A stretch of 64,000 nt of DNA, taken from the NCBI GenBank assembly GCA_013297925.1, contig JAAFJC010000006.1, positions 1 to 64,000 of the forward strand, read 5' to 3'. The DNA is from Comamonadaceae bacterium (GTDB taxonomy: Bacteria; Pseudomonadota; Gammaproteobacteria; Burkholderiales; Burkholderiaceae_C). This document shows, in pieces, positions 1 to 64,000 of this stretch (positions within the stretch are counted from its first letter, which is position 1; every line of letters begins with the position of its first letter). The translations under genes and the position numbers were made by a program. A model generated the notes under the pieces. It did no database searches. It had not been told where the DNA came from and saw only the letters and a program-made list of their open reading frames with translations.

Positions 1-2533
1 GCTTTTGGATGCCTTCGTAGGCTTCTTGGTCAATCAGCGGGCCGACATCGGTGGCAAGCTGTGCGGGGTCACCGCAACGCAACTCATTGGCCGCGCCGTG
101 CAGCATCTCGACCACTTTATCCGCAATCGCTTCATGCAAGCAGAGCAAGCGCAGAGCAGAGCAGCGCTGGCCGGCACTCTTGAAGGCGCTGGAGATAACA
201 GCATCGACCACTTGCTCGGGCAAGGCGCTGGAGTCCACCACCATGGCGTTGATGCCGCCGGTCTCTGCAATCAGAGGCGTGATCGCGCCGTCTTTTGCAG
301 CGAGGGCGCGGTTGATGGTTTTGGCAACGAAGGTGGAGCCAGTGAAGACCACGCCCGCTATACCTTCGAGAGCAACGAGTGCAGCGCCTACAGTTTCTCC
401 AGGGCCATGCAGTACTTGCAGAGCCGCTTCGGGTACGCCGGCGGCATGCAAGAGCTTTGCAGCCTCTAAGGCAACGGCGGGCGTTTGCTCAGCGGGTTTG
501 GCGAGCACCGCGTTGCCAGTGGCCAGCGCTGCGGCCACTTGGCCTAAGAAGATTGCCAACGGGAAATTCCAAGGGCTGATGCAGACCCAGACGCCGCGTG
601 GTTTGAGTCTGAGCTCATTCGTCTCCCCGGTGGGTGAGGGCATGCTTTTCGGTTGCATCACGCGCTGGGCTTCGACGGCGTAATAGCGCAGGAAATCCAC
701 CGCTTCGCGCACTTCGGCCACGGCATCGCCCCAAGTCTTGTGCGCTTCTTTCACGAGCAGGGCGCAGAACTTTGGCGTTTGCAATTCAAGCGCATCGGCT
801 GCTCTTTGCAATATGGCTGCACGCTGCTGCACAGAGCACTTGCTCCAAATTTGATAGCTGCTCGCGCAATCTTTATGCCGGCTAATGGCCAGTTCGGCAT
901 CAAAAACAGGGATCAAAGACACTTCGCAAGCTGCATAGGCTACAAGCATCGGCGCGCGATGCACCTCATTTGCCAGATCAAAGCCCGCGCTGTTTTTACG
1001 CTCCTTGCCAAACAAATCTGGCGGCAGCGGCAAGCTGACCTGCGCCGACAGATGCAGTGGCGATGCAAGCAGCTCATCCATGCGCACCGCCTCATCGGAG
1101 AGCTGATGCACAAACGATGAATTCGCGCCGTTTTCCAGCAGGCGGCGCACAAGGTAGGCGAGCAAATCGCGGTGAGCACCAACCGGCGCATAAATTCGTA
1201 GCCTCACCAGCGGATTTTTCAGCACCTCGCGGTAAATGCCTTCGCCCATGCCATGCAGGCGTTGCAATTCGAATTCGGCGCCATTGCGGCTGGCCATTTG
1301 CATGATCGCGGCAATCGTGGCTGCGTTATGGGTGGCGAACTGCGGATAGATCACGTCCTTCGCCGCCAAAAGAGCCGCAGCGCAGGCCAAGTAGCTCACA
1401 TCGGTGTGATGCTTATGGGTGAATACGGGGTAATGCGGTAACCCCAGCTCCTGAGCCCGCTTGATCTCGGCATCCCAATACGCGCCTTTCACGAGGCGGC
1501 ACATGAGCTTGATGCCATGCTTGCGAGCGATGCGCGCCACTTCGTCGATCAGCTCGACTGAGCGGGTTTGGTAGGCCTGAAGCGCGAGGCCGAAGCCGCT
1601 CCATAGCGGAAATTGCTTGGCTATTTTGATGATCAAAGCTTCAAACACATTGAGCGAGAGCTCTAAGCGATCGACCTCTTCTGCATCAATGGTCAGATTC
1701 ATATCGGCAAGAGCTGCTTGCTCGCAAAGCTGCCACACGCGCGGCACCAGCTCGCTCATCACCCGATCATGCTGAGCCCACTCGTAGCGCGGATGCAGCG
1801 CGGAGAGTTTGATGGAGATACCATCTCCATTTTTTGCGGTATTACTAAAGTCTTTTTGGCCATTCGCCGGCATAGAATCTGCGCGAGCAGCTATTACTTT
1901 AATAGCGTTTGAATAGCTTGCCAGATACAAATCAGCATCATGCTGCGTGCGCGCGCCTTCACCCAGCATGTCAAAACTGAAAGCCACGCCGCTCTTTTTT
2001 CGCTCCGCGTGCGCCACATCCAAAGCTTCATCAATCGTTTGCCCGAGCACGAATTGTTTGCCCAGCAATTGCACGGCGCGCAGTGTGGCGGTGACCACGG
2101 TTTTCGCGCCAAACTTGGCGAGCAAACCGGGCTGCGAAGAGCGGTCAGCATCAGGCAAGAAGTGCTTGCTCATGGAAATCGCGGCGCTGCTCAATCGCGT
2201 TAGAGCTGCATTGCCCGCACCTTCAAAATCCGCCCGCGAGAGCTGATCTGCCGTGAGTGCAATGGCGGTATCCGCATCTGGGATGCGCAGCAGCGCCTCG
2301 GCCAAGCGCATCAAAGCCAAGCCCTCGCTGGACGAGAGGGGGTATTCGCGCAGCAGCGATTCCATCGCCCAAAATGGTGGCGGATTCTCGCGCACCGCCT
2401 GCACCCAAGGCGCAGCTTGCGCTGCGGCGGCCGCCCAATCCAGCGCGCCTTCCAGCGCAGCCAAGCAGGCAGAGACAATCTCGCCTTCCGGGCGATAAGG
2501 CGTGGGCAAGCGATTCGGTAGAGAGAAATTCAT
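1..2533 (-). CDS. putA: Bifunctional proline dehydrogenase / P5C dehydrogenase PutA (3' end outside window)
   Basis: Oxidises proline to glutamate in two steps: an FAD-dependent proline dehydrogenase domain, then an NAD-dependent aldehyde dehydrogenase domain. The minus-strand frame is open from the ATG at 2533 to the window edge (844 codons), so the C-terminus is missing. Seen in order: an N-terminal helical region without a ribbon-helix-helix DNA-binding domain; GISIKLSALHPRYE; KGAYWDAEIKRAQELG and RIYAPVG of the dehydrogenase barrel; then ISPWNFPLAIF, ETGGINAM (near residue 756) and SAGQRCSALR with the catalytic Cys (near residue 788). Two copies of the interspersed repeat are read through: one before GISIKLSALHPRY, one in the linker between the two catalytic domains. 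Because the RHH domain is absent, regulation probably falls to the divergent Lrp gene (inference). The start fits a short N-terminus; the RBS is weak. Confidence 0.95.
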   Translation of the reverse strand, partial: MNFSLPNRLPTPYRPEGEIVSACLAALEGALDWAAAAAQAAPWVQAVRENPPPFWAMESLLREYPLSSSEGLALMRLAEALLRIPDADTAIALTADQLSRADFEGAGNAALTRLSSAAISMSKHFLPDADRSSQPGLLAKFGAKTVVTATLRAVQLLGKQFVLGQTIDEALDVAHAERKKSGVAFSFDMLGEGARTQHDADLYLASYSNAIKVIAARADSMPANGQKDFSNTAKNGDGISIKLSALHPRYEWAQHDRVMSELVPRVWQLCEQAALADMNLTIDAEEVDRLELSLNVFEALIIKIAKQFPLWSGFGLALQAYQTRSVELIDEVARIARKHGIKLMCRLVKGAYWDAEIKRAQELGLPHYPVFTHKHHTDVSYLACAAALLAAKDVIYPQFATHNAATIAAIMQMASRNGAEFELQRLHGMGEGIYREVLKNPLVRLRIYAPVGAHRDLLAYLVRRLLENGANSSFVHQLSDEAVRMDELLASPLHLSAQVSLPLPPDLFGKERKNSAGFDLANEVHRAPMLVAYAACEVSLIPVFDAELAISRHKDCASSYQIWSKCSVQQRAAILQRAADALELQTPKFCALLVKEAHKTWGDAVAEVREAVDFLRYYAVEAQRVMQPKSMPSPTGETNELRLKPRGVWVCISPWNFPLAIFLGQVAAALATGNAVLAKPAEQTPAVALEAAKLLHAAGVPEAALQVLHGPGETVGAALVALEGIAGVVFTGSTFVAKTINRALAAKDGAITPLIAETGGINAMVVDSSALPEQVVDAVISSAFKSAGQRCSALRLLCLHEAIADKVVEMLHGAANELRCGDPAQLATDVGPLIDQEAYEGIQK
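848..890 (-). repeat. Interspersed repeat, copy in putA linker
   Basis: Contains GATAGCTGCTCGCGCA followed by the tail TTTATGCCGGC. It lies antisense to putA and is translated through in a frame unlike the other copies (peptide LAISRHKDCASSYQ), in the linker between the proline dehydrogenase and P5C dehydrogenase domains. Confidence 0.75.
1858..1906 (-). repeat. Interspersed repeat, copy in putA proline dehydrogenase part
   Basis: Near-consensus copy. In the putA sense direction it has GCTATT...AATAGCTGCTCGCGCA and then GATTCTATGCCGGC. It is translated as AIKVIAARADSMPANG, in a loop just before the conserved GISIKLSALHPRY segment. Confidence 0.85.
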
Positions 2534-2632
2534 GGTGAAAGCAAATAAACTAGAGAATTACGCAATCATTCCTTGAAGTAAAACTAATTTCTCGCTAAAT
2601 TACGGACATTAAATAAATGAATCGCTATAAAA
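2534..2632. promoter_or_regulatory. Divergent putA / Lrp-family promoter region
   Basis: A 99-bp AT-rich gap between the divergent starts of putA and the Lrp-type regulator gene, so it must hold both promoters and probably the regulator's binding sites. No clean palindrome or consensus -35/-10 pair was identified by eye. Confidence 0.6.
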
Positions 2633-3103
2633 ATGCCCGAAACCAGTGAAATCGACAAGATCGACCGGAAAATCCTGCAAGTGCTGCAAGAAGATGGCCG
2701 CATCAGCAATCTCAAACTCGCTGAAACCATCGGCCTTTCGGCCACCGCCGTGCTTGCTCGCACGCAGCGCCTGCAACGCGAGGGCTTCATCACGGGTTAC
2801 GAAGCTAAGCTCAATCCCGCGAAATTAGGCCGTGGCATGGCCGTCTTCGTAGAGGTGCTGCTAGATCGCACGACGGCCAATGTGTTTGATGCCTTCAAAG
2901 CCGCCGTGCAGGTGCACGATGAAATCATGGAATGCCATTTGGTGGCCGGCGGATTTGACTATTTGATCAAGCTGCGCGTGGCCGATATGCAAGCCTATCG
3001 AGACTTCGCAGGACGCGTGCTTTGGCAGCTGCCTGGTGTTCGAGAGACGCGCACCTATGCTGTGATGGAAGAGATTAAGGAGAGCACGCGATTAGCGGTC
3101 TAA
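2633..3103 (+). CDS. Lrp/AsnC family transcriptional regulator
   Basis: 156 residues, the normal length for the family. The N-terminal helix-turn-helix (IDKIDRKILQVLQEDGRISN, then LKLAETIGLSATAVLARTQRLQ) is followed by the RAM/AsnC ligand domain (GRGMAVFVEVLL ... ECHLVAGGFDYLIKLRV ... LPGVRETRTYAVMEEIKE). It is divergent from putA with 99 bp between starts. In Proteobacteria such a neighbour (PutR/BkdR type) usually activates putA in response to proline; that role is inferred from position. The start at 2633 gives the family-typical N-terminus. Confidence 0.93.
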   Translation: MPETSEIDKIDRKILQVLQEDGRISNLKLAETIGLSATAVLARTQRLQREGFITGYEAKLNPAKLGRGMAVFVEVLLDRTTANVFDAFKAAVQVHDEIMECHLVAGGFDYLIKLRVADMQAYRDFAGRVLWQLPGVRETRTYAVMEEIKESTRLAV

Positions 3104-3328
3104 CTCAACAGTCTAAGGGAAAGCCACCATGGAGCGCTCACATTAGAATCGTGAAAAATGGCACGTTATTGTGGTGGAATGCATGAGCTGCTGAGCATAA
3201 AGATGTACTTTGCTCTTCTGCAAAACCGGGGTGTGGAGTCTGCGCACCTGGGGTGATTTAAGATTTTGATCAAGGCGCTCGCCAGCAGTTATCGAGCGCC
3301 ATAAAACAGATTGCATCGTTGGAACAAT

Positions 3329-4417
3329 ATGACTGAGCAAAATTGGTATGGTGGCTCCACGCCCATCATTTTTTTGCGCCCCATTGGCATTGCTGCGGGC
3401 GATGCCATGCGCTTGATGGAGGTGGCCAAACGGCTTCGCAGCTCTGCGCGCTGGCGCATGGCGCCCCCCGGCGTGGCCGCTGATGCCTATTTGGTGCATC
3501 GTCACAGCATTTTGAATGCGGACACTGACATAGCGCCCACCGAGCCCACGCGGTCTTCCAACTCTGCTTGGATGGCCTCTTACAGTGGTCATTCGCAATC
3601 CTCCGCAATGCGCCACGCTCGCAAGATCAGTTTGGATCATCAAGGCTGGCACCGAGGTCGCCCCGTTTGCATTTTGGGGCAAGGCATCGATGCCCGTGAT
3701 CTTGAAGACGACGAGCTCGCCCCCCTGAGCTTTCCAGACGCTTTGGTTGAGCTGGAGCGCGGTTTGGATGTGTTGCTCGATGAGCTGGTCGGCTCGCGCA
3801 TGCTCTATACCGTCGGCTCTCTTGCTTGGGAGCAGCGCCTGAAATGGGGCACCCATCATTTGCATGCGATTGAATCTGGCCAATTGATCGCCATGATTGA
3901 TCCCCAATCTTGGCAGTTTTATCTGCTTGATGGCTGCGGCGTGGAGCGGATGGCTGAGGCCGATATGGTGGCCAAGCCCCGCACGGTGGGCTTTTCAGCG
4001 CCGGGCTTTCATAGCTTCAAGCTCGAGGTGGCGCTGTGGGAATTTGCCAAGCGCTGCCCCGAGCATTTACTCGAACAAATCTTGCCGGCTACCTATCTGC
4101 AAGAGCCACTCACGCATCGGCGCACACCGCATTTGAAAGAAAATGCGCTGGGCGATCATTGCGTCGCCATTTTGCGCGCCCTAGATACGCGCTCGCGCAC
4201 CTCAGACGAGTTGCAAGCCAGCCTTCGCCTCACGCGCGCTTCACTCATGCGTGCCCTCACCTGCCTCGCGCTGGTACGCGCCATTCAGCCCGAGGCGAAA
4301 ATTCCAGGCGGCATTCTCAATCACATGGGCAGTTGGTGGAGTCGCGTCACTGGCAAAACACCCGTGAACACGATCGAGCGGCGAGCATCGCCCCGCTTGG
4401 CCAGACAAGGCGCTTGA
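3329..4417 (+). CDS. Unknown-function protein with C-terminal winged-helix-like segment
   Basis: About 362 residues with no family I can name. The first two thirds are a mixed, Trp-rich domain with no signal peptide or membrane span (GWHRGRPVCILGQGIDARDLEDDEL; an acidic helix PDALVELERGLDVLLDELVGS). The last third resembles a winged helix: LGDHCVAILRALDTRSRTS followed by DELQASLRLTRASLMRALTCLALVRAI. I chose the ATG at 3329, which has GGAA 6 bp upstream; a TTG at 3311 is also in frame. The reading is supported by codon use and length. A 254-codon antisense frame here is judged spurious. It ends 13 bp from the end of the convergent patatin gene. Confidence 0.7.
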   Translation: MTEQNWYGGSTPIIFLRPIGIAAGDAMRLMEVAKRLRSSARWRMAPPGVAADAYLVHRHSILNADTDIAPTEPTRSSNSAWMASYSGHSQSSAMRHARKISLDHQGWHRGRPVCILGQGIDARDLEDDELAPLSFPDALVELERGLDVLLDELVGSRMLYTVGSLAWEQRLKWGTHHLHAIESGQLIAMIDPQSWQFYLLDGCGVERMAEADMVAKPRTVGFSAPGFHSFKLEVALWEFAKRCPEHLLEQILPATYLQEPLTHRRTPHLKENALGDHCVAILRALDTRSRTSDELQASLRLTRASLMRALTCLALVRAIQPEAKIPGGILNHMGSWWSRVTGKTPVNTIERRASPRLARQGA

Positions 4418-4430
4418 GCGATCGCGCTTT

Positions 4431-5693
4431 TCAAGCAGCAAAAAACGCCATCAGCTCATCTTTCTGAGCATACGCATCACGCTCACCGAGGGCCATGAGC
4501 GGCTGCGTGAACTCTGGCTCAAAGAGCAAATAGCTCGCCAATCCTGCACCCGCATTGCCATCTTTTCCCGCTTTACCCGCAAGGGAAGAAAGCACCGAAC
4601 GTACCGCCACAGGCAAGGCATAAGCGCTTTGGCGCGCCAGATCATCAAGCGATTCACTGGGCGCAATGCTCATCACCTGCACCCGCCGATAGGGCATCAC
4701 CGCCGCCACCTCGCGCGGCAGCTGATCCAGCGTGTGGTTCATGCGCTGCGCCTGCTCCACATCGCCTTGCAAGGTGTCGTGAAACACGCTGGCCAGCGCA
4801 TGGCCGAGCACGCCGCCCACCCCAGGCGCTATCAATTGCGGAGCGCCTTGCGCAGGTTCCATGGCGTTATTCAGTCGTTTTTGTATTGAATTGGAGCTTC
4901 CAAAGCTACTGCGCTGCGGCTGCCCCACGCCAATGACCAACACTCTCGTAGCCCCGAGATGCAACGCTGGCGAAAGCGGTGAGGTCTGCCGCATCGAGCC
5001 ATCGCCAAAAAATTCGCTTTTGCCCTCCACCCAGATCGGCTGCGAAGGAAAAATCAGCGGGATGGCGCTAGATGCCATCAAATGCTCCATAGTGATCGGC
5101 TGAAATTCTGCGCGCCTGCCGGGGCGGCTCCAAGCCTCCTGCTTGTCATCACGCGCCGTGTGGCAAAACGTCCAATGTACACCCGAGCTGTAGCTGGAAG
5201 CCGTCACGGCTAGCGCATGCAAAGCCTTCGCTTTCAGTGCTTCATCAATGCCCTGCAGCGAGATAGCTTTGTGCAAGGTGTCGGCCAGTGGGAAATTGTC
5301 TAGCAGTGCGCCGCTATCTCGGATTTGCCGAGATAGATGCCAAGCCGTGGCGATGCGGGAGAGCTTCGTCCAGACGGGTACATGTAAGCGATAGACCTGA
5401 GAGCTGCGCAGCCCTTGCCAAAACTGCGCGAGCGCATCAAGTGCAGCCAGGCCCTGCTCAGCGCGTGCTGCCAGAAAGCTGGCGTTCAAAGCGCCCGCAG
5501 AGGTACCTACGAAGAGTTGAAAGGGCAGCTTGGCTGCGGGCAAGCCTTGGGCTTGAGCGCCTAGCATCTGCCCAAGAGCCTTAAGCACGCCAGCTTGATA
5601 GGCCGTGCGCGCGCCGCCGCCCATCAGCACAAGTGCGGTGCGCGGCTCACTGGGGCGCACGAGTCCCGCATGAATCAGTGTAGAGAGCGTCAT
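4431..5693 (-). CDS. Patatin-like phospholipase family protein
   Basis: Predicted serine lipid acyl hydrolase of about 420 residues. The oxyanion-hole motif GGGARTAYQAG is near the N-terminus, the nucleophile elbow is GTSAGALNA (GxSxG), and the catalytic dyad Asp is in FFGDGSMRQTSPL (DG[S/A/G]). A C-terminal segment of about 120 residues follows the catalytic core. No signal peptide is visible, so it probably acts in the cytoplasm or at the inner membrane face. I chose the ATG at 5693; an ATG 10 codons upstream is possible and would nearly touch the start of the divergent MFS gene. The substrate cannot be told from sequence. Confidence 0.9.
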   Translation of the reverse strand: MTLSTLIHAGLVRPSEPRTALVLMGGGARTAYQAGVLKALGQMLGAQAQGLPAAKLPFQLFVGTSAGALNASFLAARAEQGLAALDALAQFWQGLRSSQVYRLHVPVWTKLSRIATAWHLSRQIRDSGALLDNFPLADTLHKAISLQGIDEALKAKALHALAVTASSYSSGVHWTFCHTARDDKQEAWSRPGRRAEFQPITMEHLMASSAIPLIFPSQPIWVEGKSEFFGDGSMRQTSPLSPALHLGATRVLVIGVGQPQRSSFGSSNSIQKRLNNAMEPAQGAPQLIAPGVGGVLGHALASVFHDTLQGDVEQAQRMNHTLDQLPREVAAVMPYRRVQVMSIAPSESLDDLARQSAYALPVAVRSVLSSLAGKAGKDGNAGAGLASYLLFEPEFTQPLMALGERDAYAQKDELMAFFAA

Positions 5694-5730
5694 TGGTTTA
5701 TATTGTCGCGTTAAGTCACACAAAGATTAC

Positions 5731-6981
5731 ATGACATCACCCGCTTCCTCAAGCCCCGCATCGCCCCTGACATCTCGTCGCGAATTTTGGCTACTGCTCA
5801 CGCTGGCTGGCATCCAGTTCACCCACATCCTCGATTTCATGATCATGATGCCGCTGGGGCCGCAGCTGCGCCAGGTGTTTGGCATCAGCGATGCGAAGTT
5901 TGGCTTGCTCGTCTCGGCCTACACGTTTTCTGCGGGCGCATCTGGCCTGCTGGCTGCGTTTTATGTGGATCGTTTTGGACGCAAAAAGCTATTGCTCATT
6001 TTGTACGCCTTGTTCGCTCTCTCAACCTTGGCCTGCGGCCTTGCGCCGACCTACGAGTCGCTGATGGCCGCTCGCATCGCAGCGGGCGTGTTTGGCGGTG
6101 TGCTCTCCGCCCTGTCTCAAACCATTGTGGCCGACGTGATCCCCGCCGAACGGCGCGGGCAGGCGATGGGCATTGTGATGTCCTCCTTTTCCATTTCGAC
6201 TGTAGCGGGTGTGCCCTTGGGCTTGTTTCTGGCGGCGCATTTCAATTGGCATGTGCCCTTCTTGGCCATTGCCGCGGCAAGCGGCTTGCTCATCATCTTT
6301 GCGTGGCAGACCTTGCCACCCATGCGCGATCACTTGAAAGCAGCCAGAAAGATCTCGCCGCTGACCAATTTCATCGACACCTTGCAAAATCGCGATCATC
6401 AAAAAGCGCTACTCTTTACATTTTTGATGATGTTCGTGGGCTTCGTGGTGATCCCCTACATCACGCTTTACACCACATCCAACGGGCAACTCACGATGCA
6501 GCAGATCCCCTACATTTATTTGTGCGGCGGCATTGCCACTTTGCTCACGGCGCGCCTGATTGGCAAGGCAACGGATTCGCGCGGCAAGCTGCCTGTGTTT
6601 CGATTTCTTTCTCTGCTCACGATTGTTCCCGTGATCGGCATGACAGTCAGCGCGCCGCTGGGCTTTTATGGCATTTTGGTGATCAGCACGCTGTTTTTCG
6701 TCTTGATGAGTGGCCGCATGATCCCCGGCATGGCCATCGTCACCTCGGCTTGCAATCCCGCACAGCGCGGCACCTTTATGGCGCTTAATTCTGCGATGCA
6801 ATCTTTGGGCATGAGCACGGCAGCATTTTTGGGCGGCCTGATCATCAGCCGTGATGCGCAGGGCTTGGTGCTGCATTACTGGGGCAATGGTTTGGTAGGC
6901 ATTGCAGCTTGCCTCATCAGCTTTTGGCTGGTGGGTCAATTGCGTTTGCAATGGAATGCCCCGGTGGCTACCAAAGCTTAA
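5731..6981 (+). CDS. MFS transporter (AraJ / drug-efflux type)
   Basis: 416 residues with about 12 hydrophobic spans. The N-terminal LDFMIMMPLGPQLRQVFGIS and the loop-2/3 motif A (YVDRFGRKKLLLILYALFA) are typical of major facilitator proteins of the arabinose-efflux/drug-resistance type. An internal DVIPAERRGQAMGIVMSSFS segment fits the second conserved loop of the N-terminal half. It sits in the inner membrane. It is divergent from the patatin gene with fewer than 40 bp between starts, so the two must share a control region. The substrate is unknown. Confidence 0.92.
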   Translation: MTSPASSSPASPLTSRREFWLLLTLAGIQFTHILDFMIMMPLGPQLRQVFGISDAKFGLLVSAYTFSAGASGLLAAFYVDRFGRKKLLLILYALFALSTLACGLAPTYESLMAARIAAGVFGGVLSALSQTIVADVIPAERRGQAMGIVMSSFSISTVAGVPLGLFLAAHFNWHVPFLAIAAASGLLIIFAWQTLPPMRDHLKAARKISPLTNFIDTLQNRDHQKALLFTFLMMFVGFVVIPYITLYTTSNGQLTMQQIPYIYLCGGIATLLTARLIGKATDSRGKLPVFRFLSLLTIVPVIGMTVSAPLGFYGILVISTLFFVLMSGRMIPGMAIVTSACNPAQRGTFMALNSAMQSLGMSTAAFLGGLIISRDAQGLVLHYWGNGLVGIAACLISFWLVGQLRLQWNAPVATKA

Positions 6982-7175
6982 ATTCTAAAAATCTTCATAC
7001 AAATCAAGGCTCTTTTTCTCGCGGCTTGATCGGTTGGAATTTTGTTGCAATGCAAGATTGCGCGGGCAAGCAAATAGGCGCATGATGGTTTCAAGTTCTG
7101 GATTTTTGGAGGTTGCCAGCAGACGAGTCAATCCGCTGGTAACTATTGTGAAACGAGAGCACAAGGAGGCTTCTC

Positions 7176-7511
7176 ATGAACTTGACGATCAGTGGACATC
7201 ACCTCGAGGTTACCCCTGCACTGCGGTCTTACGTGACCAGCAAGATCGATAGAATTTCACGTCATTTTGACCAAGTGGTGGATGTCAAAGTCCTACTTAC
7301 AGTAGAAAAACAAAAGGAGAAGGAACGACGGCAGCGAGCGGAATGCAATATTCACGTCAAAGGCGATGATCTGTTTGCAACCAGCGCCCATGCCGATTTG
7401 TATGCCGCTGTGGATGAGCTGGTGGATAAACTGGATCGTCAAGTGGGGCGCTACAAAACCAAGCGTCAAGACCATCATGCAGATCAATCAGCCAAACGCT
7501 ACCTGCAATAA
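7176..7511 (+). CDS. hpf: Ribosome hibernation-promoting factor, short form
   Basis: 111 residues of the HPF/YfiA family: [20 protein letters not shown] at the N-terminus, then [16 protein letters not shown], and the basic C-terminal helix [22 protein letters not shown]. It binds the 30S decoding centre in stationary phase and promotes 70S inactivation and 100S dimers. The short length lacks the long-HPF C-terminal dimerisation domain. A strong AAGGAGG stands about 7 bp before the ATG. The 194 bp upstream (6982-7175) hold no gene that I can support; they must contain the promoter. In many proteobacteria hpf follows rpoN, which is not seen here. It ends before a terminator and ptsN-hprK, its usual neighbours. 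Confidence 0.96.
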
Positions 7512-7538
7512 GATTTTGTGATGGCACTTTGCCATACG

Positions 7539-7569
7539 CCGCCTCGCAGCTCTGCCAGGCGGTTTTTTT
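7539..7569 (+). terminator. Rho-independent terminator after hpf
   Basis: Stem CCGCCT (7539-7544) pairs with AGGCGG (7557-7562), a 12-nt loop, then seven T residues (7563-7569). It lies 28 bp past the hpf stop. Confidence 0.85.
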
Positions 7570-7713
7570 ACGCCTCATGCCTTTGGGCAAAGGGCAAATA
7601 TGTCATGGGCGTGTCCACTGGTCGGAAAATGACTTTTGACTAGGGTTTACACGAAGTTAGGTGCATAATGCGCTTCCCGGCGTTGTTAATTGCCAGTTAC
7701 ACCTCAGTAGTTC

Positions 7714-8196
7714 ATGAACCGTCTTGCTGCCATATTGCCTGCCACCCAAGTCTTGGCTGGTGTGGATGCCACGAGCAAAAAGCGTGCTTTTGAAGAAGCA
7801 GGCCTGCTGTTTGAGAATCTCCATAGCCTCTCGCGAGCGCTCGTCACAGACAGCCTCTTTGCCAGAGAGCGGTTGGGTTCTACAGGCCTGGGCCATGGTG
7901 TGGCGATCCCGCATGGCCGCATCAAAGGCTTGAAAGCGCCGATGGCAGCGATGTTTTCTCTGGCTAACCCGATTGGCTTTGATGCCCCCGATGAGCAGAG
8001 CGTAGGCCTGCTCATTTTTTTGCTGGTGCCAGAAGCGGCCACGCAAAAGCATTTGGAAATTCTTTCTGAAATCGCAGAGATGCTCAGCGATGCTGCTTTG
8101 CGCGAGCGCTTGAAGGCCGCACCAGATGCAGCCACCTTGCATGCTCTGATTGCCGGCTGGCGCTCCGCTGTCACGCCGATGCCCTTGGCTGCTTAA
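7714..8196 (+). CDS. ptsN: PTS IIA-like nitrogen regulatory protein
   Basis: 160 residues of the EIIA-Ntr (PTS fructose IIA-type) fold. The phosphorylatable His is in GLGHGVAIPHGRIKGL, and the conserved ERLGSTGLG precedes it. The chain receives phosphate through the Ntr-PTS and regulates K+ transport and stress responses rather than sugar uptake. It is followed 35 bp later by hprK, the usual pair in Betaproteobacteria. The 144 bp between the hpf terminator and this start hold its promoter; I could not settle on a -35/-10 pair. Confidence 0.95.
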   Translation: MNRLAAILPATQVLAGVDATSKKRAFEEAGLLFENLHSLSRALVTDSLFARERLGSTGLGHGVAIPHGRIKGLKAPMAAMFSLANPIGFDAPDEQSVGLLIFLLVPEAATQKHLEILSEIAEMLSDAALRERLKAAPDAATLHALIAGWRSAVTPMPLAA

Positions 8197-8231
8197 TTCA
8201 GCGGCTTTAAGTCAGCTGACTCAAACGATTC

Positions 8232-9191
8232 ATGAAACCCTCGGTCATCAGCGCCGATGTGCTGTTTGAGGATCACCGCGAGCGCCTGAAATGGGCTTGG
8301 GTGGCAGGCCTCGGCGCTTCCGAGCGGCATTTTGATGAAGTCGCCGTGCGTGCGGCGCGCTCTGGCGCGGATTTGGTAGGCTACCTCAACTACATCCACC
8401 CGTATCGAGTGCAGGTGCTCGGCCAGCGTGAAGTGGCTTATCTCATGCCCTCAGAGGATTTGACCGAAGAAGATTGCGCACGTCGCATCTCCCGTATCGT
8501 CACGCTGGAGCCACCCGTCATCATCATTGGCGATGGCCTGGAAGCCCCAGAGAAGCTTCTGCAGATGTGTGAACGCGCTCAGATCCCGGCTTTCCAGACG
8601 CCCGAATCCGCTGCTTTCGTGATTGATCTGCTTCGCGCTTATCTCTCGCGCCATTTCGCAGACCGTACCAATATGCATGGCGTGTTCATGGATATTCTGG
8701 GCTTGGGCGTGCTGATCACTGGTGAATCCGGTTTGGGCAAGAGTGAATTGGCGCTCGAGCTGATTTCGCGTGGTAATGGCCTGGTGGCTGATGACGCGGT
8801 GGATTTGTTTCGCACGAACCAAACCACCATCGAAGGCCGCTGCCCGGAGCTGCTGCAAAACCTGCTTGAGCTGCGCGGCATTGGCCTCTTGGATATCCGC
8901 GCGATTTTTGGCGAGACGGCCGTGCGCCGGCGCATGCGCCTGAAGCTCATCGTGCATTTGGTGCGCCGCGCCACGATGGAAAAAGACTACGAACGCATCC
9001 CCTATGAGCCGCTCACCCAAGATGTGCTGGGTATTCCAATCCGCAAGGTGGTGATTCAAGTGGAGGCCGGGCGCAATATTGCCGTACTGGTGGAAGCCGC
9101 TGTGCGCAACACGATCTTACAATTGCGCGGCATCAATACTTTTGACGAATTTGTAGAGCGCCAGCGTTTGGCGATGGACAAGCCCTTTTGA
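8232..9191 (+). CDS. hprK: HPr kinase/phosphorylase
   Basis: 319 residues with the two-domain HprK layout: an N-terminal domain ([17 protein letters not shown]) and a C-terminal kinase domain with the P-loop [14 protein letters not shown], the DDAVD motif and the signature [10 protein letters not shown]. It phosphorylates HPr on the regulatory serine and also dephosphorylates it. In betaproteobacteria it is typically encoded with ptsN and acts in an incomplete, regulatory PTS; HPr itself is not encoded in this window. A shared terminator separates it from mscL. Confidence 0.97.
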
Positions 9192-9205
9192 TTGAGTACT
9201 CGACC

Positions 9206-9235
9206 AAAAAAAAGCGCCTCAAGGGCGCTTTTTTT
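9206..9235. terminator. Bidirectional terminator between hprK and mscL
   Basis: A-run, then AAGCGCC and the complementary GGCGCTT, then a T-run, symmetrical on both strands. The stem is very short-looped and lies between the convergent stops of hprK and mscL. Confidence 0.9.
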
Positions 9236-9249
9236 ATGGTCGACTCGCT

Positions 9250-9678
9250 TTATTTTTTCAGCGAATCGCGGATTTCACGCAGCAAAACCACATCTTCGGC
9301 GGGCGCTGCAGGAGCAGCTGCTGGCTCAGCCTTCTTGAGTTTGTTCATGAACTTCACCATTTGGAAAATGATGAACGCCAAAATAATGAAATTAATCAAA
9401 ATCGTGATGAAATTGCCATATGCCAGCAGGTTGGCGCCAGCTTTCGTGAGCGATTCGTAGGTGGCAGCACCCTCTACGGCTTTGGACGGTGCGGAAAGTA
9501 CGATGTATTTCTCCGTAAAATTCAAACCACCAAAAATGTAGCCCACGACAGGCATGATCATGTCTTTGACCAGCGAATCGACGATTTTGCCGAACGCAGC
9601 GCCGATGATCACACCGACTGCCAGATCCATCACATTGCCTTTCAGCGCGAAATCCTTGAATTCTTGCATCATGCCCAT
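9250..9678 (-). CDS. mscL: Large-conductance mechanosensitive channel
   Basis: 142 residues. N-terminal [20 protein letters not shown] and [17 protein letters not shown] are the hallmark first helix; [14 protein letters not shown] is the periplasmic loop; the second span is [16 protein letters not shown]; the tail [15 protein letters not shown] is the cytoplasmic bundle. It opens under membrane tension to release solutes on hypo-osmotic shock. The start at 9678 has an AGGAG on the minus strand and matches the family; upstream in-frame ATGs would add a non-conserved extension. Confidence 0.97.
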
Positions 9679-9923
9679 TTGAAACACTCCTGTTATTTGG
9701 TTTGCCGGGGCGTACCAGCGAATAATTTTCTCCCCAAGCCTAGCCAGGGTTGATGCGCCAGAAGCCAGTATCGCCACAAATTCCGCGCTGTCAAGAATGC
9801 GTCACGACGCGAAACCGATGAAAATGATTTATTACACAGTCGTGTTGGCTATTGAAAACAGGTTCTGCCCTCAGCTACAATTGCGGGTTGTCCCCTAAAC
9901 ACCCCCAAATATTGAGGAAATCC

Positions 9924-10517
9924 ATGAGTAACGTGGACTCATCCAAGCGAACTTGGATCATTGCATCAGCTTGCGCAGGCGTGCCGGCAGCAGGCCTTGT
10001 CGCTGTTCCTTTTGTCAGTACTTTTTCTCCCTCAGAAAAAGCCAAAGCAGCAGGCGCAGCCATTGAAGTTGATATTTCAGACATCAAGCCCGGTGAAAAA
10101 GTCGTGCGCGAATGGCGCGGCAAGCCCGTCTGGATCATGCGCCGCACGCCTGAGCAAATCGCTTCCCTTACAAAAACAGAATCGAGCCTCGCCGATCCAA
10201 AATCCGAGCGCAAAGCGGCTGAAGTCACGCCGATGCCCGAGACGCGCAATACGCATCGCTCGATCAAGCCAGAAATTTTTGTGGCAGTGGGCATTTGCTC
10301 GCACTTGGGCTGCTCACCGTCCGACAAGCTCGAAGCCAAAGCAGAATCCTTTGATGCCAACTGGCAAGGCGGCTTCATCTGCCCTTGCCACGGCTCTACG
10401 TTTGACATGGCAGGCCGTGTTTATAAAAACAAGCCTGCGCCAGATAATCTGGAAGTCCCACCGCACATGTACATCAGCGACACCAAATTGCTGATCGGTG
10501 AAACCAAGCAAGCCTGA
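9924..10517 (+). CDS. petA: Ubiquinol-cytochrome c reductase, Rieske iron-sulfur subunit
   Basis: 197 residues. The N-terminus has a KR pair and one hydrophobic span (WIIASACAGVPAAGLVAVPF), a Tat-like membrane anchor. The 2Fe-2S ligands are in CSHLGCSP and CPCHGSTFD (CxHxGC...CxCHGS). It takes electrons from ubiquinol and passes them to cytochrome c1. The start at 9924 has GAGGAAA just upstream. petB follows after 11 bp, so the genes form an operon. The promoter must lie in the 245 bp between this start and mscL. Confidence 0.97.
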   Translation: MSNVDSSKRTWIIASACAGVPAAGLVAVPFVSTFSPSEKAKAAGAAIEVDISDIKPGEKVVREWRGKPVWIMRRTPEQIASLTKTESSLADPKSERKAAEVTPMPETRNTHRSIKPEIFVAVGICSHLGCSPSDKLEAKAESFDANWQGGFICPCHGSTFDMAGRVYKNKPAPDNLEVPPHMYISDTKLLIGETKQA

Positions 10518-10528
10518 GGCAAAACAAC

Positions 10529-11956
10529 ATGGCTGAAATGAAAGAAATCTCCCCCAACGCAGCGATTTCTGAGAAAGCGCTCAACTGGGTTGACAACCGC
10601 TTCCCTTTGACCAAGCTCTACAAAGAGCATTTGGGCGAATACTACGCACCAAAAAACTTCAACTTCTGGTACTTCTTTGGCTCACTCGCGCTTTTGGTGC
10701 TCGTGATCCAGATTGTTACCGGCATCTTCCTCGTGATGCACTACAAGCCTGATGCGAATCTCGCTTTTGCTTCCGTGGAATACATCATGCGCGATGTGCC
10801 TTGGGGCTGGCTGGTGCGCTACATGCACTCCACTGGCGCCTCGGCCTTCTTCGTCGTGGTTTACATGCACATGTTCCGTGGCCTGATTTACGGCTCATAC
10901 CGCAAGCCGCGCGAGCTGATTTGGCTCTTTGGCTGCGGTATTTTCCTGTGCCTGATGGCTGAAGCTTTCATGGGCTATCTGCTGCCTTGGGGCCAGATGA
11001 GTTACTGGGGCGCACAAGTAATCGTGAATCTGTTTGCCGCTGTGCCTTTCATCGGCCCAGATCTGGCTTTGCTGATTCGTGGTGACTATGTTGTGTCTGA
11101 TGCGACATTGAACCGCTTCTTTGCGTTGCACGTGATCGCCATTCCGCTGGTGTTGCTTGGCCTCGTGGCAGCGCACATCATTGCTTTGCACGAAGTCGGC
11201 TCGAACAACCCCGATGGCGTAGAAATCAAAAAGCACAAAGATCCCAAAACGGGTATTCCGCTCGATGGCATTCCTTTCCATCCTTACTACACCGTACATG
11301 ACATTTTGGGCGTGAGCGTCTTCTTGATGGCCTTCTCAGCCATCATCTTCTTCGCGCCTGAGATGGGTGGTTATTTCCTAGAGTTCAACAACTTCATACC
11401 CGCCGACCCGCTCAAGACACCTGCGCACATCGCGCCTGTTTGGTACTTCACGCCGTTTTACTCCATGCTGCGTGCCACCACCGATGAGATGATTTATGTG
11501 TTGGTTGCTCTCTTGTTGGGTGGCGCAGTGATCGCCGTCATCAAGAACGTCGTCTCCGGTATGTTCAAGCCTGTGTTATTGGGCGCTGCTGTCGTAGCCA
11601 GTGCTCTATTGCTCACCTTTGAAGCCAAGTTCTGGGGCGTGGTCGTCATGGGTGCTGCCACCATCATCCTCTTCTTCCTGCCATGGCTAGATTACAGCCC
11701 GGTCAAATCGATCCGCTATCGCCCGAGCTGGCAAAAGTGGCTCTACGGCATCTTCGTGTTTAACTTCTTCATCCTCGGCTATCTTGGCATCAAAGCGCCA
11801 GGCGTGTGGGGCATTGTTTGGGGCCAAGATTTGGCAGCCCGTGTCTCTCAATTGGGCACACTGATTTATTTTGGCTTCTTTGTGCTCATGCCAGTGTGGA
11901 GCCGAATTGGGCCGTTCGAAGAAGTGCCAGACCGCGTGACCTTTGAGGCGCACTGA
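10529..11956 (+). CDS. petB: Cytochrome b of the bc1 complex
   Basis: 475 residues with at least eight hydrophobic helices. Heme-binding His pairs are in MHSTGASAFFVVVYMHMF and in FALHVIAIPLVLLGLVAAHI. The quinol-oxidation-site motif appears as APVWYFTPFYSML, that is PVWY rather than the textbook PEWY; PVWY is a known variant in beta/gammaproteobacteria. It carries the Qo and Qi sites and hemes bL and bH in the inner membrane. The last helices extend past the short mitochondrial-type protein, as usual in bacteria. petC follows after 17 bp. Confidence 0.97.
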   Translation: MAEMKEISPNAAISEKALNWVDNRFPLTKLYKEHLGEYYAPKNFNFWYFFGSLALLVLVIQIVTGIFLVMHYKPDANLAFASVEYIMRDVPWGWLVRYMHSTGASAFFVVVYMHMFRGLIYGSYRKPRELIWLFGCGIFLCLMAEAFMGYLLPWGQMSYWGAQVIVNLFAAVPFIGPDLALLIRGDYVVSDATLNRFFALHVIAIPLVLLGLVAAHIIALHEVGSNNPDGVEIKKHKDPKTGIPLDGIPFHPYYTVHDILGVSVFLMAFSAIIFFAPEMGGYFLEFNNFIPADPLKTPAHIAPVWYFTPFYSMLRATTDEMIYVLVALLLGGAVIAVIKNVVSGMFKPVLLGAAVVASALLLTFEAKFWGVVVMGAATIILFFLPWLDYSPVKSIRYRPSWQKWLYGIFVFNFFILGYLGIKAPGVWGIVWGQDLAARVSQLGTLIYFGFFVLMPVWSRIGPFEEVPDRVTFEAH

Positions 11957-11973
11957 TCGCGGGGATACATCAC

Positions 11974-12729
11974 ATGAAAAAAATCATCCTCTCTCTCTTG
12001 GCGGCTGTGTCATTTAGCTCAGCCTTTGCGGCCAGCGAAGGTATCGCATGGGACAAAGCCAATCCAAAGACGAACGATATGGCCGCCCTGCAAAACGGTG
12101 CAAAAATCTTCGTCAATTATTGCTTGAGCTGCCACAGCGCCGCTTATATGCGCTACAACCGCTTGAAAGACATCGGCCTGACCGAGCAACAGATCAAAGA
12201 CAACCTTTTGTTCACCACTGACAAGGTGGGCGAAACCATGAAGGCTGCGATTGATCCCAAGCAAGCCAAGGAATGGTTCGGTGGCGTGCCTCCTGATCTC
12301 ACAGTGATTGCGCGTTCGCGTGCGGATATGAGCAAAGGCCCTGGCGCTGATTACCTCTACACCTTGCTTCGAACCTATTACCGCGACGAGACAAAGGCCA
12401 CTGGCTGGAATAACAAGGCTTACCCCAACATTGGTATGCCTAATCCCCTGTGGGAGCTGCAAGGTGAACGCGAGCCCATTTACCAAACCATCAAGAGCCA
12501 TGGCCAAGAAGAGCAAGTGCTTGCTGGCTGGAAACAAGTCAAGCCTGGCCTACTCACGCCTTTGCAATACGATCAAGCCGTTAATGATTTGGTGAGCTAT
12601 CTGCAATGGATGGGCGAGCCAGCGCAAAACCAGCGTGTGCGTATCGGTGTATGGGTACTGATTTTCCTCAGCATCTTCACCATCATCGCTTGGCGCTTGA
12701 ATGCCGCTTTCTGGAAAGACATCAAGTAA
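11974..12729 (+). CDS. petC: Cytochrome c1 of the bc1 complex
   Basis: 251 residues. A cleavable signal peptide (MKKIILSLLAAVSFSSAFAA) is followed by FVNYCLSCHSAAYMRYNRL with the CxxCH heme-binding site. The axial-ligand region NIGMPNPLWELQGER lies midway, and a C-terminal membrane anchor (IGVWVLIFLSIFTIIAWRL) ends the protein. It is the third gene of petABC and hands electrons to periplasmic cytochrome c. Confidence 0.96.
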   Translation: MKKIILSLLAAVSFSSAFAASEGIAWDKANPKTNDMAALQNGAKIFVNYCLSCHSAAYMRYNRLKDIGLTEQQIKDNLLFTTDKVGETMKAAIDPKQAKEWFGGVPPDLTVIARSRADMSKGPGADYLYTLLRTYYRDETKATGWNNKAYPNIGMPNPLWELQGEREPIYQTIKSHGQEEQVLAGWKQVKPGLLTPLQYDQAVNDLVSYLQWMGEPAQNQRVRIGVWVLIFLSIFTIIAWRLNAAFWKDIK

Positions 12730-12770
12730 TTTTCTTCAGATGCTGTTGCTGGCGCAGCGGCATCTCCACC

Positions 12771-12815
12771 GGAGTGAGGCTGCTTACCAAAGCGCCTTCA
12801 CTCCTTTTGATTTTT
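12771..12815 (+). terminator. Probable terminator after petABC
   Basis: GGAGTGAGGC can pair, with one bulge, to GCCTTCACTCC, followed by TTTTGATTTTT. It lies between petC and sspA, with the T-run merging into the sspA RBS (TAGGAG). It may attenuate rather than fully stop transcription into sspA. Confidence 0.6.
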
Positions 12816-12829
12816 AGGAGCTCACCGAC

Positions 12830-13441
12830 ATGATGGTGCTTTACTCGGGTACAACCTGCCCTTTCTCCCACCGCAGCCGTTTCGTGTTGTTTGAAAAAGG
12901 CATGGATTTTGAAATCCGTGATGTGGACTTGTACAACAAGCCCGAAGACATCAATGTGATGAATCCTTATGGCCAAGTGCCGATTTTGGTGGAGCGTGAT
13001 TTGATTCTTTATGAATCCAACATCATCAACGAATACATCGACGAGCGCTTTCCGCACCCCCAGCTGATGCCCGGCGATCCAGTGGATCGCGCACGTGTTC
13101 GCCTCTTCTTGCTCAACTTTGAGAAAGAACTGTTCACCAATGTCTCTGTCCTCGAGAACCGTGCGATGAAGGGCAATGAGAAAGTGCTAGAAAAAGCTCG
13201 CGCCCATATCCGTGACAAGCTCACGCAAATGGCTCCGGTGTTTTTGAAAAATAAATTCATCATGGGCGACAACTTCTCCATGTTGGATGTGGCCTTGGCG
13301 CCGCTGCTGTGGCGTTTGGATTTCTACGGCATCGAGTTGTCGAAAAATGCTGCGCCTTTGCTCAAATATGCTGAGCGCATCTTCTCGCGCCCCGCATACA
13401 TCGAGGCACTCACGCCATCTGAGAAGGTCATGCGCAAGTAA
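12830..13441 (+). CDS. sspA: Stringent starvation protein A (GST-fold RNA polymerase-associated protein)
   Basis: 203 residues of the glutathione S-transferase fold: an N-terminal thioredoxin-like part starting MMVLYSGTTCPFSHRSRFVLF, the PYGQVPILVERDLILYESNIIN motif, and a helical C-terminal domain (FIMGDNFSMLDVALAPLLWRL). SspA binds RNA polymerase under starvation and acid stress. Its position after petABC and before sspB is the standard betaproteobacterial order. The RBS TAGGAG is about 10 bp before the ATG. Confidence 0.95.
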   Translation: MMVLYSGTTCPFSHRSRFVLFEKGMDFEIRDVDLYNKPEDINVMNPYGQVPILVERDLILYESNIINEYIDERFPHPQLMPGDPVDRARVRLFLLNFEKELFTNVSVLENRAMKGNEKVLEKARAHIRDKLTQMAPVFLKNKFIMGDNFSMLDVALAPLLWRLDFYGIELSKNAAPLLKYAERIFSRPAYIEALTPSEKVMRK

Positions 13442-13464
13442 AACAAGCGCCATCTTCAATTTGT

Positions 13465-13495
13465 AAACGGCCTGTCTTTGAACAGGCCGTTTTGC
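13465..13495 (+). terminator. Terminator between sspA and sspB
   Basis: Eleven-bp perfect stem AAACGGCCTGT (13465-13475) with ACAGGCCGTTT (13482-13492), a 6-nt loop and a short T-rich tail. It sits 24 bp past sspA and 20 bp before sspB, so sspB may be partly attenuated or have its own promoter. Confidence 0.8.
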
Positions 13496-13512
13496 TTTGT
13501 TAACATAGGGTC

Positions 13513-14094
13513 ATGATCGACTCCAGCCAATCCACATCTACTCGGCCTTATCTGCTGCGAGCACTTTACGAATGGTGTGCAGACAACAATCTAACGCCCT
13601 ATGTAGCTGCCTACGTGGACGACACTGTGAAAGTACCACGCGAGCATGTGAAAAACAACGAGATCGTGCTCAATATCAGCATGGATGCCACGAGTAGTTT
13701 ACAAATTGGCAACGATTTCCTTCAATTCAAAGCCCGCTTTGGCGGCGTGGCGCGCGAGATCGTCGTGCCGATTGATCACATCATCGCCATCTATGCCCGC
13801 GAGAACGGCCAGGGCATGGCTTTCCCGGTGCCACAAACTGTACCCCCACGCGGAGAGGTGAAAGAAAGCCCTGCGGCGGAGCGCCGCTCCTCAGGCCTAA
13901 GACCTGTGGAAGCCTCTACTGAGGCTGCACCTGAATCCGGCGTGCAAGCAACTGCAGAGCCAGCAAAGATCGTCAAGCTCAAAGCTGCGCCACCACCTGC
14001 AAAAAAAACCAGCGATGATCCATCACCTGAGCCCACACCTCCAAGCGGCGCTGGCAAAAGCACCAGCCGCCCATCACTCACGCGGGTGAAGTGA
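13513..14094 (+). CDS. sspB: ClpXP protease specificity-enhancing factor SspB
   Basis: 193 residues. The conserved SspB fold is the first ~105 residues (RPYLLRALYEWCADNNLTPY, then DDTVKVPREHVKNNEIVLN, then FGGVAREIVVPIDHIIAIYA). The remainder is a low-complexity, Pro/Ala/Ser-rich tail, as expected for the flexible linker to ClpX; the far C-terminus (TRVK) resembles the ClpX-binding tip. It binds ssrA-tagged proteins and delivers them to ClpXP. Confidence 0.94.
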   Translation: MIDSSQSTSTRPYLLRALYEWCADNNLTPYVAAYVDDTVKVPREHVKNNEIVLNISMDATSSLQIGNDFLQFKARFGGVAREIVVPIDHIIAIYARENGQGMAFPVPQTVPPRGEVKESPAAERRSSGLRPVEASTEAAPESGVQATAEPAKIVKLKAAPPPAKKTSDDPSPEPTPPSGAGKSTSRPSLTRVK

Positions 14095-14121
14095 TTCACA
14101 TCGGCTAAAATATCGCCTTTC

Positions 14122-14196
14122 GCCGCTTTAGCTCAGTGGTAGAGCAACCGCCTTGTAAGCGGTAGGTCGTCAGTTCAATCCCGACAAGCGGCACCA
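14122..14196 (+). tRNA. tRNA-Thr (anticodon TGT)
   Basis: 75 nt including the encoded CCA. Acceptor stem GCCGCTT pairs with AAGCGGC; D arm GCTC/GAGC; anticodon stem ACCGC/GCGGT with loop CTTGTAA, anticodon TGT reading ACA; T arm GTCAG-type with TTCAATC. All four arms fold by eye. Confidence 0.95.
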
Positions 14197-14218
14197 ATTG
14201 AATGATTCGCAGCAGGCT

Positions 14219-14584
14219 TCATCTTTGCATGGAGATCTTGATGCGAATCTCTTGCACATCATGGCCATGCGTACGCAGATGCGCGGCAAAAGCCGGTACG
14301 AGCTGGCGCAGCTTAGCAGCCACAGCGCTGTTAGCCGCCAATAAGCACCATTGGCCTTCATTCAAAGGCCCTGCCTGCACGCCAGAGCGCATGCCGGCAG
14401 GAATCAAAGGAGCAACCGTTTTCAAGCATTGCGCGGACAGATCGGCTAATTGCGCCAGCCCCGCCAAGCCAGGCGCACGCTGAACAGCTTGAATCACCGG
14501 CACAGCCTCTCGCACACGCACTGTGCGCAAGGGCAGATAACTTGCAGGCGCGATGGTTGGTTTGGAAGCAGTTTTTTGAGACAC
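14219..14584 (-). CDS. DUF721 (DciA-like) protein
   Basis: 121 residues, basic, with the DUF721 pattern (LKTVAPLIPAGMRSGVQAGPLNEGQWCLLA then AVAAKLRQLVPAFAAHLRTHGHDVQEIRIKIS). DciA family proteins load the replicative helicase in bacteria that lack DnaC; that role for this short copy is inferred. It is divergent from the M23 peptidase gene with about 31 bp between starts, an arrangement common next to secA in Burkholderiales. Confidence 0.8.
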   Translation of the reverse strand: MSQKTASKPTIAPASYLPLRTVRVREAVPVIQAVQRAPGLAGLAQLADLSAQCLKTVAPLIPAGMRSGVQAGPLNEGQWCLLAANSAVAAKLRQLVPAFAAHLRTHGHDVQEIRIKISMQR

Positions 14585-14615
14585 AAGCGATGGATGATTG
14601 TTGGAGTATCAAGCA

Positions 14616-15566
14616 ATGCATTTGATTATCACGGATGCCTGGCTCGCAAAAACCAGGCCTATGCATCTAAGCGGCACGAAGCTCGTCTTAACTGGCCTTG
14701 CGCTGTCTCTGGCTTTGATGTTGGTCGCGGTGGGTCTGTACCACCTCGTTTTTCTCAAGGGTGCACGCGAAGGCTGGCCCGTGATTGGCTCGCTCGTCAA
14801 AATGGTGGTCAAAGACGAGTTTGAGCAGCGTGATCGCTTCATGCGCGAGAACATCGACGTGATGGCCAAAAAAGTGGGCGAATTGCAAGCCAAAGTGGTG
14901 CAGCTCGAAGCCCTGACTGAGCGCGTTTCCCAGCTCGCAGGCGTGCCGATTCCTGCAAGCGCCAAAGCTGCACCTGGCCAAGGCGGCTTACTGGTAGGCA
15001 ATCGCCCCTTGTCACTGGAGGAGCTCAAGCAGACACTCAGTGATTTAGAAAAAGTCAGCAACTCAAAAACCGATTTACTCACCGTGATGGAATCACGCTT
15101 GTTTGATCAAAAAATCGCCAAGGTCATGCTGCCAACCGCGCAGCCCGTGCCTGGCTCGCATCTGGGCTCGGCGTTTGGCTGGCGAATTGATCCGATCACC
15201 GGGCGTTCGGCCTTGCATACCGGGCTGGATTTCCAAGCCGATCCTGGCACGCCGATTTTGGCTGCTGCAGGGGGGGTGGTGGTCGTACAGGAATACCATG
15301 CCGCTTACGGCAATATGGTGGAGGTAGATCACGGCAATGGTTTGATCACTCGCTACGCCCATGCTTCAGCAGTGTTTGTGAAAAAAGGCGATTTGGTCAA
15401 ACGCGGGCAAAAAATAGCCGCCGTTGGCACCACAGGGCGTTCCACCGGGCCGCATCTGCATTTTGAGGTGTTGGCTGACGGCACGCCCCAAGACCCACAG
15501 AAATTCCTCGTGACGGGTGGCTCAGTGCTGCCGCCTGCTTTAGCGCAAGCTCAGTCAAAACGGTAA
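14616..15566 (+). CDS. M23 family metallopeptidase, membrane-anchored
   Basis: About 316 residues. A short cytoplasmic start, a membrane span (LVLTGLALSLALMLVAVGLYHLVF), a coiled-coil-like stretch (ENIDVMAKKVGELQAKVVQLEALTERV split over the first third) and a C-terminal LytM/M23 domain. Zn ligands fit SALHTGLDFQADPG (HxxxD) and GPHLHFEV (HxH). It probably cuts or regulates cutting of peptidoglycan peptide bridges in the periplasm. The ATG at 14616 has GGAG 9 bp upstream and gives the usual MHLIITDAWLAK start; an ATG at 14598 is in frame. Confidence 0.92.
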   Translation: MHLIITDAWLAKTRPMHLSGTKLVLTGLALSLALMLVAVGLYHLVFLKGAREGWPVIGSLVKMVVKDEFEQRDRFMRENIDVMAKKVGELQAKVVQLEALTERVSQLAGVPIPASAKAAPGQGGLLVGNRPLSLEELKQTLSDLEKVSNSKTDLLTVMESRLFDQKIAKVMLPTAQPVPGSHLGSAFGWRIDPITGRSALHTGLDFQADPGTPILAAAGGVVVVQEYHAAYGNMVEVDHGNGLITRYAHASAVFVKKGDLVKRGQKIAAVGTTGRSTGPHLHFEVLADGTPQDPQKFLVTGGSVLPPALAQAQSKR

Positions 15567-15646
15567 TTTTTAGCACGGCGCGAAGAGATAAAATGTTGGA
15601 CTAGCTTGGGAACTGCGCGAGCGCCCCAAGATTCAGACATTCTCTA

Positions 15647-15671
15647 GAAAGAACAGCCCGTTGTTTCTTTC
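15647..15671 (+). other. Small hairpin in the secA leader
   Basis: GAAAGAACA (15647-15655) can pair with TTGTTTCTTTC (15661-15671) with one bulge and a 5-nt loop, 39 bp before the chosen secA start. In E. coli secA is controlled by secM translation; no secM-like reading frame is seen here. A regulatory role is only a possibility. Confidence 0.35.
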
Positions 15672-15709
15672 CGCTGCCCTGTGGCATGGAAAACGATGGG
15701 CTCAAAAGC

Positions 15710-18490
15710 ATGGCTATCAATATCCTCACCCAGATTTTCGGCTCTCGTAACGATCGCCTGCTCAAAACCTACCGCAAAAACGTCGAGCGCATCAATGCGC
15801 TGGAGCGCGGCTTGGAAACTTTGAGTGATGAGCAGCTTCAAGCCAAAACCCCCGAACTCAAAGAGCGTGTCGCTAAGGGCGAGTCTTTGGACGCTCTGTT
15901 GCCCGAGGCCTTTGCGGTAGTGCGCGAAGCTTCTAAGCGCGTGATGAAGATGCGGCATTTTGATGTGCAGCTGGTGGGTGGCATGGCGCTGCATCAAGGC
16001 AAGATTGCCGAGATGCGCACGGGTGAGGGCAAAACGCTCACAGCGACACTACCTGTCTATCTCAATGCACTAGCAGGCAAAGGCGTGCATGTCGTCACGG
16101 TGAACGATTACCTTGCCAACCGCGATGCGCAATGGATGGGCAAGCTCTATAACTTCTTGGGCTTGACGGTTGGCATCAACCTGCCGCAAATGGCGCGTGA
16201 AGAAAAGCAAGCTGCTTACCGTGCAGACATCACCTACGGAACAAATAACGAATACGGCTTTGACTATTTGCGCGACAACATGGTCTATGAAGCGGGCGAT
16301 CGCGTGCAGCGCGGCCTCTCTTATGCCATCGTGGACGAAGTCGATTCAATCTTGATCGACGAAGCGCGTACGCCGCTGATCATCTCTGGCCAAGCCGATG
16401 ACCAGACAGATGTGTATCTGGCGCTCAACAAAGTCGTGCCGATGCTCACCAAGCAAGAAGGCGAGGCCGATCCGCGCACGGGCGAGGGCGTGATCAAAGC
16501 CGGCGATTTCACGGTCGATGAAAAAAGCCACCAAGCGTATCTGACGGAGCAAGGTCATGAAAATGCCGAGCGCATTTTGTCCAATCTCGGCTTGATCCCA
16601 GAAGGCGCGTCGCTCTACGATCCTGCCAACATCACCCTGATGCATCACCTGAATGCCGCCATTCGCGCGCATCACCTGTATCACCGCGATGAAAAATACG
16701 TGGTGCAAGACGGCGAAATCATCATTGTTGATGAATTCACTGGCCGCCTCATGACAGGCCGCCGCTGGAGCGATGGCTTGCATCAAGCTGTGGAAGCTAA
16801 AGAGGGCGTGCAGATTCAGGCAGAAAATCAAACGCTTGCCTCCATCACTTTCCAAAATTATTTCCGCCTCTACGGCAAACTCGCCGGCATGACGGGCACG
16901 GCCGACACCGAAGCCTTTGAATTCCAAGACATCTACAGCTTGGAAACCGTGCTCATCCCGCCAAATAAGCCCAGTAAGCGCGATGATCAGTTGGATCGCG
17001 TCTACAAAACCGGCAAAGAGCGCTATGACGCAGCCATTGCCGATATGCGCGAATGCTACGAGCGCGGCCAGCCCGTGTTGGTCGGCACGACCTCGATTGA
17101 AAACTCTGAGCTGATTGCTGGCATGCTCGACATTGCCAAGCTGCCGCATCAGGTGCTCAACGCCAAGCAACACGCCAAAGAGGCCGATATCGTGGCGCAA
17201 GCCGGTCGCCCAAAGATGATCACGATTGCCACCAATATGGCGGGTCGAGGTACAGATATCGTGCTCGGCGGTAATCTAGAAAAAATGATCGCAGCTGTTG
17301 AAGGTGATGAATCTCTCGATGCTGCTGCAAAAGAATCCCAAATCAACAGCCTGCGCGAACAATGGACGGTTGACCATGAGCAAGTCAAAGCCAACGGCGG
17401 CCTGCGCATCATCGCCACCGAGCGCCACGAGAGCCGCCGGATTGATAATCAATTGCGTGGCCGCTCTGGACGCCAAGGCGATCCAGGTTCCTCGCGCTTT
17501 TATCTGAGCTTAGATGATCCGCTCATGCGCATCTTCGCTGGTGATCGCGTGGCAGCCATCATGGATCGCCTCAAAATGCCCGAAGGCGAGGCCATTGAAG
17601 CGGGCATCGTCACACGCAGTATTGAAAGCGCTCAGCGCAAAGTTGAAGCGCGCAACTTTGATATGCGCAAGCAATTGCTTGAATACGATGATGTGAGCAA
17701 CGATCAGCGCAAGGTGATCTACCAGCAGCGTAACGACATTCTGGATGCGCAAGATTTGAGCGCCCAGATCAAGGGGCTGCGCGAAGGCTGCTTCACTGAC
17801 ATCGTGCACCAATACGTGCCAGCGCAATCGGTAGAAGAGCAATGGGATTTGCCGGCGCTACAAAATGTGCTTGCCAGTGAATGGCAAATTGATCTTGATT
17901 TGAAGAGCATGGTGGAAAAATCAGACACCATCACCGACGAAGAGATCTTGGAAAAAGTCATCGAACAAGCCAACGCGAATTTTGATGCGAAAGTTGAGCT
18001 TGTCGGCCAAGAAAATTTCACGCAGTTTGAGCGCATGGTGCTGCTGCAAAACATCGATAGCCACTGGCGCGAACATCTCTCAGCGCTGGATTATTTGCGC
18101 CAAGGTATTCACCTGCGCGGCTTCGCGCAGAAACAGCCCAAGCAGGAATACAAGCGTGAAGCCTTTGAGCTGTTTGGCCAGTTGCTCGATGTCGTGAAAA
18201 ACGATGTCACGCGCATCCTCATGACTGTGAAAATTCAGAGCAATGAGCAAATCGAGCAAGCCACGCAAGAGATCGAAAACCGCGCTGAGAACATCAGCAA
18301 CGTGACCTACACCGCACCGACCGAAGGCGGCGGCGTGGAATCTACACTCGATGAAGAGACGCGCGATAAACCTCTGGCGTCAAAGGGTTCTGGCGCCAAC
18401 CCTTACGCGCACATGCGCGTAGGCCGCAACGATCCTTGCCCATGTGGCAGTGGCAAAAAATACAAGAATTGCCACGGCAAGCTCAGTTAA
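15710..18490 (+). CDS. secA: Protein translocase ATPase SecA
   Basis: 926 residues, full length for the family. Seen: [20 protein letters not shown] at the N-terminus; Walker [15 protein letters not shown]; Walker [21 protein letters not shown]; the preprotein cross-linking region; [13 protein letters not shown] and [20 protein letters not shown] of nucleotide fold 2; the helical scaffold; a linker; and the C-terminal zinc motif [18 protein letters not shown], which binds SecB and ribosomes. It drives post-translational export through SecYEG. I placed the start at 15710, matching the [16 protein letters not shown] start of relatives; an ATG 8 codons upstream is also open. Confidence 0.98.
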
Positions 18491-18507
18491 ATTTCAGCCG
18501 TTCATTC

Positions 18508-18549
18508 GCTATAAATAAAAGAGCACGTCGCGCAGTATCTATGCCGCCG
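18508..18549 (+). repeat. Interspersed repeat, degenerate copy in the secA terminator
   Basis: GCTATAAATAAAAG then GTCGCGCAGTATCTATGCCGCC: the second half matches the repeat tail with two changes. It supplies most of the loop of the terminator that follows secA. Confidence 0.65.
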
Positions 18550-18565
18550 AAGTGCTCTTTTTGCT
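18518..18565 (+). terminator. Terminator after secA, with a repeat in its loop
   Basis: AAAGAGCAC (18518-18526) pairs perfectly with GTGCTCTTT (18552-18560), followed by T residues. The 25-nt loop is longer than usual because it contains the interspersed repeat tail. Confidence 0.7.
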
Positions 18566-18583
18566 TGTAAATCTGGAGTAAAA

Positions 18584-19813
18584 ATGGCCGTTAACTTCAT
18601 CCCCACGGATTATTCCCAATTGCATCCCATCGCAGGCGTGCGCATCGGCGTTGTGGAAGCCGGCGTGCGCAAAGCCCATCGCAAAGACGTGACGGTGATG
18701 CTGCTCGATGAGGGCGCAAGTGTCGCGGGTGTGTTCACGCTCAATCGCTTTTGTGCTGCGCCTGTGCAGATGTGTCGCGATCACTTGGCTAAAAACTTCG
18801 GTATTCGTGCGATCCTCATCAACACTGGCAATGCCAATGCCGGCACAGGCGACGATGGCCTCGCCCGCGCTCGCTCCACATGCGTGGCGATGGCTCGCCA
18901 TCTGGATATCGCGCCTGAGCAGGTGCTACCGTTCTCCACCGGCGTGATCATGGAGCCCCTGCCCAACGACCGCATCGAAGCAGCACTCCCCGCCGCCCTG
19001 AAAGACGCGCAGCCTGCCCACTGGGGCAAAGCCGCCGAAGGCATCATGACGACCGACACGCTGCCCAAAGCCTTCAGCGAAAAAGTCGTGATCGCCGGCA
19101 AGACCGTCACCGTCACTGGCATCAGCAAAGGCGCAGGCATGATCCGCCCTAACATGGCCACCATGCTCGGCTTCTTAGCCACGGATGCCGTGATCCCGCA
19201 GGCGACGCTGCAGCAACTCGCCAAAGGCTTGGCTGATCAATCCTTCAACCGCGTCACGATTGATGGCGACACGTCCACGAACGACAGCTTCATCGTCATT
19301 GCTACAAATAAAGTAGCACTTGGCGCAGATTCTATGCCGGCGACTGGCGATTTTGAGGCCCTAAAAGCCGCCATGCTGCGCGTTTCACAAAAACTCGCGC
19401 AAGCCATCGTGCGAGACGGTGAAGGCGCGACAAAATTCATCACTGTGAAAGTCACAGGCGGGAAAGTGCAAGAAGAATGCACCAAAGCAGCCTACGCTAT
19501 CGCGCACTCCCCCTTGGTCAAAACCGCCTTCTTCGCCAGCGACCCCAACCTCGGCCGCATCTTGGCAGCAGTCGGCTACGCAGGCATCACCGATCTCGAT
19601 CAAACCAAAATTGCCTTGCATCTCGATGATGTCCACGTGGTGCAAAACGGTGGTCGCCGCGCCGAATACAAAGAAGAAGACGGTGCACGCGTCATGAAGC
19701 AATCAGAAATCACAGTCCACGTCGATCTCGGTCGTGGCAGTGCTTCGGATACGGTATGGACTTGCGATTTTTCGTACGACTATGTGAAGATCAATGCGGA
19801 TTACCGCAGCTAA
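18584..19813 (+). CDS. argJ: Bifunctional ornithine acetyltransferase / N-acetylglutamate synthase
   Basis: 409 residues. Transfers acetyl groups from N-acetylornithine to glutamate in the cyclic arginine pathway. Conserved segments: [11 protein letters not shown] near residue 82-92; [21 protein letters not shown], where autocleavage before Thr193 makes the alpha and beta chains; [12 protein letters not shown]; and [15 protein letters not shown]. The N-terminal Nterm-block is the family start ([22 protein letters not shown]). A repeat copy is read in frame at about residues 240-255 ([18 protein letters not shown]) between TSTNDSFIV and the next helix, a region that is variable in the family. 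Confidence 0.97.
19301..19348 (+). repeat. Interspersed repeat, copy in argJ
   Basis: GCTACAAATAAAGTAGC is followed by GCGCAGATTCTATGCCGGC, a consensus tail. It is read as [17 protein letters not shown]. Confidence 0.85.
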
Positions 19814-19833
19814 TTCAAAGACAGAACATCCAG

Positions 19834-19946
19834 ACGCGAAAGGCGCGAAAGTTACGCGAAAGACGCAAAAAAGAAATTCAAAAATGAATCTGAATCTCTT
19901 TTCTCTTTTTGGTATTTCTTTCGCGTAACTTTTGCGTCTTTCGCGA
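19834..19946. repeat. Long inverted repeat between argJ and the DUF815 ATPase gene
   Basis: Left arm 19834-19863 and right arm 19917-19946 are 30 nt each and match as inverted copies at 27 of 30 positions. The shared core is AAAGTTACGCGAAAGA. A 53-nt AT-rich spacer separates them. It could act as a transcript stem-loop or a small mobile (MITE-like) element; the 157-bp gap 19814-19970 holds nothing else I can support. Confidence 0.75.
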
Positions 19947-19970
19947 CCGGAAACTTGTATTTCAAAACCT

Positions 19971-20843
19971 ATGAACGAACAATTCCAAGCCCTTCTCGCT
20001 CGCGCTGAAAGCCTGCTCGCCAGAGTTGAGCAAGTCCTCCCTCAACCGCTCACCGCTCCCGATTGGTCACTTGAGGCCATTGCCTGGCGCTACCGCAAGC
20101 GTGCGAGTGGCCATGGCACGTTGGAGCCTGTGAAGCATATGGCAGGCATGAAGCTGTCAGACCTCAAAGAGATTGACGTTCAGAAAGAAAAGATTCAGCG
20201 CAACACGCTGCAATTCGTGCAAGGCCATACGGCGAACAACGTGCTGCTCACTGGCGCGCGAGGTACAGGTAAATCTTCTCTGATCAGGGCCTGCCTTGCT
20301 GAATACACCGCTCAAGGCCTGCGCTTGATCGAAGTGGACAAAACCGATTTGGTCGATCTGCCAGACATCCTCGACGTGATCGCAGATCGCCCAGAAAAAT
20401 TCATCATCTACTGCGATGACATCAGCTTTGAAGAAGGCGATGGCAGCTACAAAGCGCTCAAATCCGTGCTCGATGGTTCGATCAGTGGCGGCGCAGCCAA
20501 TATGCTGATCTATGCCACCAGCAACCGCCGCCATCTGCTGCCCGAATACATGAAGGAAAACCTCACGTACACGCACACGCCCGACGGCGAGGTGCATCCC
20601 GGCGAAGTGGTGGAAGAAAAAATCTCGCTCTCAGAGCGCTTCGGCCTGTGGGTGAGCTTTTATCCGTTCACACAAGACGAATATCTAGCCATCGTCGCCC
20701 AATGGTTGCGCAACCTCGGCGTGGCTGAATCGCGCATCGAAGCCGCCCAAAAAGAAAGCTTGGTCTGGAGCCTAGAGCGCGCCAGCAGAAGCGGCCGCGT
20801 GGCGTTTCAATTTGCGAAGGATTTTGCGGGGCGGCAGGTTTAG
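19971..20843 (+). CDS. DUF815 family AAA ATPase
   Basis: 290 residues. N-terminal helical part, then NNVLLTGARGTGKSSLIRAC (Walker A), IIYCDDISFEEGDGSY (Walker B with extra acidic residues), and the sensor-like IYATSNRRHLLPEYM. This matches the DUF815/YeiB-less family of conserved ATPases of unknown role. The start at 19971 follows the inverted repeat. Its stop overlaps the stop of the convergent ParE-like gene by 4 bp. Cellular role unknown. Confidence 0.88.
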   Translation: MNEQFQALLARAESLLARVEQVLPQPLTAPDWSLEAIAWRYRKRASGHGTLEPVKHMAGMKLSDLKEIDVQKEKIQRNTLQFVQGHTANNVLLTGARGTGKSSLIRACLAEYTAQGLRLIEVDKTDLVDLPDILDVIADRPEKFIIYCDDISFEEGDGSYKALKSVLDGSISGGAANMLIYATSNRRHLLPEYMKENLTYTHTPDGEVHPGEVVEEKISLSERFGLWVSFYPFTQDEYLAIVAQWLRNLGVAESRIEAAQKESLVWSLERASRSGRVAFQFAKDFAGRQV

Positions 20844-21142
20844 CCCGTAGTTGGGTATTGCCGCGATGTGTGAATCACGTTGTGGACTTCCACAGTTGTC
20901 GCGGTAACTCTAACGACTGCGATATAGCGATATCTGCTGATCACATACTCCCGCGTAGCTTCTACGCGCCCGATGCGCGTACGCAAGGGGAAGAAGCACA
21001 AGCTCTCAATCTGCGCCACCATATCGGCGATCATCTCCAAAGCGAATGCAGCGTTGACCTCTTGGGTGTAGTAAAGCGCAATGCTTGCTAAGTCTTGCTC
21101 AGCCGTATCTTTCCAGTCGATCTGGTGCGTTGCCTCAACCAC
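20840..21142 (-). CDS. ParE/RelE-like toxin
   Basis: 100 residues of the ParE toxin superfamily: DWKDTAEQDLASIALYYTQE, then FFPLRTRIGRVEATREYVIS, then YRYIAVVRVTATTVEVHNVIHTSRQYP, the last being the usual conserved strand with an Arg at the active-site end. It begins with GTG 12 bp after the antitoxin stop. It probably inhibits gyrase or mRNA translation when free; which one cannot be said from sequence. Confidence 0.85.
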   Translation of the reverse strand: MVEATHQIDWKDTAEQDLASIALYYTQEVNAAFALEMIADMVAQIESLCFFPLRTRIGRVEATREYVISRYRYIAVVRVTATTVEVHNVIHTSRQYPTTG

Positions 21143-21153
21143 TTGACGAACTC

Positions 21154-21477
21154 TCAGTGGGCAGCAGCTTGCAATTTCTCAGAGTGCGCCAACACCTTGG
21201 CTCGAATGCTTGCCATCAACTCTTGCGTGGTGAATGATCTTGATTGACCGCTATCAGCGCGATCTAAGCTGGTCTGCACTTTCGTGCGAAACCATTCGTC
21301 GTAGCCCGCATCCTTCCCAGCGTGAATGGCCTGTACGACATCGCTCGCGTGATCGCCAAATGGAATCATGATGCCCACAGAGCGCCCGTTCTTCGTGACG
21401 ATGACCGGCTCACGCTGCATCGCATCGAGAAATTCGCCGAAATGGGTTTTAGCTTCTTTGGCGGTGAAGGTTTTCAT
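21154..21477 (-). CDS. Phd/YefM-type antitoxin
   Basis: 107 residues. MKTFTAKEAKTHFGEFLDAMQREPVIVTKNGRSVGIMI is the standard Phd/YefM DNA-binding and dimer fold; the rest (about 65 residues) is a longer than usual C-terminus that would wrap the toxin. It lies immediately upstream of the toxin gene, so the two form one operon that is probably autorepressed. Confidence 0.88.
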   Translation of the reverse strand: MKTFTAKEAKTHFGEFLDAMQREPVIVTKNGRSVGIMIPFGDHASDVVQAIHAGKDAGYDEWFRTKVQTSLDRADSGQSRSFTTQELMASIRAKVLAHSEKLQAAAH

Positions 21478-21537
21478 GGCTTGAAAGACTCAAAGTGATT
21501 ACTTTGATTATTGTAGCCCTTTAGAGTATTCGCGTTG

Positions 21538-21933
21538 CTACTGCTTTGATTCCTGAATATGCACGTCTTTCGCGCGACCATTGGTGTCTAGCTCAATCCT
21601 GAGTTGACTGTTTTTCCAACCACGGCCGTGGCATTGGCCGATTTCCCAAAACAAGTCTTTGGATTCAGTGCGATCTGGTAGTCCGAGCAAAGCAACTAGC
21701 TCTCGCCGAGGCATCAGAGTTAGCAGGTTATTTTTGCGCAGCTGATTGGCCATACCACCCAACACGCACCCAGGGTCACCGTTTTGTTTGATCTGTTCTC
21801 TTCCGATCTTCCAATGATTTTCATCAAAAGAAGCGGGCTTTGCGTCAAAGCCTTGGAAGTCCACCCAAAAAACAAGCCCAACACTAAAGACTAAAGCAAG
21901 TAAGACAAAAATCCAGTGCGAACGGCGACCCAT
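21538..21933 (-). CDS. Small exported or membrane-anchored protein of unknown function
   Basis: 131 residues. MGRRSHWIFVLLALVFSVGLVFWV is an uncleaved anchor or signal. The remainder contains RRELVALLGLPDR ... LFWEIGQCHGRGWKNSQLRIELD, a pattern loosely like the SmpA/OmlA fold (a conserved leucine-glycine-proline-D turn then a strand). It lies between the TA pair and yqeY. I do not assign a function. Confidence 0.65.
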   Translation of the reverse strand: MGRRSHWIFVLLALVFSVGLVFWVDFQGFDAKPASFDENHWKIGREQIKQNGDPGCVLGGMANQLRKNNLLTLMPRRELVALLGLPDRTESKDLFWEIGQCHGRGWKNSQLRIELDTNGRAKDVHIQESKQ

Positions 21934-21939
21934 GCCGAA

Positions 21940-22386
21940 TCAACCCGCCAACGCCGCCTTCACCGCAGCTGATACTTGCCCCATATCGGCCTTGCCGGCG
22001 AGCTTGGCTTTGACTGCGCCCATGACTTTGCCCATGTCGCCGGGGCCTGTTGCGCCGAGTTCTGCCACGATGGCTTTGACGGCTGCGGTGACTTCTTCTG
22101 CGCTCATGCGCTGCGGCAAGTACACCTGCAAGATGGCCATTTCGGCTTTTTCTTTATCAGCCAAGTCTTGGCGGCCGCCGGCTTCGAAGGCGGTGATGCT
22201 GTCTTTGCGTTGTTTAACGAGTTTGTCCACGATGGCGATGACTTGTGCGTCGTCCAAAGTGATGCGCTCATCGACTTCTTTTTGCTTGATGGCGGCTTGC
22301 AGCATGCGGATGGTGAGCAGGCGCTCGCTTTCCTTGGCGCGCATGGCTGTCTTCATGTCTTCGGTGAGGGTGTCTTTGATGCTCAT
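21940..22386 (-). CDS. GatB/YqeY domain protein
   Basis: 148 residues of the YqeY family: KDTLTEDMKTAMRAKESERL, then MLQAAIKQKEVDERITLDD, then YLPQRMSAEEVTAAVKAIVAELGA and GKADMGQVSAAVKAALAG. It shares its domain with the tail of the tRNA amidotransferase subunit GatB; the function of stand-alone copies is not settled. In many Burkholderiales it directly follows rpsU; here three copper genes sit between them. Confidence 0.93.
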   Translation of the reverse strand: MSIKDTLTEDMKTAMRAKESERLLTIRMLQAAIKQKEVDERITLDDAQVIAIVDKLVKQRKDSITAFEAGGRQDLADKEKAEMAILQVYLPQRMSAEEVTAAVKAIVAELGATGPGDMGKVMGAVKAKLAGKADMGQVSAAVKAALAG

Positions 22387-22462
22387 GGCGGTCTCTTTGT
22401 GGGGAAGTGCAAATGAAAAGAGCGCTCATTGTAGAGCGCCCTTGGGATCAAGAGAGGGCAGA

Positions 22463-22966
22463 TCAGTGCTTGTGCCCACTCATGTCTTTGCCGGGGGCGG
22501 AGCCGGGGGCGCGGGCTGCGACGGGGATTTTGACTTCCACTTTGCTTTGCTCGCCTTTGGCGTTGGCAAAGGTGAGCGTGACGGGCACTTCGGTATTGAC
22601 CTTGAGCGATTGCTTGAGATCGAGCAGCATGATGTGAAAGCCGCCGGGCTTGAGCTCTACCGCCTTGCCGGCGGGCAGCTCTAAGCCGCCTTTGACTTCG
22701 GCCATTTTCATGACCGAGCCTTCCATTTTCATCTCGTGCACTTCGCCGATTTTCGCAACGGGCGATGACACGGCGACGAGTTTCATAGCAACCGGTGAGG
22801 TGAGCTTCATGAAGCCGCCTGTGCCGCTTTGGCCTTCGACAGCGGTGCGGATCCATGCGCCTTCGATTTTCACGTCAGAGGCGGTTTGGGCTTGGATATT
22901 GAGGCAAAACAAGGCAATCGCCGGCAAGAATAATGCGCGGCATGCTATCGATTTAAGAGTGTTCAT
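22463..22966 (-). CDS. PCu(A)C-type periplasmic copper chaperone
   Basis: 167 residues. An N-terminal signal peptide is followed by the DUF461 fold with the copper site pattern HEMKMEGSVMKM ... GGFHIMLLDLK (H-M ... H-M). Such proteins carry Cu(I) to cytochrome oxidase assembly. A second metal-like cluster ends the protein (DMSGHKH). The signal peptide core (SIACRALFLPAIA) is encoded by a copy of the interspersed repeat. It is the third gene of a copper cluster on the minus strand. Confidence 0.9.
   Translation of the reverse strand: MNTLKSIACRALFLPAIALFCLNIQAQTASDVKIEGAWIRTAVEGQSGTGGFMKLTSPVAMKLVAVSSPVAKIGEVHEMKMEGSVMKMAEVKGGLELPAGKAVELKPGGFHIMLLDLKQSLKVNTEVPVTLTFANAKGEQSKVEVKIPVAARAPGSAPGKDMSGHKH
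22919..22952 (-). repeat. Interspersed repeat, copy in the PCu(A)C signal peptide
   Basis: In gene sense: ATCGATAGCATGCCGCGCA, then TTATTCTTGCCGGC. It is read as SIACRALFLPA, the hydrophobic core of the signal peptide, in the same frame as the YcnI copy. Confidence 0.65.
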
Positions 22967-22984
22967 GATGGGTCTTTCAGAGGT

Positions 22985-23587
22985 TTAGTGTTTGTGGCCG
23001 GCGTGTGGGTCAGAGGCGGGTTTGGCTGCGGGCGTTCCCGTAGGAGCGGCGGCAGGTGCAACGACGTTAAGCAAGGCTGCAGGGTACTTCAAGCCGCGTG
23101 TGCTGGTGCCTTGTGGGGGGATTTCTGTCCAGGGGTTGCTGCCGGTTTTGCTGCCGTCTTGGCACAGCTGTGTGACTTTGAACCACGCCGCTCCTGCGGG
23201 CATCGCCGCGCGGCCACGAAGGGTGAACTCGTCGTATTGGCTGTCGGGCAATGCTGCTGAAGGTAATGCTGTCCAAGTGATCTCGGTCACGTCTTCCGTG
23301 ACTTGTTTGCCGTGGCTGTCGTAGGGTGTGGTGAGTTTTTCGGTTTTTGTTTGCAGCGTCCAGCCTGCTTTGGGCATGGGCTTGGCACCTTGAAAGCCTG
23401 CAGGTATTTGCACACGCAGCGACGTGGTGGGCAAGCCATCGCAGCCGTGGCCGACGCGCAGCACGGCTTTGTACGTGCTGCCTGTTTCAATTTGCTGTTG
23501 CTCGAGTGTTACGTGAGAAAAAGCACTAATAGCCGGCATGAAACCTGCGCAGAGTGCTATGAATTTGAGAGTGTATGAATGGGACAT
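22985..23587 (-). CDS. YcnI-like DUF1775 copper-binding protein
   Basis: 200 residues. Signal peptide (SYTLKFIALCAGFMPAISAF), then mature HVTLEQQQIETGSTYKAVLRV with the N-terminal His that binds Cu in YcnI, and VGHGCDGLPTTSLRVQIPAGF. A Pro/Ala-rich linker and a HAGHKH tail end it. It is co-encoded with the PCu(A)C and DUF2946 genes. The start at 23587 yields a clean signal peptide. A repeat copy encodes the signal peptide core. Confidence 0.9.
   Translation of the reverse strand: MSHSYTLKFIALCAGFMPAISAFSHVTLEQQQIETGSTYKAVLRVGHGCDGLPTTSLRVQIPAGFQGAKPMPKAGWTLQTKTEKLTTPYDSHGKQVTEDVTEITWTALPSAALPDSQYDEFTLRGRAAMPAGAAWFKVTQLCQDGSKTGSNPWTEIPPQGTSTRGLKYPAALLNVVAPAAAPTGTPAAKPASDPHAGHKH
23531..23566 (-). 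repeat. Interspersed repeat, copy in the YcnI signal peptide
   Basis: In gene sense: AATTCATAGCACTCTGCGCA, then GGTTTCATGCCGGC. It is read as FIALCAGFMPAIS, the h-region and the lead-up to the cleavage site. Confidence 0.8.
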
Positions 23588-23667
23588 GATGTTTCCTGAG
23601 AATGCGCGCGGCTCTGTGCGAGTGCGCAGCCAAGCTCGCTGATCAGTCAGCAAGCGATATGAAAAGC

Positions 23668-24039
23668 TCAGGAAAAATCAGGTGGCCCGCGTGCGGGCAG
23701 GGGCGGGCGGGTGAGCGCAGCCAATGCGCTTGCTGGCGTGCGCTGTGTGGCATAAGCCAAAGCGCTGGAAAACTCAGAATTTGAAACGGCAGGCGGTGGC
23801 GCAGCAGACGGTGCACACAGGCCGCAATGCATCACATCTGCATTGGCTTCTTCGCCGTTAGCCGTTTGGCTCAGCAGCCGCATCGCGCCATTGGTGCTGC
23901 AGAGTAATTCGATACTGCGAGGTGCGATCACCGGGCTGGCATAAGCCGCTGCCATGCCTAGCAAAAATGCGCCCACGATCCAGCGGCGCAGCTCTGTGCT
24001 GCGTAGGCGGTGGAAGATGCTTAGCGCAGAAAAAAACAT
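23668..24039 (-). CDS. DUF2946 family small membrane protein
   Basis: About 123 residues. An N-terminal hydrophobic stretch (RRWIVGAFLLGMAAAYASPVI), then CSTNGAMRLL and HCGLC, the Cys pair pattern of DUF2946, a family that clusters with copper genes. It is the first gene of the copper cluster. The start at 24039 is the most likely of two in-frame ATGs; the other lies 9 codons upstream. Confidence 0.75.
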   Translation of the reverse strand: MFFSALSIFHRLRSTELRRWIVGAFLLGMAAAYASPVIAPRSIELLCSTNGAMRLLSQTANGEEANADVMHCGLCAPSAAPPPAVSNSEFSSALAYATQRTPASALAALTRPPLPARGPPDFS

Positions 24040-24051
24040 GACATCAAAAAT

Positions 24052-24084
24052 AAAAAAGCCACGCAAGCAAACGCTTGGCGTGGC
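24052..24084 (-). terminator. rpsU terminator
   Basis: On the minus strand GCCACGC (24078-24084) pairs with GCGTGGC (24058-24064), followed by a run of T. It separates rpsU from the downstream copper genes. Confidence 0.8.
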
Positions 24085-24105
24085 TTCATCACGAATGCGA
24101 CCGAA

Positions 24106-24318
24106 TCAATACATCTTCGGTGGCAATTGCATGCTGCGCACGCGCTTGTAGTGGCGCTTCACAGCGGCCGACTTCTTGCGCTTACGCTCAGCGGTGGGCT
24201 TCTCATAAAACTCGCGGGCGCGCAAGTCTGTGAGGAGGCCCAGCTTCTCGATGGTGCGCTTGAAACGGCGCAGAGCCACTTCATAGGGCTCGGTATCTTT
24301 AACACGAATAAGTGTCAT
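24106..24318 (-). CDS. rpsU: 30S ribosomal protein bS21
   Basis: 70 residues, the expected length: [20 protein letters not shown], then [20 protein letters not shown], with the basic C-terminus [21 protein letters not shown]. It is part of the 30S subunit at the mRNA exit. The start at 24318 is chosen over longer in-frame forms by family length. The 197 bp upstream to the Crp-type gene hold its promoter. Confidence 0.97.
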
Positions 24319-24515
24319 TGCAAATAAATTCCAAATTGCGGGCAGGTGATCAATCCGCCCTGATGTTCCCGCCAAAAAATGAATGTGTTCGGCTGGCAGG
24401 TTTTACCGGTAAGCCTTAGATTATAACCCGCTGTCTTTGGCTTGCCAAGCGCGTCAGGTCTAAAAAGCCTTTGCGCCAAAGACTGTGAATTCCCTCAGTC
24501 GATCAATCGGGAAAG

Positions 24516-25241
24516 CTATGTTGATTGCTCCAGCAAGGCAGACATCGAAGCAATTTTTATGCGCCCATAAGCCTGCTCAATCGCTCCGCGCTCAGCCAGC
24601 AAACGCAATTGGCTGGCCACAGATTGGCGCGTCATGCCCAGCATTGAAGCCAGCGCATCTTGGGATACGTCAAGCGAAGAGCGATGCTGCCCAGTCTCGG
24701 CCTCATCATCGTAGGCTAGCATCACCAGCCTGCGCGCCGTGCGGGCGAGCGATGAACGCAGCGTGAAGCCCTCAGCCAAAGACAACAAAGCCCGTGTGCG
24801 CATGGCCAGCAAGCGAGCGATCTGGCTGGCTAGCTGCGCATCTTGGAGCAGGGTATACATGGCGTCTGCCTCAATCACCAAGACATCCGATGAGCCCACG
24901 CTGAAAAAATCTCTCTCGCGACTTCCCTCATCGAGCACAGCCAACTCACCAAACCATTGCCCAGGCCGAATGAAATTCAAAATCGCCTCGCGGCCATCGT
25001 TGGATGTGGAGCTGACTTTGATCAAACCATCTATCAGCACGGCAAAACCATCTCTGCGCTTGCGCACGGGCTCGCCTTGCGTGGCAAACAGCTGCCCGTC
25101 GCTCAGCAGCATCCGCCGGCCAGCAGCAAGAAGCGTCTCTTGCTGCGGCTTGGAGAGGCTTGAAAACCAGCGGTTGGTGTAGAGCGGATGTTGAGCGTTG
25201 GTAGGCCAACTGGTGGATCCCGAGAGGGACAGGTTTGTCAT
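24516..25241 (-). CDS. Crp/Fnr family transcriptional regulator
   Basis: 241 residues. A cyclic-nucleotide-binding-like beta roll (GQLFATQGEPVRKRRDGFAVLIDG ... GQWFGELAVLDEGSRERDFFSV) precedes a winged helix (DVSQDALASMLGMTRQSVASQLR). The conserved GELA-type loop is present, but the Arg/Ser pattern for cAMP is not clear and no N-terminal Cys cluster for an Fe-S centre is seen, so the ligand is unknown. The start at 25241 (MTNLSLSG) is one choice; a longer form starting at 25316 is open. Confidence 0.85.
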   Translation of the reverse strand: MTNLSLSGSTSWPTNAQHPLYTNRWFSSLSKPQQETLLAAGRRMLLSDGQLFATQGEPVRKRRDGFAVLIDGLIKVSSTSNDGREAILNFIRPGQWFGELAVLDEGSRERDFFSVGSSDVLVIEADAMYTLLQDAQLASQIARLLAMRTRALLSLAEGFTLRSSLARTARRLVMLAYDDEAETGQHRSSLDVSQDALASMLGMTRQSVASQLRLLAERGAIEQAYGRIKIASMSALLEQST

Positions 25242-25486
25242 GGATGTTGTGCTTAAAAAATGAACCAATCGCTTGTGTGCAGCAAAAAAACCTACTGCAA
25301 GCGTGCAAAACCTCACGTATCCTAACTATTTAGATGTAAAAACTTTGACCACAAATTCACATTCGAGGTGTATAGGGTGCCTTTTGGAGAGTAATCGCAC
25401 AGAAATGTGGCGAAAATCACTCAAATTCAACTAATCGTTTTACTCAAGAATCATTAATTCTTTGAGTAAATCGTAAGTAGTAAAGC

Positions 25487-26749
25487 TTAGAGCTTTTCGA
25501 GAATTTGTGCTCGTGCTGCCGCGATAGCTCGACCGATTTGCTCAGTGCGTTTTCCTTCGGCCATGGCCTGCTGAGCGATCTCAGCAGTGGGCACAGAAAG
25601 CACTTTTTGCAGCGCAGACGCCAAGCGCAGTGCCGGCATATAGATCTCATCTTGCAGGCCGAGCCGCCCACGCGCATCGCATTCACAAGCTTGCAGCACC
25701 TGCAAAAAACGCTGCGGCTTGCGAATCGCATCGCATCGCTCAAGTAGCCGCAACGTGGCCTTGGCATCCAGCTCAGCACTGCGATGAATATTGCCATGCT
25801 CTTTGGCCACAACCACGGCCAGCTCTTTGCATTCGGTCGGCACGCGAAGGCGCTCGCAGATCGGCAGCAGCAGATCCACGCTTCTGATTTCATGCCCAAT
25901 ATGGCGCGGCAGCACGTCTTGCGGCGTGGTGCCCTTACCCAGATCGTGCACAAGACAAGCAAAGCGCACAGGCAAAGGCGCTTGAAGCTGCGCCGCCATA
26001 TCCAACACCATCATCAGATGCACACCGGTATCAATCTCCGGGTGATATTCCGCGCGTTGCGGCACACCCCACAGCTGCTCCACCTCGGGCAGCAGCACTT
26101 GCAGCGCGCCGCATTGGCGCAGCACTTGGAACATCCGCGAGGGCTTGTTTTCCATCAGCCCCTTCGCAATTTCTTGCCATACGCGCTCTGCCACGAGTGC
26201 ATCCACCTCACCTGCTGCCACCATGCGACGCATCAAATCCATGGTCGGTTTGGCCACCGAGAAACCCTCATAGCGCGCCGCAAATCTAGCCACACGCAGG
26301 ATGCGCACTGGGTCTTCTTCAAAGGCGTGGCTGGTATGGCGCAGTAATTTCTCTTGAATATCTTTCTGACCGCCGTAGGGATCAATCACAGCATCTTGGG
26401 GTAGATTTTTAAGATCAAATCGGCTACTCGCCGTGAGAAAATCTGCGCAGACAGCTATGGAATTGATAGTGAGGTCACGTCGCGCCAGATCCTGCTCAAT
26501 CGTCACATCGGGCGTTGCGTGAAACTCAAAGCCGTGATAGCCGGGCGCGGTTTTGCGCTCAGTGCGAGCTAAGGCGTATTCCTCTTTCGTCTTGGGGTGA
26601 AGGAATACGGGGAAGTCTTTGCCTACAGGCAAATAGCCTGCATCGAGCATCTCTTGAGGGCTGCTACCCACAACGCACCAGTCGCGATCTGTCACGGCGC
26701 GACCCATGAGCGCATCGCGCACTGCGCCGCCGACGAGATACGTCTTCAT
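25487..26749 (-). CDS. cca: CCA-adding nucleotidyltransferase (multifunctional, with HD domain)
   Basis: 420 residues. N-terminal polymerase core: VGGAVRDALMG and DRDWCVVG (the DxD metal pair), then RRDLTINSIAV. The HD phosphohydrolase domain has CLVHDLGKGTTP. It adds or repairs the 3' CCA of tRNAs. A repeat copy is read in frame directly after RRDLTIN (SIAVCADFLTASSRFD), making that segment longer than usual before IDPYGGQKDI. It shares a 4-bp ATGA-type overlap with the rlmI-like gene upstream, so the two are translationally coupled. Confidence 0.95.
   Translation of the reverse strand: MKTYLVGGAVRDALMGRAVTDRDWCVVGSSPQEMLDAGYLPVGKDFPVFLHPKTKEEYALARTERKTAPGYHGFEFHATPDVTIEQDLARRDLTINSIAVCADFLTASSRFDLKNLPQDAVIDPYGGQKDIQEKLLRHTSHAFEEDPVRILRVARFAARYEGFSVAKPTMDLMRRMVAAGEVDALVAERVWQEIAKGLMENKPSRMFQVLRQCGALQVLLPEVEQLWGVPQRAEYHPEIDTGVHLMMVLDMAAQLQAPLPVRFACLVHDLGKGTTPQDVLPRHIGHEIRSVDLLLPICERLRVPTECKELAVVVAKEHGNIHRSAELDAKATLRLLERCDAIRKPQRFLQVLQACECDARGRLGLQDEIYMPALRLASALQKVLSVPTAEIAQQAMAEGKRTEQIGRAIAAARAQILEKL
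26421..26470 (-). repeat. Interspersed repeat, copy in cca
   Basis: In gene sense ACTATCAATTCCATAGCTG, then TCTGCGCAGATTTT and CTCACGGCG. It is read as INSIAVCADFLTAS. The tail diverges at five positions from the consensus. Confidence 0.65.
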
Positions 26750-27975
26750 TTTTTCATCACCACCAATCCCTTGAGGTATTCCCCCTCGGGAAAGCGCATG
26801 GTGATCGGGTGATCAGGCGCGGCATTCAGATGCGCGGTGATGTAGCCGTCCACCCCCGCATCCATGGCAGCACCGGCCACAATTTTGTGGAACAGATCAG
26901 CGTCGATTCCGCCAGAGCAGCTGAAGGTGTAGAGCAAGCCGCCGGGCTCTAAGAGCTTGAAAGCGAGGCGATTGATGTCTTTGTAAGCCCGTGCCGCTCT
27001 TTCCGCATGCGCTGCTGAAGGCGCGAATTTGGGAGGGTCGAGAATGATCAGATCAAATGTCCGGCCTTCGGCGATGAATTGCCGCAGGGATGCGTTCACA
27101 TCGGCATCCATGAATTGCGCACTGCCATCTGCGAGCTGCGCCTCGAAGCCGTTGAGGGCGAGATTGGCTTTCGCTCTCTCCAGCGCCGGCCCAGAAGAAT
27201 CAATGCTGGTGATTTGCGCGCCCTCCAAAGCGCCGGCATCGCGCAAGCCGGTAAGCCCCGCCACGGTGAAGCCACCGGTGTAGCAATAGCAATTGAGCAT
27301 CCGGCGAAATTTCAGGCGGGCAGCTTCCTGCGCGAAGCGCTGGCGATTGTCGCGCTGATCCAGATAAAAGCCCGTTTTATGGCCCTCGGAAATGCTTACT
27401 TGCAGCTTCCAGGCATGCTCTTGAATCACCACCTCTTCCGCGCTTCCCTGCCCTGCGAGCCAACCCGTGGTTGGCGGCAAACCTTCCAAATTCCGGCTGC
27501 TTGCATCCGAGCGCTCGTAGAGTTTTTTCAAACCACTGGCTTCCAGCAATGCCGCTGCAATCAGCTTCTTTTGCCGCTCGGCGCCCGCTGATAAAAACTG
27601 CGCTACGAGCGTATCGCCATACTGATCCACGATCAAACCAGGCAGGCCATCGGCCTCACCGTGTACGAGGCGCACACCATCGCTCTCAATCGGGTTTTTA
27701 TAGCCCAAGCGCTTCCTCGCAGCCATGGATTGTGCGCAAAGCGCTACGAAAAAAGGAGCATCGATGCGCTGCGCCTCATCAAAGCTCCAGACCCGCGCGC
27801 GAATTTTGCTGCTCGGGCTGAAGGCTGCCCAAGCGAGGAATTTACCCTCTGAGCTCACCACACGTACCGTCTCGCCAGAATCGCCACCGCCCGAAGCCAG
27901 CGCGTTGTCGTAAATCCAAGAGTGGCCGCGCAAGAGCGCGCGCTCTTTGCCGGGGCGAAGGGTAATCGTTTTCAT
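26746..27975 (-). CDS. Class I SAM rRNA methyltransferase (RlmI-like)
   Basis: 409 residues. An N-terminal PUA-like domain (TLRPGKERALLRGHSWIYDNAL) and a Rossmann methyltransferase domain (LNCYCYTGGFTVAG ... LIILDPPKFAPSA ... TFSCSGGI) match the RlmI family, which makes m5C at 1962 of 23S rRNA. Start at 27975 is chosen from the family N-terminus. It overlaps cca by 4 bp. Confidence 0.93.
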   Translation of the reverse strand: MKTITLRPGKERALLRGHSWIYDNALASGGGDSGETVRVVSSEGKFLAWAAFSPSSKIRARVWSFDEAQRIDAPFFVALCAQSMAARKRLGYKNPIESDGVRLVHGEADGLPGLIVDQYGDTLVAQFLSAGAERQKKLIAAALLEASGLKKLYERSDASSRNLEGLPPTTGWLAGQGSAEEVVIQEHAWKLQVSISEGHKTGFYLDQRDNRQRFAQEAARLKFRRMLNCYCYTGGFTVAGLTGLRDAGALEGAQITSIDSSGPALERAKANLALNGFEAQLADGSAQFMDADVNASLRQFIAEGRTFDLIILDPPKFAPSAAHAERAARAYKDINRLAFKLLEPGGLLYTFSCSGGIDADLFHKIVAGAAMDAGVDGYITAHLNAAPDHPITMRFPEGEYLKGLVVMKK

Positions 27976-28014
27976 GCCCGTATTGTCGCGCATGAAACTC
28001 ACATCAGGCTGAAA

Positions 28015-28515
28015 TCAGCGGTTCTGCTTGAGCTCTTGGACGAAGCGGTCCCAGTGCGCCGTGGTGAGCAAAAAATCCATCCGCTCAATCGCTTTGGCCC
28101 AAACAGTGTGCTGGCCTTGACGCACTTCTTCATAAGCTTTGTGCACAATGGATTGCAGCGTCTCAAAAGAGACCAATTGCATATCCCAAGCTTCGCAGGT
28201 GCGCCTCTCCAGCTCGCGATAGTGATACAGCTGCACGATGCCAAAATGCCGCGAATCACGCAGGATCCGAGACCATAAATCATGCACTGCTTGGGGCGGC
28301 CCCTCGATCATTTGCACAAACACTTGATCGCTGTACATCAGCAAGCCCGTGATGTGATCCATCCTATTGAGGCAAGCAAAGCCGGTCGTGAAGGCTTGGA
28401 GGCCGTCCTCATCCATTGGATGCGGCGACAGGCTGCAGTAAAGGATTTGATCAATATCGAAATCTTGATCGGCATCACCCCGCAGAAATTTCTCTGCTGG
28501 CATCGGAGAATTCAT
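28015..28515 (-). CDS. BLUF-domain blue-light sensor
   Basis: About 166 residues, a BLUF domain with a short C-terminal extension. Key residues are in place: the flavin-contact Tyr in ILYCSLS, the Asn in CLNRMDHITGLL, the Gln in FVQMIEGP, and the switch Trp/Met segment in AWDMQLV. The pattern DLWSRILRDSRHFGI is conserved. The tail (residues past about 110) is short and has no output domain, so it probably signals through protein contacts. The start is uncertain; in-frame ATGs exist at 28515 and 28530. Confidence 0.82.
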   Translation of the reverse strand: MNSPMPAEKFLRGDADQDFDIDQILYCSLSPHPMDEDGLQAFTTGFACLNRMDHITGLLMYSDQVFVQMIEGPPQAVHDLWSRILRDSRHFGIVQLYHYRELERRTCEAWDMQLVSFETLQSIVHKAYEEVRQGQHTVWAKAIERMDFLLTTAHWDRFVQELKQNR

Positions 28516-28660
28516 GCCTTGCTCAATCATTGCCCATTTTTGGTGCAAACGAGGTTGAATAGCAAGCAACAACTTCTCAAAAAACCAGACTTTGCATGCC
28601 TGATAGCTTAGCGCCACTTAAATTAGCAAAAAAACAACATTCAACAAATCGATCATGCCA

Positions 28661-29647
28661 TCAATTGCGCTTGGCGCGGGGATGCGCAGCATCGTAAGCC
28701 TTGGCCAAATGCTGAAAATCCAAACGCGTGTAAACCTGCGTGGTGCTGATATTGGCATGCCCCAGCAGCTCCTGCACGGCGCGCAAATCTTGGCTGGATT
28801 GCAGCAGATGGCTGGCAAAGCTGTGGCGCAGCATATGCGGATGGACCGCCTGCGCGAGGCCTGCTTGCTGGCTTCTTGATTTGAGCCGTTGCCAGACCAT
28901 CGCACTCGTCATGCGCAAGCCGCGCGGCGAGAGGAAAAGCGCGAGATCGCCACTCGGGTCTTTGGTTTTTTGTGCTTCTTGGCTTTTCGCGCTGAGCTTG
29001 ATCAACAGCTCTGATCGCATCGGCAGCCAGCGCTGCATCGCTTCTGCCGATTTTCTGCCCAAAGGCACGCTGCGGCTTTTGCTGCCCTTACCAATCACGT
29101 GCACTTCACCCGCTGAGAGATCGATATAGCCTTTGAGTTGCTGTTGGCCAGCTTGCGAGGAGCGAATATCCAAATTCACCAGCTCACTCACTCGCAGGCC
29201 TGAGCCATAGAGTAGCTCGGTGAGCGCGGCGTCGCGGGCTTCTAGCGCTGGATCGAAATCTGCCGCTTCTTTCAAGCCTTCAAAACTGGCCAGCTGTACC
29301 GCTTGATCTACCGGCAACGCTTTTGGCAAAGGTTTGGGCTGCTTGGGAGCGCGCACGTCTTGCACAGGATTGGCAGCGATCTCGTCTTCTCTGCCTAGCC
29401 AAGTGTAAAAACCGCGCCAACCTGAAAGAATCAACGCAATGCCGCGCCCACTGCGCCCGCCGCTGTGCATTTGCGCCACCCAGCGGCGGATGTGCGCGTT
29501 GTGGACTTGGGTAAGCTCTAATTTCGCTGCGTCCGCATTGGTTTGCAGTTTGGCTAAATCCTCGGTATACAGAGCAAGCGTGCGCTCAGCAAGGCGCTTT
29601 TCAACGCGGCAATGCCTGAGATAGGCGTCGATCAGTTCGTGAGCCAT
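28661..29647 (-). CDS. xerC: Tyrosine recombinase XerC
   Basis: 328 residues. N-terminal core-binding domain (YLRHCRVEKRLAERTLALY), and a catalytic domain with the full set: Arg in GSGLRVSELV, Lys in GKGSKSRSVP, His-x-x-Arg in HPHMLRHSFASHLL, His in LLGHANIST, and nucleophile Tyr in TTQVYTRLDF. It resolves chromosome dimers at dif with XerD. It lies just downstream of a DUF484 gene, the standard dapF-DUF484-xerC arrangement. Confidence 0.95.
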   Translation of the reverse strand: MAHELIDAYLRHCRVEKRLAERTLALYTEDLAKLQTNADAAKLELTQVHNAHIRRWVAQMHSGGRSGRGIALILSGWRGFYTWLGREDEIAANPVQDVRAPKQPKPLPKALPVDQAVQLASFEGLKEAADFDPALEARDAALTELLYGSGLRVSELVNLDIRSSQAGQQQLKGYIDLSAGEVHVIGKGSKSRSVPLGRKSAEAMQRWLPMRSELLIKLSAKSQEAQKTKDPSGDLALFLSPRGLRMTSAMVWQRLKSRSQQAGLAQAVHPHMLRHSFASHLLQSSQDLRAVQELLGHANISTTQVYTRLDFQHLAKAYDAAHPRAKRN

Positions 29648-29668
29648 CGCAGACAGGCTCGCTGATTT

Positions 29669-30352
29669 TTAGCCACGTAGCCGCGACAATGCTGCGCTGG
29701 TAAGCTCGCCAATGCGCTCCAAGAAATCCGTGCCCATGCCGGCGTTGAAGCGCTGAGGATCGGGCGAGGCAAGCACGAGCATGCCAAAGGCTTCTATCGC
29801 CGCCCCTGCGCGAAGCGGAATCAGCGCGAGTGAGCTGGCAAGCTCTGGTTGATCGAGCCAAGTGGCTGCTTCGAAATTGGAATTTACACCGCAATAGGGC
29901 AGCTGCAGCGACGAAGCAAAAGCCTTGGCATCATCACTCACACCGGTGGCAAATTCTTCCTCAGAAAACAAGCCGTTCACACCCCAAATTTTGATCGCCA
30001 CTTGCGGCACAAGGAATTGGCTTTTGAGCTCATGCGACACCGTGGTGGGCAGATCTATCGCTTGCTGGGTGAGTAGCAAACTGCGCGTCCACTTTTGCAG
30101 TTTATCGGCAATCATCACATTCTCGTTGCCATGGCGCACCATCTCCATGATGCGGCCTTCCAGCGATTTGATCTTCTCGCGCAGCATCTCCGCTTGGCGC
30201 TCTTGCAAGCTCACGGCGCGCTTGCCGTGCTGGGAAAAGAGCTGGATTGAAGACAGCGTCTCGGCATGGCGCTCGAAGAATTCTGGATTGCCGCTCAAGT
30301 AGTTAGCAATATCGTCTTCGGTGATCGGCGGCACGTCTTGTTCTTGCGACAT
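29669..30352 (-). CDS. DUF484 family protein
   Basis: 227 residues, GAF-like in its C-terminal part. Seen: ITEDDIANYLSGNPEFFERHAETL, then SLQERQAEMLREKIKSLEGR as a coiled-coil, then FGMLVLASPDPQRFNAGMGTDFLERIGEL. The RBS CAGGAG stands before the ATG at 30352 and itself lies inside a short repeated element (see the repeat at 30357). Role unknown; the conserved dapF-DUF484-xerC neighbourhood is typical. Confidence 0.9.
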   Translation of the reverse strand: MSQEQDVPPITEDDIANYLSGNPEFFERHAETLSSIQLFSQHGKRAVSLQERQAEMLREKIKSLEGRIMEMVRHGNENVMIADKLQKWTRSLLLTQQAIDLPTTVSHELKSQFLVPQVAIKIWGVNGLFSEEEFATGVSDDAKAFASSLQLPYCGVNSNFEAATWLDQPELASSLALIPLRAGAAIEAFGMLVLASPDPQRFNAGMGTDFLERIGELTSAALSRLRG

Positions 30353-30356
30353 GAGA

Positions 30357-30377
30357 GTAGCTCCTGAATTTGTAGCA
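30357..30377 (-). repeat. Short repeat (GCTACAAATTCAGGAG), copy holding the DUF484 gene RBS
   Basis: In gene sense TGCTACAAATTCAGGAGCTAC. It matches 48802-48822 at 18 of 21 positions. Here it carries the CAGGAG ribosome binding site; read through, it would encode ATNSGAT. Confidence 0.6.
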
Positions 30378-30401
30378 GACGCTATCTTAAACCGTTTTCG
30401 C

Positions 30402-31301
30402 TCAGTCAGGAATCTCAACCGAACCTTCAAAAACAGTGACGGCTGGCCCTGTAAGAAGTACTTTGGCTTGTAGCCCTTCAGTGGCAAATGGCCATTCAAT
30501 CGAAAGCAGGCCGCCACGGGTGTATACATCCACCTTTGCATCCAGCAAGCCAAGCCGAATACCAGCCACCACCGCCGCACAAGCGCCCGTACCGCAAGCC
30601 AGAGTCTCACCCGCGCCGCGCTCATAAACGCGCAGCTTGATCGCGCTGCGGTTGATCATTTGCATGAAGCCGGCATTGACGCGGCGCGCAAAGGCAGGAT
30701 GCGTTTGCATCCACTCGCCCAGCTCATGCACCGGCGCGGTTTCCACATCCTGCACCACCTGCACGGCATGCGGGTTGCCCATCGAGAGCACGGTGACGGG
30801 ATTGTTGGTTGCTATTGATTCAGTAGCTTTCTGCGCAGATTCTATGCCGGCTAGTTGCCATTTTTGCCATGAATTTACCAATTCAGGGCTTGCATACGCT
30901 GCATCAAAGGGCACATCACTCAGCTCAAAGCATGGCGCACCCATATCCACCGTCACACGGCCATCGGCCTGCTCCGTCAGGATCAGAGTGTTGTTCACCG
31001 TCTTCACGCGAACGGAGGTTTTATTCGTCAGCCCTTTGCTGCGCACATAACGCACAAAGCAACGCGCACCATTGCCGCAATGCTCTACTTCCCCGCCATC
31101 GTTGTTGTGAATCACATATTCAAAATCAAACTCAGCAGAAGGCGCGGCGCGCACAGACAGGATTTGATCTGCGCCGACGCCGAAATGTCGGTCGCCCAGA
31201 AATTTGTATTGCGCGGCACTTAAGCCCAACAGGCCGTGCGTCTCATCAAGCACAACAAAATCATTGCCCGCGCCTTGCATTTTGGTGAAATTAACTCGCA
31301 T
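30402..31301 (-). CDS. dapF: Diaminopimelate epimerase
   Basis: 299 residues, slightly longer than the usual 275-285. [20 protein letters not shown] starts the protein; the active-site Cys pair is in [13 protein letters not shown] and [16 protein letters not shown]. It converts LL- to meso-diaminopimelate for lysine and cell wall. Extra residues ([17 protein letters not shown]) between the two halves come from a repeat copy read in frame. The start at 31301 is set by the family. Confidence 0.96.
30811..30860 (+). repeat. Interspersed repeat, copy in dapF
   Basis: GCTATTGATTCAGTAGC, then CTGCGCAGATTCTATGCCGGC as a consensus tail. It lies antisense to dapF and is read there as [17 protein letters not shown]. 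Confidence 0.85.
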
Positions 31302-31308
31302 AGAGCGA

Positions 31309-31854
31309 TTATCCTGCGAGGAAGCTCTTCGCGTTGTCGATAGCCGCAGCATCCGCTTCCACTGCTTTGGGCGGCCCACCTTTGCCCCATAGCACGCCGC
31401 CCCACGTCATACTCAAGAATTTGGCGCAGAGCTCGGTGCTGTCGATCATGGGCTGGGCTTTGGCGCGGTCGCCGCTGGTGGTGATAAGGCTCAGGGTTTT
31501 CTTCGCCATTTCGCCTTTGAAATCTACGCCAGGAATGCGCATCCAAGCGCTCCAGTGATCGAGATAGGTTTTAAGAGTTGCGGGAAAGCTATACCAGTAC
31601 ACGGGCGTGACAAGCACGAGATTGTTGCAGGCGATGGTGGCATCAAGCAAGGTTTTCATGTCACCCGTCGGCATCGGGTATTGCCCGGCCGTATGGCGCA
31701 GATCAACAAATGGCTCCAACTGCATTTTCGCAAGACGCAGCCACTGCTGCTCAGCGGGGAGTGCGGCAGCAGCTTGGCGTGCAAGCCATTCGGTATTGCC
31801 CAGATGGCCGCTTTCGCGGGCAGTCGCGACGAGGAAAAGTGTCTTCATAGTCAT
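31309..31854 (-). CDS. Flavodoxin-like NAD(P)H-dependent oxidoreductase
   Basis: 181 residues. The flavodoxin fold is shown by [21 protein letters not shown], then [24 protein letters not shown] and [18 protein letters not shown]. It resembles FMN-dependent quinone or azo reductases. Start is at 31854 or 31848. It lies 7 bp upstream of dapF in the same direction (dapF follows on the minus strand) and 5 bp after the PNPOx-like gene. Confidence 0.85.
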
Positions 31855-31859
31855 GGCTA

Positions 31860-32354
31860 TTATTCCAAATCATCGGCTGTGAGGGCATAGGCCTTGCCAA
31901 AACCGGCGTTGAGGCTGGCGCGTTGGGGCATCAAGCGCCAAAAATCAAAGTCAGCGAAATCAGCGTACATTGCCGCCCCGGGATGCCGTTTGAGAAACTG
32001 TGCTTTTGCTGCAGCGCGTTTTTCAGAAGAAACCTTTTGCGCAATGCTCACAACGGTGATGCGCGGATAGCGCAATGGATCACCCTCGCCTGCTTCACCT
32101 AAAAGCAAGGAGCAGCGCATGTCCGCCTCCAATGCTCCGTAGTGTGCCGATAAACGCGAAATCAAGATCAACGGTGTGCCATCCACATCAACGCCCAATG
32201 AAACACGTGAAGCCAGTGGCCAACCCGTGCCAGGCTCCAAGGTGGCCAATGCGCCATGCGTGCTCTCACGCACGAAAGCACATGCCTGCAAGCGAGCCGC
32301 ATCATCCGTTTCTCTCAGGACTTGCGGTTTGTCAGGCTGACTAGACTGTGACAT
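31860..32354 (-). CDS. Pyridoxamine 5'-phosphate oxidase-like (HugZ-type) flavoprotein
   Basis: 164 residues. A split-barrel FMN-binding fold is indicated by STHGALATLEPGTGWPLASRVSLGVDVDGTPL (shown in parts: ATLEPGTGWPLASRVSL) and ILISRLSAHYGALEADMRCSLLLGE. The C-terminal ADFDFWRLMPQRASLNAGFG is typical of the HugZ group, some of which degrade heme. It overlaps the SbmA-like gene by 14 bp. The exact substrate is unknown. Confidence 0.82.
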   Translation of the reverse strand: MSQSSQPDKPQVLRETDDAARLQACAFVRESTHGALATLEPGTGWPLASRVSLGVDVDGTPLILISRLSAHYGALEADMRCSLLLGEAGEGDPLRYPRITVVSIAQKVSSEKRAAAKAQFLKRHPGAAMYADFADFDFWRLMPQRASLNAGFGKAYALTADDLE

Positions 32355-33363
32355 GCATCACCACAGCTTCGCCTTCTGAAGGCGTATCTGGTGCATTGCG
32401 AATCGCCAGCTCGAACGCTTTCAGGCGCTTGTACACCGAGATCAATTCCACAATCGTGCTCCAGCTGTTCACGAGGAACTGGAACGAGCCTTCGACGCGC
32501 TCAAAGACATTGGAGATTTGCTGCATCAAGCCAAGCGTAATGGTGCCAGCTAGCAAGCCGGGTGACATCGCCAATAGCGGGATCAAGCCACTGTATTGCA
32601 AATAGAAGAAGCGCGCCACATCAAAATAGGCGTAGTGAAAGAACAAACGGAAGTGATTGAAACGCACCTGTGTCCAAATATCTGCCAGCGTCGGTGGCGT
32701 CGCACGATTCGGATCGTCTTCGCCCAGCACCAGCTCCTTGCGATAAGCTGCCTCGACCTTTTGATTGTTGAACTCTAGGCCGGGTAGTTTCATGCCTACT
32801 GTCGCTAAAAGCACAGTTCCGAAAATCGCAGACATCAAGGCAGTCCAGACCAAAGATTGGCTCACAGCACCAATGAAAGGCAGCTCGGGGACTTTGGCGG
32901 AAAGCGTCCAAAGAATCGGCAAGAAAGCCACGAGCGTCATGATTGAGCGCATGAAGCTCACGCCTAAGCCTTCCATGATTTTGGCAAAGCGGTAGGTATC
33001 ATCTTGCACCCGCTGTGATGCACCCTCAATGTGGCGCACCTTATGCCAATTGGCGGTATAGAACTCAGTAAGCGCCGTGCGCCAGCGAAACACCCAGTGC
33101 TTCACAAAAAATTCCAACAGCACCGCAACACCTACAAAAATGCCTGCGATCTTGGCAAACACCAAGACTTGGCCATAAAACTCCTTTGCAGAGCTGCTGC
33201 CGGGCTTTTGCAAGATGCGCTGGATGTAGTCGTAGAACTCCCCATACCAACTGTTGAGCTCCACAGTGAGCTGCACCTTGTACCAAGTCACCCCCAAAAT
33301 GAGCGCACCGCCTACCCATGCCCAAAGCAACCATTTTCGGTTGCGAAAAAAAGACTGAAACAT
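32341..33363 (-). CDS. SbmA/BacA-like peptide transporter
   Basis: 340 residues with about 6-7 membrane spans and no nucleotide-binding domain. FRWRTALTEFYTANWHKVRHIEGASQRVQDDT is the SbmA/BacA signature (partial: HIEGASQRVQDD). It resembles the proton-driven uptake transporter that takes in proline-rich peptides and bleomycin. The RBS GGAG precedes the ATG at 33363. It is divergent from the Nudix-MBL gene with 48 bp between them. Confidence 0.85.
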   Translation of the reverse strand: MFQSFFRNRKWLLWAWVGGALILGVTWYKVQLTVELNSWYGEFYDYIQRILQKPGSSSAKEFYGQVLVFAKIAGIFVGVAVLLEFFVKHWVFRWRTALTEFYTANWHKVRHIEGASQRVQDDTYRFAKIMEGLGVSFMRSIMTLVAFLPILWTLSAKVPELPFIGAVSQSLVWTALMSAIFGTVLLATVGMKLPGLEFNNQKVEAAYRKELVLGEDDPNRATPPTLADIWTQVRFNHFRLFFHYAYFDVARFFYLQYSGLIPLLAMSPGLLAGTITLGLMQQISNVFERVEGSFQFLVNSWSTIVELISVYKRLKAFELAIRNAPDTPSEGEAVVMHVTV

Positions 33364-33411
33364 AGCGAGCTCCTTGTAGCAAAATGCTGATATCTTTTGC
33401 GAATTTAACCT

Positions 33412-35235
33412 ATGCCACGCTTTGACGCTCTGATTCACCCGCCGAAGTTAATTGCGCCCTTGCTCAAAGCGGCGACAGTGCTGCTGCTGCGCGATGGAGA
33501 TCAAGGCCTAGAAGTGCTCATGACGCGGCGTTCACTCAAGGCCAGTTTTGCGCCAGGTGCTTATGTGTTTCCCGGCGGCGGCATTGAAGAAGAAGATGAG
33601 CGACACGCCATCAATGCCCGTTTTGAATTAGCCAATACGCAAGGAAGCACACGGAATTTCGTGGCGATTCGAGCCTCTCAACCGCCCACGCACACTTGCT
33701 GGGCGCTTGCTGCGATTCGCGAAAGCTTTGAGGAGCTAGGCATCGTGTTGGCCAAGCAAGCCAATGGGCAATGGGTCACGCAAGAGCAGATCGGCCAACT
33801 GGATCGCCACGCCAATTTTTATCTACAAACTCAGGCGCTTGGGTTGACGCTGGCTGCCAATGAGGTTTTCTTGCTGGCGCATTGGATCACGGATCGCGAT
33901 ATGCCCAAGCGCTTTGAAGTGCCGTTTTTGGTAGCCTGCATGCCACCGGGCCAAACCCCAGTGGCTGACGAAAAAGAACAATTCGCGCCGGAATGGGTGC
34001 GGCCGCAAGATGCGCTCAGTCGGCATGAGGCAGGCCAGTTTTTCATGATTTTCCCTACGATTCGCACGCTTCAAAAACTCAACGCTTACAGCCGCACGGA
34101 CGATGTGATGAAAGCCTGCGCCAGCGAAAAGCCCCTGTGGACGAGCTGTCCGCGCGCTGGGCTCATGCATGGCAAAGAAGTGCGTTTCATGGAGCACGAG
34201 AGCGCTTTTGGTGAGCTGTCGATGGTGGCGCCTTATGGGCAGATAGCGCACGAACTCGCGTGGCAGCATGAAGAGCCCGTGCGCTTGCTCAAGCATGTGA
34301 TGCGCCTGACCGCACCCAACCCCGGCATGATGACGGGGCCAGGCACCAACACTTACATCGTGGGCACGCCAGAGAAAGGCTATCTCGTGATCGATCCTGG
34401 GCCTGATTCTGCCGCGCACATCGAGCGCATCATGCGTGCAACCAGCGGCGATGTGGTGGCTATTTTGTGCACCCATTCTCATGCGGATCACTCGCCAGCG
34501 GCCAAGCCTTTGCAAGCGCGCGTGGTAGAGGCAAGCAATACAGTTCCGATGGCGCTCACTTCTGAATTTGCCAAGCATATTTGTCCCATTCTCGGTTTGC
34601 CCAGCAGCGTGACAGCGCGCGACGATGCTTGGTTTGAGCCAGATGTGGTGCTACGAAATACGGAGCAGCTTGCGCCCTATTTCCGCCGACCATACGATGA
34701 AACACCTTATGAAATCAGCTTGCAAGTGATCTACACGCCGGGCCACGCGGCCAATCATCTTTGCTTGATTTCTCCTGAAGATGGCTTGCTCTTTTCTGGC
34801 GACCACGTCTTGAACGGCAGCACCACGGTGATCGATCCACCCGATGGTGACATGACGGCTTATTTGGATTCTTTAGAGACGCTGCAGGCGCTTTGCCAGT
34901 TGCATGATTTGCGCTTTGTTTTGCCTGCCCACGGCTATGTGCTGAGCATGTGTGATGCGGCTCTTTCGTCCTCCACCCAGAGCGATGAGCCAGGCAGCTC
35001 TGTGCGTGAGAGCGATTTGCATGATGCACGCGGCGGCGCTTACCGAGCAATCACTGCACTGAAGAATCATCGCCTGCATCGAGAGGCCAAAATTGTGGCA
35101 GCGATGAAGCAGCGTCCTGGCGCTAGCGTCGAGGATCTACTGCCCTTGGCCTATGACGATGTGGATTCCAAGCTTTGGCCTGTTGCCAGCCGTTCCTTAG
35201 CGGCTCATGTGCAGAGAATTACCCAAAAAGAGTAA
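33412..35235 (+). CDS. Nudix hydrolase fused to a metallo-beta-lactamase domain
   Basis: 607 residues with two domains. Residues 1-250 are Nudix-like: GAYVFPGGGIEEEDE, then RESFEELGI after an insertion of about 40 residues, a split Nudix box as in NUDT7/19-like proteins. Residues 300-600 are a metallo-beta-lactamase: PNPGMMTGPGTNTYIVG, HSHADHSPA (HxHxDH), TPGHAANHLCLI, FSGDHVLNGSTTVIDPPDG, LPAHGYVL. The second half resembles LACTB2-like hydrolases. Possibly acts on CoA-type or RNA-type substrates; that is inference only. Other bacteria carry these as separate proteins. Confidence 0.88.
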   Translation: MPRFDALIHPPKLIAPLLKAATVLLLRDGDQGLEVLMTRRSLKASFAPGAYVFPGGGIEEEDERHAINARFELANTQGSTRNFVAIRASQPPTHTCWALAAIRESFEELGIVLAKQANGQWVTQEQIGQLDRHANFYLQTQALGLTLAANEVFLLAHWITDRDMPKRFEVPFLVACMPPGQTPVADEKEQFAPEWVRPQDALSRHEAGQFFMIFPTIRTLQKLNAYSRTDDVMKACASEKPLWTSCPRAGLMHGKEVRFMEHESAFGELSMVAPYGQIAHELAWQHEEPVRLLKHVMRLTAPNPGMMTGPGTNTYIVGTPEKGYLVIDPGPDSAAHIERIMRATSGDVVAILCTHSHADHSPAAKPLQARVVEASNTVPMALTSEFAKHICPILGLPSSVTARDDAWFEPDVVLRNTEQLAPYFRRPYDETPYEISLQVIYTPGHAANHLCLISPEDGLLFSGDHVLNGSTTVIDPPDGDMTAYLDSLETLQALCQLHDLRFVLPAHGYVLSMCDAALSSSTQSDEPGSSVRESDLHDARGGAYRAITALKNHRLHREAKIVAAMKQRPGASVEDLLPLAYDDVDSKLWPVASRSLAAHVQRITQKE

Positions 35236-35359
35236 TTTGTTACACAAAAGTAAGACTTTCGTTGGATTGCGTGATTTCCCTCTTGTGTTTACAGTACTGC
35301 TAACAAGTAGTAACAAGCACATATTTCAACTTTGGGCAAGGTAAAGAGGGATCATCGGC

Positions 35360-35908
35360 ATGAACAGCAACACAACAGAAGCAGCACAGCCTGTATTTGA
35401 GCCAGGCAGAGCAGAGAAATTCAGGCAAGGTATTCGCGAGATCAGTGAATCAGCCGAGGCCTTACTCACAGGTTTGCGCCAGCGCGGCGCACCGCATGCA
35501 TTGTTGGGCGGCCAACTGGCAGGTCTTTTAAAACACTTGCGCCAACAGCGCACCTATTCCATGGATTTGGCAATGGGCTTAGCCTTGAGCTCGCAGTTTG
35601 ATGCCTACATCAAAGCATTGGGAAACCTGCGTGCTACCGTAGCGCAATGGCTCACCGTGCATGCTGTGAATCCCCGCTCGATTGAAGTTGAAGCCACAGA
35701 CTTTGAAATGCAGTGCTTCAGCACTTTGGGTGCTGGTTTGATGTGGCTTGAAAGCTTAAACCCAGGCAGCATTCGCGATAGCATGGTGACAGATTCGCAA
35801 ATGCTGTCTTTGATGTTTGGTGTGCAAAATGCCCAAGCCGAAGACATCACTGATCAAGTGCAGCACGATTGGAATGAATACAACGAGATGGCAGAAGCCA
35901 CCGCTTAA
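35360..35908 (+). CDS. Hypothetical cytoplasmic protein
   Basis: 182 residues. No membrane span or signal. Helical pattern with GRAEKFRQGIREISESAEALLTG and AQWLTVHAVNPRSIEVEATDFEMQ (shown in part: VHAVNPRSIEVEATDF). Ends acidic (DQVQHDWNEYNEMAEATA). I do not recognise the family. It sits alone between the Nudix-MBL gene and the YeiH gene, with a 124-bp upstream gap that should carry its promoter. Confidence 0.7.
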   Translation: MNSNTTEAAQPVFEPGRAEKFRQGIREISESAEALLTGLRQRGAPHALLGGQLAGLLKHLRQQRTYSMDLAMGLALSSQFDAYIKALGNLRATVAQWLTVHAVNPRSIEVEATDFEMQCFSTLGAGLMWLESLNPGSIRDSMVTDSQMLSLMFGVQNAQAEDITDQVQHDWNEYNEMAEATA

Positions 35909-35949
35909 CATCTGAATGATGTAGCTGAGCCAGGCGGGTCTGCGGTACA

Positions 35950-37011
35950 GTGCAGGCCATGCTGTCTTGGCTTGATCCTCTAAAAATGCGCCATTGGATG
36001 CGCGCACATTATCCCGGCCTGCTGCTTTGCGTGATGATCGCGCTGGCTTCAACTTTTTTAGCCGAACACTATGGCGGGCCGCAGCTGCTCTATGCCTTGC
36101 TGATTGGCCTGAGCTTTCACTTCATGGTGAAAAACCCCCAGGTCAAACCAGGCGTAGATTTTTGTGGCCGCACCGTACTGCGCTTAGGTGTGGCGCTGCT
36201 GGGCGCACGTATCACGCTCTCGCAAGTAGCGCAGCTGGGTGTGAGCTCGGCCATTCTCATCATTTGCGCGGTGGCGCTCACGGTCGCCTTTGGTGTGCTC
36301 TTGGCCAAATGGCTGGATCGTCCGCGCGATGAAGGTTTTCTATCGGGTGGCGCCGTGGCCATCTGTGGCGCATCGGCGGCTTTGGCTGTGGCCAGCGTGC
36401 TGCCGCAAAACCCGCGCAACGAACGCTTTACCTTACTCACCGTGGTGGGCGTGACGGTGCTCTCTACACTGGCGATGATTCTTTATCCGTTTGTACTCAA
36501 GTGGCTCGCTGCCACGCCGCAGCACGCGGGGCTGTTTTTAGGCGGCACGATCCATGATGTAGCGCAGGTTGTGGCGGCAGGCATGATGCTGGGCACACAA
36601 GCGGGGGACACGGCTACCGTGGTGAAACTGTTTCGCGTGATGCTTCTGACGCCGGTGGTGGTGGTGATTGCACTTGTGTATCGCCGGCAGATGGCCGACG
36701 CTGCGGCAGCAGTGGCGGCAGATGGTGAAAGCACCAGCAAAGCGCCGGCATCGGTACCGCTGATTCCTGGCTTCCTGCTGGCCTTTATCGTATTGATGCT
36801 GCTGGCCAGCAGCCAAGTGTTTCCTAAGCCCCTTGTGGACGCGGCAAGCAATGCTTCGCGCTGGTGTTTGGTGGCGGCGATTGCAGCTGCGGGAGTTAAA
36901 ACCAGCTTTGAAGAATTGCTCAAGCTGGGCTGGCAGCCCGTTTTGATGCTGGTTGCTGAGACGGTGTTTATCGCTGCCTTTGTGGCAGCGGGGATGCTGC
37001 TGATTGCTTAA
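35950..37011 (+). CDS. YeiH/YadS-type putative sulfate exporter family permease
   Basis: 353 residues with about 9-10 membrane spans. The conserved set FCGRTVLRLGVALLGARITLSQV, LSGGAVAICGASAALAVASVLP and LGGTIHDVAQVVAAGMMLG identifies the PF03601 family of predicted anion exporters. Substrate not established. The start could be 35950 or 35959. It ends 4 bp into the convergent DUF3567 gene. Confidence 0.9.
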   Translation: MQAMLSWLDPLKMRHWMRAHYPGLLLCVMIALASTFLAEHYGGPQLLYALLIGLSFHFMVKNPQVKPGVDFCGRTVLRLGVALLGARITLSQVAQLGVSSAILIICAVALTVAFGVLLAKWLDRPRDEGFLSGGAVAICGASAALAVASVLPQNPRNERFTLLTVVGVTVLSTLAMILYPFVLKWLAATPQHAGLFLGGTIHDVAQVVAAGMMLGTQAGDTATVVKLFRVMLLTPVVVVIALVYRRQMADAAAAVAADGESTSKAPASVPLIPGFLLAFIVLMLLASSQVFPKPLVDAASNASRWCLVAAIAAAGVKTSFEELLKLGWQPVLMLVAETVFIAAFVAAGMLLIA

Positions 37012-37361
37012 TGTAGAACGACGGGGTTTTGCGCCAGCTGGGCATAGCGCTCCAGAGTCTCTTCTACTTCATCTTGCGTGGGCGTTTTCACTTGCCAAGC
37101 GCTGATCTGTTGCTGAAAAAGCTCAGCCCATGAGCCGTCCAGATACACCTCCTTGCCCGAGCGTTTGTCCACAATCTCAAAGCCATGGCGAGCCAGACGG
37201 TATTGCGGCAAGGCGTGCTCGTGATTGGAAGTTTGCTCCATGCCATCCAAAGAAATACCTTGCATAGCTACCTGCACAGCATCCTGCGCTTCTGAGTGAA
37301 GCTGCGGCTCGGCCTGAAGGTGCACCACCACGAAGGAATCGGAGTCGTAGAGCATTTGCAT
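37008..37361 (-). CDS. DUF3567 family protein
   Basis: 117 residues. MQMLYDSDSFVVVHLQAEPQ, then RHGFEIVDKRSGKEVYLDGSWAELFQ and TPTQDEVEETLERYAQ are the fixed landmarks of this betaproteobacterial family. Function unknown. It is a good marker for Burkholderiales. It ends 4 bp into the convergent YeiH gene. Confidence 0.9.
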   Translation of the reverse strand: MQMLYDSDSFVVVHLQAEPQLHSEAQDAVQVAMQGISLDGMEQTSNHEHALPQYRLARHGFEIVDKRSGKEVYLDGSWAELFQQQISAWQVKTPTQDEVEETLERYAQLAQNPVVLH

Positions 37362-37483
37362 GGAGGTGTTGCTTTCTGGGCTATAAGTTTGCTGCGTTTA
37401 CTGTAGCAGCATATCTATGAACGCATCCAAGTATTTCAAGGACATGGGTATAAGCCCCTAAATTTAAGCTTCATTTGTAACGC

Positions 37484-38602
37484 TCAGGGCAACTTGCGCA
37501 GCACCAAATCGGTGAAATCTTGATCCGGCGCAGTCGCTGAGCTTTGGCGAATACGAATCGGCAGATAGCCCAGTTGGGGCGAGAGCCAGAGTTCCAAACG
37601 TTGATCAAATTCATTGCGTGGTGCTCGGCTCAACTTCAAAGCTTGCATGTTGGCTGCGGGCACGTTGATTGATTCAGTACCATGCAGTTGGAACTCCCAG
37701 AAATCAGCACTTTCAAGCCCCGCGACTGGCATCTTGATGCTGCCCAACTTAGGTAAGCTGACCAAATTGCCACGAATAATGCCAGCCAGCTGAATCAATG
37801 CACTTAATCTATCCTGCGTACCCACATACAACACATCGTCTGGTTTGTTGTTACTGAATTGAATTCGCTGGATGTCATAGCGAAAATGCGTCGCTTGTTC
37901 ACTGCGTCCAGTGCGAGCGCTGCTGTAGCGTTCAGGAGTGATGCCTTGCGCAGAAATCGTGCCTTCGCTCTTTTCCCTGCGACTTAACAACACCAATGTG
38001 GCGGCTTCCAAACTCAGCTCATAGCGACTACCGTCACTCCTCCAGATCAGGACTGCACTACCAGCGTTGGCGCTGCCTTTGTTCATAAAAGTGCCGTCAA
38101 ATTGCAGTCTGGCATTGGCCGGATAGATCATTTTCGGCTCGGTAGATCCCCCAGAAGTTGATGCGCTCTGCGTTCCATTGGCTTCAATACTCAACTCACT
38201 AACCGCTATAGTTTTAGTAGCTAATTGCGCACGCTCTACGCCAGAAGATGCTTGATTCGGTTCAATACTCTGAGATTTTTCGACCAGTGCAGGGGCGTCG
38301 TCGCTCAGTGATTGCTCAGGCGTTGAAACAGATTGAGCATTCTGGGCCCGAGGTGCTTTTTGCTGGGGTAGAAGGGGCAGTTTCGCTGGCTCTGCAGCTG
38401 GCAGCTGAAGCGGCGCGGGAACAGGCTCTATCATCCGGATGCGCAGTGGCATCGTACTTGCTGGGCCATGAAAGCTAAAGACAAAATGATTCTTTGCCAA
38501 CATCAAAGCCATCGCATGCGCCAAAAGAGCCGCCAACAGCGCACATGCCAAGCCACGCCAAGGCCAAGCCGAAGCATCCGTTGGCATGGCCATCGTATTC
38601 AC
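37484..38602 (-). CDS. DUF3108 domain protein, membrane-anchored
   Basis: 372 residues. An N-terminal membrane span (GLACALLAALLAHAMALML), a proline-rich linker, then the DUF3108 domain: YPANARLQFDGTFMNKGSA, SDGSRYELSLEAATLVLLSRRE, and FDQRLELWLSPQLGYLPIRIRQS. Family members are periplasmic and of unknown role. A degenerate repeat copy lies in the linker (GVERAQLATKTIAV). The start overlaps the IclR gene stop by 4 bp, so the two are coupled. Confidence 0.88.
   Translation of the reverse strand: MNTMAMPTDASAWPWRGLACALLAALLAHAMALMLAKNHFVFSFHGPASTMPLRIRMIEPVPAPLQLPAAEPAKLPLLPQQKAPRAQNAQSVSTPEQSLSDDAPALVEKSQSIEPNQASSGVERAQLATKTIAVSELSIEANGTQSASTSGGSTEPKMIYPANARLQFDGTFMNKGSANAGSAVLIWRSDGSRYELSLEAATLVLLSRREKSEGTISAQGITPERYSSARTGRSEQATHFRYDIQRIQFSNNKPDDVLYVGTQDRLSALIQLAGIIRGNLVSLPKLGSIKMPVAGLESADFWEFQLHGTESINVPAANMQALKLSRAPRNEFDQRLELWLSPQLGYLPIRIRQSSATAPDQDFTDLVLRKLP
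38205..38243 (+). repeat. Interspersed repeat, degenerate copy in the DUF3108 gene
   Basis: GCTATAGTTTTAGTAGC, then ATTGCGCACGCTCTACGCCAGA. It is antisense to the gene and read there as SGVERAQLATKTIA, close to the dapF copy peptide. Confidence 0.6.
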
Positions 38603-39405
38603 TGTTTACTACCCAGTTCACTACTGAGTTGCGCGCTGAATTGGCGTAAAGCTTTGGCTACACGGCCTTTGTATTCGGCATCAAAGCTCGCGCTTGACCC
38701 GAGCGAAACGAGACTCAAGCAAATCCGCTCCCCCGCATCCCACACGGGTGCGGCCAAGCCGCTGATGCCGGGCAGCAAGGTATCAACCACGCGGCCGAGG
38801 CCTTGCTTGCGCGTCTCTTCCAAAATGATCTGCGCTTCGCTGGGATTGCGCGGCATGCCCGTGCGAACGGCTTTGCCCAGTTGCGCCATCTCCGCTTTGA
38901 GCAAGGGCTGCACCAGCGCACTCGGCGCAAACGCGGCAAAGCAGCGCCCCGTGGCCGAGCCGAGCAGCGGCATCACATCTCCCAAGCGCAGATTCACTGT
39001 GACGGCTCGGGCAGGCTCTTGCCAATGCACGATCACCGGGCCGTGGTTGCCCCACACCGCAATCGCCACGGTATGGCCAATTTGATCCATCAAAGCATCC
39101 ATACGCGAGCGCGCCAGCGCCACGGCATCGAGCCGCGAAAGCGTGGCTAGGCCAAGCTTCAAAGCAGCAGGGCCCAAGTCATAGCGCGTGCTGCTGCCAT
39201 CTTGCTGCACCAGCCCGAGCCTCTGGTAACTCACCAAATAGCGATGCGCCTTGGCCGGGCTCATGCCAGCGGCTTGCGCCAAATCGCGCAGCATCATCGC
39301 GCCGGGAGCCTGCGTGAGCGCATCCAGCAAGGCAAAGCCCACCTCGACCGATTGAATGCCGGCTTGGGATTTCGGGACAGCGACAAGTGCTTTTTTGGTA
39401 GGCAT
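38599..39405 (-). CDS. IclR family transcriptional regulator
   Basis: 268 residues. N-terminal winged helix (MLRDLAQAAGMSPAKAHRYLVSYQRLGLVQ) and a C-terminal effector domain ending LSLVSLGSSASFDAEYKGRVAKAL. It is divergent from the fumarylacetoacetase-family gene, with a 38-bp palindrome between them, so it probably represses that gene and its own. The arrangement resembles HmgR-type control of homogentisate degradation (inference). The start at 39405 is chosen; an ATG at 39417 is in frame. Confidence 0.9.
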   Translation of the reverse strand: MPTKKALVAVPKSQAGIQSVEVGFALLDALTQAPGAMMLRDLAQAAGMSPAKAHRYLVSYQRLGLVQQDGSSTRYDLGPAALKLGLATLSRLDAVALARSRMDALMDQIGHTVAIAVWGNHGPVIVHWQEPARAVTVNLRLGDVMPLLGSATGRCFAAFAPSALVQPLLKAEMAQLGKAVRTGMPRNPSEAQIILEETRKQGLGRVVDTLLPGISGLAAPVWDAGERICLSLVSLGSSASFDAEYKGRVAKALRQFSAQLSSELGSKQ

Positions 39406-39427
39406 GATGAGAAGCAAGACAGGCTAG

Positions 39428-39465
39428 AATTACGATATAGTAAACGCGTTTACCTTATCGTAATT
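39428..39465. promoter_or_regulatory. Palindromic operator between the IclR and FAH genes
   Basis: A 38-bp near-perfect palindrome: AATTACGATA (39428-39437) and TATCGTAATT (39456-39465) flank the perfect 14-bp core GTAAACGCGTTTAC (39440-39453), all sharing one centre. Two of 19 base pairs mismatch. It lies 22 bp from the IclR start and 44 bp from the FAH start. Likely the IclR-type binding site. Confidence 0.85.
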
Positions 39466-39509
39466 TCGCATTCACTTATTCGCTCCACTGATTCGCAAGA
39501 AAGATTCCC

Positions 39510-40517
39510 ATGAAACTCGCCACCCTCAAAGACGGCAGCCGCGATGGCGCATTGGTCGTCGTCTCGCGTGATCTGTCTACCGCACATTATGCAACCGGCA
39601 TCGCCGCCAAGATGCAACAGGTCTTGGACGATTGGAATTTCATCAGCCCGCAATTGCAGGATTTGTACGACACGCTGAACAATGGCAAAGCCCGCCACGC
39701 CTTCCCCTTCGATCCCAAGCAATGCATGGCGCCCCTGCCCCGCGCTTACCAATGGGCAGACGGCAGCGCCTATATCAACCATGTGGAGCTTGTGCGTTTG
39801 GCACGCGGCAGTGAAGTGCCGGCCAACTATTACACCGAGCCACTGATGTATCAAGGTGGCAGCGATGATTTCCTCGGGCCCTACGATGTATCGACTGTGC
39901 CGAGCGAAGATTTCGGGATTGATTTTGAAGCCGAAGTGGCCGTGATCACCGGCGACGTGAAAATGGGCAGCACACCTGAGCAAGCGCTCGAAGGCGTGCG
40001 CCTGCTCATGATCGCCAACGATTGGAGTCTGCGCAACCTCATCCCCGACGAACTCGCCAAAAGCTTCGGCTTCTTCCAAAGCAAGCCCGCCACCGCATTC
40101 AGCCCGGTCGCGGTCACACCCGATGAAGTGGGCGATGCATGGAACGGCGGCAAACTCAGCCTCACCATTCAAAGCCAATGGAATGGCCGCACGGTAGGCA
40201 TGTGCGATGCCGGCCAAGAGATGACCTTCCATTTCGGCCAACTGATTGCCCACATCTGCAAGACGCGCAACGTGCGCGCTGGCAGCATCGTCGGTTCAGG
40301 CACCGTGAGCAACCGCGCGATCGAGAAAGACGGCAAAAAGGAATGGGTTAAAGGCTATAGCTGCATCGCTGAGAAACGTGCGATTGAAACCATTCTCGAC
40401 GGCAAGCCATCCACGGCTTACATGAAATTTGGCGACACGATCCGCATTGAGATGAAGGGCAAGGATGGGCAGAGCGTGTTTGGGGCGATTGAACAGAAAG
40501 TCGTGCAACTCGCTTAA
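39510..40517 (+). CDS. Fumarylacetoacetate hydrolase family protein
   Basis: 335 residues. The FAH fold metal site is indicated by DFEAEVAVITGDV, LMIANDWSLRNLIPDE and FGFFQSKPATAFSPVAVTP, and GSGTVSN lies near the C-terminus. The family hydrolyses carbon-carbon bonds in 1,3-dicarbonyl acids. Closest known context is the last step of tyrosine degradation via homogentisate, but no maiA or hmgA neighbour is present here, so the substrate is uncertain. Confidence 0.88.
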   Translation: MKLATLKDGSRDGALVVVSRDLSTAHYATGIAAKMQQVLDDWNFISPQLQDLYDTLNNGKARHAFPFDPKQCMAPLPRAYQWADGSAYINHVELVRLARGSEVPANYYTEPLMYQGGSDDFLGPYDVSTVPSEDFGIDFEAEVAVITGDVKMGSTPEQALEGVRLLMIANDWSLRNLIPDELAKSFGFFQSKPATAFSPVAVTPDEVGDAWNGGKLSLTIQSQWNGRTVGMCDAGQEMTFHFGQLIAHICKTRNVRAGSIVGSGTVSNRAIEKDGKKEWVKGYSCIAEKRAIETILDGKPSTAYMKFGDTIRIEMKGKDGQSVFGAIEQKVVQLA

Positions 40518-40533
40518 GGAGACACGCTCAGCG

Positions 40534-41571
40534 TTAGTGCAGCCATTGCTCCGCTGCCAAGCGATTCCACGCAGCCTGAACATGCTCCGGCTGCATGAGT
40601 GCGCGTTTCCGCTCACTCCACGCACTGATTCGTGCCAATGCCTCATCGGACGATCTCGCGCCTTCTTGCTGCACCCAATGCACTGTTGCTAAAAGCTCCA
40701 TGCCATAAGGTGACTGAAACCCATCAATCAAACGTTGCACCCGAGCTAAGCGGCCTTGAAGCACTTCATCACCAGACTGTGCAATGTAATCTTGCGCTTC
40801 TGCCAAAGCCTCAGCAACAGGCTCTATTTCTGGCTCAACATTGCCATCACCTAAGCCCACGATGAAATGGCCTTCCATGCGGTTGAGCGCATGACGGAGC
40901 TGCTCGCTGTAAGGGCCGTAATGGTGCTTTTCAAATGTCAGTTGCAAAGGCTGGCCAGCTGCTTGTAAAAAGTAGCCCAGCTTTTGCACTTCGATTTTGC
41001 TTAAACCGTAGTCCAGCTCACGGTACAACTCAATCGCCTTGAGCATGGCTGCGCGCCCGGCTGTCATGCGAGGGCGTTCGGTGCGCACTTCCATCGCCTT
41101 CGCAGCGGGCGCATCCCCTGGCTCAAATAAACGGAGCTCTACATCGGGCAGCGCGGCGAAGGCTTGCTCAATCATCGGACGCACATCCACCCAATCTAAG
41201 CCACCATTGCCACAGCCCAAGGGCGGCATCGCCAAAGACTTGATCCCCAATTTTGGAATCACGGCCACCAGATCTATCAAGCCATCGCGGATGTAGTCCA
41301 AGCGCGAATTGCCTCGCCAATGATCTTTCGTGGGGAAGTTGATGATGTAGTGCGGCTGTGCATAAGCCCCTGCATCAAACACCATCATTTTCCCCGGCCG
41401 TACTTGCTTTGCATCACAAGCTGCTTTGTAAGCGATGAAGTTCTCCGGCCACTTGTTTTTAAACTGCAGCGCAATACCCTTGCCCATCACGCCGACGCAG
41501 TTCACCGTGTTGACAATAGCGTCAACATCGTCCTGCTTGAGCAGATCGCCTTGAGTGATGATAGTAGTCAT
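40534..41571 (-). CDS. darG: DarG-like macro-domain antitoxin
   Basis: 345 residues. The macro domain (residues 1-150) has QGDLLKQDDVDAIVNTVNCVGVMGKGIALQF, YIINFPTKDHWRGNS and MPPLGCGNGGLDW, all of the DarG type. The C-terminal 190 residues form the DarG tail that contacts DarT (KIEVQKLGYFLQAAGQPLQLTF; HHYGPYSEQLRHALNRMEGHF). DarG removes ADP-ribose from thymidine in DNA and also inhibits DarT. It lies 34 bp downstream of the darT stop. Confidence 0.93.
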   Translation of the reverse strand: MTTIITQGDLLKQDDVDAIVNTVNCVGVMGKGIALQFKNKWPENFIAYKAACDAKQVRPGKMMVFDAGAYAQPHYIINFPTKDHWRGNSRLDYIRDGLIDLVAVIPKLGIKSLAMPPLGCGNGGLDWVDVRPMIEQAFAALPDVELRLFEPGDAPAAKAMEVRTERPRMTAGRAAMLKAIELYRELDYGLSKIEVQKLGYFLQAAGQPLQLTFEKHHYGPYSEQLRHALNRMEGHFIVGLGDGNVEPEIEPVAEALAEAQDYIAQSGDEVLQGRLARVQRLIDGFQSPYGMELLATVHWVQQEGARSSDEALARISAWSERKRALMQPEHVQAAWNRLAAEQWLH

Positions 41572-41605
41572 GAAATCAAATGAAGCGCAAAAAAGTTGCT
41601 GACAG

Positions 41606-42313
41606 CTATTGGCCTAAAAAATACCATTGCGGACAAACTTCGACGTGCAATCGTACACCCGCAGCCACCAAGATGTCACGCACCCGATGAGCGGCAGCCT
41701 CCGTGCATACCCCAATGCGAGTAAAACAATGGAGCGGGACCGCCGTATGGGTCAAAAACTCTGCTTGCCGCCGCTCCATCCGATCTACATAGCGAAGGTC
41801 ATCGCGCCGGTTCTGAAAATACTTACAAAATCCATCGAGCTGGGGTGTCTCATGCAGCAGATCCCATGCCACAGCACTCAAATGTCGCACATCGGTGTAA
41901 GCCTTGCTGTAGTCCAGCGTGGCATTGCGATCAAAAATCACATGCGCTTGGCCTGAAGTCAGCACATTTGCCACAGTCGTCTCAAAGTGGACAATCTCAT
42001 CTTGCTTAAAGGCGCAGCCAGCGACTTTGCCGCCATGAATTGCCATCAGCATCGGCGAGCGTGGCGCAAAATAAAACGGCACATAGTCGTGGAGCTGACC
42101 GCCCGGCGGATTAGGCATCAGCTTGCGAGAGCGAGATCCCTGCGCGCCCGCATGCGCTATGTTGGCATATGCAGCGCCTTCACGCTGCGCCACATTTTTG
42201 GCCAATAGCGCACCGCGCCGCATGATTGAGGGCAGATTCTCAATGGCCGTGATATGAAACAGCCTAATCTGCTCAGGCGCGGGTGCTAGGCGTTGGGGTG
42301 TTTGGGTGACCAT
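41606..42313 (-). CDS. darT: DarT-like DNA ADP-ribosyltransferase toxin
   Basis: 235 residues of the DUF4433/DarT fold: FHITAIENLPSIMRRGALLA, PPGGQLHDYVPFYFAPRSPMLMAIHGG and the catalytic-Glu region RMERRQAEFLTHTAVPL. It ADP-ribosylates thymidines of single-stranded DNA; in several species the pair acts in phage defence by abortive infection. The ATG at 42313 starts right after an hsdS remnant; a longer open frame to 42676 is not conserved. The RBS is weak. Confidence 0.93.
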   Translation of the reverse strand: MVTQTPQRLAPAPEQIRLFHITAIENLPSIMRRGALLAKNVAQREGAAYANIAHAGAQGSRSRKLMPNPPGGQLHDYVPFYFAPRSPMLMAIHGGKVAGCAFKQDEIVHFETTVANVLTSGQAHVIFDRNATLDYSKAYTDVRHLSAVAWDLLHETPQLDGFCKYFQNRRDDLRYVDRMERRQAEFLTHTAVPLHCFTRIGVCTEAAAHRVRDILVAAGVRLHVEVCPQWYFLGQ

Positions 42314-42330
42314 GCCTGTATTGTGAGCCT

Positions 42331-42486
42331 TCAAGCAACTTGCGAAACCAGAACCTGCGCGAGCTGCGCTTGGATTTGGGAGGATTTGGCCAGGCGAGAG
42401 CTCAATGCGGCGCAGAGCTGGCGCAGCTCGGTGACGCGGGAGACGATGCGGCGTTGTTCGGCGAGGGGAGGTAATTGCTTGGCCAT
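42331..42486 (-). pseudogene. Remnant of a type I restriction specificity subunit (hsdS 3' end)
   Basis: 51 codons translating to MAKQLPPLAEQRRIVSRVTE followed by LRQLCAALSSRLAKSSQIQA. PPLAEQRRIVxRVxELxxLC is the hallmark of the C-terminal helical region of HsdS proteins. An in-frame TAG lies two codons before the ATG, so no upstream continuation exists. It is the last part of a specificity subunit whose main body is gone. Confidence 0.8.
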
Positions 42487-42489
42487 CTT

Positions 42490-42564
42490 CTAGCCCGCCC
42501 GAGCCAACGCGGGGGAAATCATCTTTTCGCAGATATCGGCTTCTGAGAGCAGCGGCAGAAGCAT
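42490..42564 (-). pseudogene. Remnant resembling the N-terminus of type I restriction subunit HsdR
   Basis: 24 codons and a stop: MLLPLLSEADICEKMISPAL then ARAG. The phrase SEADICEKMISPALARAG resembles the start of EcoKI-like HsdR proteins. The fragment abuts the hsdS remnant, so a deletion probably joined hsdR codons to the hsdS end. This is a resemblance from memory of the family, not a search result. Confidence 0.55.
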
Positions 42565-42637
42565 GGTGAGCTGACAGTAACAAACTCAAGCCGCATCGCT
42601 GAGCAGAGAGGCTTCTTAATCTGGGACAATACTTTTC

Positions 42638-43552
42638 ATGAAAAAACACGATGTCGCCGGCAAGAAACCTGCGCAAGGCGCTCCTAAAAAAGGAGCATTA
42701 TCTGCTGCAGAGCAACTGGGCTTGCGCGAAGGGCAGAGTTTGGAGTTGCTGAAGGCTCTGCACATTCTCACGCGCGAAGGGGCGATCAATCAGGATTCTC
42801 GGCGCAAGCTCAAGCAAGTCAATCATTTGCTGCAATTCATTGAGCCGCTGCTGGCGAAAGTGCGTGATGCTAAGGGCTCGGTGACGCTGGTGGATCATGG
42901 GGCGGGCAAGTCGTATTTGGGGTTTATGTTGTATGACTTGTTTTTTAAATCGACCCAAGATCAAAGCGCGGGCAAAGTGATTGGCGTGGAGGTGCGCGAT
43001 GAGCTGGTGCTGCGCTCGCGGGAGTTGGCGGCGCAGTTTGGCTTCAAAGGCATGGAGTTTTTGAATCTCTCGGTGGCGGCCTCGAACGCGGCGCTGCCAG
43101 CCAGCATTGACATCGTGACAGCGCTGCATGCCTGTGATACAGCCACCGATGATGCGATGGCCTTTGCACTCTCGCATCACGCGCAGCATCTGGTGCTCGT
43201 GCCTTGCTGCCAAGCGGAGGTGGCAGGCGCGCTGAAGGCTGGTAAATCAAGTGCTTTGCAAAACAATCCTCTCGTGGAGCTCTGGCGCAGGCCGCTACAT
43301 ACGCGCGAGTTTGGCTCGCAGCTGACCAATGTGCTGCGCTGCTTGCAACTGGAGGCGCATGGCTATGAGGTGACGGTCACCGAGCTGGTGGGCTGGGAGC
43401 ATTCGATGAAGAATGAGCTCATCGTTGCCTCAAAAGGCAAGCCACATTCAAAGGCGAGTGGCCAGCGCTTATCTGCCATGCTTGATCAACTCGGGTTGAA
43501 CGAGATGCGCTCGCGCTTTTTCACACCGCTCCTCGAAAAAGAAGCCGTATGA
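42638..43552 (+). CDS. Class I SAM methyltransferase (Methyltransf_32 type)
   Basis: 304 residues. A lysine/alanine-rich start, then VDHGAGKSYLGFMLYDLFF (SAM-binding glycine motif), VIGVEVRDELVLRSRELA, and IVTALHACDTATDDAMAFALSHHAQHLVLVPCCQAEV (in part: LHACDTATDDA; VPCCQAEV). The C-terminal half continues to VGWEHSMKNELIVA. The substrate is not known. The gene overlaps the next by 4 bp (ATGA). Confidence 0.88.
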   Translation: MKKHDVAGKKPAQGAPKKGALSAAEQLGLREGQSLELLKALHILTREGAINQDSRRKLKQVNHLLQFIEPLLAKVRDAKGSVTLVDHGAGKSYLGFMLYDLFFKSTQDQSAGKVIGVEVRDELVLRSRELAAQFGFKGMEFLNLSVAASNAALPASIDIVTALHACDTATDDAMAFALSHHAQHLVLVPCCQAEVAGALKAGKSSALQNNPLVELWRRPLHTREFGSQLTNVLRCLQLEAHGYEVTVTELVGWEHSMKNELIVASKGKPHSKASGQRLSAMLDQLGLNEMRSRFFTPLLEKEAV

Positions 43553-44814
43553 AAACAGCAGCGGTGATCGGCGGCGGGCCCGCGGGCTTGATGGCTGCGG
43601 AGGAGCTGGCGCTCGCGGGCGTGCAGGTGGATGTGTACGACGCGATGCCTTCGGTGGGACGCAAATTCTTGCTCGCGGGCATTGGTGGGCTCAACATCAC
43701 GCATGCTGAGCCGCTTGATCAGTTCACTTCTCGCTATGGTTCTCGCTCGCCACAAGTAACCCATTGGCTAGAGGTATTAAGCCCCAGCGCTTTGCGCGAT
43801 TGGGTGCAGGGCCTGGGAATTGAAACTTTTGTTGGTACATCGCAGCGCGTGTTCCCAGCAGAGATGAAGGCCGCACCGCTGCTGCGCGCATGGCTGCATC
43901 GCTTGCGCGGCCAAGGTGTGCGTTTTCATGCAAGGCATCGATGGCTGGGCTGGGCGGAGGATGGTTCTCTGCGTTTCTCTGCACCTGCAGGCGAGTTAGC
44001 TGCGCGATCTGATGCGACAGTTTTAGCGCTCGGCGGCGCAAGCTGGAAGAAGCTGGGCTCAGACGGCGCTTGGCTGCCTTGGCTTCGCGATGCTGGCGTG
44101 CAAGTGAATGATTTGCAGCCATCGAATTGTGGCTTTGATTTGGAGAAGCCCTGGAGCGAGCATCTGCGTGCGCAGTTTGCGGGACAACCGGTGAAGCCCG
44201 TCGCACTGAGCTTCAAAGATTCACGAGGCAACGCATTGCGCAAACAAGGCGAATTCGTCATCACCGAAACAGGCGTCGAAGGCAGTTTGGTGTACGCCGC
44301 TTCCAGCCTGATCCGCGACGAGATCGCAGGCAAAGGCCAAGCCACAATTCATCTCGATCTACTGCCTGCATTCAGCGCAGAAAAAGTGCAAACAGAAGTG
44401 AGCCATCCGCGCGGCAGCAAATCGCTTTCTGCGCACTTGAAGAGCCGCTTGAATCTCCACGGCCTCAAATCGGCTTTGCTTTACGAAGTCCTCAGCAAAG
44501 AGCAAATGCACGACATGCCCCTGCTGGCGCAAACCATCAAAGCCCTACCACTCACCTTCAAAGCACCACGCCCCATTGATGAAGCCATCAGCAGCGCAGG
44601 CGGCGTGGCGCTGGAAGCGATGAATGATCAACTCATGCTCAGCAAAAAGCCCGGCACATTCTGCGCCGGCGAAATGCTCGATTGGGAAGCGCCCACAGGC
44701 GGATATCTGCTCACTGCTTGCTGGGCTTCCGGCCGTCAGGCCGGTCGTGGAGCTGCCGAGTGGCTGGGCGTGGCGCGGCAGCTTGGCTCAGCGCAAGTGC
44801 ATGAGCCTGGCTAG
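43549..44814 (+). CDS. TIGR03862/BaiN-like FAD-dependent flavoprotein
   Basis: 421 residues. AAVIGGGPAGLMAAEELALAG is the FAD dinucleotide-binding motif; GRKFLLAGIGGLNITHAEPL is a family landmark; ATVLALGGASWKKLGSDGAW and GTFCAGEMLDWEAPTGGYLL follow. Family members are related to HI0933-type oxidoreductases; the substrate is unknown. It is translationally coupled to the methyltransferase gene. Confidence 0.88.
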   Translation: MKTAAVIGGGPAGLMAAEELALAGVQVDVYDAMPSVGRKFLLAGIGGLNITHAEPLDQFTSRYGSRSPQVTHWLEVLSPSALRDWVQGLGIETFVGTSQRVFPAEMKAAPLLRAWLHRLRGQGVRFHARHRWLGWAEDGSLRFSAPAGELAARSDATVLALGGASWKKLGSDGAWLPWLRDAGVQVNDLQPSNCGFDLEKPWSEHLRAQFAGQPVKPVALSFKDSRGNALRKQGEFVITETGVEGSLVYAASSLIRDEIAGKGQATIHLDLLPAFSAEKVQTEVSHPRGSKSLSAHLKSRLNLHGLKSALLYEVLSKEQMHDMPLLAQTIKALPLTFKAPRPIDEAISSAGGVALEAMNDQLMLSKKPGTFCAGEMLDWEAPTGGYLLTACWASGRQAGRGAAEWLGVARQLGSAQVHEPG

Positions 44815-45372
44815 ATGCTCGAAGAAATAGCAGTACGCCATCAGCGGCAAGATCAAGCCCAGCATCGTGCCTAAACAATAGGCTCTGAAACGCATGCCAG
44901 ACATGGCCAAAGCGTAGTTCAGCGCAGGAAGCGTTTGGAAGAGAACGCGCGCAATGAATGTGCTGCGCAAGGGATGCGCGTCCAACTGCTCCAGCGTCTT
45001 AAGCAACCAGCGCCCCGGCAGAGCGCGCAAGGCGTCACCGCCGAGCCAGCGCACCAGTAGAAAAGTCAGCACGCAAGATACGCAGGCCGCCACATACGTG
45101 ACAACGCAGCCCATGCCTTGCCCCAAGGCCAACACAGCCGCTGCTAGAAACAGCCAACCGGGAATTTGCACCAGATTGCCCAATACAAACAGCAGCAAAA
45201 AGATGAAAAATCCTTGCACAGGATGCCCTTCCAACTGCTCACGAACATAGGCCAGATTCAGATGCCCGCGCAGCCCGGAGAGGCTAAACACCAGCGCCAG
45301 CACGGCAAGAAAAAGCAGCACACCCAAGAGGCGCTGATGGCGGCGGAGAAATGGCATCAGTTGCTTGATCAT
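44788..45372 (-). CDS. TVP38/TMEM64 (VTT-domain) membrane protein
   Basis: 194 residues with about 5 spans. LLLFVLGNLVQIPGWLFLAAAVLALGQGMGCVVTY is the VTT domain centre (in part: NLVQIPGWLFLAAAVLALG), and RVLFQTLPALNYALAMSGMRF is a conserved loop. DedA-superfamily proteins take part in lipid or ion transport at the inner membrane. Its start abuts the Nif3 gene's stop (1 bp overlap), so the two are co-transcribed. Confidence 0.85.
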   Translation of the reverse strand: MIKQLMPFLRRHQRLLGVLLFLAVLALVFSLSGLRGHLNLAYVREQLEGHPVQGFFIFLLLFVLGNLVQIPGWLFLAAAVLALGQGMGCVVTYVAACVSCVLTFLLVRWLGGDALRALPGRWLLKTLEQLDAHPLRSTFIARVLFQTLPALNYALAMSGMRFRAYCLGTMLGLILPLMAYCYFFEHLARLMHLR

Positions 45373-46133
45373 CAGGCAGGATTATCAATATCCACAAACT
45401 CATGCTCAAGCCCCAACTGCTGGGCTATCGTGCCGGCCACCGCTGGCGCGCCATAGCGCTCGCTCGCATGATGGCCGCAAGCGATGTAGCTCACGCCCAT
45501 CTCGCGCGCGTAGTGCGCCTGCGGCTCAGAAATCTCGCCCGTGATGTACACATCTGCGCCCGCAGCAATCGCCGCTTCAAAATAGCCTTGCGCACCGCCT
45601 GTGCACCACGCTACATTTTTTATATCACCTCGCGCAGTGTTTATGCCGGCTACTTGCCGATTTAGCTTTAGATTCAGATGATTTAATAAGCTTGGGAAGT
45701 CCGCCAAGGGAGCGGTACCTAGCCATCCGAGATCTTGCTCACCGAAGCGACCAAACTCTCCATTTTCCAATGGTGTGAAGCCCAGCAGCTTGCCCAGTTG
45801 CGCGTTGTTGCCCAGCGTTGGGTGCGCGTCAAGTGGCAAGTGATAGGCATAGAGATTGATGTCGTGCGCCAACAGCTTTTGCAGCCGCTGCTTCATCCAA
45901 CCCGTTACGCGGCCATCTTGCCCACGCCAAAAGAGGCCGTGGTGCACAAAAATCGCATCTGCGCCGCGCTCAATCGCCGCGTCAATCAAAGCCACAGAAG
46001 CCGTCACACCTGAGATGATTTTGCGAATCTCGGCTTTACCCTCCACCTGCAAGCCATTGGGCCCATAGTCTTTGAAGCGCTCGGGCTGGAGAAGCTGATT
46101 AAAGGCGGCAGAGAGTTGGTCGCGGGAAGTCAT
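45372..46133 (-). CDS. Nif3-like dinuclear metal centre hydrolase family protein
   Basis: 253 residues. Metal ligands are in DAIFVHHGLFWRG, LYAYHLPLDAHPTLGNNAQL and YIACGHHASERYGAPAVA. Family members (YbgI, NIF3) form hexamers with two metal ions; GTP cyclohydrolase activity has been claimed for some. A repeat copy is read in frame in the middle of the protein (VAGINTARGDIKNVA), between two conserved blocks. The start at 46133 is assigned from the family. Confidence 0.92.
   Translation of the reverse strand: MTSRDQLSAAFNQLLQPERFKDYGPNGLQVEGKAEIRKIISGVTASVALIDAAIERGADAIFVHHGLFWRGQDGRVTGWMKQRLQKLLAHDINLYAYHLPLDAHPTLGNNAQLGKLLGFTPLENGEFGRFGEQDLGWLGTAPLADFPSLLNHLNLKLNRQVAGINTARGDIKNVAWCTGGAQGYFEAAIAAGADVYITGEISEPQAHYAREMGVSYIACGHHASERYGAPAVAGTIAQQLGLEHEFVDIDNPA
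45610..45658 (+). repeat. Interspersed repeat, copy in the Nif3-like gene
   Basis: GCTACATTTTTTATATC, then CTCGCGCAGTGTTTATGCCGGC. Antisense to the gene; read as AGINTARGDIKNVA, the same frame as in dapF. Confidence 0.75.
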
Positions 46134-46199
46134 GGCTAGAACAAGATCCAAGTAGTTCCACCATCTTAAGCGCTCCCACGCCTGAGTCACAATCACTGC

Positions 46200-47516
46200 A
46201 TGCAACGCCCCAATATCATCTTCATCGTGGCCGACGATCTCGGCTATGCCGATCTAGGCTGCTATGGCGGGCGCGGCTTTGATGGCACAGGGCGCGAGTC
46301 TGTGTCACCGAATCTGGACAAGCTCGCCGCCAGCGGCATGAAGTTCACGCAGGGCTACAGCAACTCTCCCGTTTGCTCGCCCACCCGCTTTGCCATGATC
46401 ACGGCACGCTGGCAATACCGCTTGCGCGGCGCGCTCGATGAGCCGATCAAATCTTCCAGCAAAGGCAGCACCACGCTCGGCTTGCCGCCAGACCAACCCA
46501 CCCTATCCGGCATGTTGCGCGAAGCTGGCTACCGCACTGCGCTGATCGGCAAATGGCATTTAGGCTATCCGCCGCATTTCGGCCCTTTGAAATCTGGCTA
46601 CGAAGAGTTCTTTGGCCCGATGAGCGGTGGCGTGGATTACTTCACCCATTGCTCATCTACTGGCGAGCACGATTTGTATTTTGGCGAGTACGAGAAAAAG
46701 GAAGACGGCTACTTGACCGACCTGCTCTCCAGCAAAGCCGTCGATTACGTGCAGCGCATGAGCCAAGGTGACAAGCCCTTTTTCCTCAGCCTGCACTACA
46801 CCGCACCCCATTGGCCATGGGAGACGCGCGATGATGCGCATGTTGCGCCAGAAGTGGCGAAGAACTTGTTTCACCTGCACGGCGGCAATATTCATAGCTA
46901 TCGCCGCATGATCCATCACATGGACGAAGGCATTGGCCAACTCGTCGATGCGCTGCGAGCAAACGGCCAACTCGACAATACGCTCATCGTGTTCACTAGC
47001 GACAACGGCGGCGAGCGCTTCTCAGACAATTGGCCGCTGGTGGGCGGCAAGATGGATTTGACAGAAGGCGGCATCCGCGTGCCCTACATCGCGCATTGGC
47101 CTGCGGTGATCCAAGCTAGCGGCGTGAGTGAGCAGCAGTGCCTCACGATGGATTGGAGCGCCACGATGCTCGCAATGGGCGGCGCAAGCCCTAAGCAGCC
47201 GCTCGATGGCGTGTCACTCCTGCCCGTGCTGCAAGGCGGCGCAGCTTTTGATCGCCCCCTGTATTGGCGCATGAACCATCGCAACCAACGTGCTCATCGC
47301 AGCGGCGATTGGAAATATCTCAAAGTGGATGAACACGAATACTTGTTCAACATCCCCGCAGACGAACGCGAACGCGCCAACCACGCGAGCCGCGAGCCCC
47401 AGCGGCTCGCGCAGATGCGCGCCGAGTGGGAGCGCTGGGCTGCCACGATGCCGGGCATTCCAGCAGATGCAACCGTGAGTCTAGGCTTCGGCGTAAAAGA
47501 TATGCCGCAGCGCTAA
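46200..47516 (+). CDS. Sulfatase family hydrolase
   Basis: 438 residues. IIFIVADDLGYADLGCYGG gives the two metal-binding Asp residues; VCSPTRFAMITAR is the CxPxR sulfatase signature whose Cys becomes formylglycine; GKWHLG and LIVFTSDNGGE complete the active site. No signal peptide is visible, so it is either cytoplasmic or exported by another route. No maturation enzyme gene is present in the window. It overlaps the thioesterase stop by 4 bp (convergent). The substrate is unknown. Confidence 0.9.
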   Translation: MQRPNIIFIVADDLGYADLGCYGGRGFDGTGRESVSPNLDKLAASGMKFTQGYSNSPVCSPTRFAMITARWQYRLRGALDEPIKSSSKGSTTLGLPPDQPTLSGMLREAGYRTALIGKWHLGYPPHFGPLKSGYEEFFGPMSGGVDYFTHCSSTGEHDLYFGEYEKKEDGYLTDLLSSKAVDYVQRMSQGDKPFFLSLHYTAPHWPWETRDDAHVAPEVAKNLFHLHGGNIHSYRRMIHHMDEGIGQLVDALRANGQLDNTLIVFTSDNGGERFSDNWPLVGGKMDLTEGGIRVPYIAHWPAVIQASGVSEQQCLTMDWSATMLAMGGASPKQPLDGVSLLPVLQGGAAFDRPLYWRMNHRNQRAHRSGDWKYLKVDEHEYLFNIPADERERANHASREPQRLAQMRAEWERWAATMPGIPADATVSLGFGVKDMPQR

Positions 47517-48046
47517 ACTTTCAAGCTCTCCATCAGCGAGCTCTCAGCCTTGATCCAATGCGCCACCTGCGGCAGGAGTGGTGAGGGTGTAAAGGTTTGC
47601 CCGCCTTTGGCGTAAGCGATCTCATTGGGCACCAAGCCTTGCTTGCCAACCGCAGCACCTTTCATATAACCCGCTGCGCAGAGCGTGCCATCCATGCGGC
47701 GAAACTCAAAGCGCATGTAATTCCAAAACTCATCGGCGCAATCCAGTTGAAAGCTCAATTGATAGCGCTCAAAAGGTTTGAGCCCTTTGCGGTAAGTGAC
47801 GAATGAGCCGCCAGACATCGGCCTCCAACCCGACGACAGCATGGCCTGCGCAAAGCCCGAGCGCACGAAGTACTCGATGATCATCAAATCAATCAAAGTA
47901 AGGTAACGGCCATTGTTCATATGGCCGTTGATGTCAATATCGTTCGGCCAAACGCGCAGCGTTCGCGTGATCGTGTCGCCGGGCACGATGCGCGGCATGC
48001 GCCAAGCGCGAAATATGGCCCAGATCAGTCTCAAATACAGGTTCAC
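47513..48046 (-). CDS. 4HBT-fold thioesterase family protein
   Basis: 177 residues. RVWPNDIDINGHMNNGRYLTLIDL is the conserved hotdog block. VNLYLRLIWAIFRAW starts the protein, as in relatives. The GTG start at 48046 has GGAG 7 bp upstream; a longer open frame beyond it is not conserved. It is divergent from the MarR gene, with two operator-like palindromes between them. The weaker paralogue at 50861 shares the fold. Confidence 0.8.
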   Translation of the reverse strand: MNLYLRLIWAIFRAWRMPRIVPGDTITRTLRVWPNDIDINGHMNNGRYLTLIDLMIIEYFVRSGFAQAMLSSGWRPMSGGSFVTYRKGLKPFERYQLSFQLDCADEFWNYMRFEFRRMDGTLCAAGYMKGAAVGKQGLVPNEIAYAKGGQTFTPSPLLPQVAHWIKAESSLMESLKV

Positions 48047-48062
48047 GGCGGCACTCCATTTA

Positions 48063-48096
48063 GTTCGATAACGAACATTATAGTTCTTTTGCGAAC
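48063..48096. promoter_or_regulatory. Tandem MarR-type operators
   Basis: Two inverted repeats with centres 20 bp apart: GTTCGATAACGAAC (48063-48076, GTTCG-N4-CGAAC, perfect arms) and GTTCTTTTGCGAAC (48083-48096, one mismatch). They lie between the divergent thioesterase and MarR genes. Spacing of two helical turns suits cooperative binding. Confidence 0.8.
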
Positions 48097-48134
48097 GATT
48101 TGCAGGGCGCACGTTACACTCAACAGAATTCACG

Positions 48135-48620
48135 ATGAGCATTTCCAAAACCCGCACAAAGAACGCCAGCAGCGAGCCCAGCTTTGAGGTTGTGCGCTCT
48201 TGGCTGTCGGTTGTGAAGGCGTATAACCAATGCGATGCGTTGCTGGCTCGCGGCTTGGCCACCATTGGTCTGCGCAACCCCGAGTATGAAATTTTGGCCA
48301 ATTTGCTGCGCGAGCCCGGCCTCTCCCAGCAAGCTCTGGCCGAGCGCTGCTTCACGGCCAAAAGTCATATCTCTGCCCTACTCACCAGCATGCAAGAGCG
48401 CGGCTGGCTGCGCCGCGAAAATCATCCGCTAGATGCGCGTGCCAAAAGCCTGTTTCTCGAGCCGGATGGCCAGGCCATGGCGGAGCGCGGCAAACGCATT
48501 CAAGCGGAAACGGTGAAAGTCATGGCAGCAGCCATTTCCCCCGAGCAGCTACGGCAAGTGCATGAGGCCATGCTTTCAGTCAGCGCGGCATTGGATGAAC
48601 GCTTACGCAACACAAGTTAA
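48135..48620 (+). CDS. MarR family transcriptional regulator
   Basis: 161 residues. Winged helix shown by GLSQQALAERCFTAKSHISALLTSMQERGWL and ENHPLDARAKSLFLEPDG. It probably represses itself and the divergent thioesterase gene through the two palindromes upstream. Ligand unknown. The DegS-like gene follows after 23 bp. Confidence 0.92.
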   Translation: MSISKTRTKNASSEPSFEVVRSWLSVVKAYNQCDALLARGLATIGLRNPEYEILANLLREPGLSQQALAERCFTAKSHISALLTSMQERGWLRRENHPLDARAKSLFLEPDGQAMAERGKRIQAETVKVMAAAISPEQLRQVHEAMLSVSAALDERLRNTS

Positions 48621-48643
48621 CAAGCAATAGCGATAATCAGGCT

Positions 48644-49819
48644 ATGCGTAAATTTTGGCTTCTCTTTTCTCAAGCAGTGACAGTCTTACTGGCGGCGTAT
48701 TTCGTGGTGGCCACGCTCAAGCCCGATTGGCTTCGGCGCGCGCCGCGTATGGGTTTTGGCAGTGCGCCTACCAGTGGCGTGGTGCCCGTGATTGAAGCGC
48801 CTGCTACTAATTCAGGAGCAACTCCCGCAGGCAGCTACCGAGCTGCAGCTCAAAAAGCATCCGCAGCCGTGGTGAGCATTGCTACAGCTACAGCAGCCAA
48901 AGCCAATCCGCGCGCGAACGATCCTTGGTTTAAATTCTTCTTCGGCGATCAACCCCAGCAGCAGCAAAGCGGCTTGGGCTCCGGCGTGATCGTCAGCCCC
49001 ACGGGCTATGTACTCACCAATAATCACGTGGTTGAAGGCGCGGACGAAATCGAAGTCACGCTCAACGATGGTCGCAAAGCCAAAGCCAAAATCATCGGCA
49101 CCGATCCCGAAACGGATTTGGCGCTGCTCAAAATTGATCTCGACAAACTCCCTGTGATCGTTCTCGGCAATGCAGAGAGCATGCAAGTAGGCGATCAGGT
49201 GCTCGCGATTGGCAACCCCTTTGGCCTCGGCCAAACCGTCTCAGCCGGCATCGTGAGCGCGCTCGGGCGCAACCAACTCGGCATCAACACCTTCGAGAAT
49301 TTCATCCAGACCGATGCGGCGATTAACCCCGGCAACTCGGGCGGCGCATTGGTCGATGTGAATGGCAATTTGCTCGGCATCAACACCGCCATCTACAGCC
49401 GCTCCGGCGGCAGCATGGGCATCGGCTTTGCCATCCCCGTGTCAACAGCCCGCATGGTGATGGATGGCCTCGTGAAAGACGGCCAAGTCACACGCGGCTG
49501 GATCGGCGTGGAGCCACAAGAGCTCACACAAGAATTGGCTGAGACGTTCAATCTCAAAACGGCTGGCGGCAACTTGCAAGGCGTGATCATCACTGGCGTC
49601 TTGCAAAACGGCCCAGCCGCCAAAGCAGGCATTCAGCCAGGCGATGTGATCACGCAAGTAGCAGGCATCGCCGTAGCCAACGTGCCCAGCCTGCTTGCCA
49701 ATGTAGCTGCCCTCAAACCCGGCAGCAGCGCGAAATTCAGTGTGCGCAGAGCGGATAAAGCGATGGAGCTGGATGTGACACCTGCGCCTAGACCGAAGAG
49801 GCCGGTTCAGCAGCGTTAA
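48644..49819 (+). CDS. DegS/HtrA-type serine protease with one PDZ domain
   Basis: 391 residues. An N-terminal membrane anchor (FWLLFSQAVTVLLAAYFVVA) is followed by the trypsin-like domain: His in VLTNNHVVEGAD, Asp in DPETDLALLKID, Ser in INPGNSGGALVD. One C-terminal PDZ (GPAAKAGIQPGDVITQVAG) makes it DegS-like rather than two-PDZ DegP/DegQ. It probably acts in the periplasm in envelope stress response. A short repeat at 48802 lies in the linker (ATNSGAT). Confidence 0.9.
   Translation: MRKFWLLFSQAVTVLLAAYFVVATLKPDWLRRAPRMGFGSAPTSGVVPVIEAPATNSGATPAGSYRAAAQKASAAVVSIATATAAKANPRANDPWFKFFFGDQPQQQQSGLGSGVIVSPTGYVLTNNHVVEGADEIEVTLNDGRKAKAKIIGTDPETDLALLKIDLDKLPVIVLGNAESMQVGDQVLAIGNPFGLGQTVSAGIVSALGRNQLGINTFENFIQTDAAINPGNSGGALVDVNGNLLGINTAIYSRSGGSMGIGFAIPVSTARMVMDGLVKDGQVTRGWIGVEPQELTQELAETFNLKTAGGNLQGVIITGVLQNGPAAKAGIQPGDVITQVAGIAVANVPSLLANVAALKPGSSAKFSVRRADKAMELDVTPAPRPKRPVQQR
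48802..48822 (+). repeat. Short repeat (GCTACTAATTCAGGAGC), copy in the DegS-like gene
   Basis: TGCTACTAATTCAGGAGCAAC, matching 18 of 21 positions with 30357-30377. Read in frame as ATNSGAT in the linker after the membrane anchor. Confidence 0.55.
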
Positions 49820-49848
49820 ATAACCTTTAAATCATTGATTTGATTCAT

Positions 49849-49889
49849 TTTTCAACATAGAATCGATTTTCTTGAATTTATGTTGAAAA
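49849..49889. promoter_or_regulatory. Inverted repeat before the nucleotidyltransferase gene
   Basis: TTTTCAACATA (49849-49859) and TATGTTGAAAA (49879-49889) are perfect 11-bp inverted arms with a 19-bp spacer, ending 3 bp before the GTG start. A likely operator or a 5' hairpin. Confidence 0.7.
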
Positions 49890-49892
49890 TTC

Positions 49893-50834
49893 GTGTTCAC
49901 CGAGCTCACTGACGCGCAAAAACGGCAATACATCGATGCCGAATCGGCCTTCCGCGCTTTGGAAGAGGCTTTGCATGAGGCATCAACAGTGCGCGGCGCG
50001 ATGTTTTGGCGCACGCAAAATGGCACGGAGTATTTGATTCGCAGCAGTGTGACAGGTTTGCAAAAATCACTGGGCGCGAAAACCGCCGAGCTACAAACCG
50101 TTTACGAGCGTTTCACTGAACGCAAAGCCGAGCTGCAAGAGCGCGTCAAGTCTCTGAAAGCAGCGGTGCAGCAAGACCAACGCTTGAATCGCGCGTTACG
50201 CGTCGGCCGCACACCGAAAGACGTGATCGCCGTGTTGCAAGCGCTGGCGCTAGCCGGGCTGTCCAAGCATTTCCTCACGGTGGGCACAAATGCTGTGTAT
50301 GCCTACGAGAGCGCGGCAGGCGTGCGCGTGCAAGCCGATGCCACTGCCACGCGCGACATGGATTTGCTGTTTGATACGCGCCAGCGGCTGCAATTTGCCA
50401 CACAGCTTCAGCGCTTGGACAGTTCGTTTCTGGCCGTGCTGCGCAAAGCAGATAAAAGCTACCGCGTGCGCACTGGCCAGCGCTACACCGTGGTCAATCA
50501 AAAAGGCTATGAAGTGGATGTGATCCGACGCATGGCCAAAGATGGTGATCCGCATCCGATGGCACTTAGCGAGCATGAGGATGAAATCTGGCCCGTGCAA
50601 GTGGGCAGCGGCGAAGCGCTCATCGCAGGCCGCCGCTTTGACGCACTCGTCATCGGCACAGACGGCAGCATGGCCAGAATGCATGTGCCGCATCCGCTGG
50701 ATTTTGTGCGACTTAAGAAGAAGCTCTCAAAGAGTGCGAGCCGCGATCCGCTGAAGAAATCGAAGGATGGGTTGCAGTCGGAGATTGTGGCTCAGCTCAT
50801 CACTGAATACCTGCCACAACTCAGCCTCAACTAA
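49893..50834 (+). CDS. GSU2403-type nucleotidyltransferase fold protein
   Basis: 313 residues. A coiled-coil N-terminal half (TVYERFTERKAELQERVKSLK) is followed by a nucleotidyltransferase fold: HFLTVGTNAVYAYESAAG and ATATRDMDLLFD (the DxD metal site), then RYTVVNQKGYEVDVIRRM. The gene begins with GTG. Such orphan genes can be the enzyme half of toxin-antitoxin-like pairs; no partner is visible here. Function unassigned. Confidence 0.75.
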   Translation: MFTELTDAQKRQYIDAESAFRALEEALHEASTVRGAMFWRTQNGTEYLIRSSVTGLQKSLGAKTAELQTVYERFTERKAELQERVKSLKAAVQQDQRLNRALRVGRTPKDVIAVLQALALAGLSKHFLTVGTNAVYAYESAAGVRVQADATATRDMDLLFDTRQRLQFATQLQRLDSSFLAVLRKADKSYRVRTGQRYTVVNQKGYEVDVIRRMAKDGDPHPMALSEHEDEIWPVQVGSGEALIAGRRFDALVIGTDGSMARMHVPHPLDFVRLKKKLSKSASRDPLKKSKDGLQSEIVAQLITEYLPQLSLN

Positions 50835-50860
50835 TTTCGCTCTTCATTAGCTCATCGTAT

Positions 50861-51298
50861 TTACGGCGTCAGCTGCGCGGGTGCAATAGTCAAGCGCCCC
50901 CGCTTAAACTTAGCCTTAACATGCACTGTGGCGCATAGCTGCTCACCCCGATAAAACACATGCTCAAAGTGGATAAATCTGTCATCTTTTGCGCTGATGC
51001 GGGTTAAGACGCGAACACGATTGAGCACATGGATGGGTTGAGAAAATTGAATGTGCTGCTCAGCGTTCACCATCACGCAACTGTTGTGGCGCAGCGACTG
51101 CAGTAAACCGCTGCGGACGCCAAAGTCCAGTTGTGCGGCTTCGGCCATTTGAAAGTAACGATCACTTTTGAGGGTGCGGATGCCAACATCCAATGGTGAC
51201 ACCCAAAACCAGCAGTCGCACCCCTTGGTCAATATTTGTCTGTCCCGTCGCCAAACCGCCCAGCACAGGGTGAGAAAGTTACGCCAAAGGCCAGACAT
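50861..51298 (-). CDS. Thioesterase-like (4HBT/THEM6-type) protein
   Basis: 145 residues. WFWVSPLDVGIRTLKSDRYFQMAEAAQLDFGVRSG takes the place of the usual hotdog block (in part: PLDVGIRTLKSDRYFQMAEA), and AEQHIQFSQPIHVLNRVRVLTRI follows. The catalytic HMNNG-type sequence of the paralogue at 47513 is not conserved (GIRTLKSD instead), so activity is doubtful. It lies 11 bp beyond hisA in the same direction and may be co-transcribed with the his genes. Confidence 0.75.
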   Translation of the reverse strand: MSGLWRNFLTLCWAVWRRDRQILTKGCDCWFWVSPLDVGIRTLKSDRYFQMAEAAQLDFGVRSGLLQSLRHNSCVMVNAEQHIQFSQPIHVLNRVRVLTRISAKDDRFIHFEHVFYRGEQLCATVHVKAKFKRGRLTIAPAQLTP

Positions 51299-51309
51299 GT
51301 GCGGCGACT

Positions 51310-52068
51310 CTAGCCGTTCAACTCATCCGCCTTAACCTGCGCCGCCGCAAAATCCAAATCACCCGAATAAATCGCTCTACCGCAGATCACGCCTTCGATG
51401 CCTTCGTGCTCGACCGCGCAGAGCTTTTCGATGTCTTGCATGTTGGAGAGGCCGCCTGATGCGATCACGGGGATGGTGCTGGCGTTGGCAAGCTTGACTG
51501 TGGCTTCGATGTTGATGCCGCTGAGCATGCCGTCTCGCCCGATGTCGGTGTAGATGATGCTTTCCACGCCATAGTCTTCGTACTTTTTGGCGAGATCGGC
51601 CACGTCGTGGCCAGTGAGTTTGCTCCAGCCGTCGGTGGCGACTTTGCCGTCTTTCGCATCTAGGCCGACGATGATGTGGCCGCCGAAGGCTGTGCAGGCG
51701 TCTTGCAGAAAGCCGGGGCTTTTGATGGCGGCTGTGCCGATGATGACGTAACTCAATCCTGCATCGATATAACGCTCAATCGTGTCGAGATCGCGGATGC
51801 CGCCGCCCAGCTGCACGGGGATGGGGTCGTTGCCGGCATCGGTATGGGCTTGAATGGCTTTGAGGATGCCTTTGACAGCGGCGAGGTTTTGCGGTTTGCC
51901 AGCAAATGCACCGTTGAGATCGACCAAATGCAAACGGCGCGCGCCGGCATCGATCCAGCGCTGCGCCATCTCGACGGGATCACCGAACACGGTGGATTGC
52001 TCCATATCGCCTTGTTTGAGGCGCACGGCTTGGCCGTCTTTGAGGTCAATGGCGGGGATGAGGATCAT
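51310..52068 (-). CDS. hisA: Phosphoribosylformimino-AICAR ribotide isomerase
   Basis: 252 residues of the TIM-barrel HisA family. [19 protein letters not shown] holds the first catalytic Asp, VQLGGGIRD and [13 protein letters not shown] the second and the phosphate loops, and VIASGGLSN follows. It is the last visible gene of the his cluster; hisF and hisI/E are not in the window. Confidence 0.97.
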
Positions 52069-52075
52069 GATGTTT

Positions 52076-52188
52076 GATGACGGAATGATCGCGTGCTTTG
52101 CACGCTGATGACGAAATGACGAGTGCGTTTGCAAATCTTGCGGCGCAAGCCGCGTCATGCAAAGCGCAGCAAGCAATCATTTCGTCAT
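52076..52188. repeat. Inverted repeats between hisH and hisA
   Basis: GATGACGGAATGA (52076-52088) and GATGACGAAATGA (52107-52119) are direct near-copies; TCATTTCGTCAT (52177-52188) is inverted to the second, perfectly over 12 bp. TGCGTTTGCA-like and TGCAAAGCGCA-like inner segments extend the pairing. It could give a long mRNA hairpin between the two genes. Confidence 0.6.
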
Positions 52189-52196
52189 AAGAAAAG

Positions 52197-52856
52197 TCAT
52201 GGTTTCCAAGTTAGAAAGTTTTTATAGAGTTGCAGGCCCTGTGCGGCGCTTTTCTCGGGGTGGAATTGTGTGGCGAAAATATTATCGCGTGCGAGCGCGG
52301 CTGTAAAGCGCTGGCCATACTCGGTTTCCCCTGCGCTGTGTGCAGCAATTGACGGTTTGGCATAAAAGCTGTGCACGAAATAGAACCAGCTTTGATCGGG
52401 CACGCCGGCGTAGATGGGATGCGGCTGGGTTTGAAACACGCGATTCCAGCCCATTTGCGGCACTTTATAGCGGCTGCCATCGGGCTGTAGGCGTCCTTTT
52501 AGCTCAAACTTGTGCACATCACCCTTGAAGAGGCCAAGCCCTGGCGTGTCTTGCTCATCAGAATGATCGAGCAGCATTTGCATGCCAACGCAGACGCCAA
52601 ACATCGGCTTACTCGCCGCGGCTTCGAGCACAGCTTCTTGCAAACCGGAATCTTTCAAACAAGCCATGCAATCACGCATCGCGCCTTGGCCAGGCAGCAC
52701 AACGCGCTCAGCCGCACGCACCTCTTCTGGGCGCTGCGTGATGATGACTTGGAATGCCGTGCCTTGCGCCGAAGCTTTCACGGCGTTGGCCACCGAGCGC
52801 AGATTGCCCATACCGTAATCGACGACGGCAACAGTGGAGGAAGAAATAGAGGACAT
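52197..52856 (-). CDS. hisH: Imidazole glycerol phosphate synthase, glutaminase subunit
   Basis: 219 residues. The class I glutamine amidotransferase triad is visible: Cys in [17 protein letters not shown], and His plus Glu in [32 protein letters not shown] supports the oxyanion strand. HisF is expected elsewhere. It is separated from hisA by a 128-bp gap with inverted repeats and from hisB by a repeat copy. Confidence 0.97.
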
Positions 52857-52860
52857 TTTT

Positions 52861-52911
52861 GCTATTTATTTAATAGCTGCTCGCGCACATATTCATTGGG
52901 CTAGAGGCCAA
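52861..52911 (+). repeat. Interspersed repeat, copy between hisH and hisB
   Basis: GCTATTTATTTAATAGC, then TGCTCGCGCACATATTC and GGGCTAGAGGCCAAT. It starts with the same hairpin and GCGCA core but has a different 3' tail from the other copies, so it may be a subtype. Confidence 0.6.
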
Positions 52912-52917
52912 TATTGC

Positions 52918-53508
52918 TTATAAACTGCCCTTGGTAGAGGGAATCACACCCGCGCTGCGCGGATCCAGCGTGAGCGCCATGCGCACAGCGCGTGCAAAGG
53001 CTTTGAAGATCGTCTCGCATTGGTGATGGGCGTTGTCGCCCTTCAGATTGTCAATGTGCAGCGTGCATTGCGCATGGTTCACAAAGCCTTGGAAGAATTC
53101 ATACGTGAGCTGGGTGTCAAAGCCGCCGATCATGCCGCTTTTGAAATCCACATCCATGTGCAGCCCTGGGCGGCCAGAGAAATCGACCACGACGCGAGAA
53201 AGCGCCTCATCCAGCGGCACATAAGCATGCCCATAGCGCCAAATGCCCGCCTTATCGCCCACGGCTTGCGCCACCGCTTGGCCGAGCGTGATGCCCACAT
53301 CTTCCACCGTGTGATGCCCATCAATATGCAAATCGCCCTGCGCTTTGATAGAGAGATCCATCAGCCCATGGCGTGCGATCTGATCCAGCATGTGGTCAAA
53401 AAAACCAATGCCCGTGGCCAGCTCAGCCTTGCCTGTGCCATCCAGATTCACAGCGACGGTGATCTGGGTTTCTTTGGTGTTGCGGGTGACTTCGGATTTG
53501 CGTTGCAT
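52918..53508 (-). CDS. hisB: Imidazoleglycerol-phosphate dehydratase
   Basis: 196 residues, the monofunctional form (no histidinol phosphatase domain). Mn-binding motifs are [26 protein letters not shown] and [17 protein letters not shown]. It lies 27 bp downstream of hisC. Confidence 0.97.
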
Positions 53509-53535
53509 GGGTGTATTGTCGCAGAGCTTATGGGC

Positions 53536-54627
53536 TCAGATGCCACTCAAAGCCGCGAGCATTTTGGCATTCTCATCGGGCGTGCCGACGGTGAGACGAA
53601 GGCAATTTTTCAGCAGCGGGTGCATTTTGGAGATGTTTTTCACCAAGATGCCCTGCGCTTTGAGATGGGCGAAGGCTGCATCTGCATCTGGCGTGCGCAC
53701 GGTGATCATGTTCGCGTCAGACGGATAGGCTTTGAGCTTCGGTATCTTCGCCAGCGCTTCCAAAAGCATAGCGCGTTGCGCAGTAATCATGCCGGCTTGC
53801 TGCTTAAACTCTTCTGAATTCTCCAAAGCAAACAAGGCGCATTCGGCGTTGAGCACGCTGATGTTGTAAGGCGGGCGGAGCTTGTCTATCTCGTTGATCA
53901 GCGCTTGCGGGCCAGCCATATAGCCCAGGCGCACGCCAGCGAGGCCGAATTTGCTGAGTGTGCGCATGAGGAGCACGTTGGCGTTTTTCTCGGGCGCAGC
54001 TTTGATCTCATCCATCCAGCTCAGCGATGAAAACGGCTGATACGCCTCATCCATCACGACCATGCCGCCGTAGGCTGCGCAGGCGGCGATGATTTGGCGG
54101 ATGGCAGCGGCATCCCATAGGTTGGCGGTAGGATTGTTGGGATATGCAAGGTAAGTGATCGCTGGCTTTTCTTGGTTTATCGCAGCGAGCATGGCCGGCG
54201 TATCCAGCGCAAAATCCGCCGTTAAATCCACGCCAATAAACTGCAAACCTTGCAGCTGCGCGCTCATCGCATACATCACGAAGCCGGGCAGCGGAGCGAG
54301 GATTTTGGCGTTTGACACATCGCAAGCCATCGCCAGCAAAGAAATCAGCTCATCCGAGCCATTGCCCAGCATCAGGCCGTAATCAGCAGGCACTTGCGCA
54401 TAAGCGCGCAGCGCCGCCTTCAGATCATCCACCCGCTTGCCCGGATAACGATTGATCGCCACCCTGCCCAGCCGCTCTCCAAGCTTGGCTTGCAGCGCCG
54501 CAGGCAGCGCAAACGGATTTTCCATCGCATCGAGCTTGATGAAGCCCGCGCTATCTTGCACAGCATAAGCGTGCATCGATTGCACATCTTGGCGGATGAA
54601 TTTCAGAGGGGAACTGCTTGCAGTCAT
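53536..54627 (-). CDS. hisC: Histidinol-phosphate aminotransferase
   Basis: 363 residues, PLP fold type I: LGNGSDELISLLAMACD, YPNNPTANLWD, MDEAYQPFSS, and the PLP-Lys in LMRTLSKFGLAGVRLGYM. A repeat-like stretch (AGMITAQRAMLLEALA) lies near the C-terminal third. Its ATG overlaps the stop of the PIN toxin gene by 4 bp, so it is translated in tandem with vapC. Confidence 0.97.
   Translation of the reverse strand: MTASSSPLKFIRQDVQSMHAYAVQDSAGFIKLDAMENPFALPAALQAKLGERLGRVAINRYPGKRVDDLKAALRAYAQVPADYGLMLGNGSDELISLLAMACDVSNAKILAPLPGFVMYAMSAQLQGLQFIGVDLTADFALDTPAMLAAINQEKPAITYLAYPNNPTANLWDAAAIRQIIAACAAYGGMVVMDEAYQPFSSLSWMDEIKAAPEKNANVLLMRTLSKFGLAGVRLGYMAGPQALINEIDKLRPPYNISVLNAECALFALENSEEFKQQAGMITAQRAMLLEALAKIPKLKAYPSDANMITVRTPDADAAFAHLKAQGILVKNISKMHPLLKNCLRLTVGTPDENAKMLAALSGI
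53766..53797 (+). repeat. Interspersed repeat, weak copy in hisC
   Basis: CATAGCGCGTTGCGCAGTAATCATGCCGGC in part: the GCGCAG and ATGCCGGC pieces match but the hairpin half is poor. Read in hisC as AGMITAQRAM, again in the dapF frame. Could be a chance match. Confidence 0.4.
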
Positions 54628-55085
54628 ACTTTAGATTCCAAAATATCTTGTGGCGTGATCAAAAACGGATTGATCAACTGAACGCTACCAAAGTGCTGCA
54701 AATGCTGCATATCCTCGCTCAGTACATATCGGCATCCTGATTGCTGCGCAGAAGCAATCACCAAGCTATCCCAATATGACAAACCAAAGCGCGTTTGCAC
54801 GAGCCAAGCTGATTCTATGGTGGGCACATCAATCAGCCACGGTTGCCAGCCGGCGAGCTTACTAACGATCGCGCGAGCTATGCCTTGCGGCAGAGGCGGG
54901 CGAATTTTTCCTGTCGCATTCACGTAAAACTCATTGAGAATTTGTATGCTGAGTGCGCCACACCTGCGCTGCCAAAGCGCATCCATCCAATCGGCCGCTC
55001 GCTCTTGCTTAATGGGCTCTGAGCTATCTTCCGCGTAAATCAGTACATTCGTATCAACAAAGACTTTGATTAAAGCATCAGGCAT
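54624..55085 (-). CDS. VapC-like PIN-domain ribonuclease toxin
   Basis: 153 residues. PIN acidic residues in KVFVDTNVLIYAEDS, LNEFYVNATGK and SYWDSLVIASAQQSGCRYVLSED. PIN toxins cut RNA, often tRNA or rRNA. It overlaps the antitoxin by 8 bp upstream and hisC by 4 bp downstream, so toxin production and histidine synthesis appear to be on the same transcript. Confidence 0.88.
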   Translation of the reverse strand: MPDALIKVFVDTNVLIYAEDSSEPIKQERAADWMDALWQRRCGALSIQILNEFYVNATGKIRPPLPQGIARAIVSKLAGWQPWLIDVPTIESAWLVQTRFGLSYWDSLVIASAQQSGCRYVLSEDMQHLQHFGSVQLINPFLITPQDILESKV

Positions 55086-55356
55086 TCGTTACCCCAGCCA
55101 CGCTTTTCAACTCAGCGCCGGCAGTGTGCCCGCGCTCATAAAGCTCATCTCGCTGAGGGTAAGGGCTGCCATCAGATTTCCACACGCGCGGAATCTGCTT
55201 CCACTCTTGATATGCGCGAGCATAAGCATCGTTTTGCTGCATCTTCTCGGCCAGCATATCGCCGAGCATGCGCGAGAGGCTGATATTGCCCTTGGCCGCT
55301 TCAATACGCGCCCAATCAGCAACCTTATCTTCCATGGTAATGGTGACATTTTTCAT
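55078..55356 (-). CDS. VapB-like ribbon-helix-helix antitoxin
   Basis: 92 residues. MKNVTITMEDKVADWARIEAAKGNISLSRMLGDMLAEKM is an RHH-type DNA-binding head (in part: VTITMEDKVADWARIEA), and the tail after EWKQIPRVWKSDG would bind the toxin. The start at 55356 is set by the RHH motif; upstream frames are not conserved. Confidence 0.8.
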   Translation of the reverse strand: MKNVTITMEDKVADWARIEAAKGNISLSRMLGDMLAEKMQQNDAYARAYQEWKQIPRVWKSDGSPYPQRDELYERGHTAGAELKSVAGVTNA

Positions 55357-55370
55357 AGCGTTAATAATAA

Positions 55371-55399
55371 CACGAAATTCGTGCAACACTGAATTCGTG
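55371..55399. promoter_or_regulatory. Palindromic operator of the VapBC-his unit
   Basis: CACGAAATTCGTG (55371-55383) is a perfect-armed palindrome, and GAATTCGTG (55391-55399) repeats its right half. It is just upstream of the vapB start. It fits an RHH autoregulator site; if so the his genes behind it would fall under the same control. Confidence 0.7.
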
Positions 55400-55447
55400 T
55401 GTTTTGAATTGTCTTTTCTCAGAGATTTTGTGATGGTTTTCAGCAGT

Positions 55448-55489
55448 TCGCCGGCATAGAATCTGCTAAGAGTGCTATTAAATTCATAG
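55448..55489 (-). repeat. Interspersed repeat, copy upstream of the DinB gene
   Basis: Minus-strand sense: CTATGAATTTAATAGC, then ACTCTTAGCAGATTCTATGCCGGC (in part: GATTCTATGCCGGC). It lies in the gap between the divergent VapB and DinB genes, 26 bp before the DinB start. Confidence 0.75.
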
Positions 55490-55514
55490 TTCACGCCCCT
55501 CTGCCTCAACCATC

Positions 55515-56015
55515 ATGAGCATCCTTCCCACCCTCTTCGCCCAGAAAAGCTGGGCCAACAACGAACTCTTCAACCAGCTCGCGACCGTCACCGCGCCCGA
55601 GCACGCGAGCCAGCTACACGCTGCCATCCGCACCCTCAACCACATCTACGTCGTCGACCGCATCTTCCGCGCCCACTTGCTAGGCGAACCTCACGGCTAC
55701 ACCGCCACCAACACCGATGCCACGCCCACCCTTGGCGAGCTGCACTTCGCCGCCGCAGAAACAGACGCTTGGTATGAGCAATACAGCGCCGCCCTCACAC
55801 CCAGCCAACTCCAAGAGAGCATCTGCTTCCAATTCACCGACGGCGACGCAGGCCGCATGACCCGCGAAGAAATGCTCGCACACATCATCACCCACGGCGC
55901 ATACCACCGAGGCAACGTCGGCCAAATCCTCAAATCAATGTCAGTCGCTCCGCCGAGGGATTTGTTGACGAAGTTTTTGCATGTGCGGGAGCCGGGGAGA
56001 AGGTCGGTAGAGTGA
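55515..56015 (+). CDS. DinB family protein
   Basis: 166 residues of the four-helix DinB/YfiT fold. Metal-site His residues fit AIRTLNHIYVVDRIFRAHLL and LAHIITHGAYHRGNVGQIL. Family members are metal-binding hydrolases or thiol transferases induced by damage in some species; the substrate is unknown. Confidence 0.88.
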   Translation: MSILPTLFAQKSWANNELFNQLATVTAPEHASQLHAAIRTLNHIYVVDRIFRAHLLGEPHGYTATNTDATPTLGELHFAAAETDAWYEQYSAALTPSQLQESICFQFTDGDAGRMTREEMLAHIITHGAYHRGNVGQILKSMSVAPPRDLLTKFLHVREPGRRSVE

Positions 56016-56036
56016 TGCACTAGGAGAACGATTGAA

Positions 56037-56495
56037 GTGCGAGTCTATGACTGCAATGATTCTGATGGTGGCTTGATTGCGTTCGAAGTCGATAACGCCA
56101 CGTTGACTCGCAATCGCGCGTGTCGCATCGCTGCATCTATTGCTGGTGTAGAAATTGTCAGGCGATCACGTCTTTTTCGGGATAGCGATGATTTCTGTGA
56201 GTTCTTAATCGATGGTGAAACCTTCATCATTGAAGAACCGTTTGGCGATAACAGTCGATACTGGATCGGCCCCAAAGACTCAACGCAACACAAGTCGTTG
56301 TTGACGATACGCGAAGCATTCGAACGTCACTCGACTTGGCATGCGGGACGACTTATCTTGATCGCTACAGCGTTGAGCATCACAGCGTTATTTGCTTATA
56401 GATGCAATATCTTCTTGACTCAAGATAGCTGCCTTGACCGTGGTGGACGGTGGGATCGAATTCAACAAGTATGTAGTTCAGCTACCTCCGAATGA
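56037..56495 (+). CDS. Hypothetical membrane protein
   Basis: 152 residues. Starts with GTG preceded by AGGAG. A soluble N-terminal part (DFCEFLIDGETFIIEEPFGD, YWIGPKDS) is followed by one membrane span (LILIATALSITALFAYRC) and a Cys-containing tail with CLDRGGRWDRIQQVC. The last phrase resembles small lipoprotein/exported tails of unknown role. No family assigned. Confidence 0.7.
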   Translation: MRVYDCNDSDGGLIAFEVDNATLTRNRACRIAASIAGVEIVRRSRLFRDSDDFCEFLIDGETFIIEEPFGDNSRYWIGPKDSTQHKSLLTIREAFERHSTWHAGRLILIATALSITALFAYRCNIFLTQDSCLDRGGRWDRIQQVCSSATSE

Positions 56496-56507
56496 ACTTG
56501 AAATAAA

Positions 56508-56539
56508 AAAGCCGCTCTTCCCGAAGGAACAGCAGCTTT
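56508..56539. terminator. Terminator between the convergent hypothetical and helicase genes
   Basis: AAAGCCGCTCTTCC (56508-56521) pairs with GGAACAGCAGCTTT (56526-56539) at 12 of 14 positions, with T residues on either strand outside the stem. Confidence 0.75.
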
Positions 56540-56579
56540 GTTTTGAGTGAGCTTTCGCCCACTCCAAGCTCAAGCTAGA

Positions 56580-58730
56580 TTAAGGCTTGCGCGGTGCTTT
56601 GCTGGCGAAGCTTTTGCCGGCTGGCTTGAAGCCTGCTTTGGCGAAGGGCTTGGGGGCGGATTTGAAGCCGTCTTTGAAGCCACCTTTGAAATCACCGGCG
56701 GGCTTGGAGAAGCTGCGGTTTTCTTTGGGGGCGAATTTGTTGTCTGCGAAGCCATTGCCGCCTGCGCCGCCACCGAAGCTTGGGGCGCGGGGTTTGAAGC
56801 TTTTGCCGAAGGGTTTGTCTGCACCGAAACCGCCGCCGCGTTGTTCACCGCGATCACCGAAGCTGCCGCCGTTGAAGCCACCATCGCGCTGCTCGCCGCG
56901 TAGAGCGAAGCTGCGTTGCTCGCCGCGGTCGTTGCCTTGGAAACCGCCGCCGAAGCTGCGGCCACCAGAACGGTCATCCGAGCGTCCACCAAAGCCACGG
57001 TCATTGCCGCCGCCTGAGAAACCGCCGGAGCGTGCGCCGAAGCCTTCGCTGCCGCGATCATTGCCACGCTCACCGCCACGATCTCCGCCGAAGCCGCCTG
57101 AACGAGCACCACCACCGAAGCCACCGGATTTACCAGCGAAGCCACGGTCGCCGCCACGGTCATTGAAACCGCCACCGAAACTACCACGACGGTCACCGCC
57201 GAAGCCGCCGCCACCAGAACGGGCAGCAAAACCGCCGCCGTTGCTGTTGCCGAATTTGCCAAATGGGTTTTTCTTCTCGCGAACGCGCTCTTGTGGCTCC
57301 AGGCCTGGGATCACGTCGGCTTTGAATTGTTGACGTGTGTAATCTTCAATATCGCGAATGCGGAAACGATCACGCGGCTCGGCGAACGTGACGGCCATGC
57401 CATCGCGGCCAGCGCGGCCTGTGCGGCCGATACGGTGGGTGTAATCCTCAGCCTTCATGGGCAGGCCGTAGTTAAACACGTGAGAGATGCTGGGCACATC
57501 AATGCCGCGTGCGGCTACGTCAGTCGCCACGAGGAATTGGATATGACCATCGCGCAATGCCTTCAAGCGCTTGTTGCGCAGGTGTTGGCTGAGCGCGCCG
57601 TGCAATGCAGCGGCATCAAAGCCGGCATCGGCCAGATCTTGCGCGAGGGAATCGCATTCGATTTGCGTGCTGGCAAACACGATGGCTTGCACAATGCTGG
57701 TCTCGCGCATCCAATGATCGAGCAGCTTGCGCTTGTGCACGAGGTTGTCTGCCCAGAAGAGCTTTTGCGTGATGTTGACGTGTTTGTCTTGCGGGCTGTC
57801 GATGGCGATGCGCTGGGCGGCTTTGCCGTTGTCGCGCATCACGCGGGCGGCGAGCTGCTGAATGCGGGCTGCGAATGTGGCGCTGAACATCATGGTCTGC
57901 TCGCGCTTTTCTGTGAGCTGGTGAATCGCGGCGAGATCATCAGAGAAGCCGAGATCGAGCATGCGATCAGCTTCATCGAGCACGAGGCATTTGACGCCTT
58001 CGCATTTGATCTGGCCATTGCGCTGCAAATCCAGCAAGCGGCCTGGCGTGGCGACCACGAGATCCGCATTTTGCAATTTAGCGATTTGAATCTGATACGG
58101 CAAGCCGCCGATCACATTGGCCACGCGCACGCCTGTCATGTGGCGAGCGAGCTCAATCGCATCATTAGCCACCTGCTGCGCCAGCTCGCGCGTGGGGCAG
58201 AGGATCAGGGCTTGCGGTGTGGCAGCGCGGAAATTGCGTGGGTCAATTGGGTTTTTGCGCTTTGGTTTCTTGGGAGGCGCTTCGCCTTTGGCGGCGGCTT
58301 CTTCCAAGGTTTGCTTCCAAGCCAGCGCTTCTTGGCGCTCGCGCTCGCGCTGCTCGTTATCCAAGCGGTGCAAGATCGGCAGGAGGAAGGCGGCGGTTTT
58401 GCCGGAGCCGGTTTGGCTGGAGACCATTAAGTCATTAACGACTTTATCGCCTTCGCCGGCAGGCACCGTCATGGCCAGCGGGATCACGCGCGCTTGCACG
58501 GCGGTGGGATCTTTGTAGCCCAAATCGGCGATGGCTTTGACGAGGGATGCGGCGAGGCCGAGTTGCTCGAAGGGGTTGGGGCCAGTGTGTACAGGAGCAG
58601 CAGCTTCTGCCAAGTCTTCATTCGCTATGATTTCAATAGCAATTGGCGCAGATTCCATGCCGGCAACATCGTTGTTTTCCACAAGATTCTCAGCGGAAAC
58701 AGGTTCAAATTCTTCAGTAAAGTCGTTCAT
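56580..58730 (-). CDS. DEAD-box RNA helicase with Gly/Arg-rich tail
   Basis: 716 residues. Motifs in order: SSQTGSGKTAAFLLP (I), PTRELAQQ (Ia), TPGRLLDL (Ib), VLDEADRML (II), MMFSATFA (III), VATDVAARGIDVP (V), YTHRIGRTGRAGRDG (VI). An N-terminal extension of about 50 residues holds a repeat copy (VAGMESAPIAIEIIAN). Past residue 500 the chain is a low-complexity Gly/Arg/Phe/Asp tail (GFGGDRRGSFGGGF type) ending basic, typical of RhlE/CsdA-like helicases of Burkholderiales. Probably works in ribosome assembly or mRNA decay at low temperature. Confidence 0.95.
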   Translation of the reverse strand: MNDFTEEFEPVSAENLVENNDVAGMESAPIAIEIIANEDLAEAAAPVHTGPNPFEQLGLAASLVKAIADLGYKDPTAVQARVIPLAMTVPAGEGDKVVNDLMVSSQTGSGKTAAFLLPILHRLDNEQRERERQEALAWKQTLEEAAAKGEAPPKKPKRKNPIDPRNFRAATPQALILCPTRELAQQVANDAIELARHMTGVRVANVIGGLPYQIQIAKLQNADLVVATPGRLLDLQRNGQIKCEGVKCLVLDEADRMLDLGFSDDLAAIHQLTEKREQTMMFSATFAARIQQLAARVMRDNGKAAQRIAIDSPQDKHVNITQKLFWADNLVHKRKLLDHWMRETSIVQAIVFASTQIECDSLAQDLADAGFDAAALHGALSQHLRNKRLKALRDGHIQFLVATDVAARGIDVPSISHVFNYGLPMKAEDYTHRIGRTGRAGRDGMAVTFAEPRDRFRIRDIEDYTRQQFKADVIPGLEPQERVREKKNPFGKFGNSNGGGFAARSGGGGFGGDRRGSFGGGFNDRGGDRGFAGKSGGFGGGARSGGFGGDRGGERGNDRGSEGFGARSGGFSGGGNDRGFGGRSDDRSGGRSFGGGFQGNDRGEQRSFALRGEQRDGGFNGGSFGDRGEQRGGGFGADKPFGKSFKPRAPSFGGGAGGNGFADNKFAPKENRSFSKPAGDFKGGFKDGFKSAPKPFAKAGFKPAGKSFASKAPRKP
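58624..58665 (+). repeat. Interspersed repeat, copy in the DEAD-box helicase gene
   Basis: GCTATGATTTCAATAGC, then TTGGCGCAGATTCCATGCCGGC. One change from the consensus tail. Antisense to the gene; read as AGMESAPIAIEIIAN. Confidence 0.85.
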
Positions 58731-59205
58731 GCAAAAGCAAACGCGCACAAGCTACAGCCTGGGCACGCAGTCCATAAATGTCTGAAGGGTCGGAGGTTTT
58801 GACCACGTTCGGACGGATTGATATCACATCAACCATCCAACAAGTGTCTGAGCGGTAGAGACTTCATGTGAAGCTCTCGCTCGGTGGCGGCTCTGTTGTC
58901 TCAGCAAACGAGTTTGCCGGGTTGAGCGCCCAAGATGTATGGTGATGCACAAAATTCGGATCAGGGAAAACCCGAAAGGCGGATTATGACATGGATTGGG
59001 CAAGTTGTGCAAGCAATCATCAAATCCGCCTAGAGTGCTGCATCCAGTGCAGTACATCATTAGCATTACCCCCATATGTAGCTATACGCAAATAGCCGCA
59101 AGAGTTGTTACATATATCATTCCAACTGATGAGCTTCCGGTGCAGATAGACTTTTCACAGACTTCGTAATTCGCTAGCATGATCACGAGTTGTAAAAGGA
59201 TCATC
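58731..59205. other. 475-bp gene-free region with hairpins (helicase leader)
   Basis: No gene supported. It must carry the divergent promoters of the helicase and the LuxR gene. A strong hairpin is formed by GAGCGGTAGAGACTTCA (58850-58866) and TGAAGCTCTCGCTC (58869-58882). GGCGGATT (58978-58985) and AATCCGCC (59023-59030) are perfect inverted 8-mers, and CTGCA...TGCAG appears near 59040. The hairpins would lie in a long helicase leader, a common place for cold-shock control. Confidence 0.5.
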
Positions 59206-60345
59206 ATGCTTAGCCAAGAAAGCCTATCGTCCTTGATAGGGAACATCTACGATTGCGCTTTAGACCCCACGCATTGGGCAAAGACGTTGGCGCAAATCAA
59301 CGGCCATATGCATGGCGCTTACACCGCGATTTCCCTTACCGAGACGCCTAACTTTATCGGCAGGCTCATGACGCACACACCTTGGGACCAAAAAGCTGTG
59401 CAATCGTTTATTCAAGATTGGGGCGTAGATCGCGTGCCTGGCTTGGCCGCTGTGGCTTACGGCAGTGTGGATACGCCACGCTCAACAGTTGAAGATGTGG
59501 GCGAAGAAGAATTCCAAACTTCAGACTTTTATCAACAGTGGGTCAAACCCCAAGGCTTGCGCGATGCATGCATCTTGAAATACGTGCATACCGCTGATCG
59601 CATCGGCATCGTTGCAACTGTCACCCACGCCAACAGAGATATCGTGACTACTGATGAACGCAAGCTGATGGAGCTGCTGTCGCCTCATCTGCGACGCGCC
59701 GCCATGATTGGCGATTTGCTCGATCACAAGCTGGTTGAAGCACAGCTCTACCAAGCGGCACTCGACGGCCTCAAAGCACCCATCCTGCTCGTGAATGAAA
59801 ACTGCCGTATTGTTTACGCCAATGAGCAAGCACATAAACATTTGTCAAGCGAAATCTCTGTTCGAGAGAAAGCTGGCGAGTTGCACGCCGCCAACTCTTT
59901 GATGACACACAGTTTGCACGATGCTGTGAAGCGCAGCTTGAGCAGCGGCTTGCAACTGGGTGGCCGAGGCATTGCGATTCCCGTTTCGGAGCCGGGCAGT
60001 CCGCCGGTCGTCGCGTATGTGCTGCCATTGAACGGGGGCGGAAGCGAGGCTGTGCGCTCGGTTTTTCGCCCTGCCACTGCAGCCATCTTTCTCTCCACCG
60101 CGCTCACCACACCGCCCGACTTGAAGGACTCTCTCGCCACTCTTTATGATTTAACACCGTCCGAGGCGAGAGTCGCAGTGCAGATTTTTGAAGGGCTGAA
60201 TCCCACCGAAGCTGCAGAGCAGCAAGGTGTTTCAGAAAACACGATCAAAACGCATTTATCACGCACCTTCAGCAAAATGGGCGTAACTCGGCAAACGGAG
60301 CTCGTTAAGCTGGTGACTGCTGTGACTTCGCCGATTGCGCATTGA
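59206..60345 (+). CDS. LuxR-type transcriptional regulator with PAS-like region
   Basis: 379 residues. A long N-terminal sensory part with a PAS-like stretch (GLKAPILLVNENCRIVYANE), and a C-terminal LuxR HTH: LYDLTPSEARVAVQIFEGLN, then GVSENTIKTHLSRTFSKMGV. ATG at 59206 has AAAGGA upstream. The next genes (beta-propeller, lrgB, lrgA) are convergent, so it may control them or other targets; unproven. Confidence 0.88.
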   Translation: MLSQESLSSLIGNIYDCALDPTHWAKTLAQINGHMHGAYTAISLTETPNFIGRLMTHTPWDQKAVQSFIQDWGVDRVPGLAAVAYGSVDTPRSTVEDVGEEEFQTSDFYQQWVKPQGLRDACILKYVHTADRIGIVATVTHANRDIVTTDERKLMELLSPHLRRAAMIGDLLDHKLVEAQLYQAALDGLKAPILLVNENCRIVYANEQAHKHLSSEISVREKAGELHAANSLMTHSLHDAVKRSLSSGLQLGGRGIAIPVSEPGSPPVVAYVLPLNGGGSEAVRSVFRPATAAIFLSTALTTPPDLKDSLATLYDLTPSEARVAVQIFEGLNPTEAAEQQGVSENTIKTHLSRTFSKMGVTRQTELVKLVTAVTSPIAH

Positions 60346-60367
60346 GCCAAGGCGTCCTAGCTTTAAC

Positions 60368-61477
60368 TCAGGGTCGCTGATTGATTGCCATAGCAATGGG
60401 AGACAACCCAGCCTGCGTGTTTGCCAAATAAGTCAGCGCTCCTGTGGCTGGATTCACGCTGTAGGTCGCAACCTTATTGCTCAAATAATTGGACACAAAG
60501 ACGAACTGCCCTTCTGGGGCAATCGCTATGGCAGAAGGGCTGCTGCTCCACGCCATCGGTAACCCAGAATTGATCAGGCGACCGCCTTTGTGATCAACGC
60601 CGTAAACAGCAAGGCTATCGTCATCCAAGTTCGCCACATAGGCATATCTATCGCGCGGATCAATTTTGAATGAGTAAATGCCGTTGCCTGCAGGCATCGA
60701 TGGGGCGACTGCTTTGAGAGTGCCAGTATCTGCATCAATGCTGTAAGTCATCACATCATCACTGCCGCTGTTTGCCACATATGCAAAATATCCTTTTGAA
60801 TCTATGACGATAGACTGAGGTTGCCTGCCTGCTGATATGGGTTGCCCCACAGCAGTGAGTTGGCCATTGTGGCTGTTGATGGTGTAAATCGATACATTGT
60901 CGCTTTCAGCATTCGCCACGTAGAGATACTTCCCGCTGGGATGAATCGCGACAGACTGTGGCCTCTCGCCGGCAGCTACGGGCACGCCTATAGGCGTCAA
61001 TCTGCCGTGAATCGGATGGATGCTGTACGCAGAAATGTTGTTGCTGATCTTATTGGCCACATAGACATACTTGCCTGCGGGCTCGATAGCTATCGATTGC
61101 GGCCCATGGCCTGCAGTCACAGAGCTCAGAGCAGTCAATACGCCGCTATCGGGATGAATGCTATATGCCGAGATGCTTGCGCCATAGAAATTCGCCACAT
61201 AGGGAAACTTGCCACTTGGATCAATCTCTAAAGACTGAGGACTATCGCCGGTTGCAATAGGTGGCCCTACAGCGCTGAGTTGGCCACGAGCGGGATGAAT
61301 GCGATAAGCTGAAATCGTATCGCTGCCCGAGTTCGCGATATAAATGAAAATCGATTTGGCAAAGTAGGACGTTAAGCCTTGCGCACCAAGATTGCCTCCA
61401 AAAGCAAGCACCGTGAGGGCTAAAGCTGCACACAAGGATATAGCTCCAAAAGTTAAGCAGGATTTGAAGATATGCAT
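60368..61477 (-). CDS. Exported seven-bladed beta-propeller (YVTN / lactonase-like) protein
   Basis: 369 residues. A hydrophobic N-terminal signal (SCLTFGAISLCAALALTVLAF), then about seven similar blades, each about 45 residues, with the recurring phrase YVANxxxxxISAYSIHPxxG and SPQSIAIDPSGKY-type. The Pgl-lactonase fold family is indicated, but an enzymatic role for this copy is not supported. Located downstream of lrgA/lrgB. Confidence 0.85.
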   Translation of the reverse strand: MHIFKSCLTFGAISLCAALALTVLAFGGNLGAQGLTSYFAKSIFIYIANSGSDTISAYRIHPARGQLSAVGPPIATGDSPQSLEIDPSGKFPYVANFYGASISAYSIHPDSGVLTALSSVTAGHGPQSIAIEPAGKYVYVANKISNNISAYSIHPIHGRLTPIGVPVAAGERPQSVAIHPSGKYLYVANAESDNVSIYTINSHNGQLTAVGQPISAGRQPQSIVIDSKGYFAYVANSGSDDVMTYSIDADTGTLKAVAPSMPAGNGIYSFKIDPRDRYAYVANLDDDSLAVYGVDHKGGRLINSGLPMAWSSSPSAIAIAPEGQFVFVSNYLSNKVATYSVNPATGALTYLANTQAGLSPIAMAINQRP

Positions 61478-61513
61478 ATGAGCACTCACCTCAAGTCGTA
61501 CAAACAAGTTGCG

Positions 61514-62227
61514 TCAAGATGCTGCGTAAAACCAGTAGTAAATTGACGGTATTGCAATAGCAGTGATCAAGCCATTGATCGCCATGCAAAGAGCTGCGAA
61601 TGCTGCTGTCAATTCACTTTCCTCGGTCGCTCTGGCGATGCCAAGCACGTTGGAAGAAGTGCCATATGCAATGCCGCGCACGATGGGATCATTGACGCCC
61701 ATGATTCTGAAAAGCACAGGCCCTAAGCAATAGCCCACTGCACCGGTGAGAATCACCATCATGGCTGTGATGGAAGGAATGCCGCCAATCGTTTGAGATA
61801 TTTGCATGGCGATTGGCGTGGTCACAGATTTGGGCACCATCGACAAGACTGCGCTGTGTGAAGCGCCTAAGAGTTTGAGAATCATCAAAGCACTGGAGAT
61901 GGAGCTCACCGAGCCGAAAAATACAGCAAACAAGATCAGCTGAGGATGCGCCATGAGCTGCTGCCTGTGCTGGTAAATCGGCAGCGCCAAGGCGACGGTT
62001 GCAGGCGCTAGCAAGCTATGCAACAAAGCGGTTTGCTTTTGATAAAGCTCATACGGAATATCTAGTGCTATTAGTACCGTGGCAGTTAGCGCAATACCGA
62101 CTAATAAAGGTGTAAAGAGTGGGAAACCGCCGCTTACGCGATGCGCCCACTGCCCGATGAGAAATGCAACGATCGTGAGCAGCACAAGGCCAAAGCCTTG
62201 CTGGAGGATGGCGATCATTTCGCCCAT
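61514..62227 (-). CDS. lrgB: LrgB family protein
   Basis: 237 residues, about seven spans. SMVPKSVTTPIAMQISQTIGG, ILTGAVGYCLGPVLFRIMGV, and GTSSNVLGIARATEESELTAAF are LrgB landmarks. Together with LrgA it tunes murein hydrolase export or metabolite (pyruvate/glycolate) transport across the membrane. Overlaps lrgA by 13 bp. Confidence 0.93.
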   Translation of the reverse strand: MGEMIAILQQGFGLVLLTIVAFLIGQWAHRVSGGFPLFTPLLVGIALTATVLIALDIPYELYQKQTALLHSLLAPATVALALPIYQHRQQLMAHPQLILFAVFFGSVSSISSALMILKLLGASHSAVLSMVPKSVTTPIAMQISQTIGGIPSITAMMVILTGAVGYCLGPVLFRIMGVNDPIVRGIAYGTSSNVLGIARATEESELTAAFAALCMAINGLITAIAIPSIYYWFYAAS

Positions 62228-62565
62228 ACGCGGAATGTGATTTGTGCCATCCGTGCAATCTGCACACAGACGACAAAGGAAATAACCGTGCTATAGAACA
62301 GGCCAGCCAGCAGAATCCAAGCCTCGTGCTTGATGGCGCTGAATGAATCAAGGATGGCTACGCCCGGCGGGATGATGAACAGAGCCATATGGCGAAGCAA
62401 GAAATCGCCAACCGATTTCACTTGGGCGAGTTGACTGTCGTCGATACCCAGCCAGACAAGTAAGACGATCAGTCCGTAAATGGATCCTGGGATGGGTAGC
62501 CCAAAAGCGAATGCTAGACATTGGCCCATCAGCAATGAGGCCAAAATGATGGAAAAACCAAGCAT
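62215..62565 (-). CDS. lrgA: LrgA/CidA family holin-like protein
   Basis: 116 residues with four spans. FGLPIPGSIYGLIVLLVWLG and FLLRHMALFIIPPGVAIL are typical of LrgA/CidA. The start at 62565 has AGGAG 5 bp upstream; the longer frame to 62601 is not needed. It is the first gene of lrgA-lrgB. Confidence 0.93.
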   Translation of the reverse strand: MLGFSIILASLLMGQCLAFAFGLPIPGSIYGLIVLLVWLGIDDSQLAQVKSVGDFLLRHMALFIIPPGVAILDSFSAIKHEAWILLAGLFYSTVISFVVCVQIARMAQITFRVWAK

Positions 62566-62673
62566 GCGATCTCCTGTCAATAGAGAGATCAGCTTAAGCA
62601 AGTTAAGTTTTTACGTCGTCATCTAAACGGGTGATTGTGAATAGTTCACAAAACAAGAACGAATGCACCAAAT

Positions 62674-63282
62674 CTACGCATGCAGTCGTTGTGACAGCAG
62701 ATCGGGAAGATGTGAGGGATCGGTTAAATGTATGGCCTGCCAACCTTGTTTTTGGGCGGCGGCGATGTTGGCGGGGTGATCGTCGATGAAGAGGATGGGC
62801 TGGCTTTTGAGCTCATGCATCGCTTCTAACTTTTGGAAGATCTCGGGCTGCGGCTTGATAAGGCCATGATCGCCGGAGAAGATGCCGCCATCAAAGCAGC
62901 GCATGAAGGCATGACGCTCTAGGCCTCGGGCGTAGGGGGCGGGCATGTTGGAGAGGAAATAGAGCTTGTGGCCCTTGGCCGCGTACAAACTCTCCAGCAC
63001 TTGCACCGACGAGGCGATGGGCGTGATGTGATCTTCAATATCGTTAACCATCTTTTGCACGGCTTTCACATCAAGCTTGAGCCGAGTTGCGCTGAGCTGG
63101 GAGATGGCTTGCGCGCTCACGCGGCCTGCATCGAACTCTTGCCAATCAGGATGTGCGAAGAAGCTGCTGGCGAGCTGCGCTGCGGATTCTGGCGTGTTAG
63201 CAATATCTGGGAAATGCTTGCGCACCACATCATGAGGCCGCCATTGCACGAGCACTGCGCCGAAATCGAAGACGATGTTCAT
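62674..63282 (-). CDS. HAD-superfamily hydrolase (YihX-like)
   Basis: 202 residues. NIVFDFGAVLVQWRPHDVV holds motif I; LYFLSNMPAPY motif II; GLIKPQPEIFQ motif III Lys; ILFIDDHPANIAAAQKQGW motif IV. YihX-like members hydrolyse sugar phosphates such as glucose-1-phosphate, which fits the adjacent pgi gene (inference). It overlaps pgi by 4 bp. Confidence 0.92.
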   Translation of the reverse strand: MNIVFDFGAVLVQWRPHDVVRKHFPDIANTPESAAQLASSFFAHPDWQEFDAGRVSAQAISQLSATRLKLDVKAVQKMVNDIEDHITPIASSVQVLESLYAAKGHKLYFLSNMPAPYARGLERHAFMRCFDGGIFSGDHGLIKPQPEIFQKLEAMHELKSQPILFIDDHPANIAAAQKQGWQAIHLTDPSHLPDLLSQRLHA

Positions 63283-64000
63283 TGGAGTTTGGAGATGAGT
63301 TGAGCTGTGGATGAATCTACGCCTTGCACATTGCCCGAGAGCAGCCGCGCTTCAACGTCTTTCGCCAACACCTTGCCCAGCTCCACGCCGAATTGATCGA
63401 AGCTGTTGATGCCCCAGATCGCGCCGCTGACGAAGACGCGGTGTTCGTAGAGGGCGATGAGTGCGCCAAGCGATGCGGGCGTTAGCGCATCGAGTACGAA
63501 GAAGCTGCCGGGGCGGTTGCCGGGGAAATGGCGGTGGCCGTCTTCTGAGCTTTTGCCTTGCAGGAAAGCTTGGGATTGCGCGATTGCATTGGCGAGCAGC
63601 TTGGTGTGGTGATCTTGCATCGCATGCGCGGCGTGCTTCACCGCGACGAATTCGAGCGGGATCACTTCTGTGCCTTGGTGCAGCATTTGGAAGAAGGCAT
63701 GCTGGCCATTGGTGCCGGGCTCGCCCCACACCACGGGGCTAGTATGGAAGGGCAGCGCTTGGCCAGCTTTATCGACGCGCTTCCCATTACTCTCCATTTC
63801 GAGCTGCTGCAAATACGCTGGGAAGCGGCGCAGTGCGGAATGGTAGGGGGCGACGCAGCGGCTGGTGAAGCCGTGGAAATTGCGATACCAAACATCGAGC
63901 AAGCCTAGGCGCACGGGTAGATTTTTTTCTAAAGGCGCTGTGGCGAAATGCTCGTCCATGTCTGCTGCACCGCGCAGGAACTGGCGGAAGTTCTCCGCGC
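63279..64000 (-). CDS. pgi: Glucose-6-phosphate isomerase (5' part outside window)
   Basis: Only the C-terminal ~240 codons are in the window; the minus-strand frame continues past the right edge. Signatures: PVVWGEPGTNGQHAFFQMLHQGTEVIP, with the pattern GEPGTNGQHAF, and SGAIWGINSFDQFGVELGK with the catalytic Lys region. It interconverts glucose-6-phosphate and fructose-6-phosphate. Its downstream gene is the HAD hydrolase, coupled by ATGA. Confidence 0.95.
   Translation of the reverse strand, partial: AENFRQFLRGAADMDEHFATAPLEKNLPVRLGLLDVWYRNFHGFTSRCVAPYHSALRRFPAYLQQLEMESNGKRVDKAGQALPFHTSPVVWGEPGTNGQHAFFQMLHQGTEVIPLEFVAVKHAAHAMQDHHTKLLANAIAQSQAFLQGKSSEDGHRHFPGNRPGSFFVLDALTPASLGALIALYEHRVFVSGAIWGINSFDQFGVELGKVLAKDVEARLLSGNVQGVDSSTAQLISKLQ

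Follow-up and report, generated by a model that had tools for sequence, protein, structure and literature searches.

In a stretch of 64,000 nucleotides from a Comamonadaceae bacterium, here called the window, a ycnI-like gene and a gene for a PCu(A)C copper chaperone lie next to each other on one strand. Their products begin with MSHSYTLKFIALCAGFMPAISAFSH and MNTLKSIACRALFLPAIALFCLNIQAQ, respectively. A preliminary description of this DNA, made from the letters alone, placed a shared repeat at 22919-23566 and claimed that it supplies the hydrophobic part of both signal peptides. The question is whether two unrelated proteins indeed use the same dispersed DNA as an export signal, and if so, how this came about.

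The repeat is a 56-nt dispersed sequence of Comamonadaceae, with hundreds of copies in the 3.53-Mb genome that contains the window (G000). Its core, GCGCAGATTCTATGCCGGC, occurs 278 times in that genome with at most 2 mismatches, and the reversed pattern 0 times. A second genome of the same genus, G113, was also sampled. In 1.66 Mb (864 kb from G000 and 800 kb from G113) there are 398 copies at E<1e-3, and 0 for the reversed sequence. At the same threshold the window holds 17 copies, which are listed in Table 1. The consensus of 175 copies is tTgCTATtAATTtaATAGCacttcGCGCAGatTCTATGCCGGCgAnntGCcnaTTT, and its G+C content by hand count is 43%.

In this genus the consensus has a single open frame on each strand, and the remaining frames hold stops. 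The forward open frame reads A-I-N-L-I-A-L-R-A-D-S-M-P-A, the reverse one A-G-I-E-S-A-R-S-A-I-K-L-I-A. According to home-made gene calls in the two samples, 221 of the 398 copies lie within genes, and the other 177 are intergenic. Per base, intergenic DNA is preferred, as it makes up ~12.5% of the sample and called genes ~87%. The in-gene copies are mostly found in the open frame of their strand (79/21/7 by frame in sense, 90/19/5 in antisense), and most of the 221 lie away from the N-terminus. Read from its sequence, this is a protein-coding repeat family akin to the Rickettsia palindromic elements, and signal peptides are one of its frequent sites.

Table 1. Genes and repeat copies in the window. 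Gene identities given as presumed are our assumptions.
Feature	Position	Strand	Evidence or remark
PCu(A)C copper chaperone gene	22463..22966	-	PF04314, E 4.4e-33
ycnI-like gene	22985..23587	-	start at 23587; PF07987/DUF1775, E 1.9e-41
Repeat copy, YcnI signal peptide, ~residues 5-23 (TLKFIALCAGFMPAISAF)	23519..23574	-	43.3 bits, leave-out model
Repeat copy, PCuAC signal peptide, ~residues 2-20 (NTLKSIACRALFLPAIALF)	22907..22962	-	35.6 bits, leave-out model
In-frame copy, loop after RRDLTIN, presumed CCA tRNA nucleotidyltransferase-like gene (named from that motif)	26417..26472	-	repeat search
In-frame copy, gene 26746-28002 (presumed RlmI-like)	27707..27761	-	repeat search
In-frame copy, large called gene (presumed PutA-like)	1853..1908	-	repeat search
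Antisense copy, different frame, same large gene	840..895	+	repeat search
In-frame copy, gene 18584-19813 (presumed ArgJ-like)	19299..19354	+	repeat search
Copy shortly upstream of the called start, gene 18584-19813	18506..18561	+	repeat search
Antisense copy, reverse open frame, gene 30402-31301 (-)	30809..30864	+	repeat search
Antisense copy, reverse open frame, gene 45372-46205 (-)	45608..45663	+	repeat search
Antisense copy, reverse open frame, near N-terminus of gene 56580-58730 (-); fails signal rule	58622..58677	+	
Antisense copy, reverse open frame, gene 53536-54627 (-)	53754..53809	+	repeat search
Antisense copy, reverse open frame, N-terminus of gene 42638-43552 (+); fails signal rule	42643..42698	-	
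Antisense copy, reverse open frame, gene 37484-38434 (-)	38203..38258	+	repeat search
Shortened antisense copy, reverse open frame, gene 4431-5693 (-)	4826..4872	+	repeat search
Copy at 5' end of short called ORF, unusual frame	55437..55490	-	repeat search
Copy outside called genes	52859..52914	+	repeat search

The two signals were scored with a model of 310 copies that excludes those in ycnI and pcuAC of either sampled genome. This model gives the ycnI copy 43.3 bits (E 1.7e-12 in 64 kb) and the pcuAC copy 35.6 bits (E 4.3e-10), over spans that are both a little broader than first described. Signal peptides resemble one another in composition, and the match could in principle be convergence of two ordinary hydrophobic ones. 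Among 2000 codon-usage-matched synonymous recodings of each signal, 0 reach the real score. The best recoding attains 32.0 bits for ycnI and 21.4 bits for pcuAC, with 1597 and 618 of the 2000, respectively, having any reported score. This means that there is DNA identity, beyond mere protein similarity. ATA, a rare codon (2.3 per 1000), is also present in both copies. When 1470 called genes are scored over their first 99 nt, the values are bimodal: 22 are at 15 bits or more, one lies between 8 and 15, and the remainder stay below 7. These observations refute convergence, to which we give practically no chance.

Similar neighbours on one strand would also result if one gene, or just its 5' end, had recently been duplicated. 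The genes belong to different Pfam families, however, and their similarity is limited to the repeat, at ~47-56 nt (the ungapped DNA alignment of the two signals is 47 nt long), with hundreds of other copies elsewhere. Unrelated families and a likeness confined to the repeat exclude duplication, which had been named beforehand as something that could explain the identity away, and we regard it as extremely improbable. The two copies are on the same strand and in the same frame, as the preliminary description said. This is true and adds no coincidence, since there is one open frame per strand; a shared frame is expected because the other frames carry stops. Both N-termini pass a home-made signal heuristic. 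Judged by sequence, it is confirmed that the repeat forms the signal-peptide core of both YcnI and PCuAC.

Relatives in other genomes were compared as well. For ycnI this was done on the best 30 loci of 59 genomes with a match, among 150 genomes searched. At the ycnI start, at least 12 bits are found in 8/8 repeat-rich versus 1/22 repeat-poor genomes (Fisher 1.5e-6), where the classes were fixed after the counts had been seen and their limits differ slightly from those in the MlaA and CCA comparisons below. In one of the eight, G040, the match lies upstream of ycnI and the signal is unrelated, so the true count is 7/8 repeat-rich genomes. Under a model free of ycnI copies, these seven signals score 17.2-30.8 bits. 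The copy sits at identical codons across the aligned bearing genera. It had been objected in advance that orthologues from repeat-free genomes might show the same residues. Their residues mostly differ: in repeat-free loci, for example those of Limnohabitans, Roseateles and Pelomonas, ycnI signals are similar in length and different in sequence. Three repeat-poor loci (L012, L017 and L026) have weak repeat-like traces of 9.5-11.7 bits, which are probably decayed relic copies. In a wider set, where some genomes are counted twice, 17 of 100 readable ycnI N-termini reach at least 12 bits. Three Rhodoferax-like loci have a second copy ~90-110 nt upstream of the one in the ycnI signal (L049:9922-9977, L050:9905-9960 and L083:1559-1614).

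The PCuAC set started from 111 loci, of which 95 have a PCuAC match and 93 a readable N-terminus. Nine of these 93 reach at least 12 bits, and they represent six distinct genomes: L009 and L010 from the G000 genus, the Rhodoferax-like L020, L049 and L050, plus L042. Another candidate bearer, L055, was picked by eye and is unsupported by the repeat model. In L020, L049 and L050, the repeat's CTATGAAATT supplies the likely start codon of PCuAC. Counted by hand, the distance from the IA of the repeat to the AQ before mature PCuAC is 21 residues in the G000 genus, L049 and L083/L020, and 17 in L050. A tree was built for 73 distinct loci, using the mature portions of YcnI and PCuAC. Its PCuAC bearers occupy three positions apart from one another, and those of ycnI are spread out as well; support is low for some deep branches, and multiple losses are equally compatible with the topology. 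The nearest relative of the G000 genus, L011, is without the PCuAC repeat (support 0.987).

Two further genes were followed in the same way. MlaA has the repeat in 4/30 loci (G000, G019, G031 and G039), which is 4/13 repeat-rich versus 0/17 repeat-poor (P 0.026). From the copy to the lipobox Cys there are, by hand count, 20-21 residues in three of these and 16 in L318. In the CCA-like gene, the loop after RRDLTIN contains the repeat in 11/11 repeat-rich versus 0/19 repeat-poor genomes (loci L345-L374). A model from which four cca/mlaA-like copies were removed finds the same bearers (11 CCA, 4 MlaA). The CCA loop is 15-33 residues long in the ten readable bearers and 11-38 in non-bearers, and because these ranges overlap, loop length is no marker of the repeat. 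The CCA-like enzyme is a ready model of in-frame insertion in a conserved enzyme. In four genera, a PF01797 (Y1_Tnp) gene lies ~9-10 kb from mlaA (G000:C71, G002:C8, G014:C1 and G039:C59), as if vertically inherited.

How often the repeat is used as a signal can be estimated from the two sampled genomes. Of the 79 in-gene copies in the forward open frame, 20 are N-terminal where a share of 0.106 is expected (P 1.7e-4, with orthologues of G000 and G113 unmerged). Thirteen of these 20 pass the signal rule, a home-made heuristic that 402 of 1470 genes pass. One of the thirteen, B_C2:414959, was taken as a transmembrane segment and not counted. After merging by hand, 9/15 distinct N-terminal forward sites are signal-like (P 0.008), or 7/13 if ycnI and pcuAC are removed (P 0.039). 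The enrichment of signals among N-terminal forward copies is modest. One of the nine, A_C86:18442, uses the repeat as its n-region, with a hydrophobic core that by eye seems native. Signal-like N-termini bearing the repeat belong to a polysaccharide deacetylase, a TctC receptor, MlaA, SIMPL and lipoproteins. In G113 C2:389548-389603 (in L138) the repeat provides both start codon and lipoprotein signal. We take this gene to be SCO1/SenC-like, which perhaps makes it a third copper-related protein with a repeat signal.

The reverse open frame has no N-terminal excess in these genomes (12/90, P 0.24). Five of its N-terminal copies pass the signal rule. Four are plausible: a BamB-like protein, an FmdE-domain protein, a DUF4136 protein and a cytochrome c, and all of these except the FmdE-domain case are lipoproteins. 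The other, A_C63:13592, is doubtful. The proposal that one frame of this DNA serves for export signals is therefore right in that the same DNA recurs in further signals, and too narrow, since the reverse-strand open frame contributes too. Likewise, signals are a recurrent role of the repeat and only part of it, given that its in-gene copies are mostly non-N-terminal. A separate case is L151 (A_C24:30818-30873) and G113 C2:469786-469841, where the repeat is a non-signal N-terminal extension of the same enzyme, presumably QueA-like.

It had also been suggested that the repeat could be a route to new secreted proteins. Relatives of YcnI, PCuAC and MlaA that are without the repeat have signal-like N-termini as well. 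The proteins in which the repeat sits are thus exported in relatives that lack it, which leaves an origin of new secreted proteins unsupported. An incidental and unsystematic look noticed no cytoplasmic protein with a gained signal.

We consider it very probable that a small repeat spreads, persists in-frame in genes, and has been recruited as a signal in ycnI, pcuAC, other exported proteins and other genera. The repeat would spread across the genome. Since either strand of its consensus offers one open frame, it would often settle in protein genes without disrupting them. On the forward strand that frame is approximately A-I-x-x-I-A-L-C/R-A-x-x-M-P-A. Such a run, hydrophobic and alanine-rich with small residues, would resemble the n- and h-regions of a Sec signal, perhaps closely enough to act as one. 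Because signal peptides can change widely in sequence without harm, copies that land in them would survive and become the signal. Tolerance rather than benefit would then account for the signal sites, with copies presumably arriving via insertion or gene conversion. The repeat appears able to serve as an export signal, the signals it encodes would be expected to export, and their recruitment seems to have recurred.

Some indication of the history of these copies comes from the 3' half of the repeat, which varies by lineage. Among the ycnI and pcuAC copies, 11/13 best fit the model of their own lineage (counted by lineage: ycnI 3/5, pcuAC 2/2). For ordinary copies the numbers are 386/405, 28/35, 68/70, 25/35 and 4/9, and for CCA and MlaA copies 2/3 and 2/2. 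In G002 and G070, the ycnI copy matches the G125 model better than that of its own lineage, and the CCA copy of G002 fits the G070 model. The own-lineage fit agrees with conversion or re-insertion from a genome's own repeats, and is not proof of it.

Empty sites were sought by comparing G000 and G113. Of 209 flank pairs 37 are placeable within the sampled sequence, with entries that are often reciprocal and hence stand for fewer real sites. Copies are present in 35 of these (gaps of 33-144 nt) and 2 are empty. By eye, both empty sites are intergenic, and a clear target duplication is absent at the two; these are also all that a comparison with MITEs can draw on.

One possible history, to which we give somewhat less than an even chance, has a single old insertion per site that was retained, and that was later rewritten in each lineage by gene conversion from its own repeats, which would be concerted evolution. 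This agrees with the constant codons of the ycnI copy in the aligned bearing genera, with the 21-residue PCuAC spacing in the G000 genus, L049 and L083, and with the own-lineage 3' halves of the ycnI/pcuAC, CCA and MlaA copies. The foreign preferences of the G002 and G070 copies fit it less well, and, with five lineages, 3/5 for ycnI is modestly over chance. Furthermore, bearers and non-bearers are interspersed in the tree, so descent alone requires many losses. That same scatter of ycnI bearers, with PCuAC bearers at three separate tree places, speaks for insertions that occurred independently at shared preferred sites, perhaps steered by a short stretch of likeness to the repeat at the site (such as TINAMA in CCA beside INSIA in the repeat). 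The CCA loop copy, present in all repeat-rich and absent from all repeat-poor genomes compared, points the same way, as does the MlaA copy of L318 with its deviating distance to the lipobox Cys. We nevertheless lean against independent insertions, while counting them as a serious candidate. A codon-constant position, as seen in ycnI and in the PCuAC of two lineages, is more easily explained by descent; some deep tree branches have weak support; and the 37 placeable flank pairs of G000 and G113 include no empty site inside a gene.

A stronger version of recruitment would be that the signals are continually overwritten, with the ycnI, pcuAC, mlaA and cca copies homogenised with, or re-inserted from, the repeat subfamily of their own genome. 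We put this forward tentatively, as something rather to be doubted than believed. If true, parts of unrelated proteins would show concerted evolution with a selfish DNA family instead of following the protein tree.

A RAYT transposase was considered as the mover. PF01797 is found in 15/16 repeat-richer versus 11/14 repeat-poor chosen genomes, and its presence in repeat-rich and repeat-poor genomes alike leaves this idea unsupported. The gene is mostly single-copy per genome, with 20 in G015. No repeat was found beside the Y1_Tnp gene in G113, the one genome where this was looked at; the nearest copy is ~2 kb from the PF01797 match. A structured RNA or conserved hairpin was rejected too, on the lack of an Rfam match and on pairing that is mostly at shuffle level. 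At gathering thresholds, Rfam finds only a tRNA in the window and leaves the repeat unmatched. Folded as DNA, the consensus reaches -10 kcal/mol (z -2.5), and neither the two signal copies nor a further copy within a gene stands out. In four of five lineages the named stems pair about as well as shuffles do, and the Rhodoferax-like lineage exceeds them at a few pairs only.

Several known systems are related in description. Rickettsia palindromic elements are protein-coding palindromes found in-frame in unrelated genes (Ogata et al. 2000, 2002; PMC2229807, PMC10969869). In the passages compared, they share with the repeat described here that they are small, dispersed, in-frame inside unrelated conserved genes, and also intergenic. 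They are given as 105-146 bp with long stem-loops (PMC2229807), whereas our repeat measures 56 nt, has short hairpins at most with little or no covariation, and lives in Betaproteobacteria instead of Rickettsia. This comparison is of descriptions, not of sequences.

The closest precedent for a repeat-derived signal, among the passages compared, is in Yersinia, where the RU-2/YPAL repeat lies in the signal of YPO1552, a protein that has unrelated signals in its relatives from other genera (Delihas 2007, PMC2759123). That text also places a second Yersinia repeat, RU-1f, in YE2643, for which a signal is predicted (PMC2759123). RU-2 is described there as ~168 bp long and at single loci (PMC2759123); the repeat studied here forms part of signals in a number of proteins and genera.

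For Polaromonas naphthalenivorans CJ2 a motif pair ATAGCT(N)22CAAAAG has been noted, with 125 copies of which 18 are in genes, left unexplained in the part of the text consulted (PMC5217627). The Polaromonas copies in L042 read ATAGCT(N)22CTAAAG. As this is a one-base difference, the CJ2 pair, known to us by its description, probably belongs to the same family. That account, as far as it was consulted, is of a spaced motif and is silent on proteins or signals (PMC5217627).

BRE likewise occurs in Polaromonas and other Comamonadaceae, with some copies in coding sequences (PMC3110155). It is described as ~90 bp, averages 69% G+C in Bordetella and reaches no more than 29 copies in a genome, some of them in tandem (PMC3110155). 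On the descriptions compared, without alignment, length and G+C rule out identity with a repeat of 56 nt, 43% G+C and hundreds of copies. REP and REPIN sequences are mainly extragenic, unlike this repeat with 221/398 copies in called genes, and here the presence of RAYT does not track repeat abundance, nor in G113 does a copy adjoin the RAYT gene. A literature search found neither this repeat described as a coding or signal element, nor any single repeat recruited as a signal peptide across genera.

One small dispersed repeat can thus supply parts of many unrelated proteins, on a scale beyond that in the passages compared, with signal peptides as a recurrent landing place. Orthologues with and without the repeat form natural pairs in which the cost or gain of insertions is measurable. 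For annotators and phylogeneticists there is a caution, in that peptide motifs shared among proteins here may reflect repeat DNA instead of homology.

The window has some other features of note. An intergenic 35-nt inverted repeat, 89% complementary and with GCGAAAG-like units, is at 19829-19863 and 19917-19951. A 29-nt inverted pair (30355-30383 and 48796-48824, 90% complementary, second arm AGCGCCTGCTACTAATTCAGGAGCAACTC) is perhaps a second small repeat family. Finally, two small neighbouring minus-strand ORFs at 20840-21477 may form a toxin-antitoxin pair, resembling ParE/RelE and Phd.
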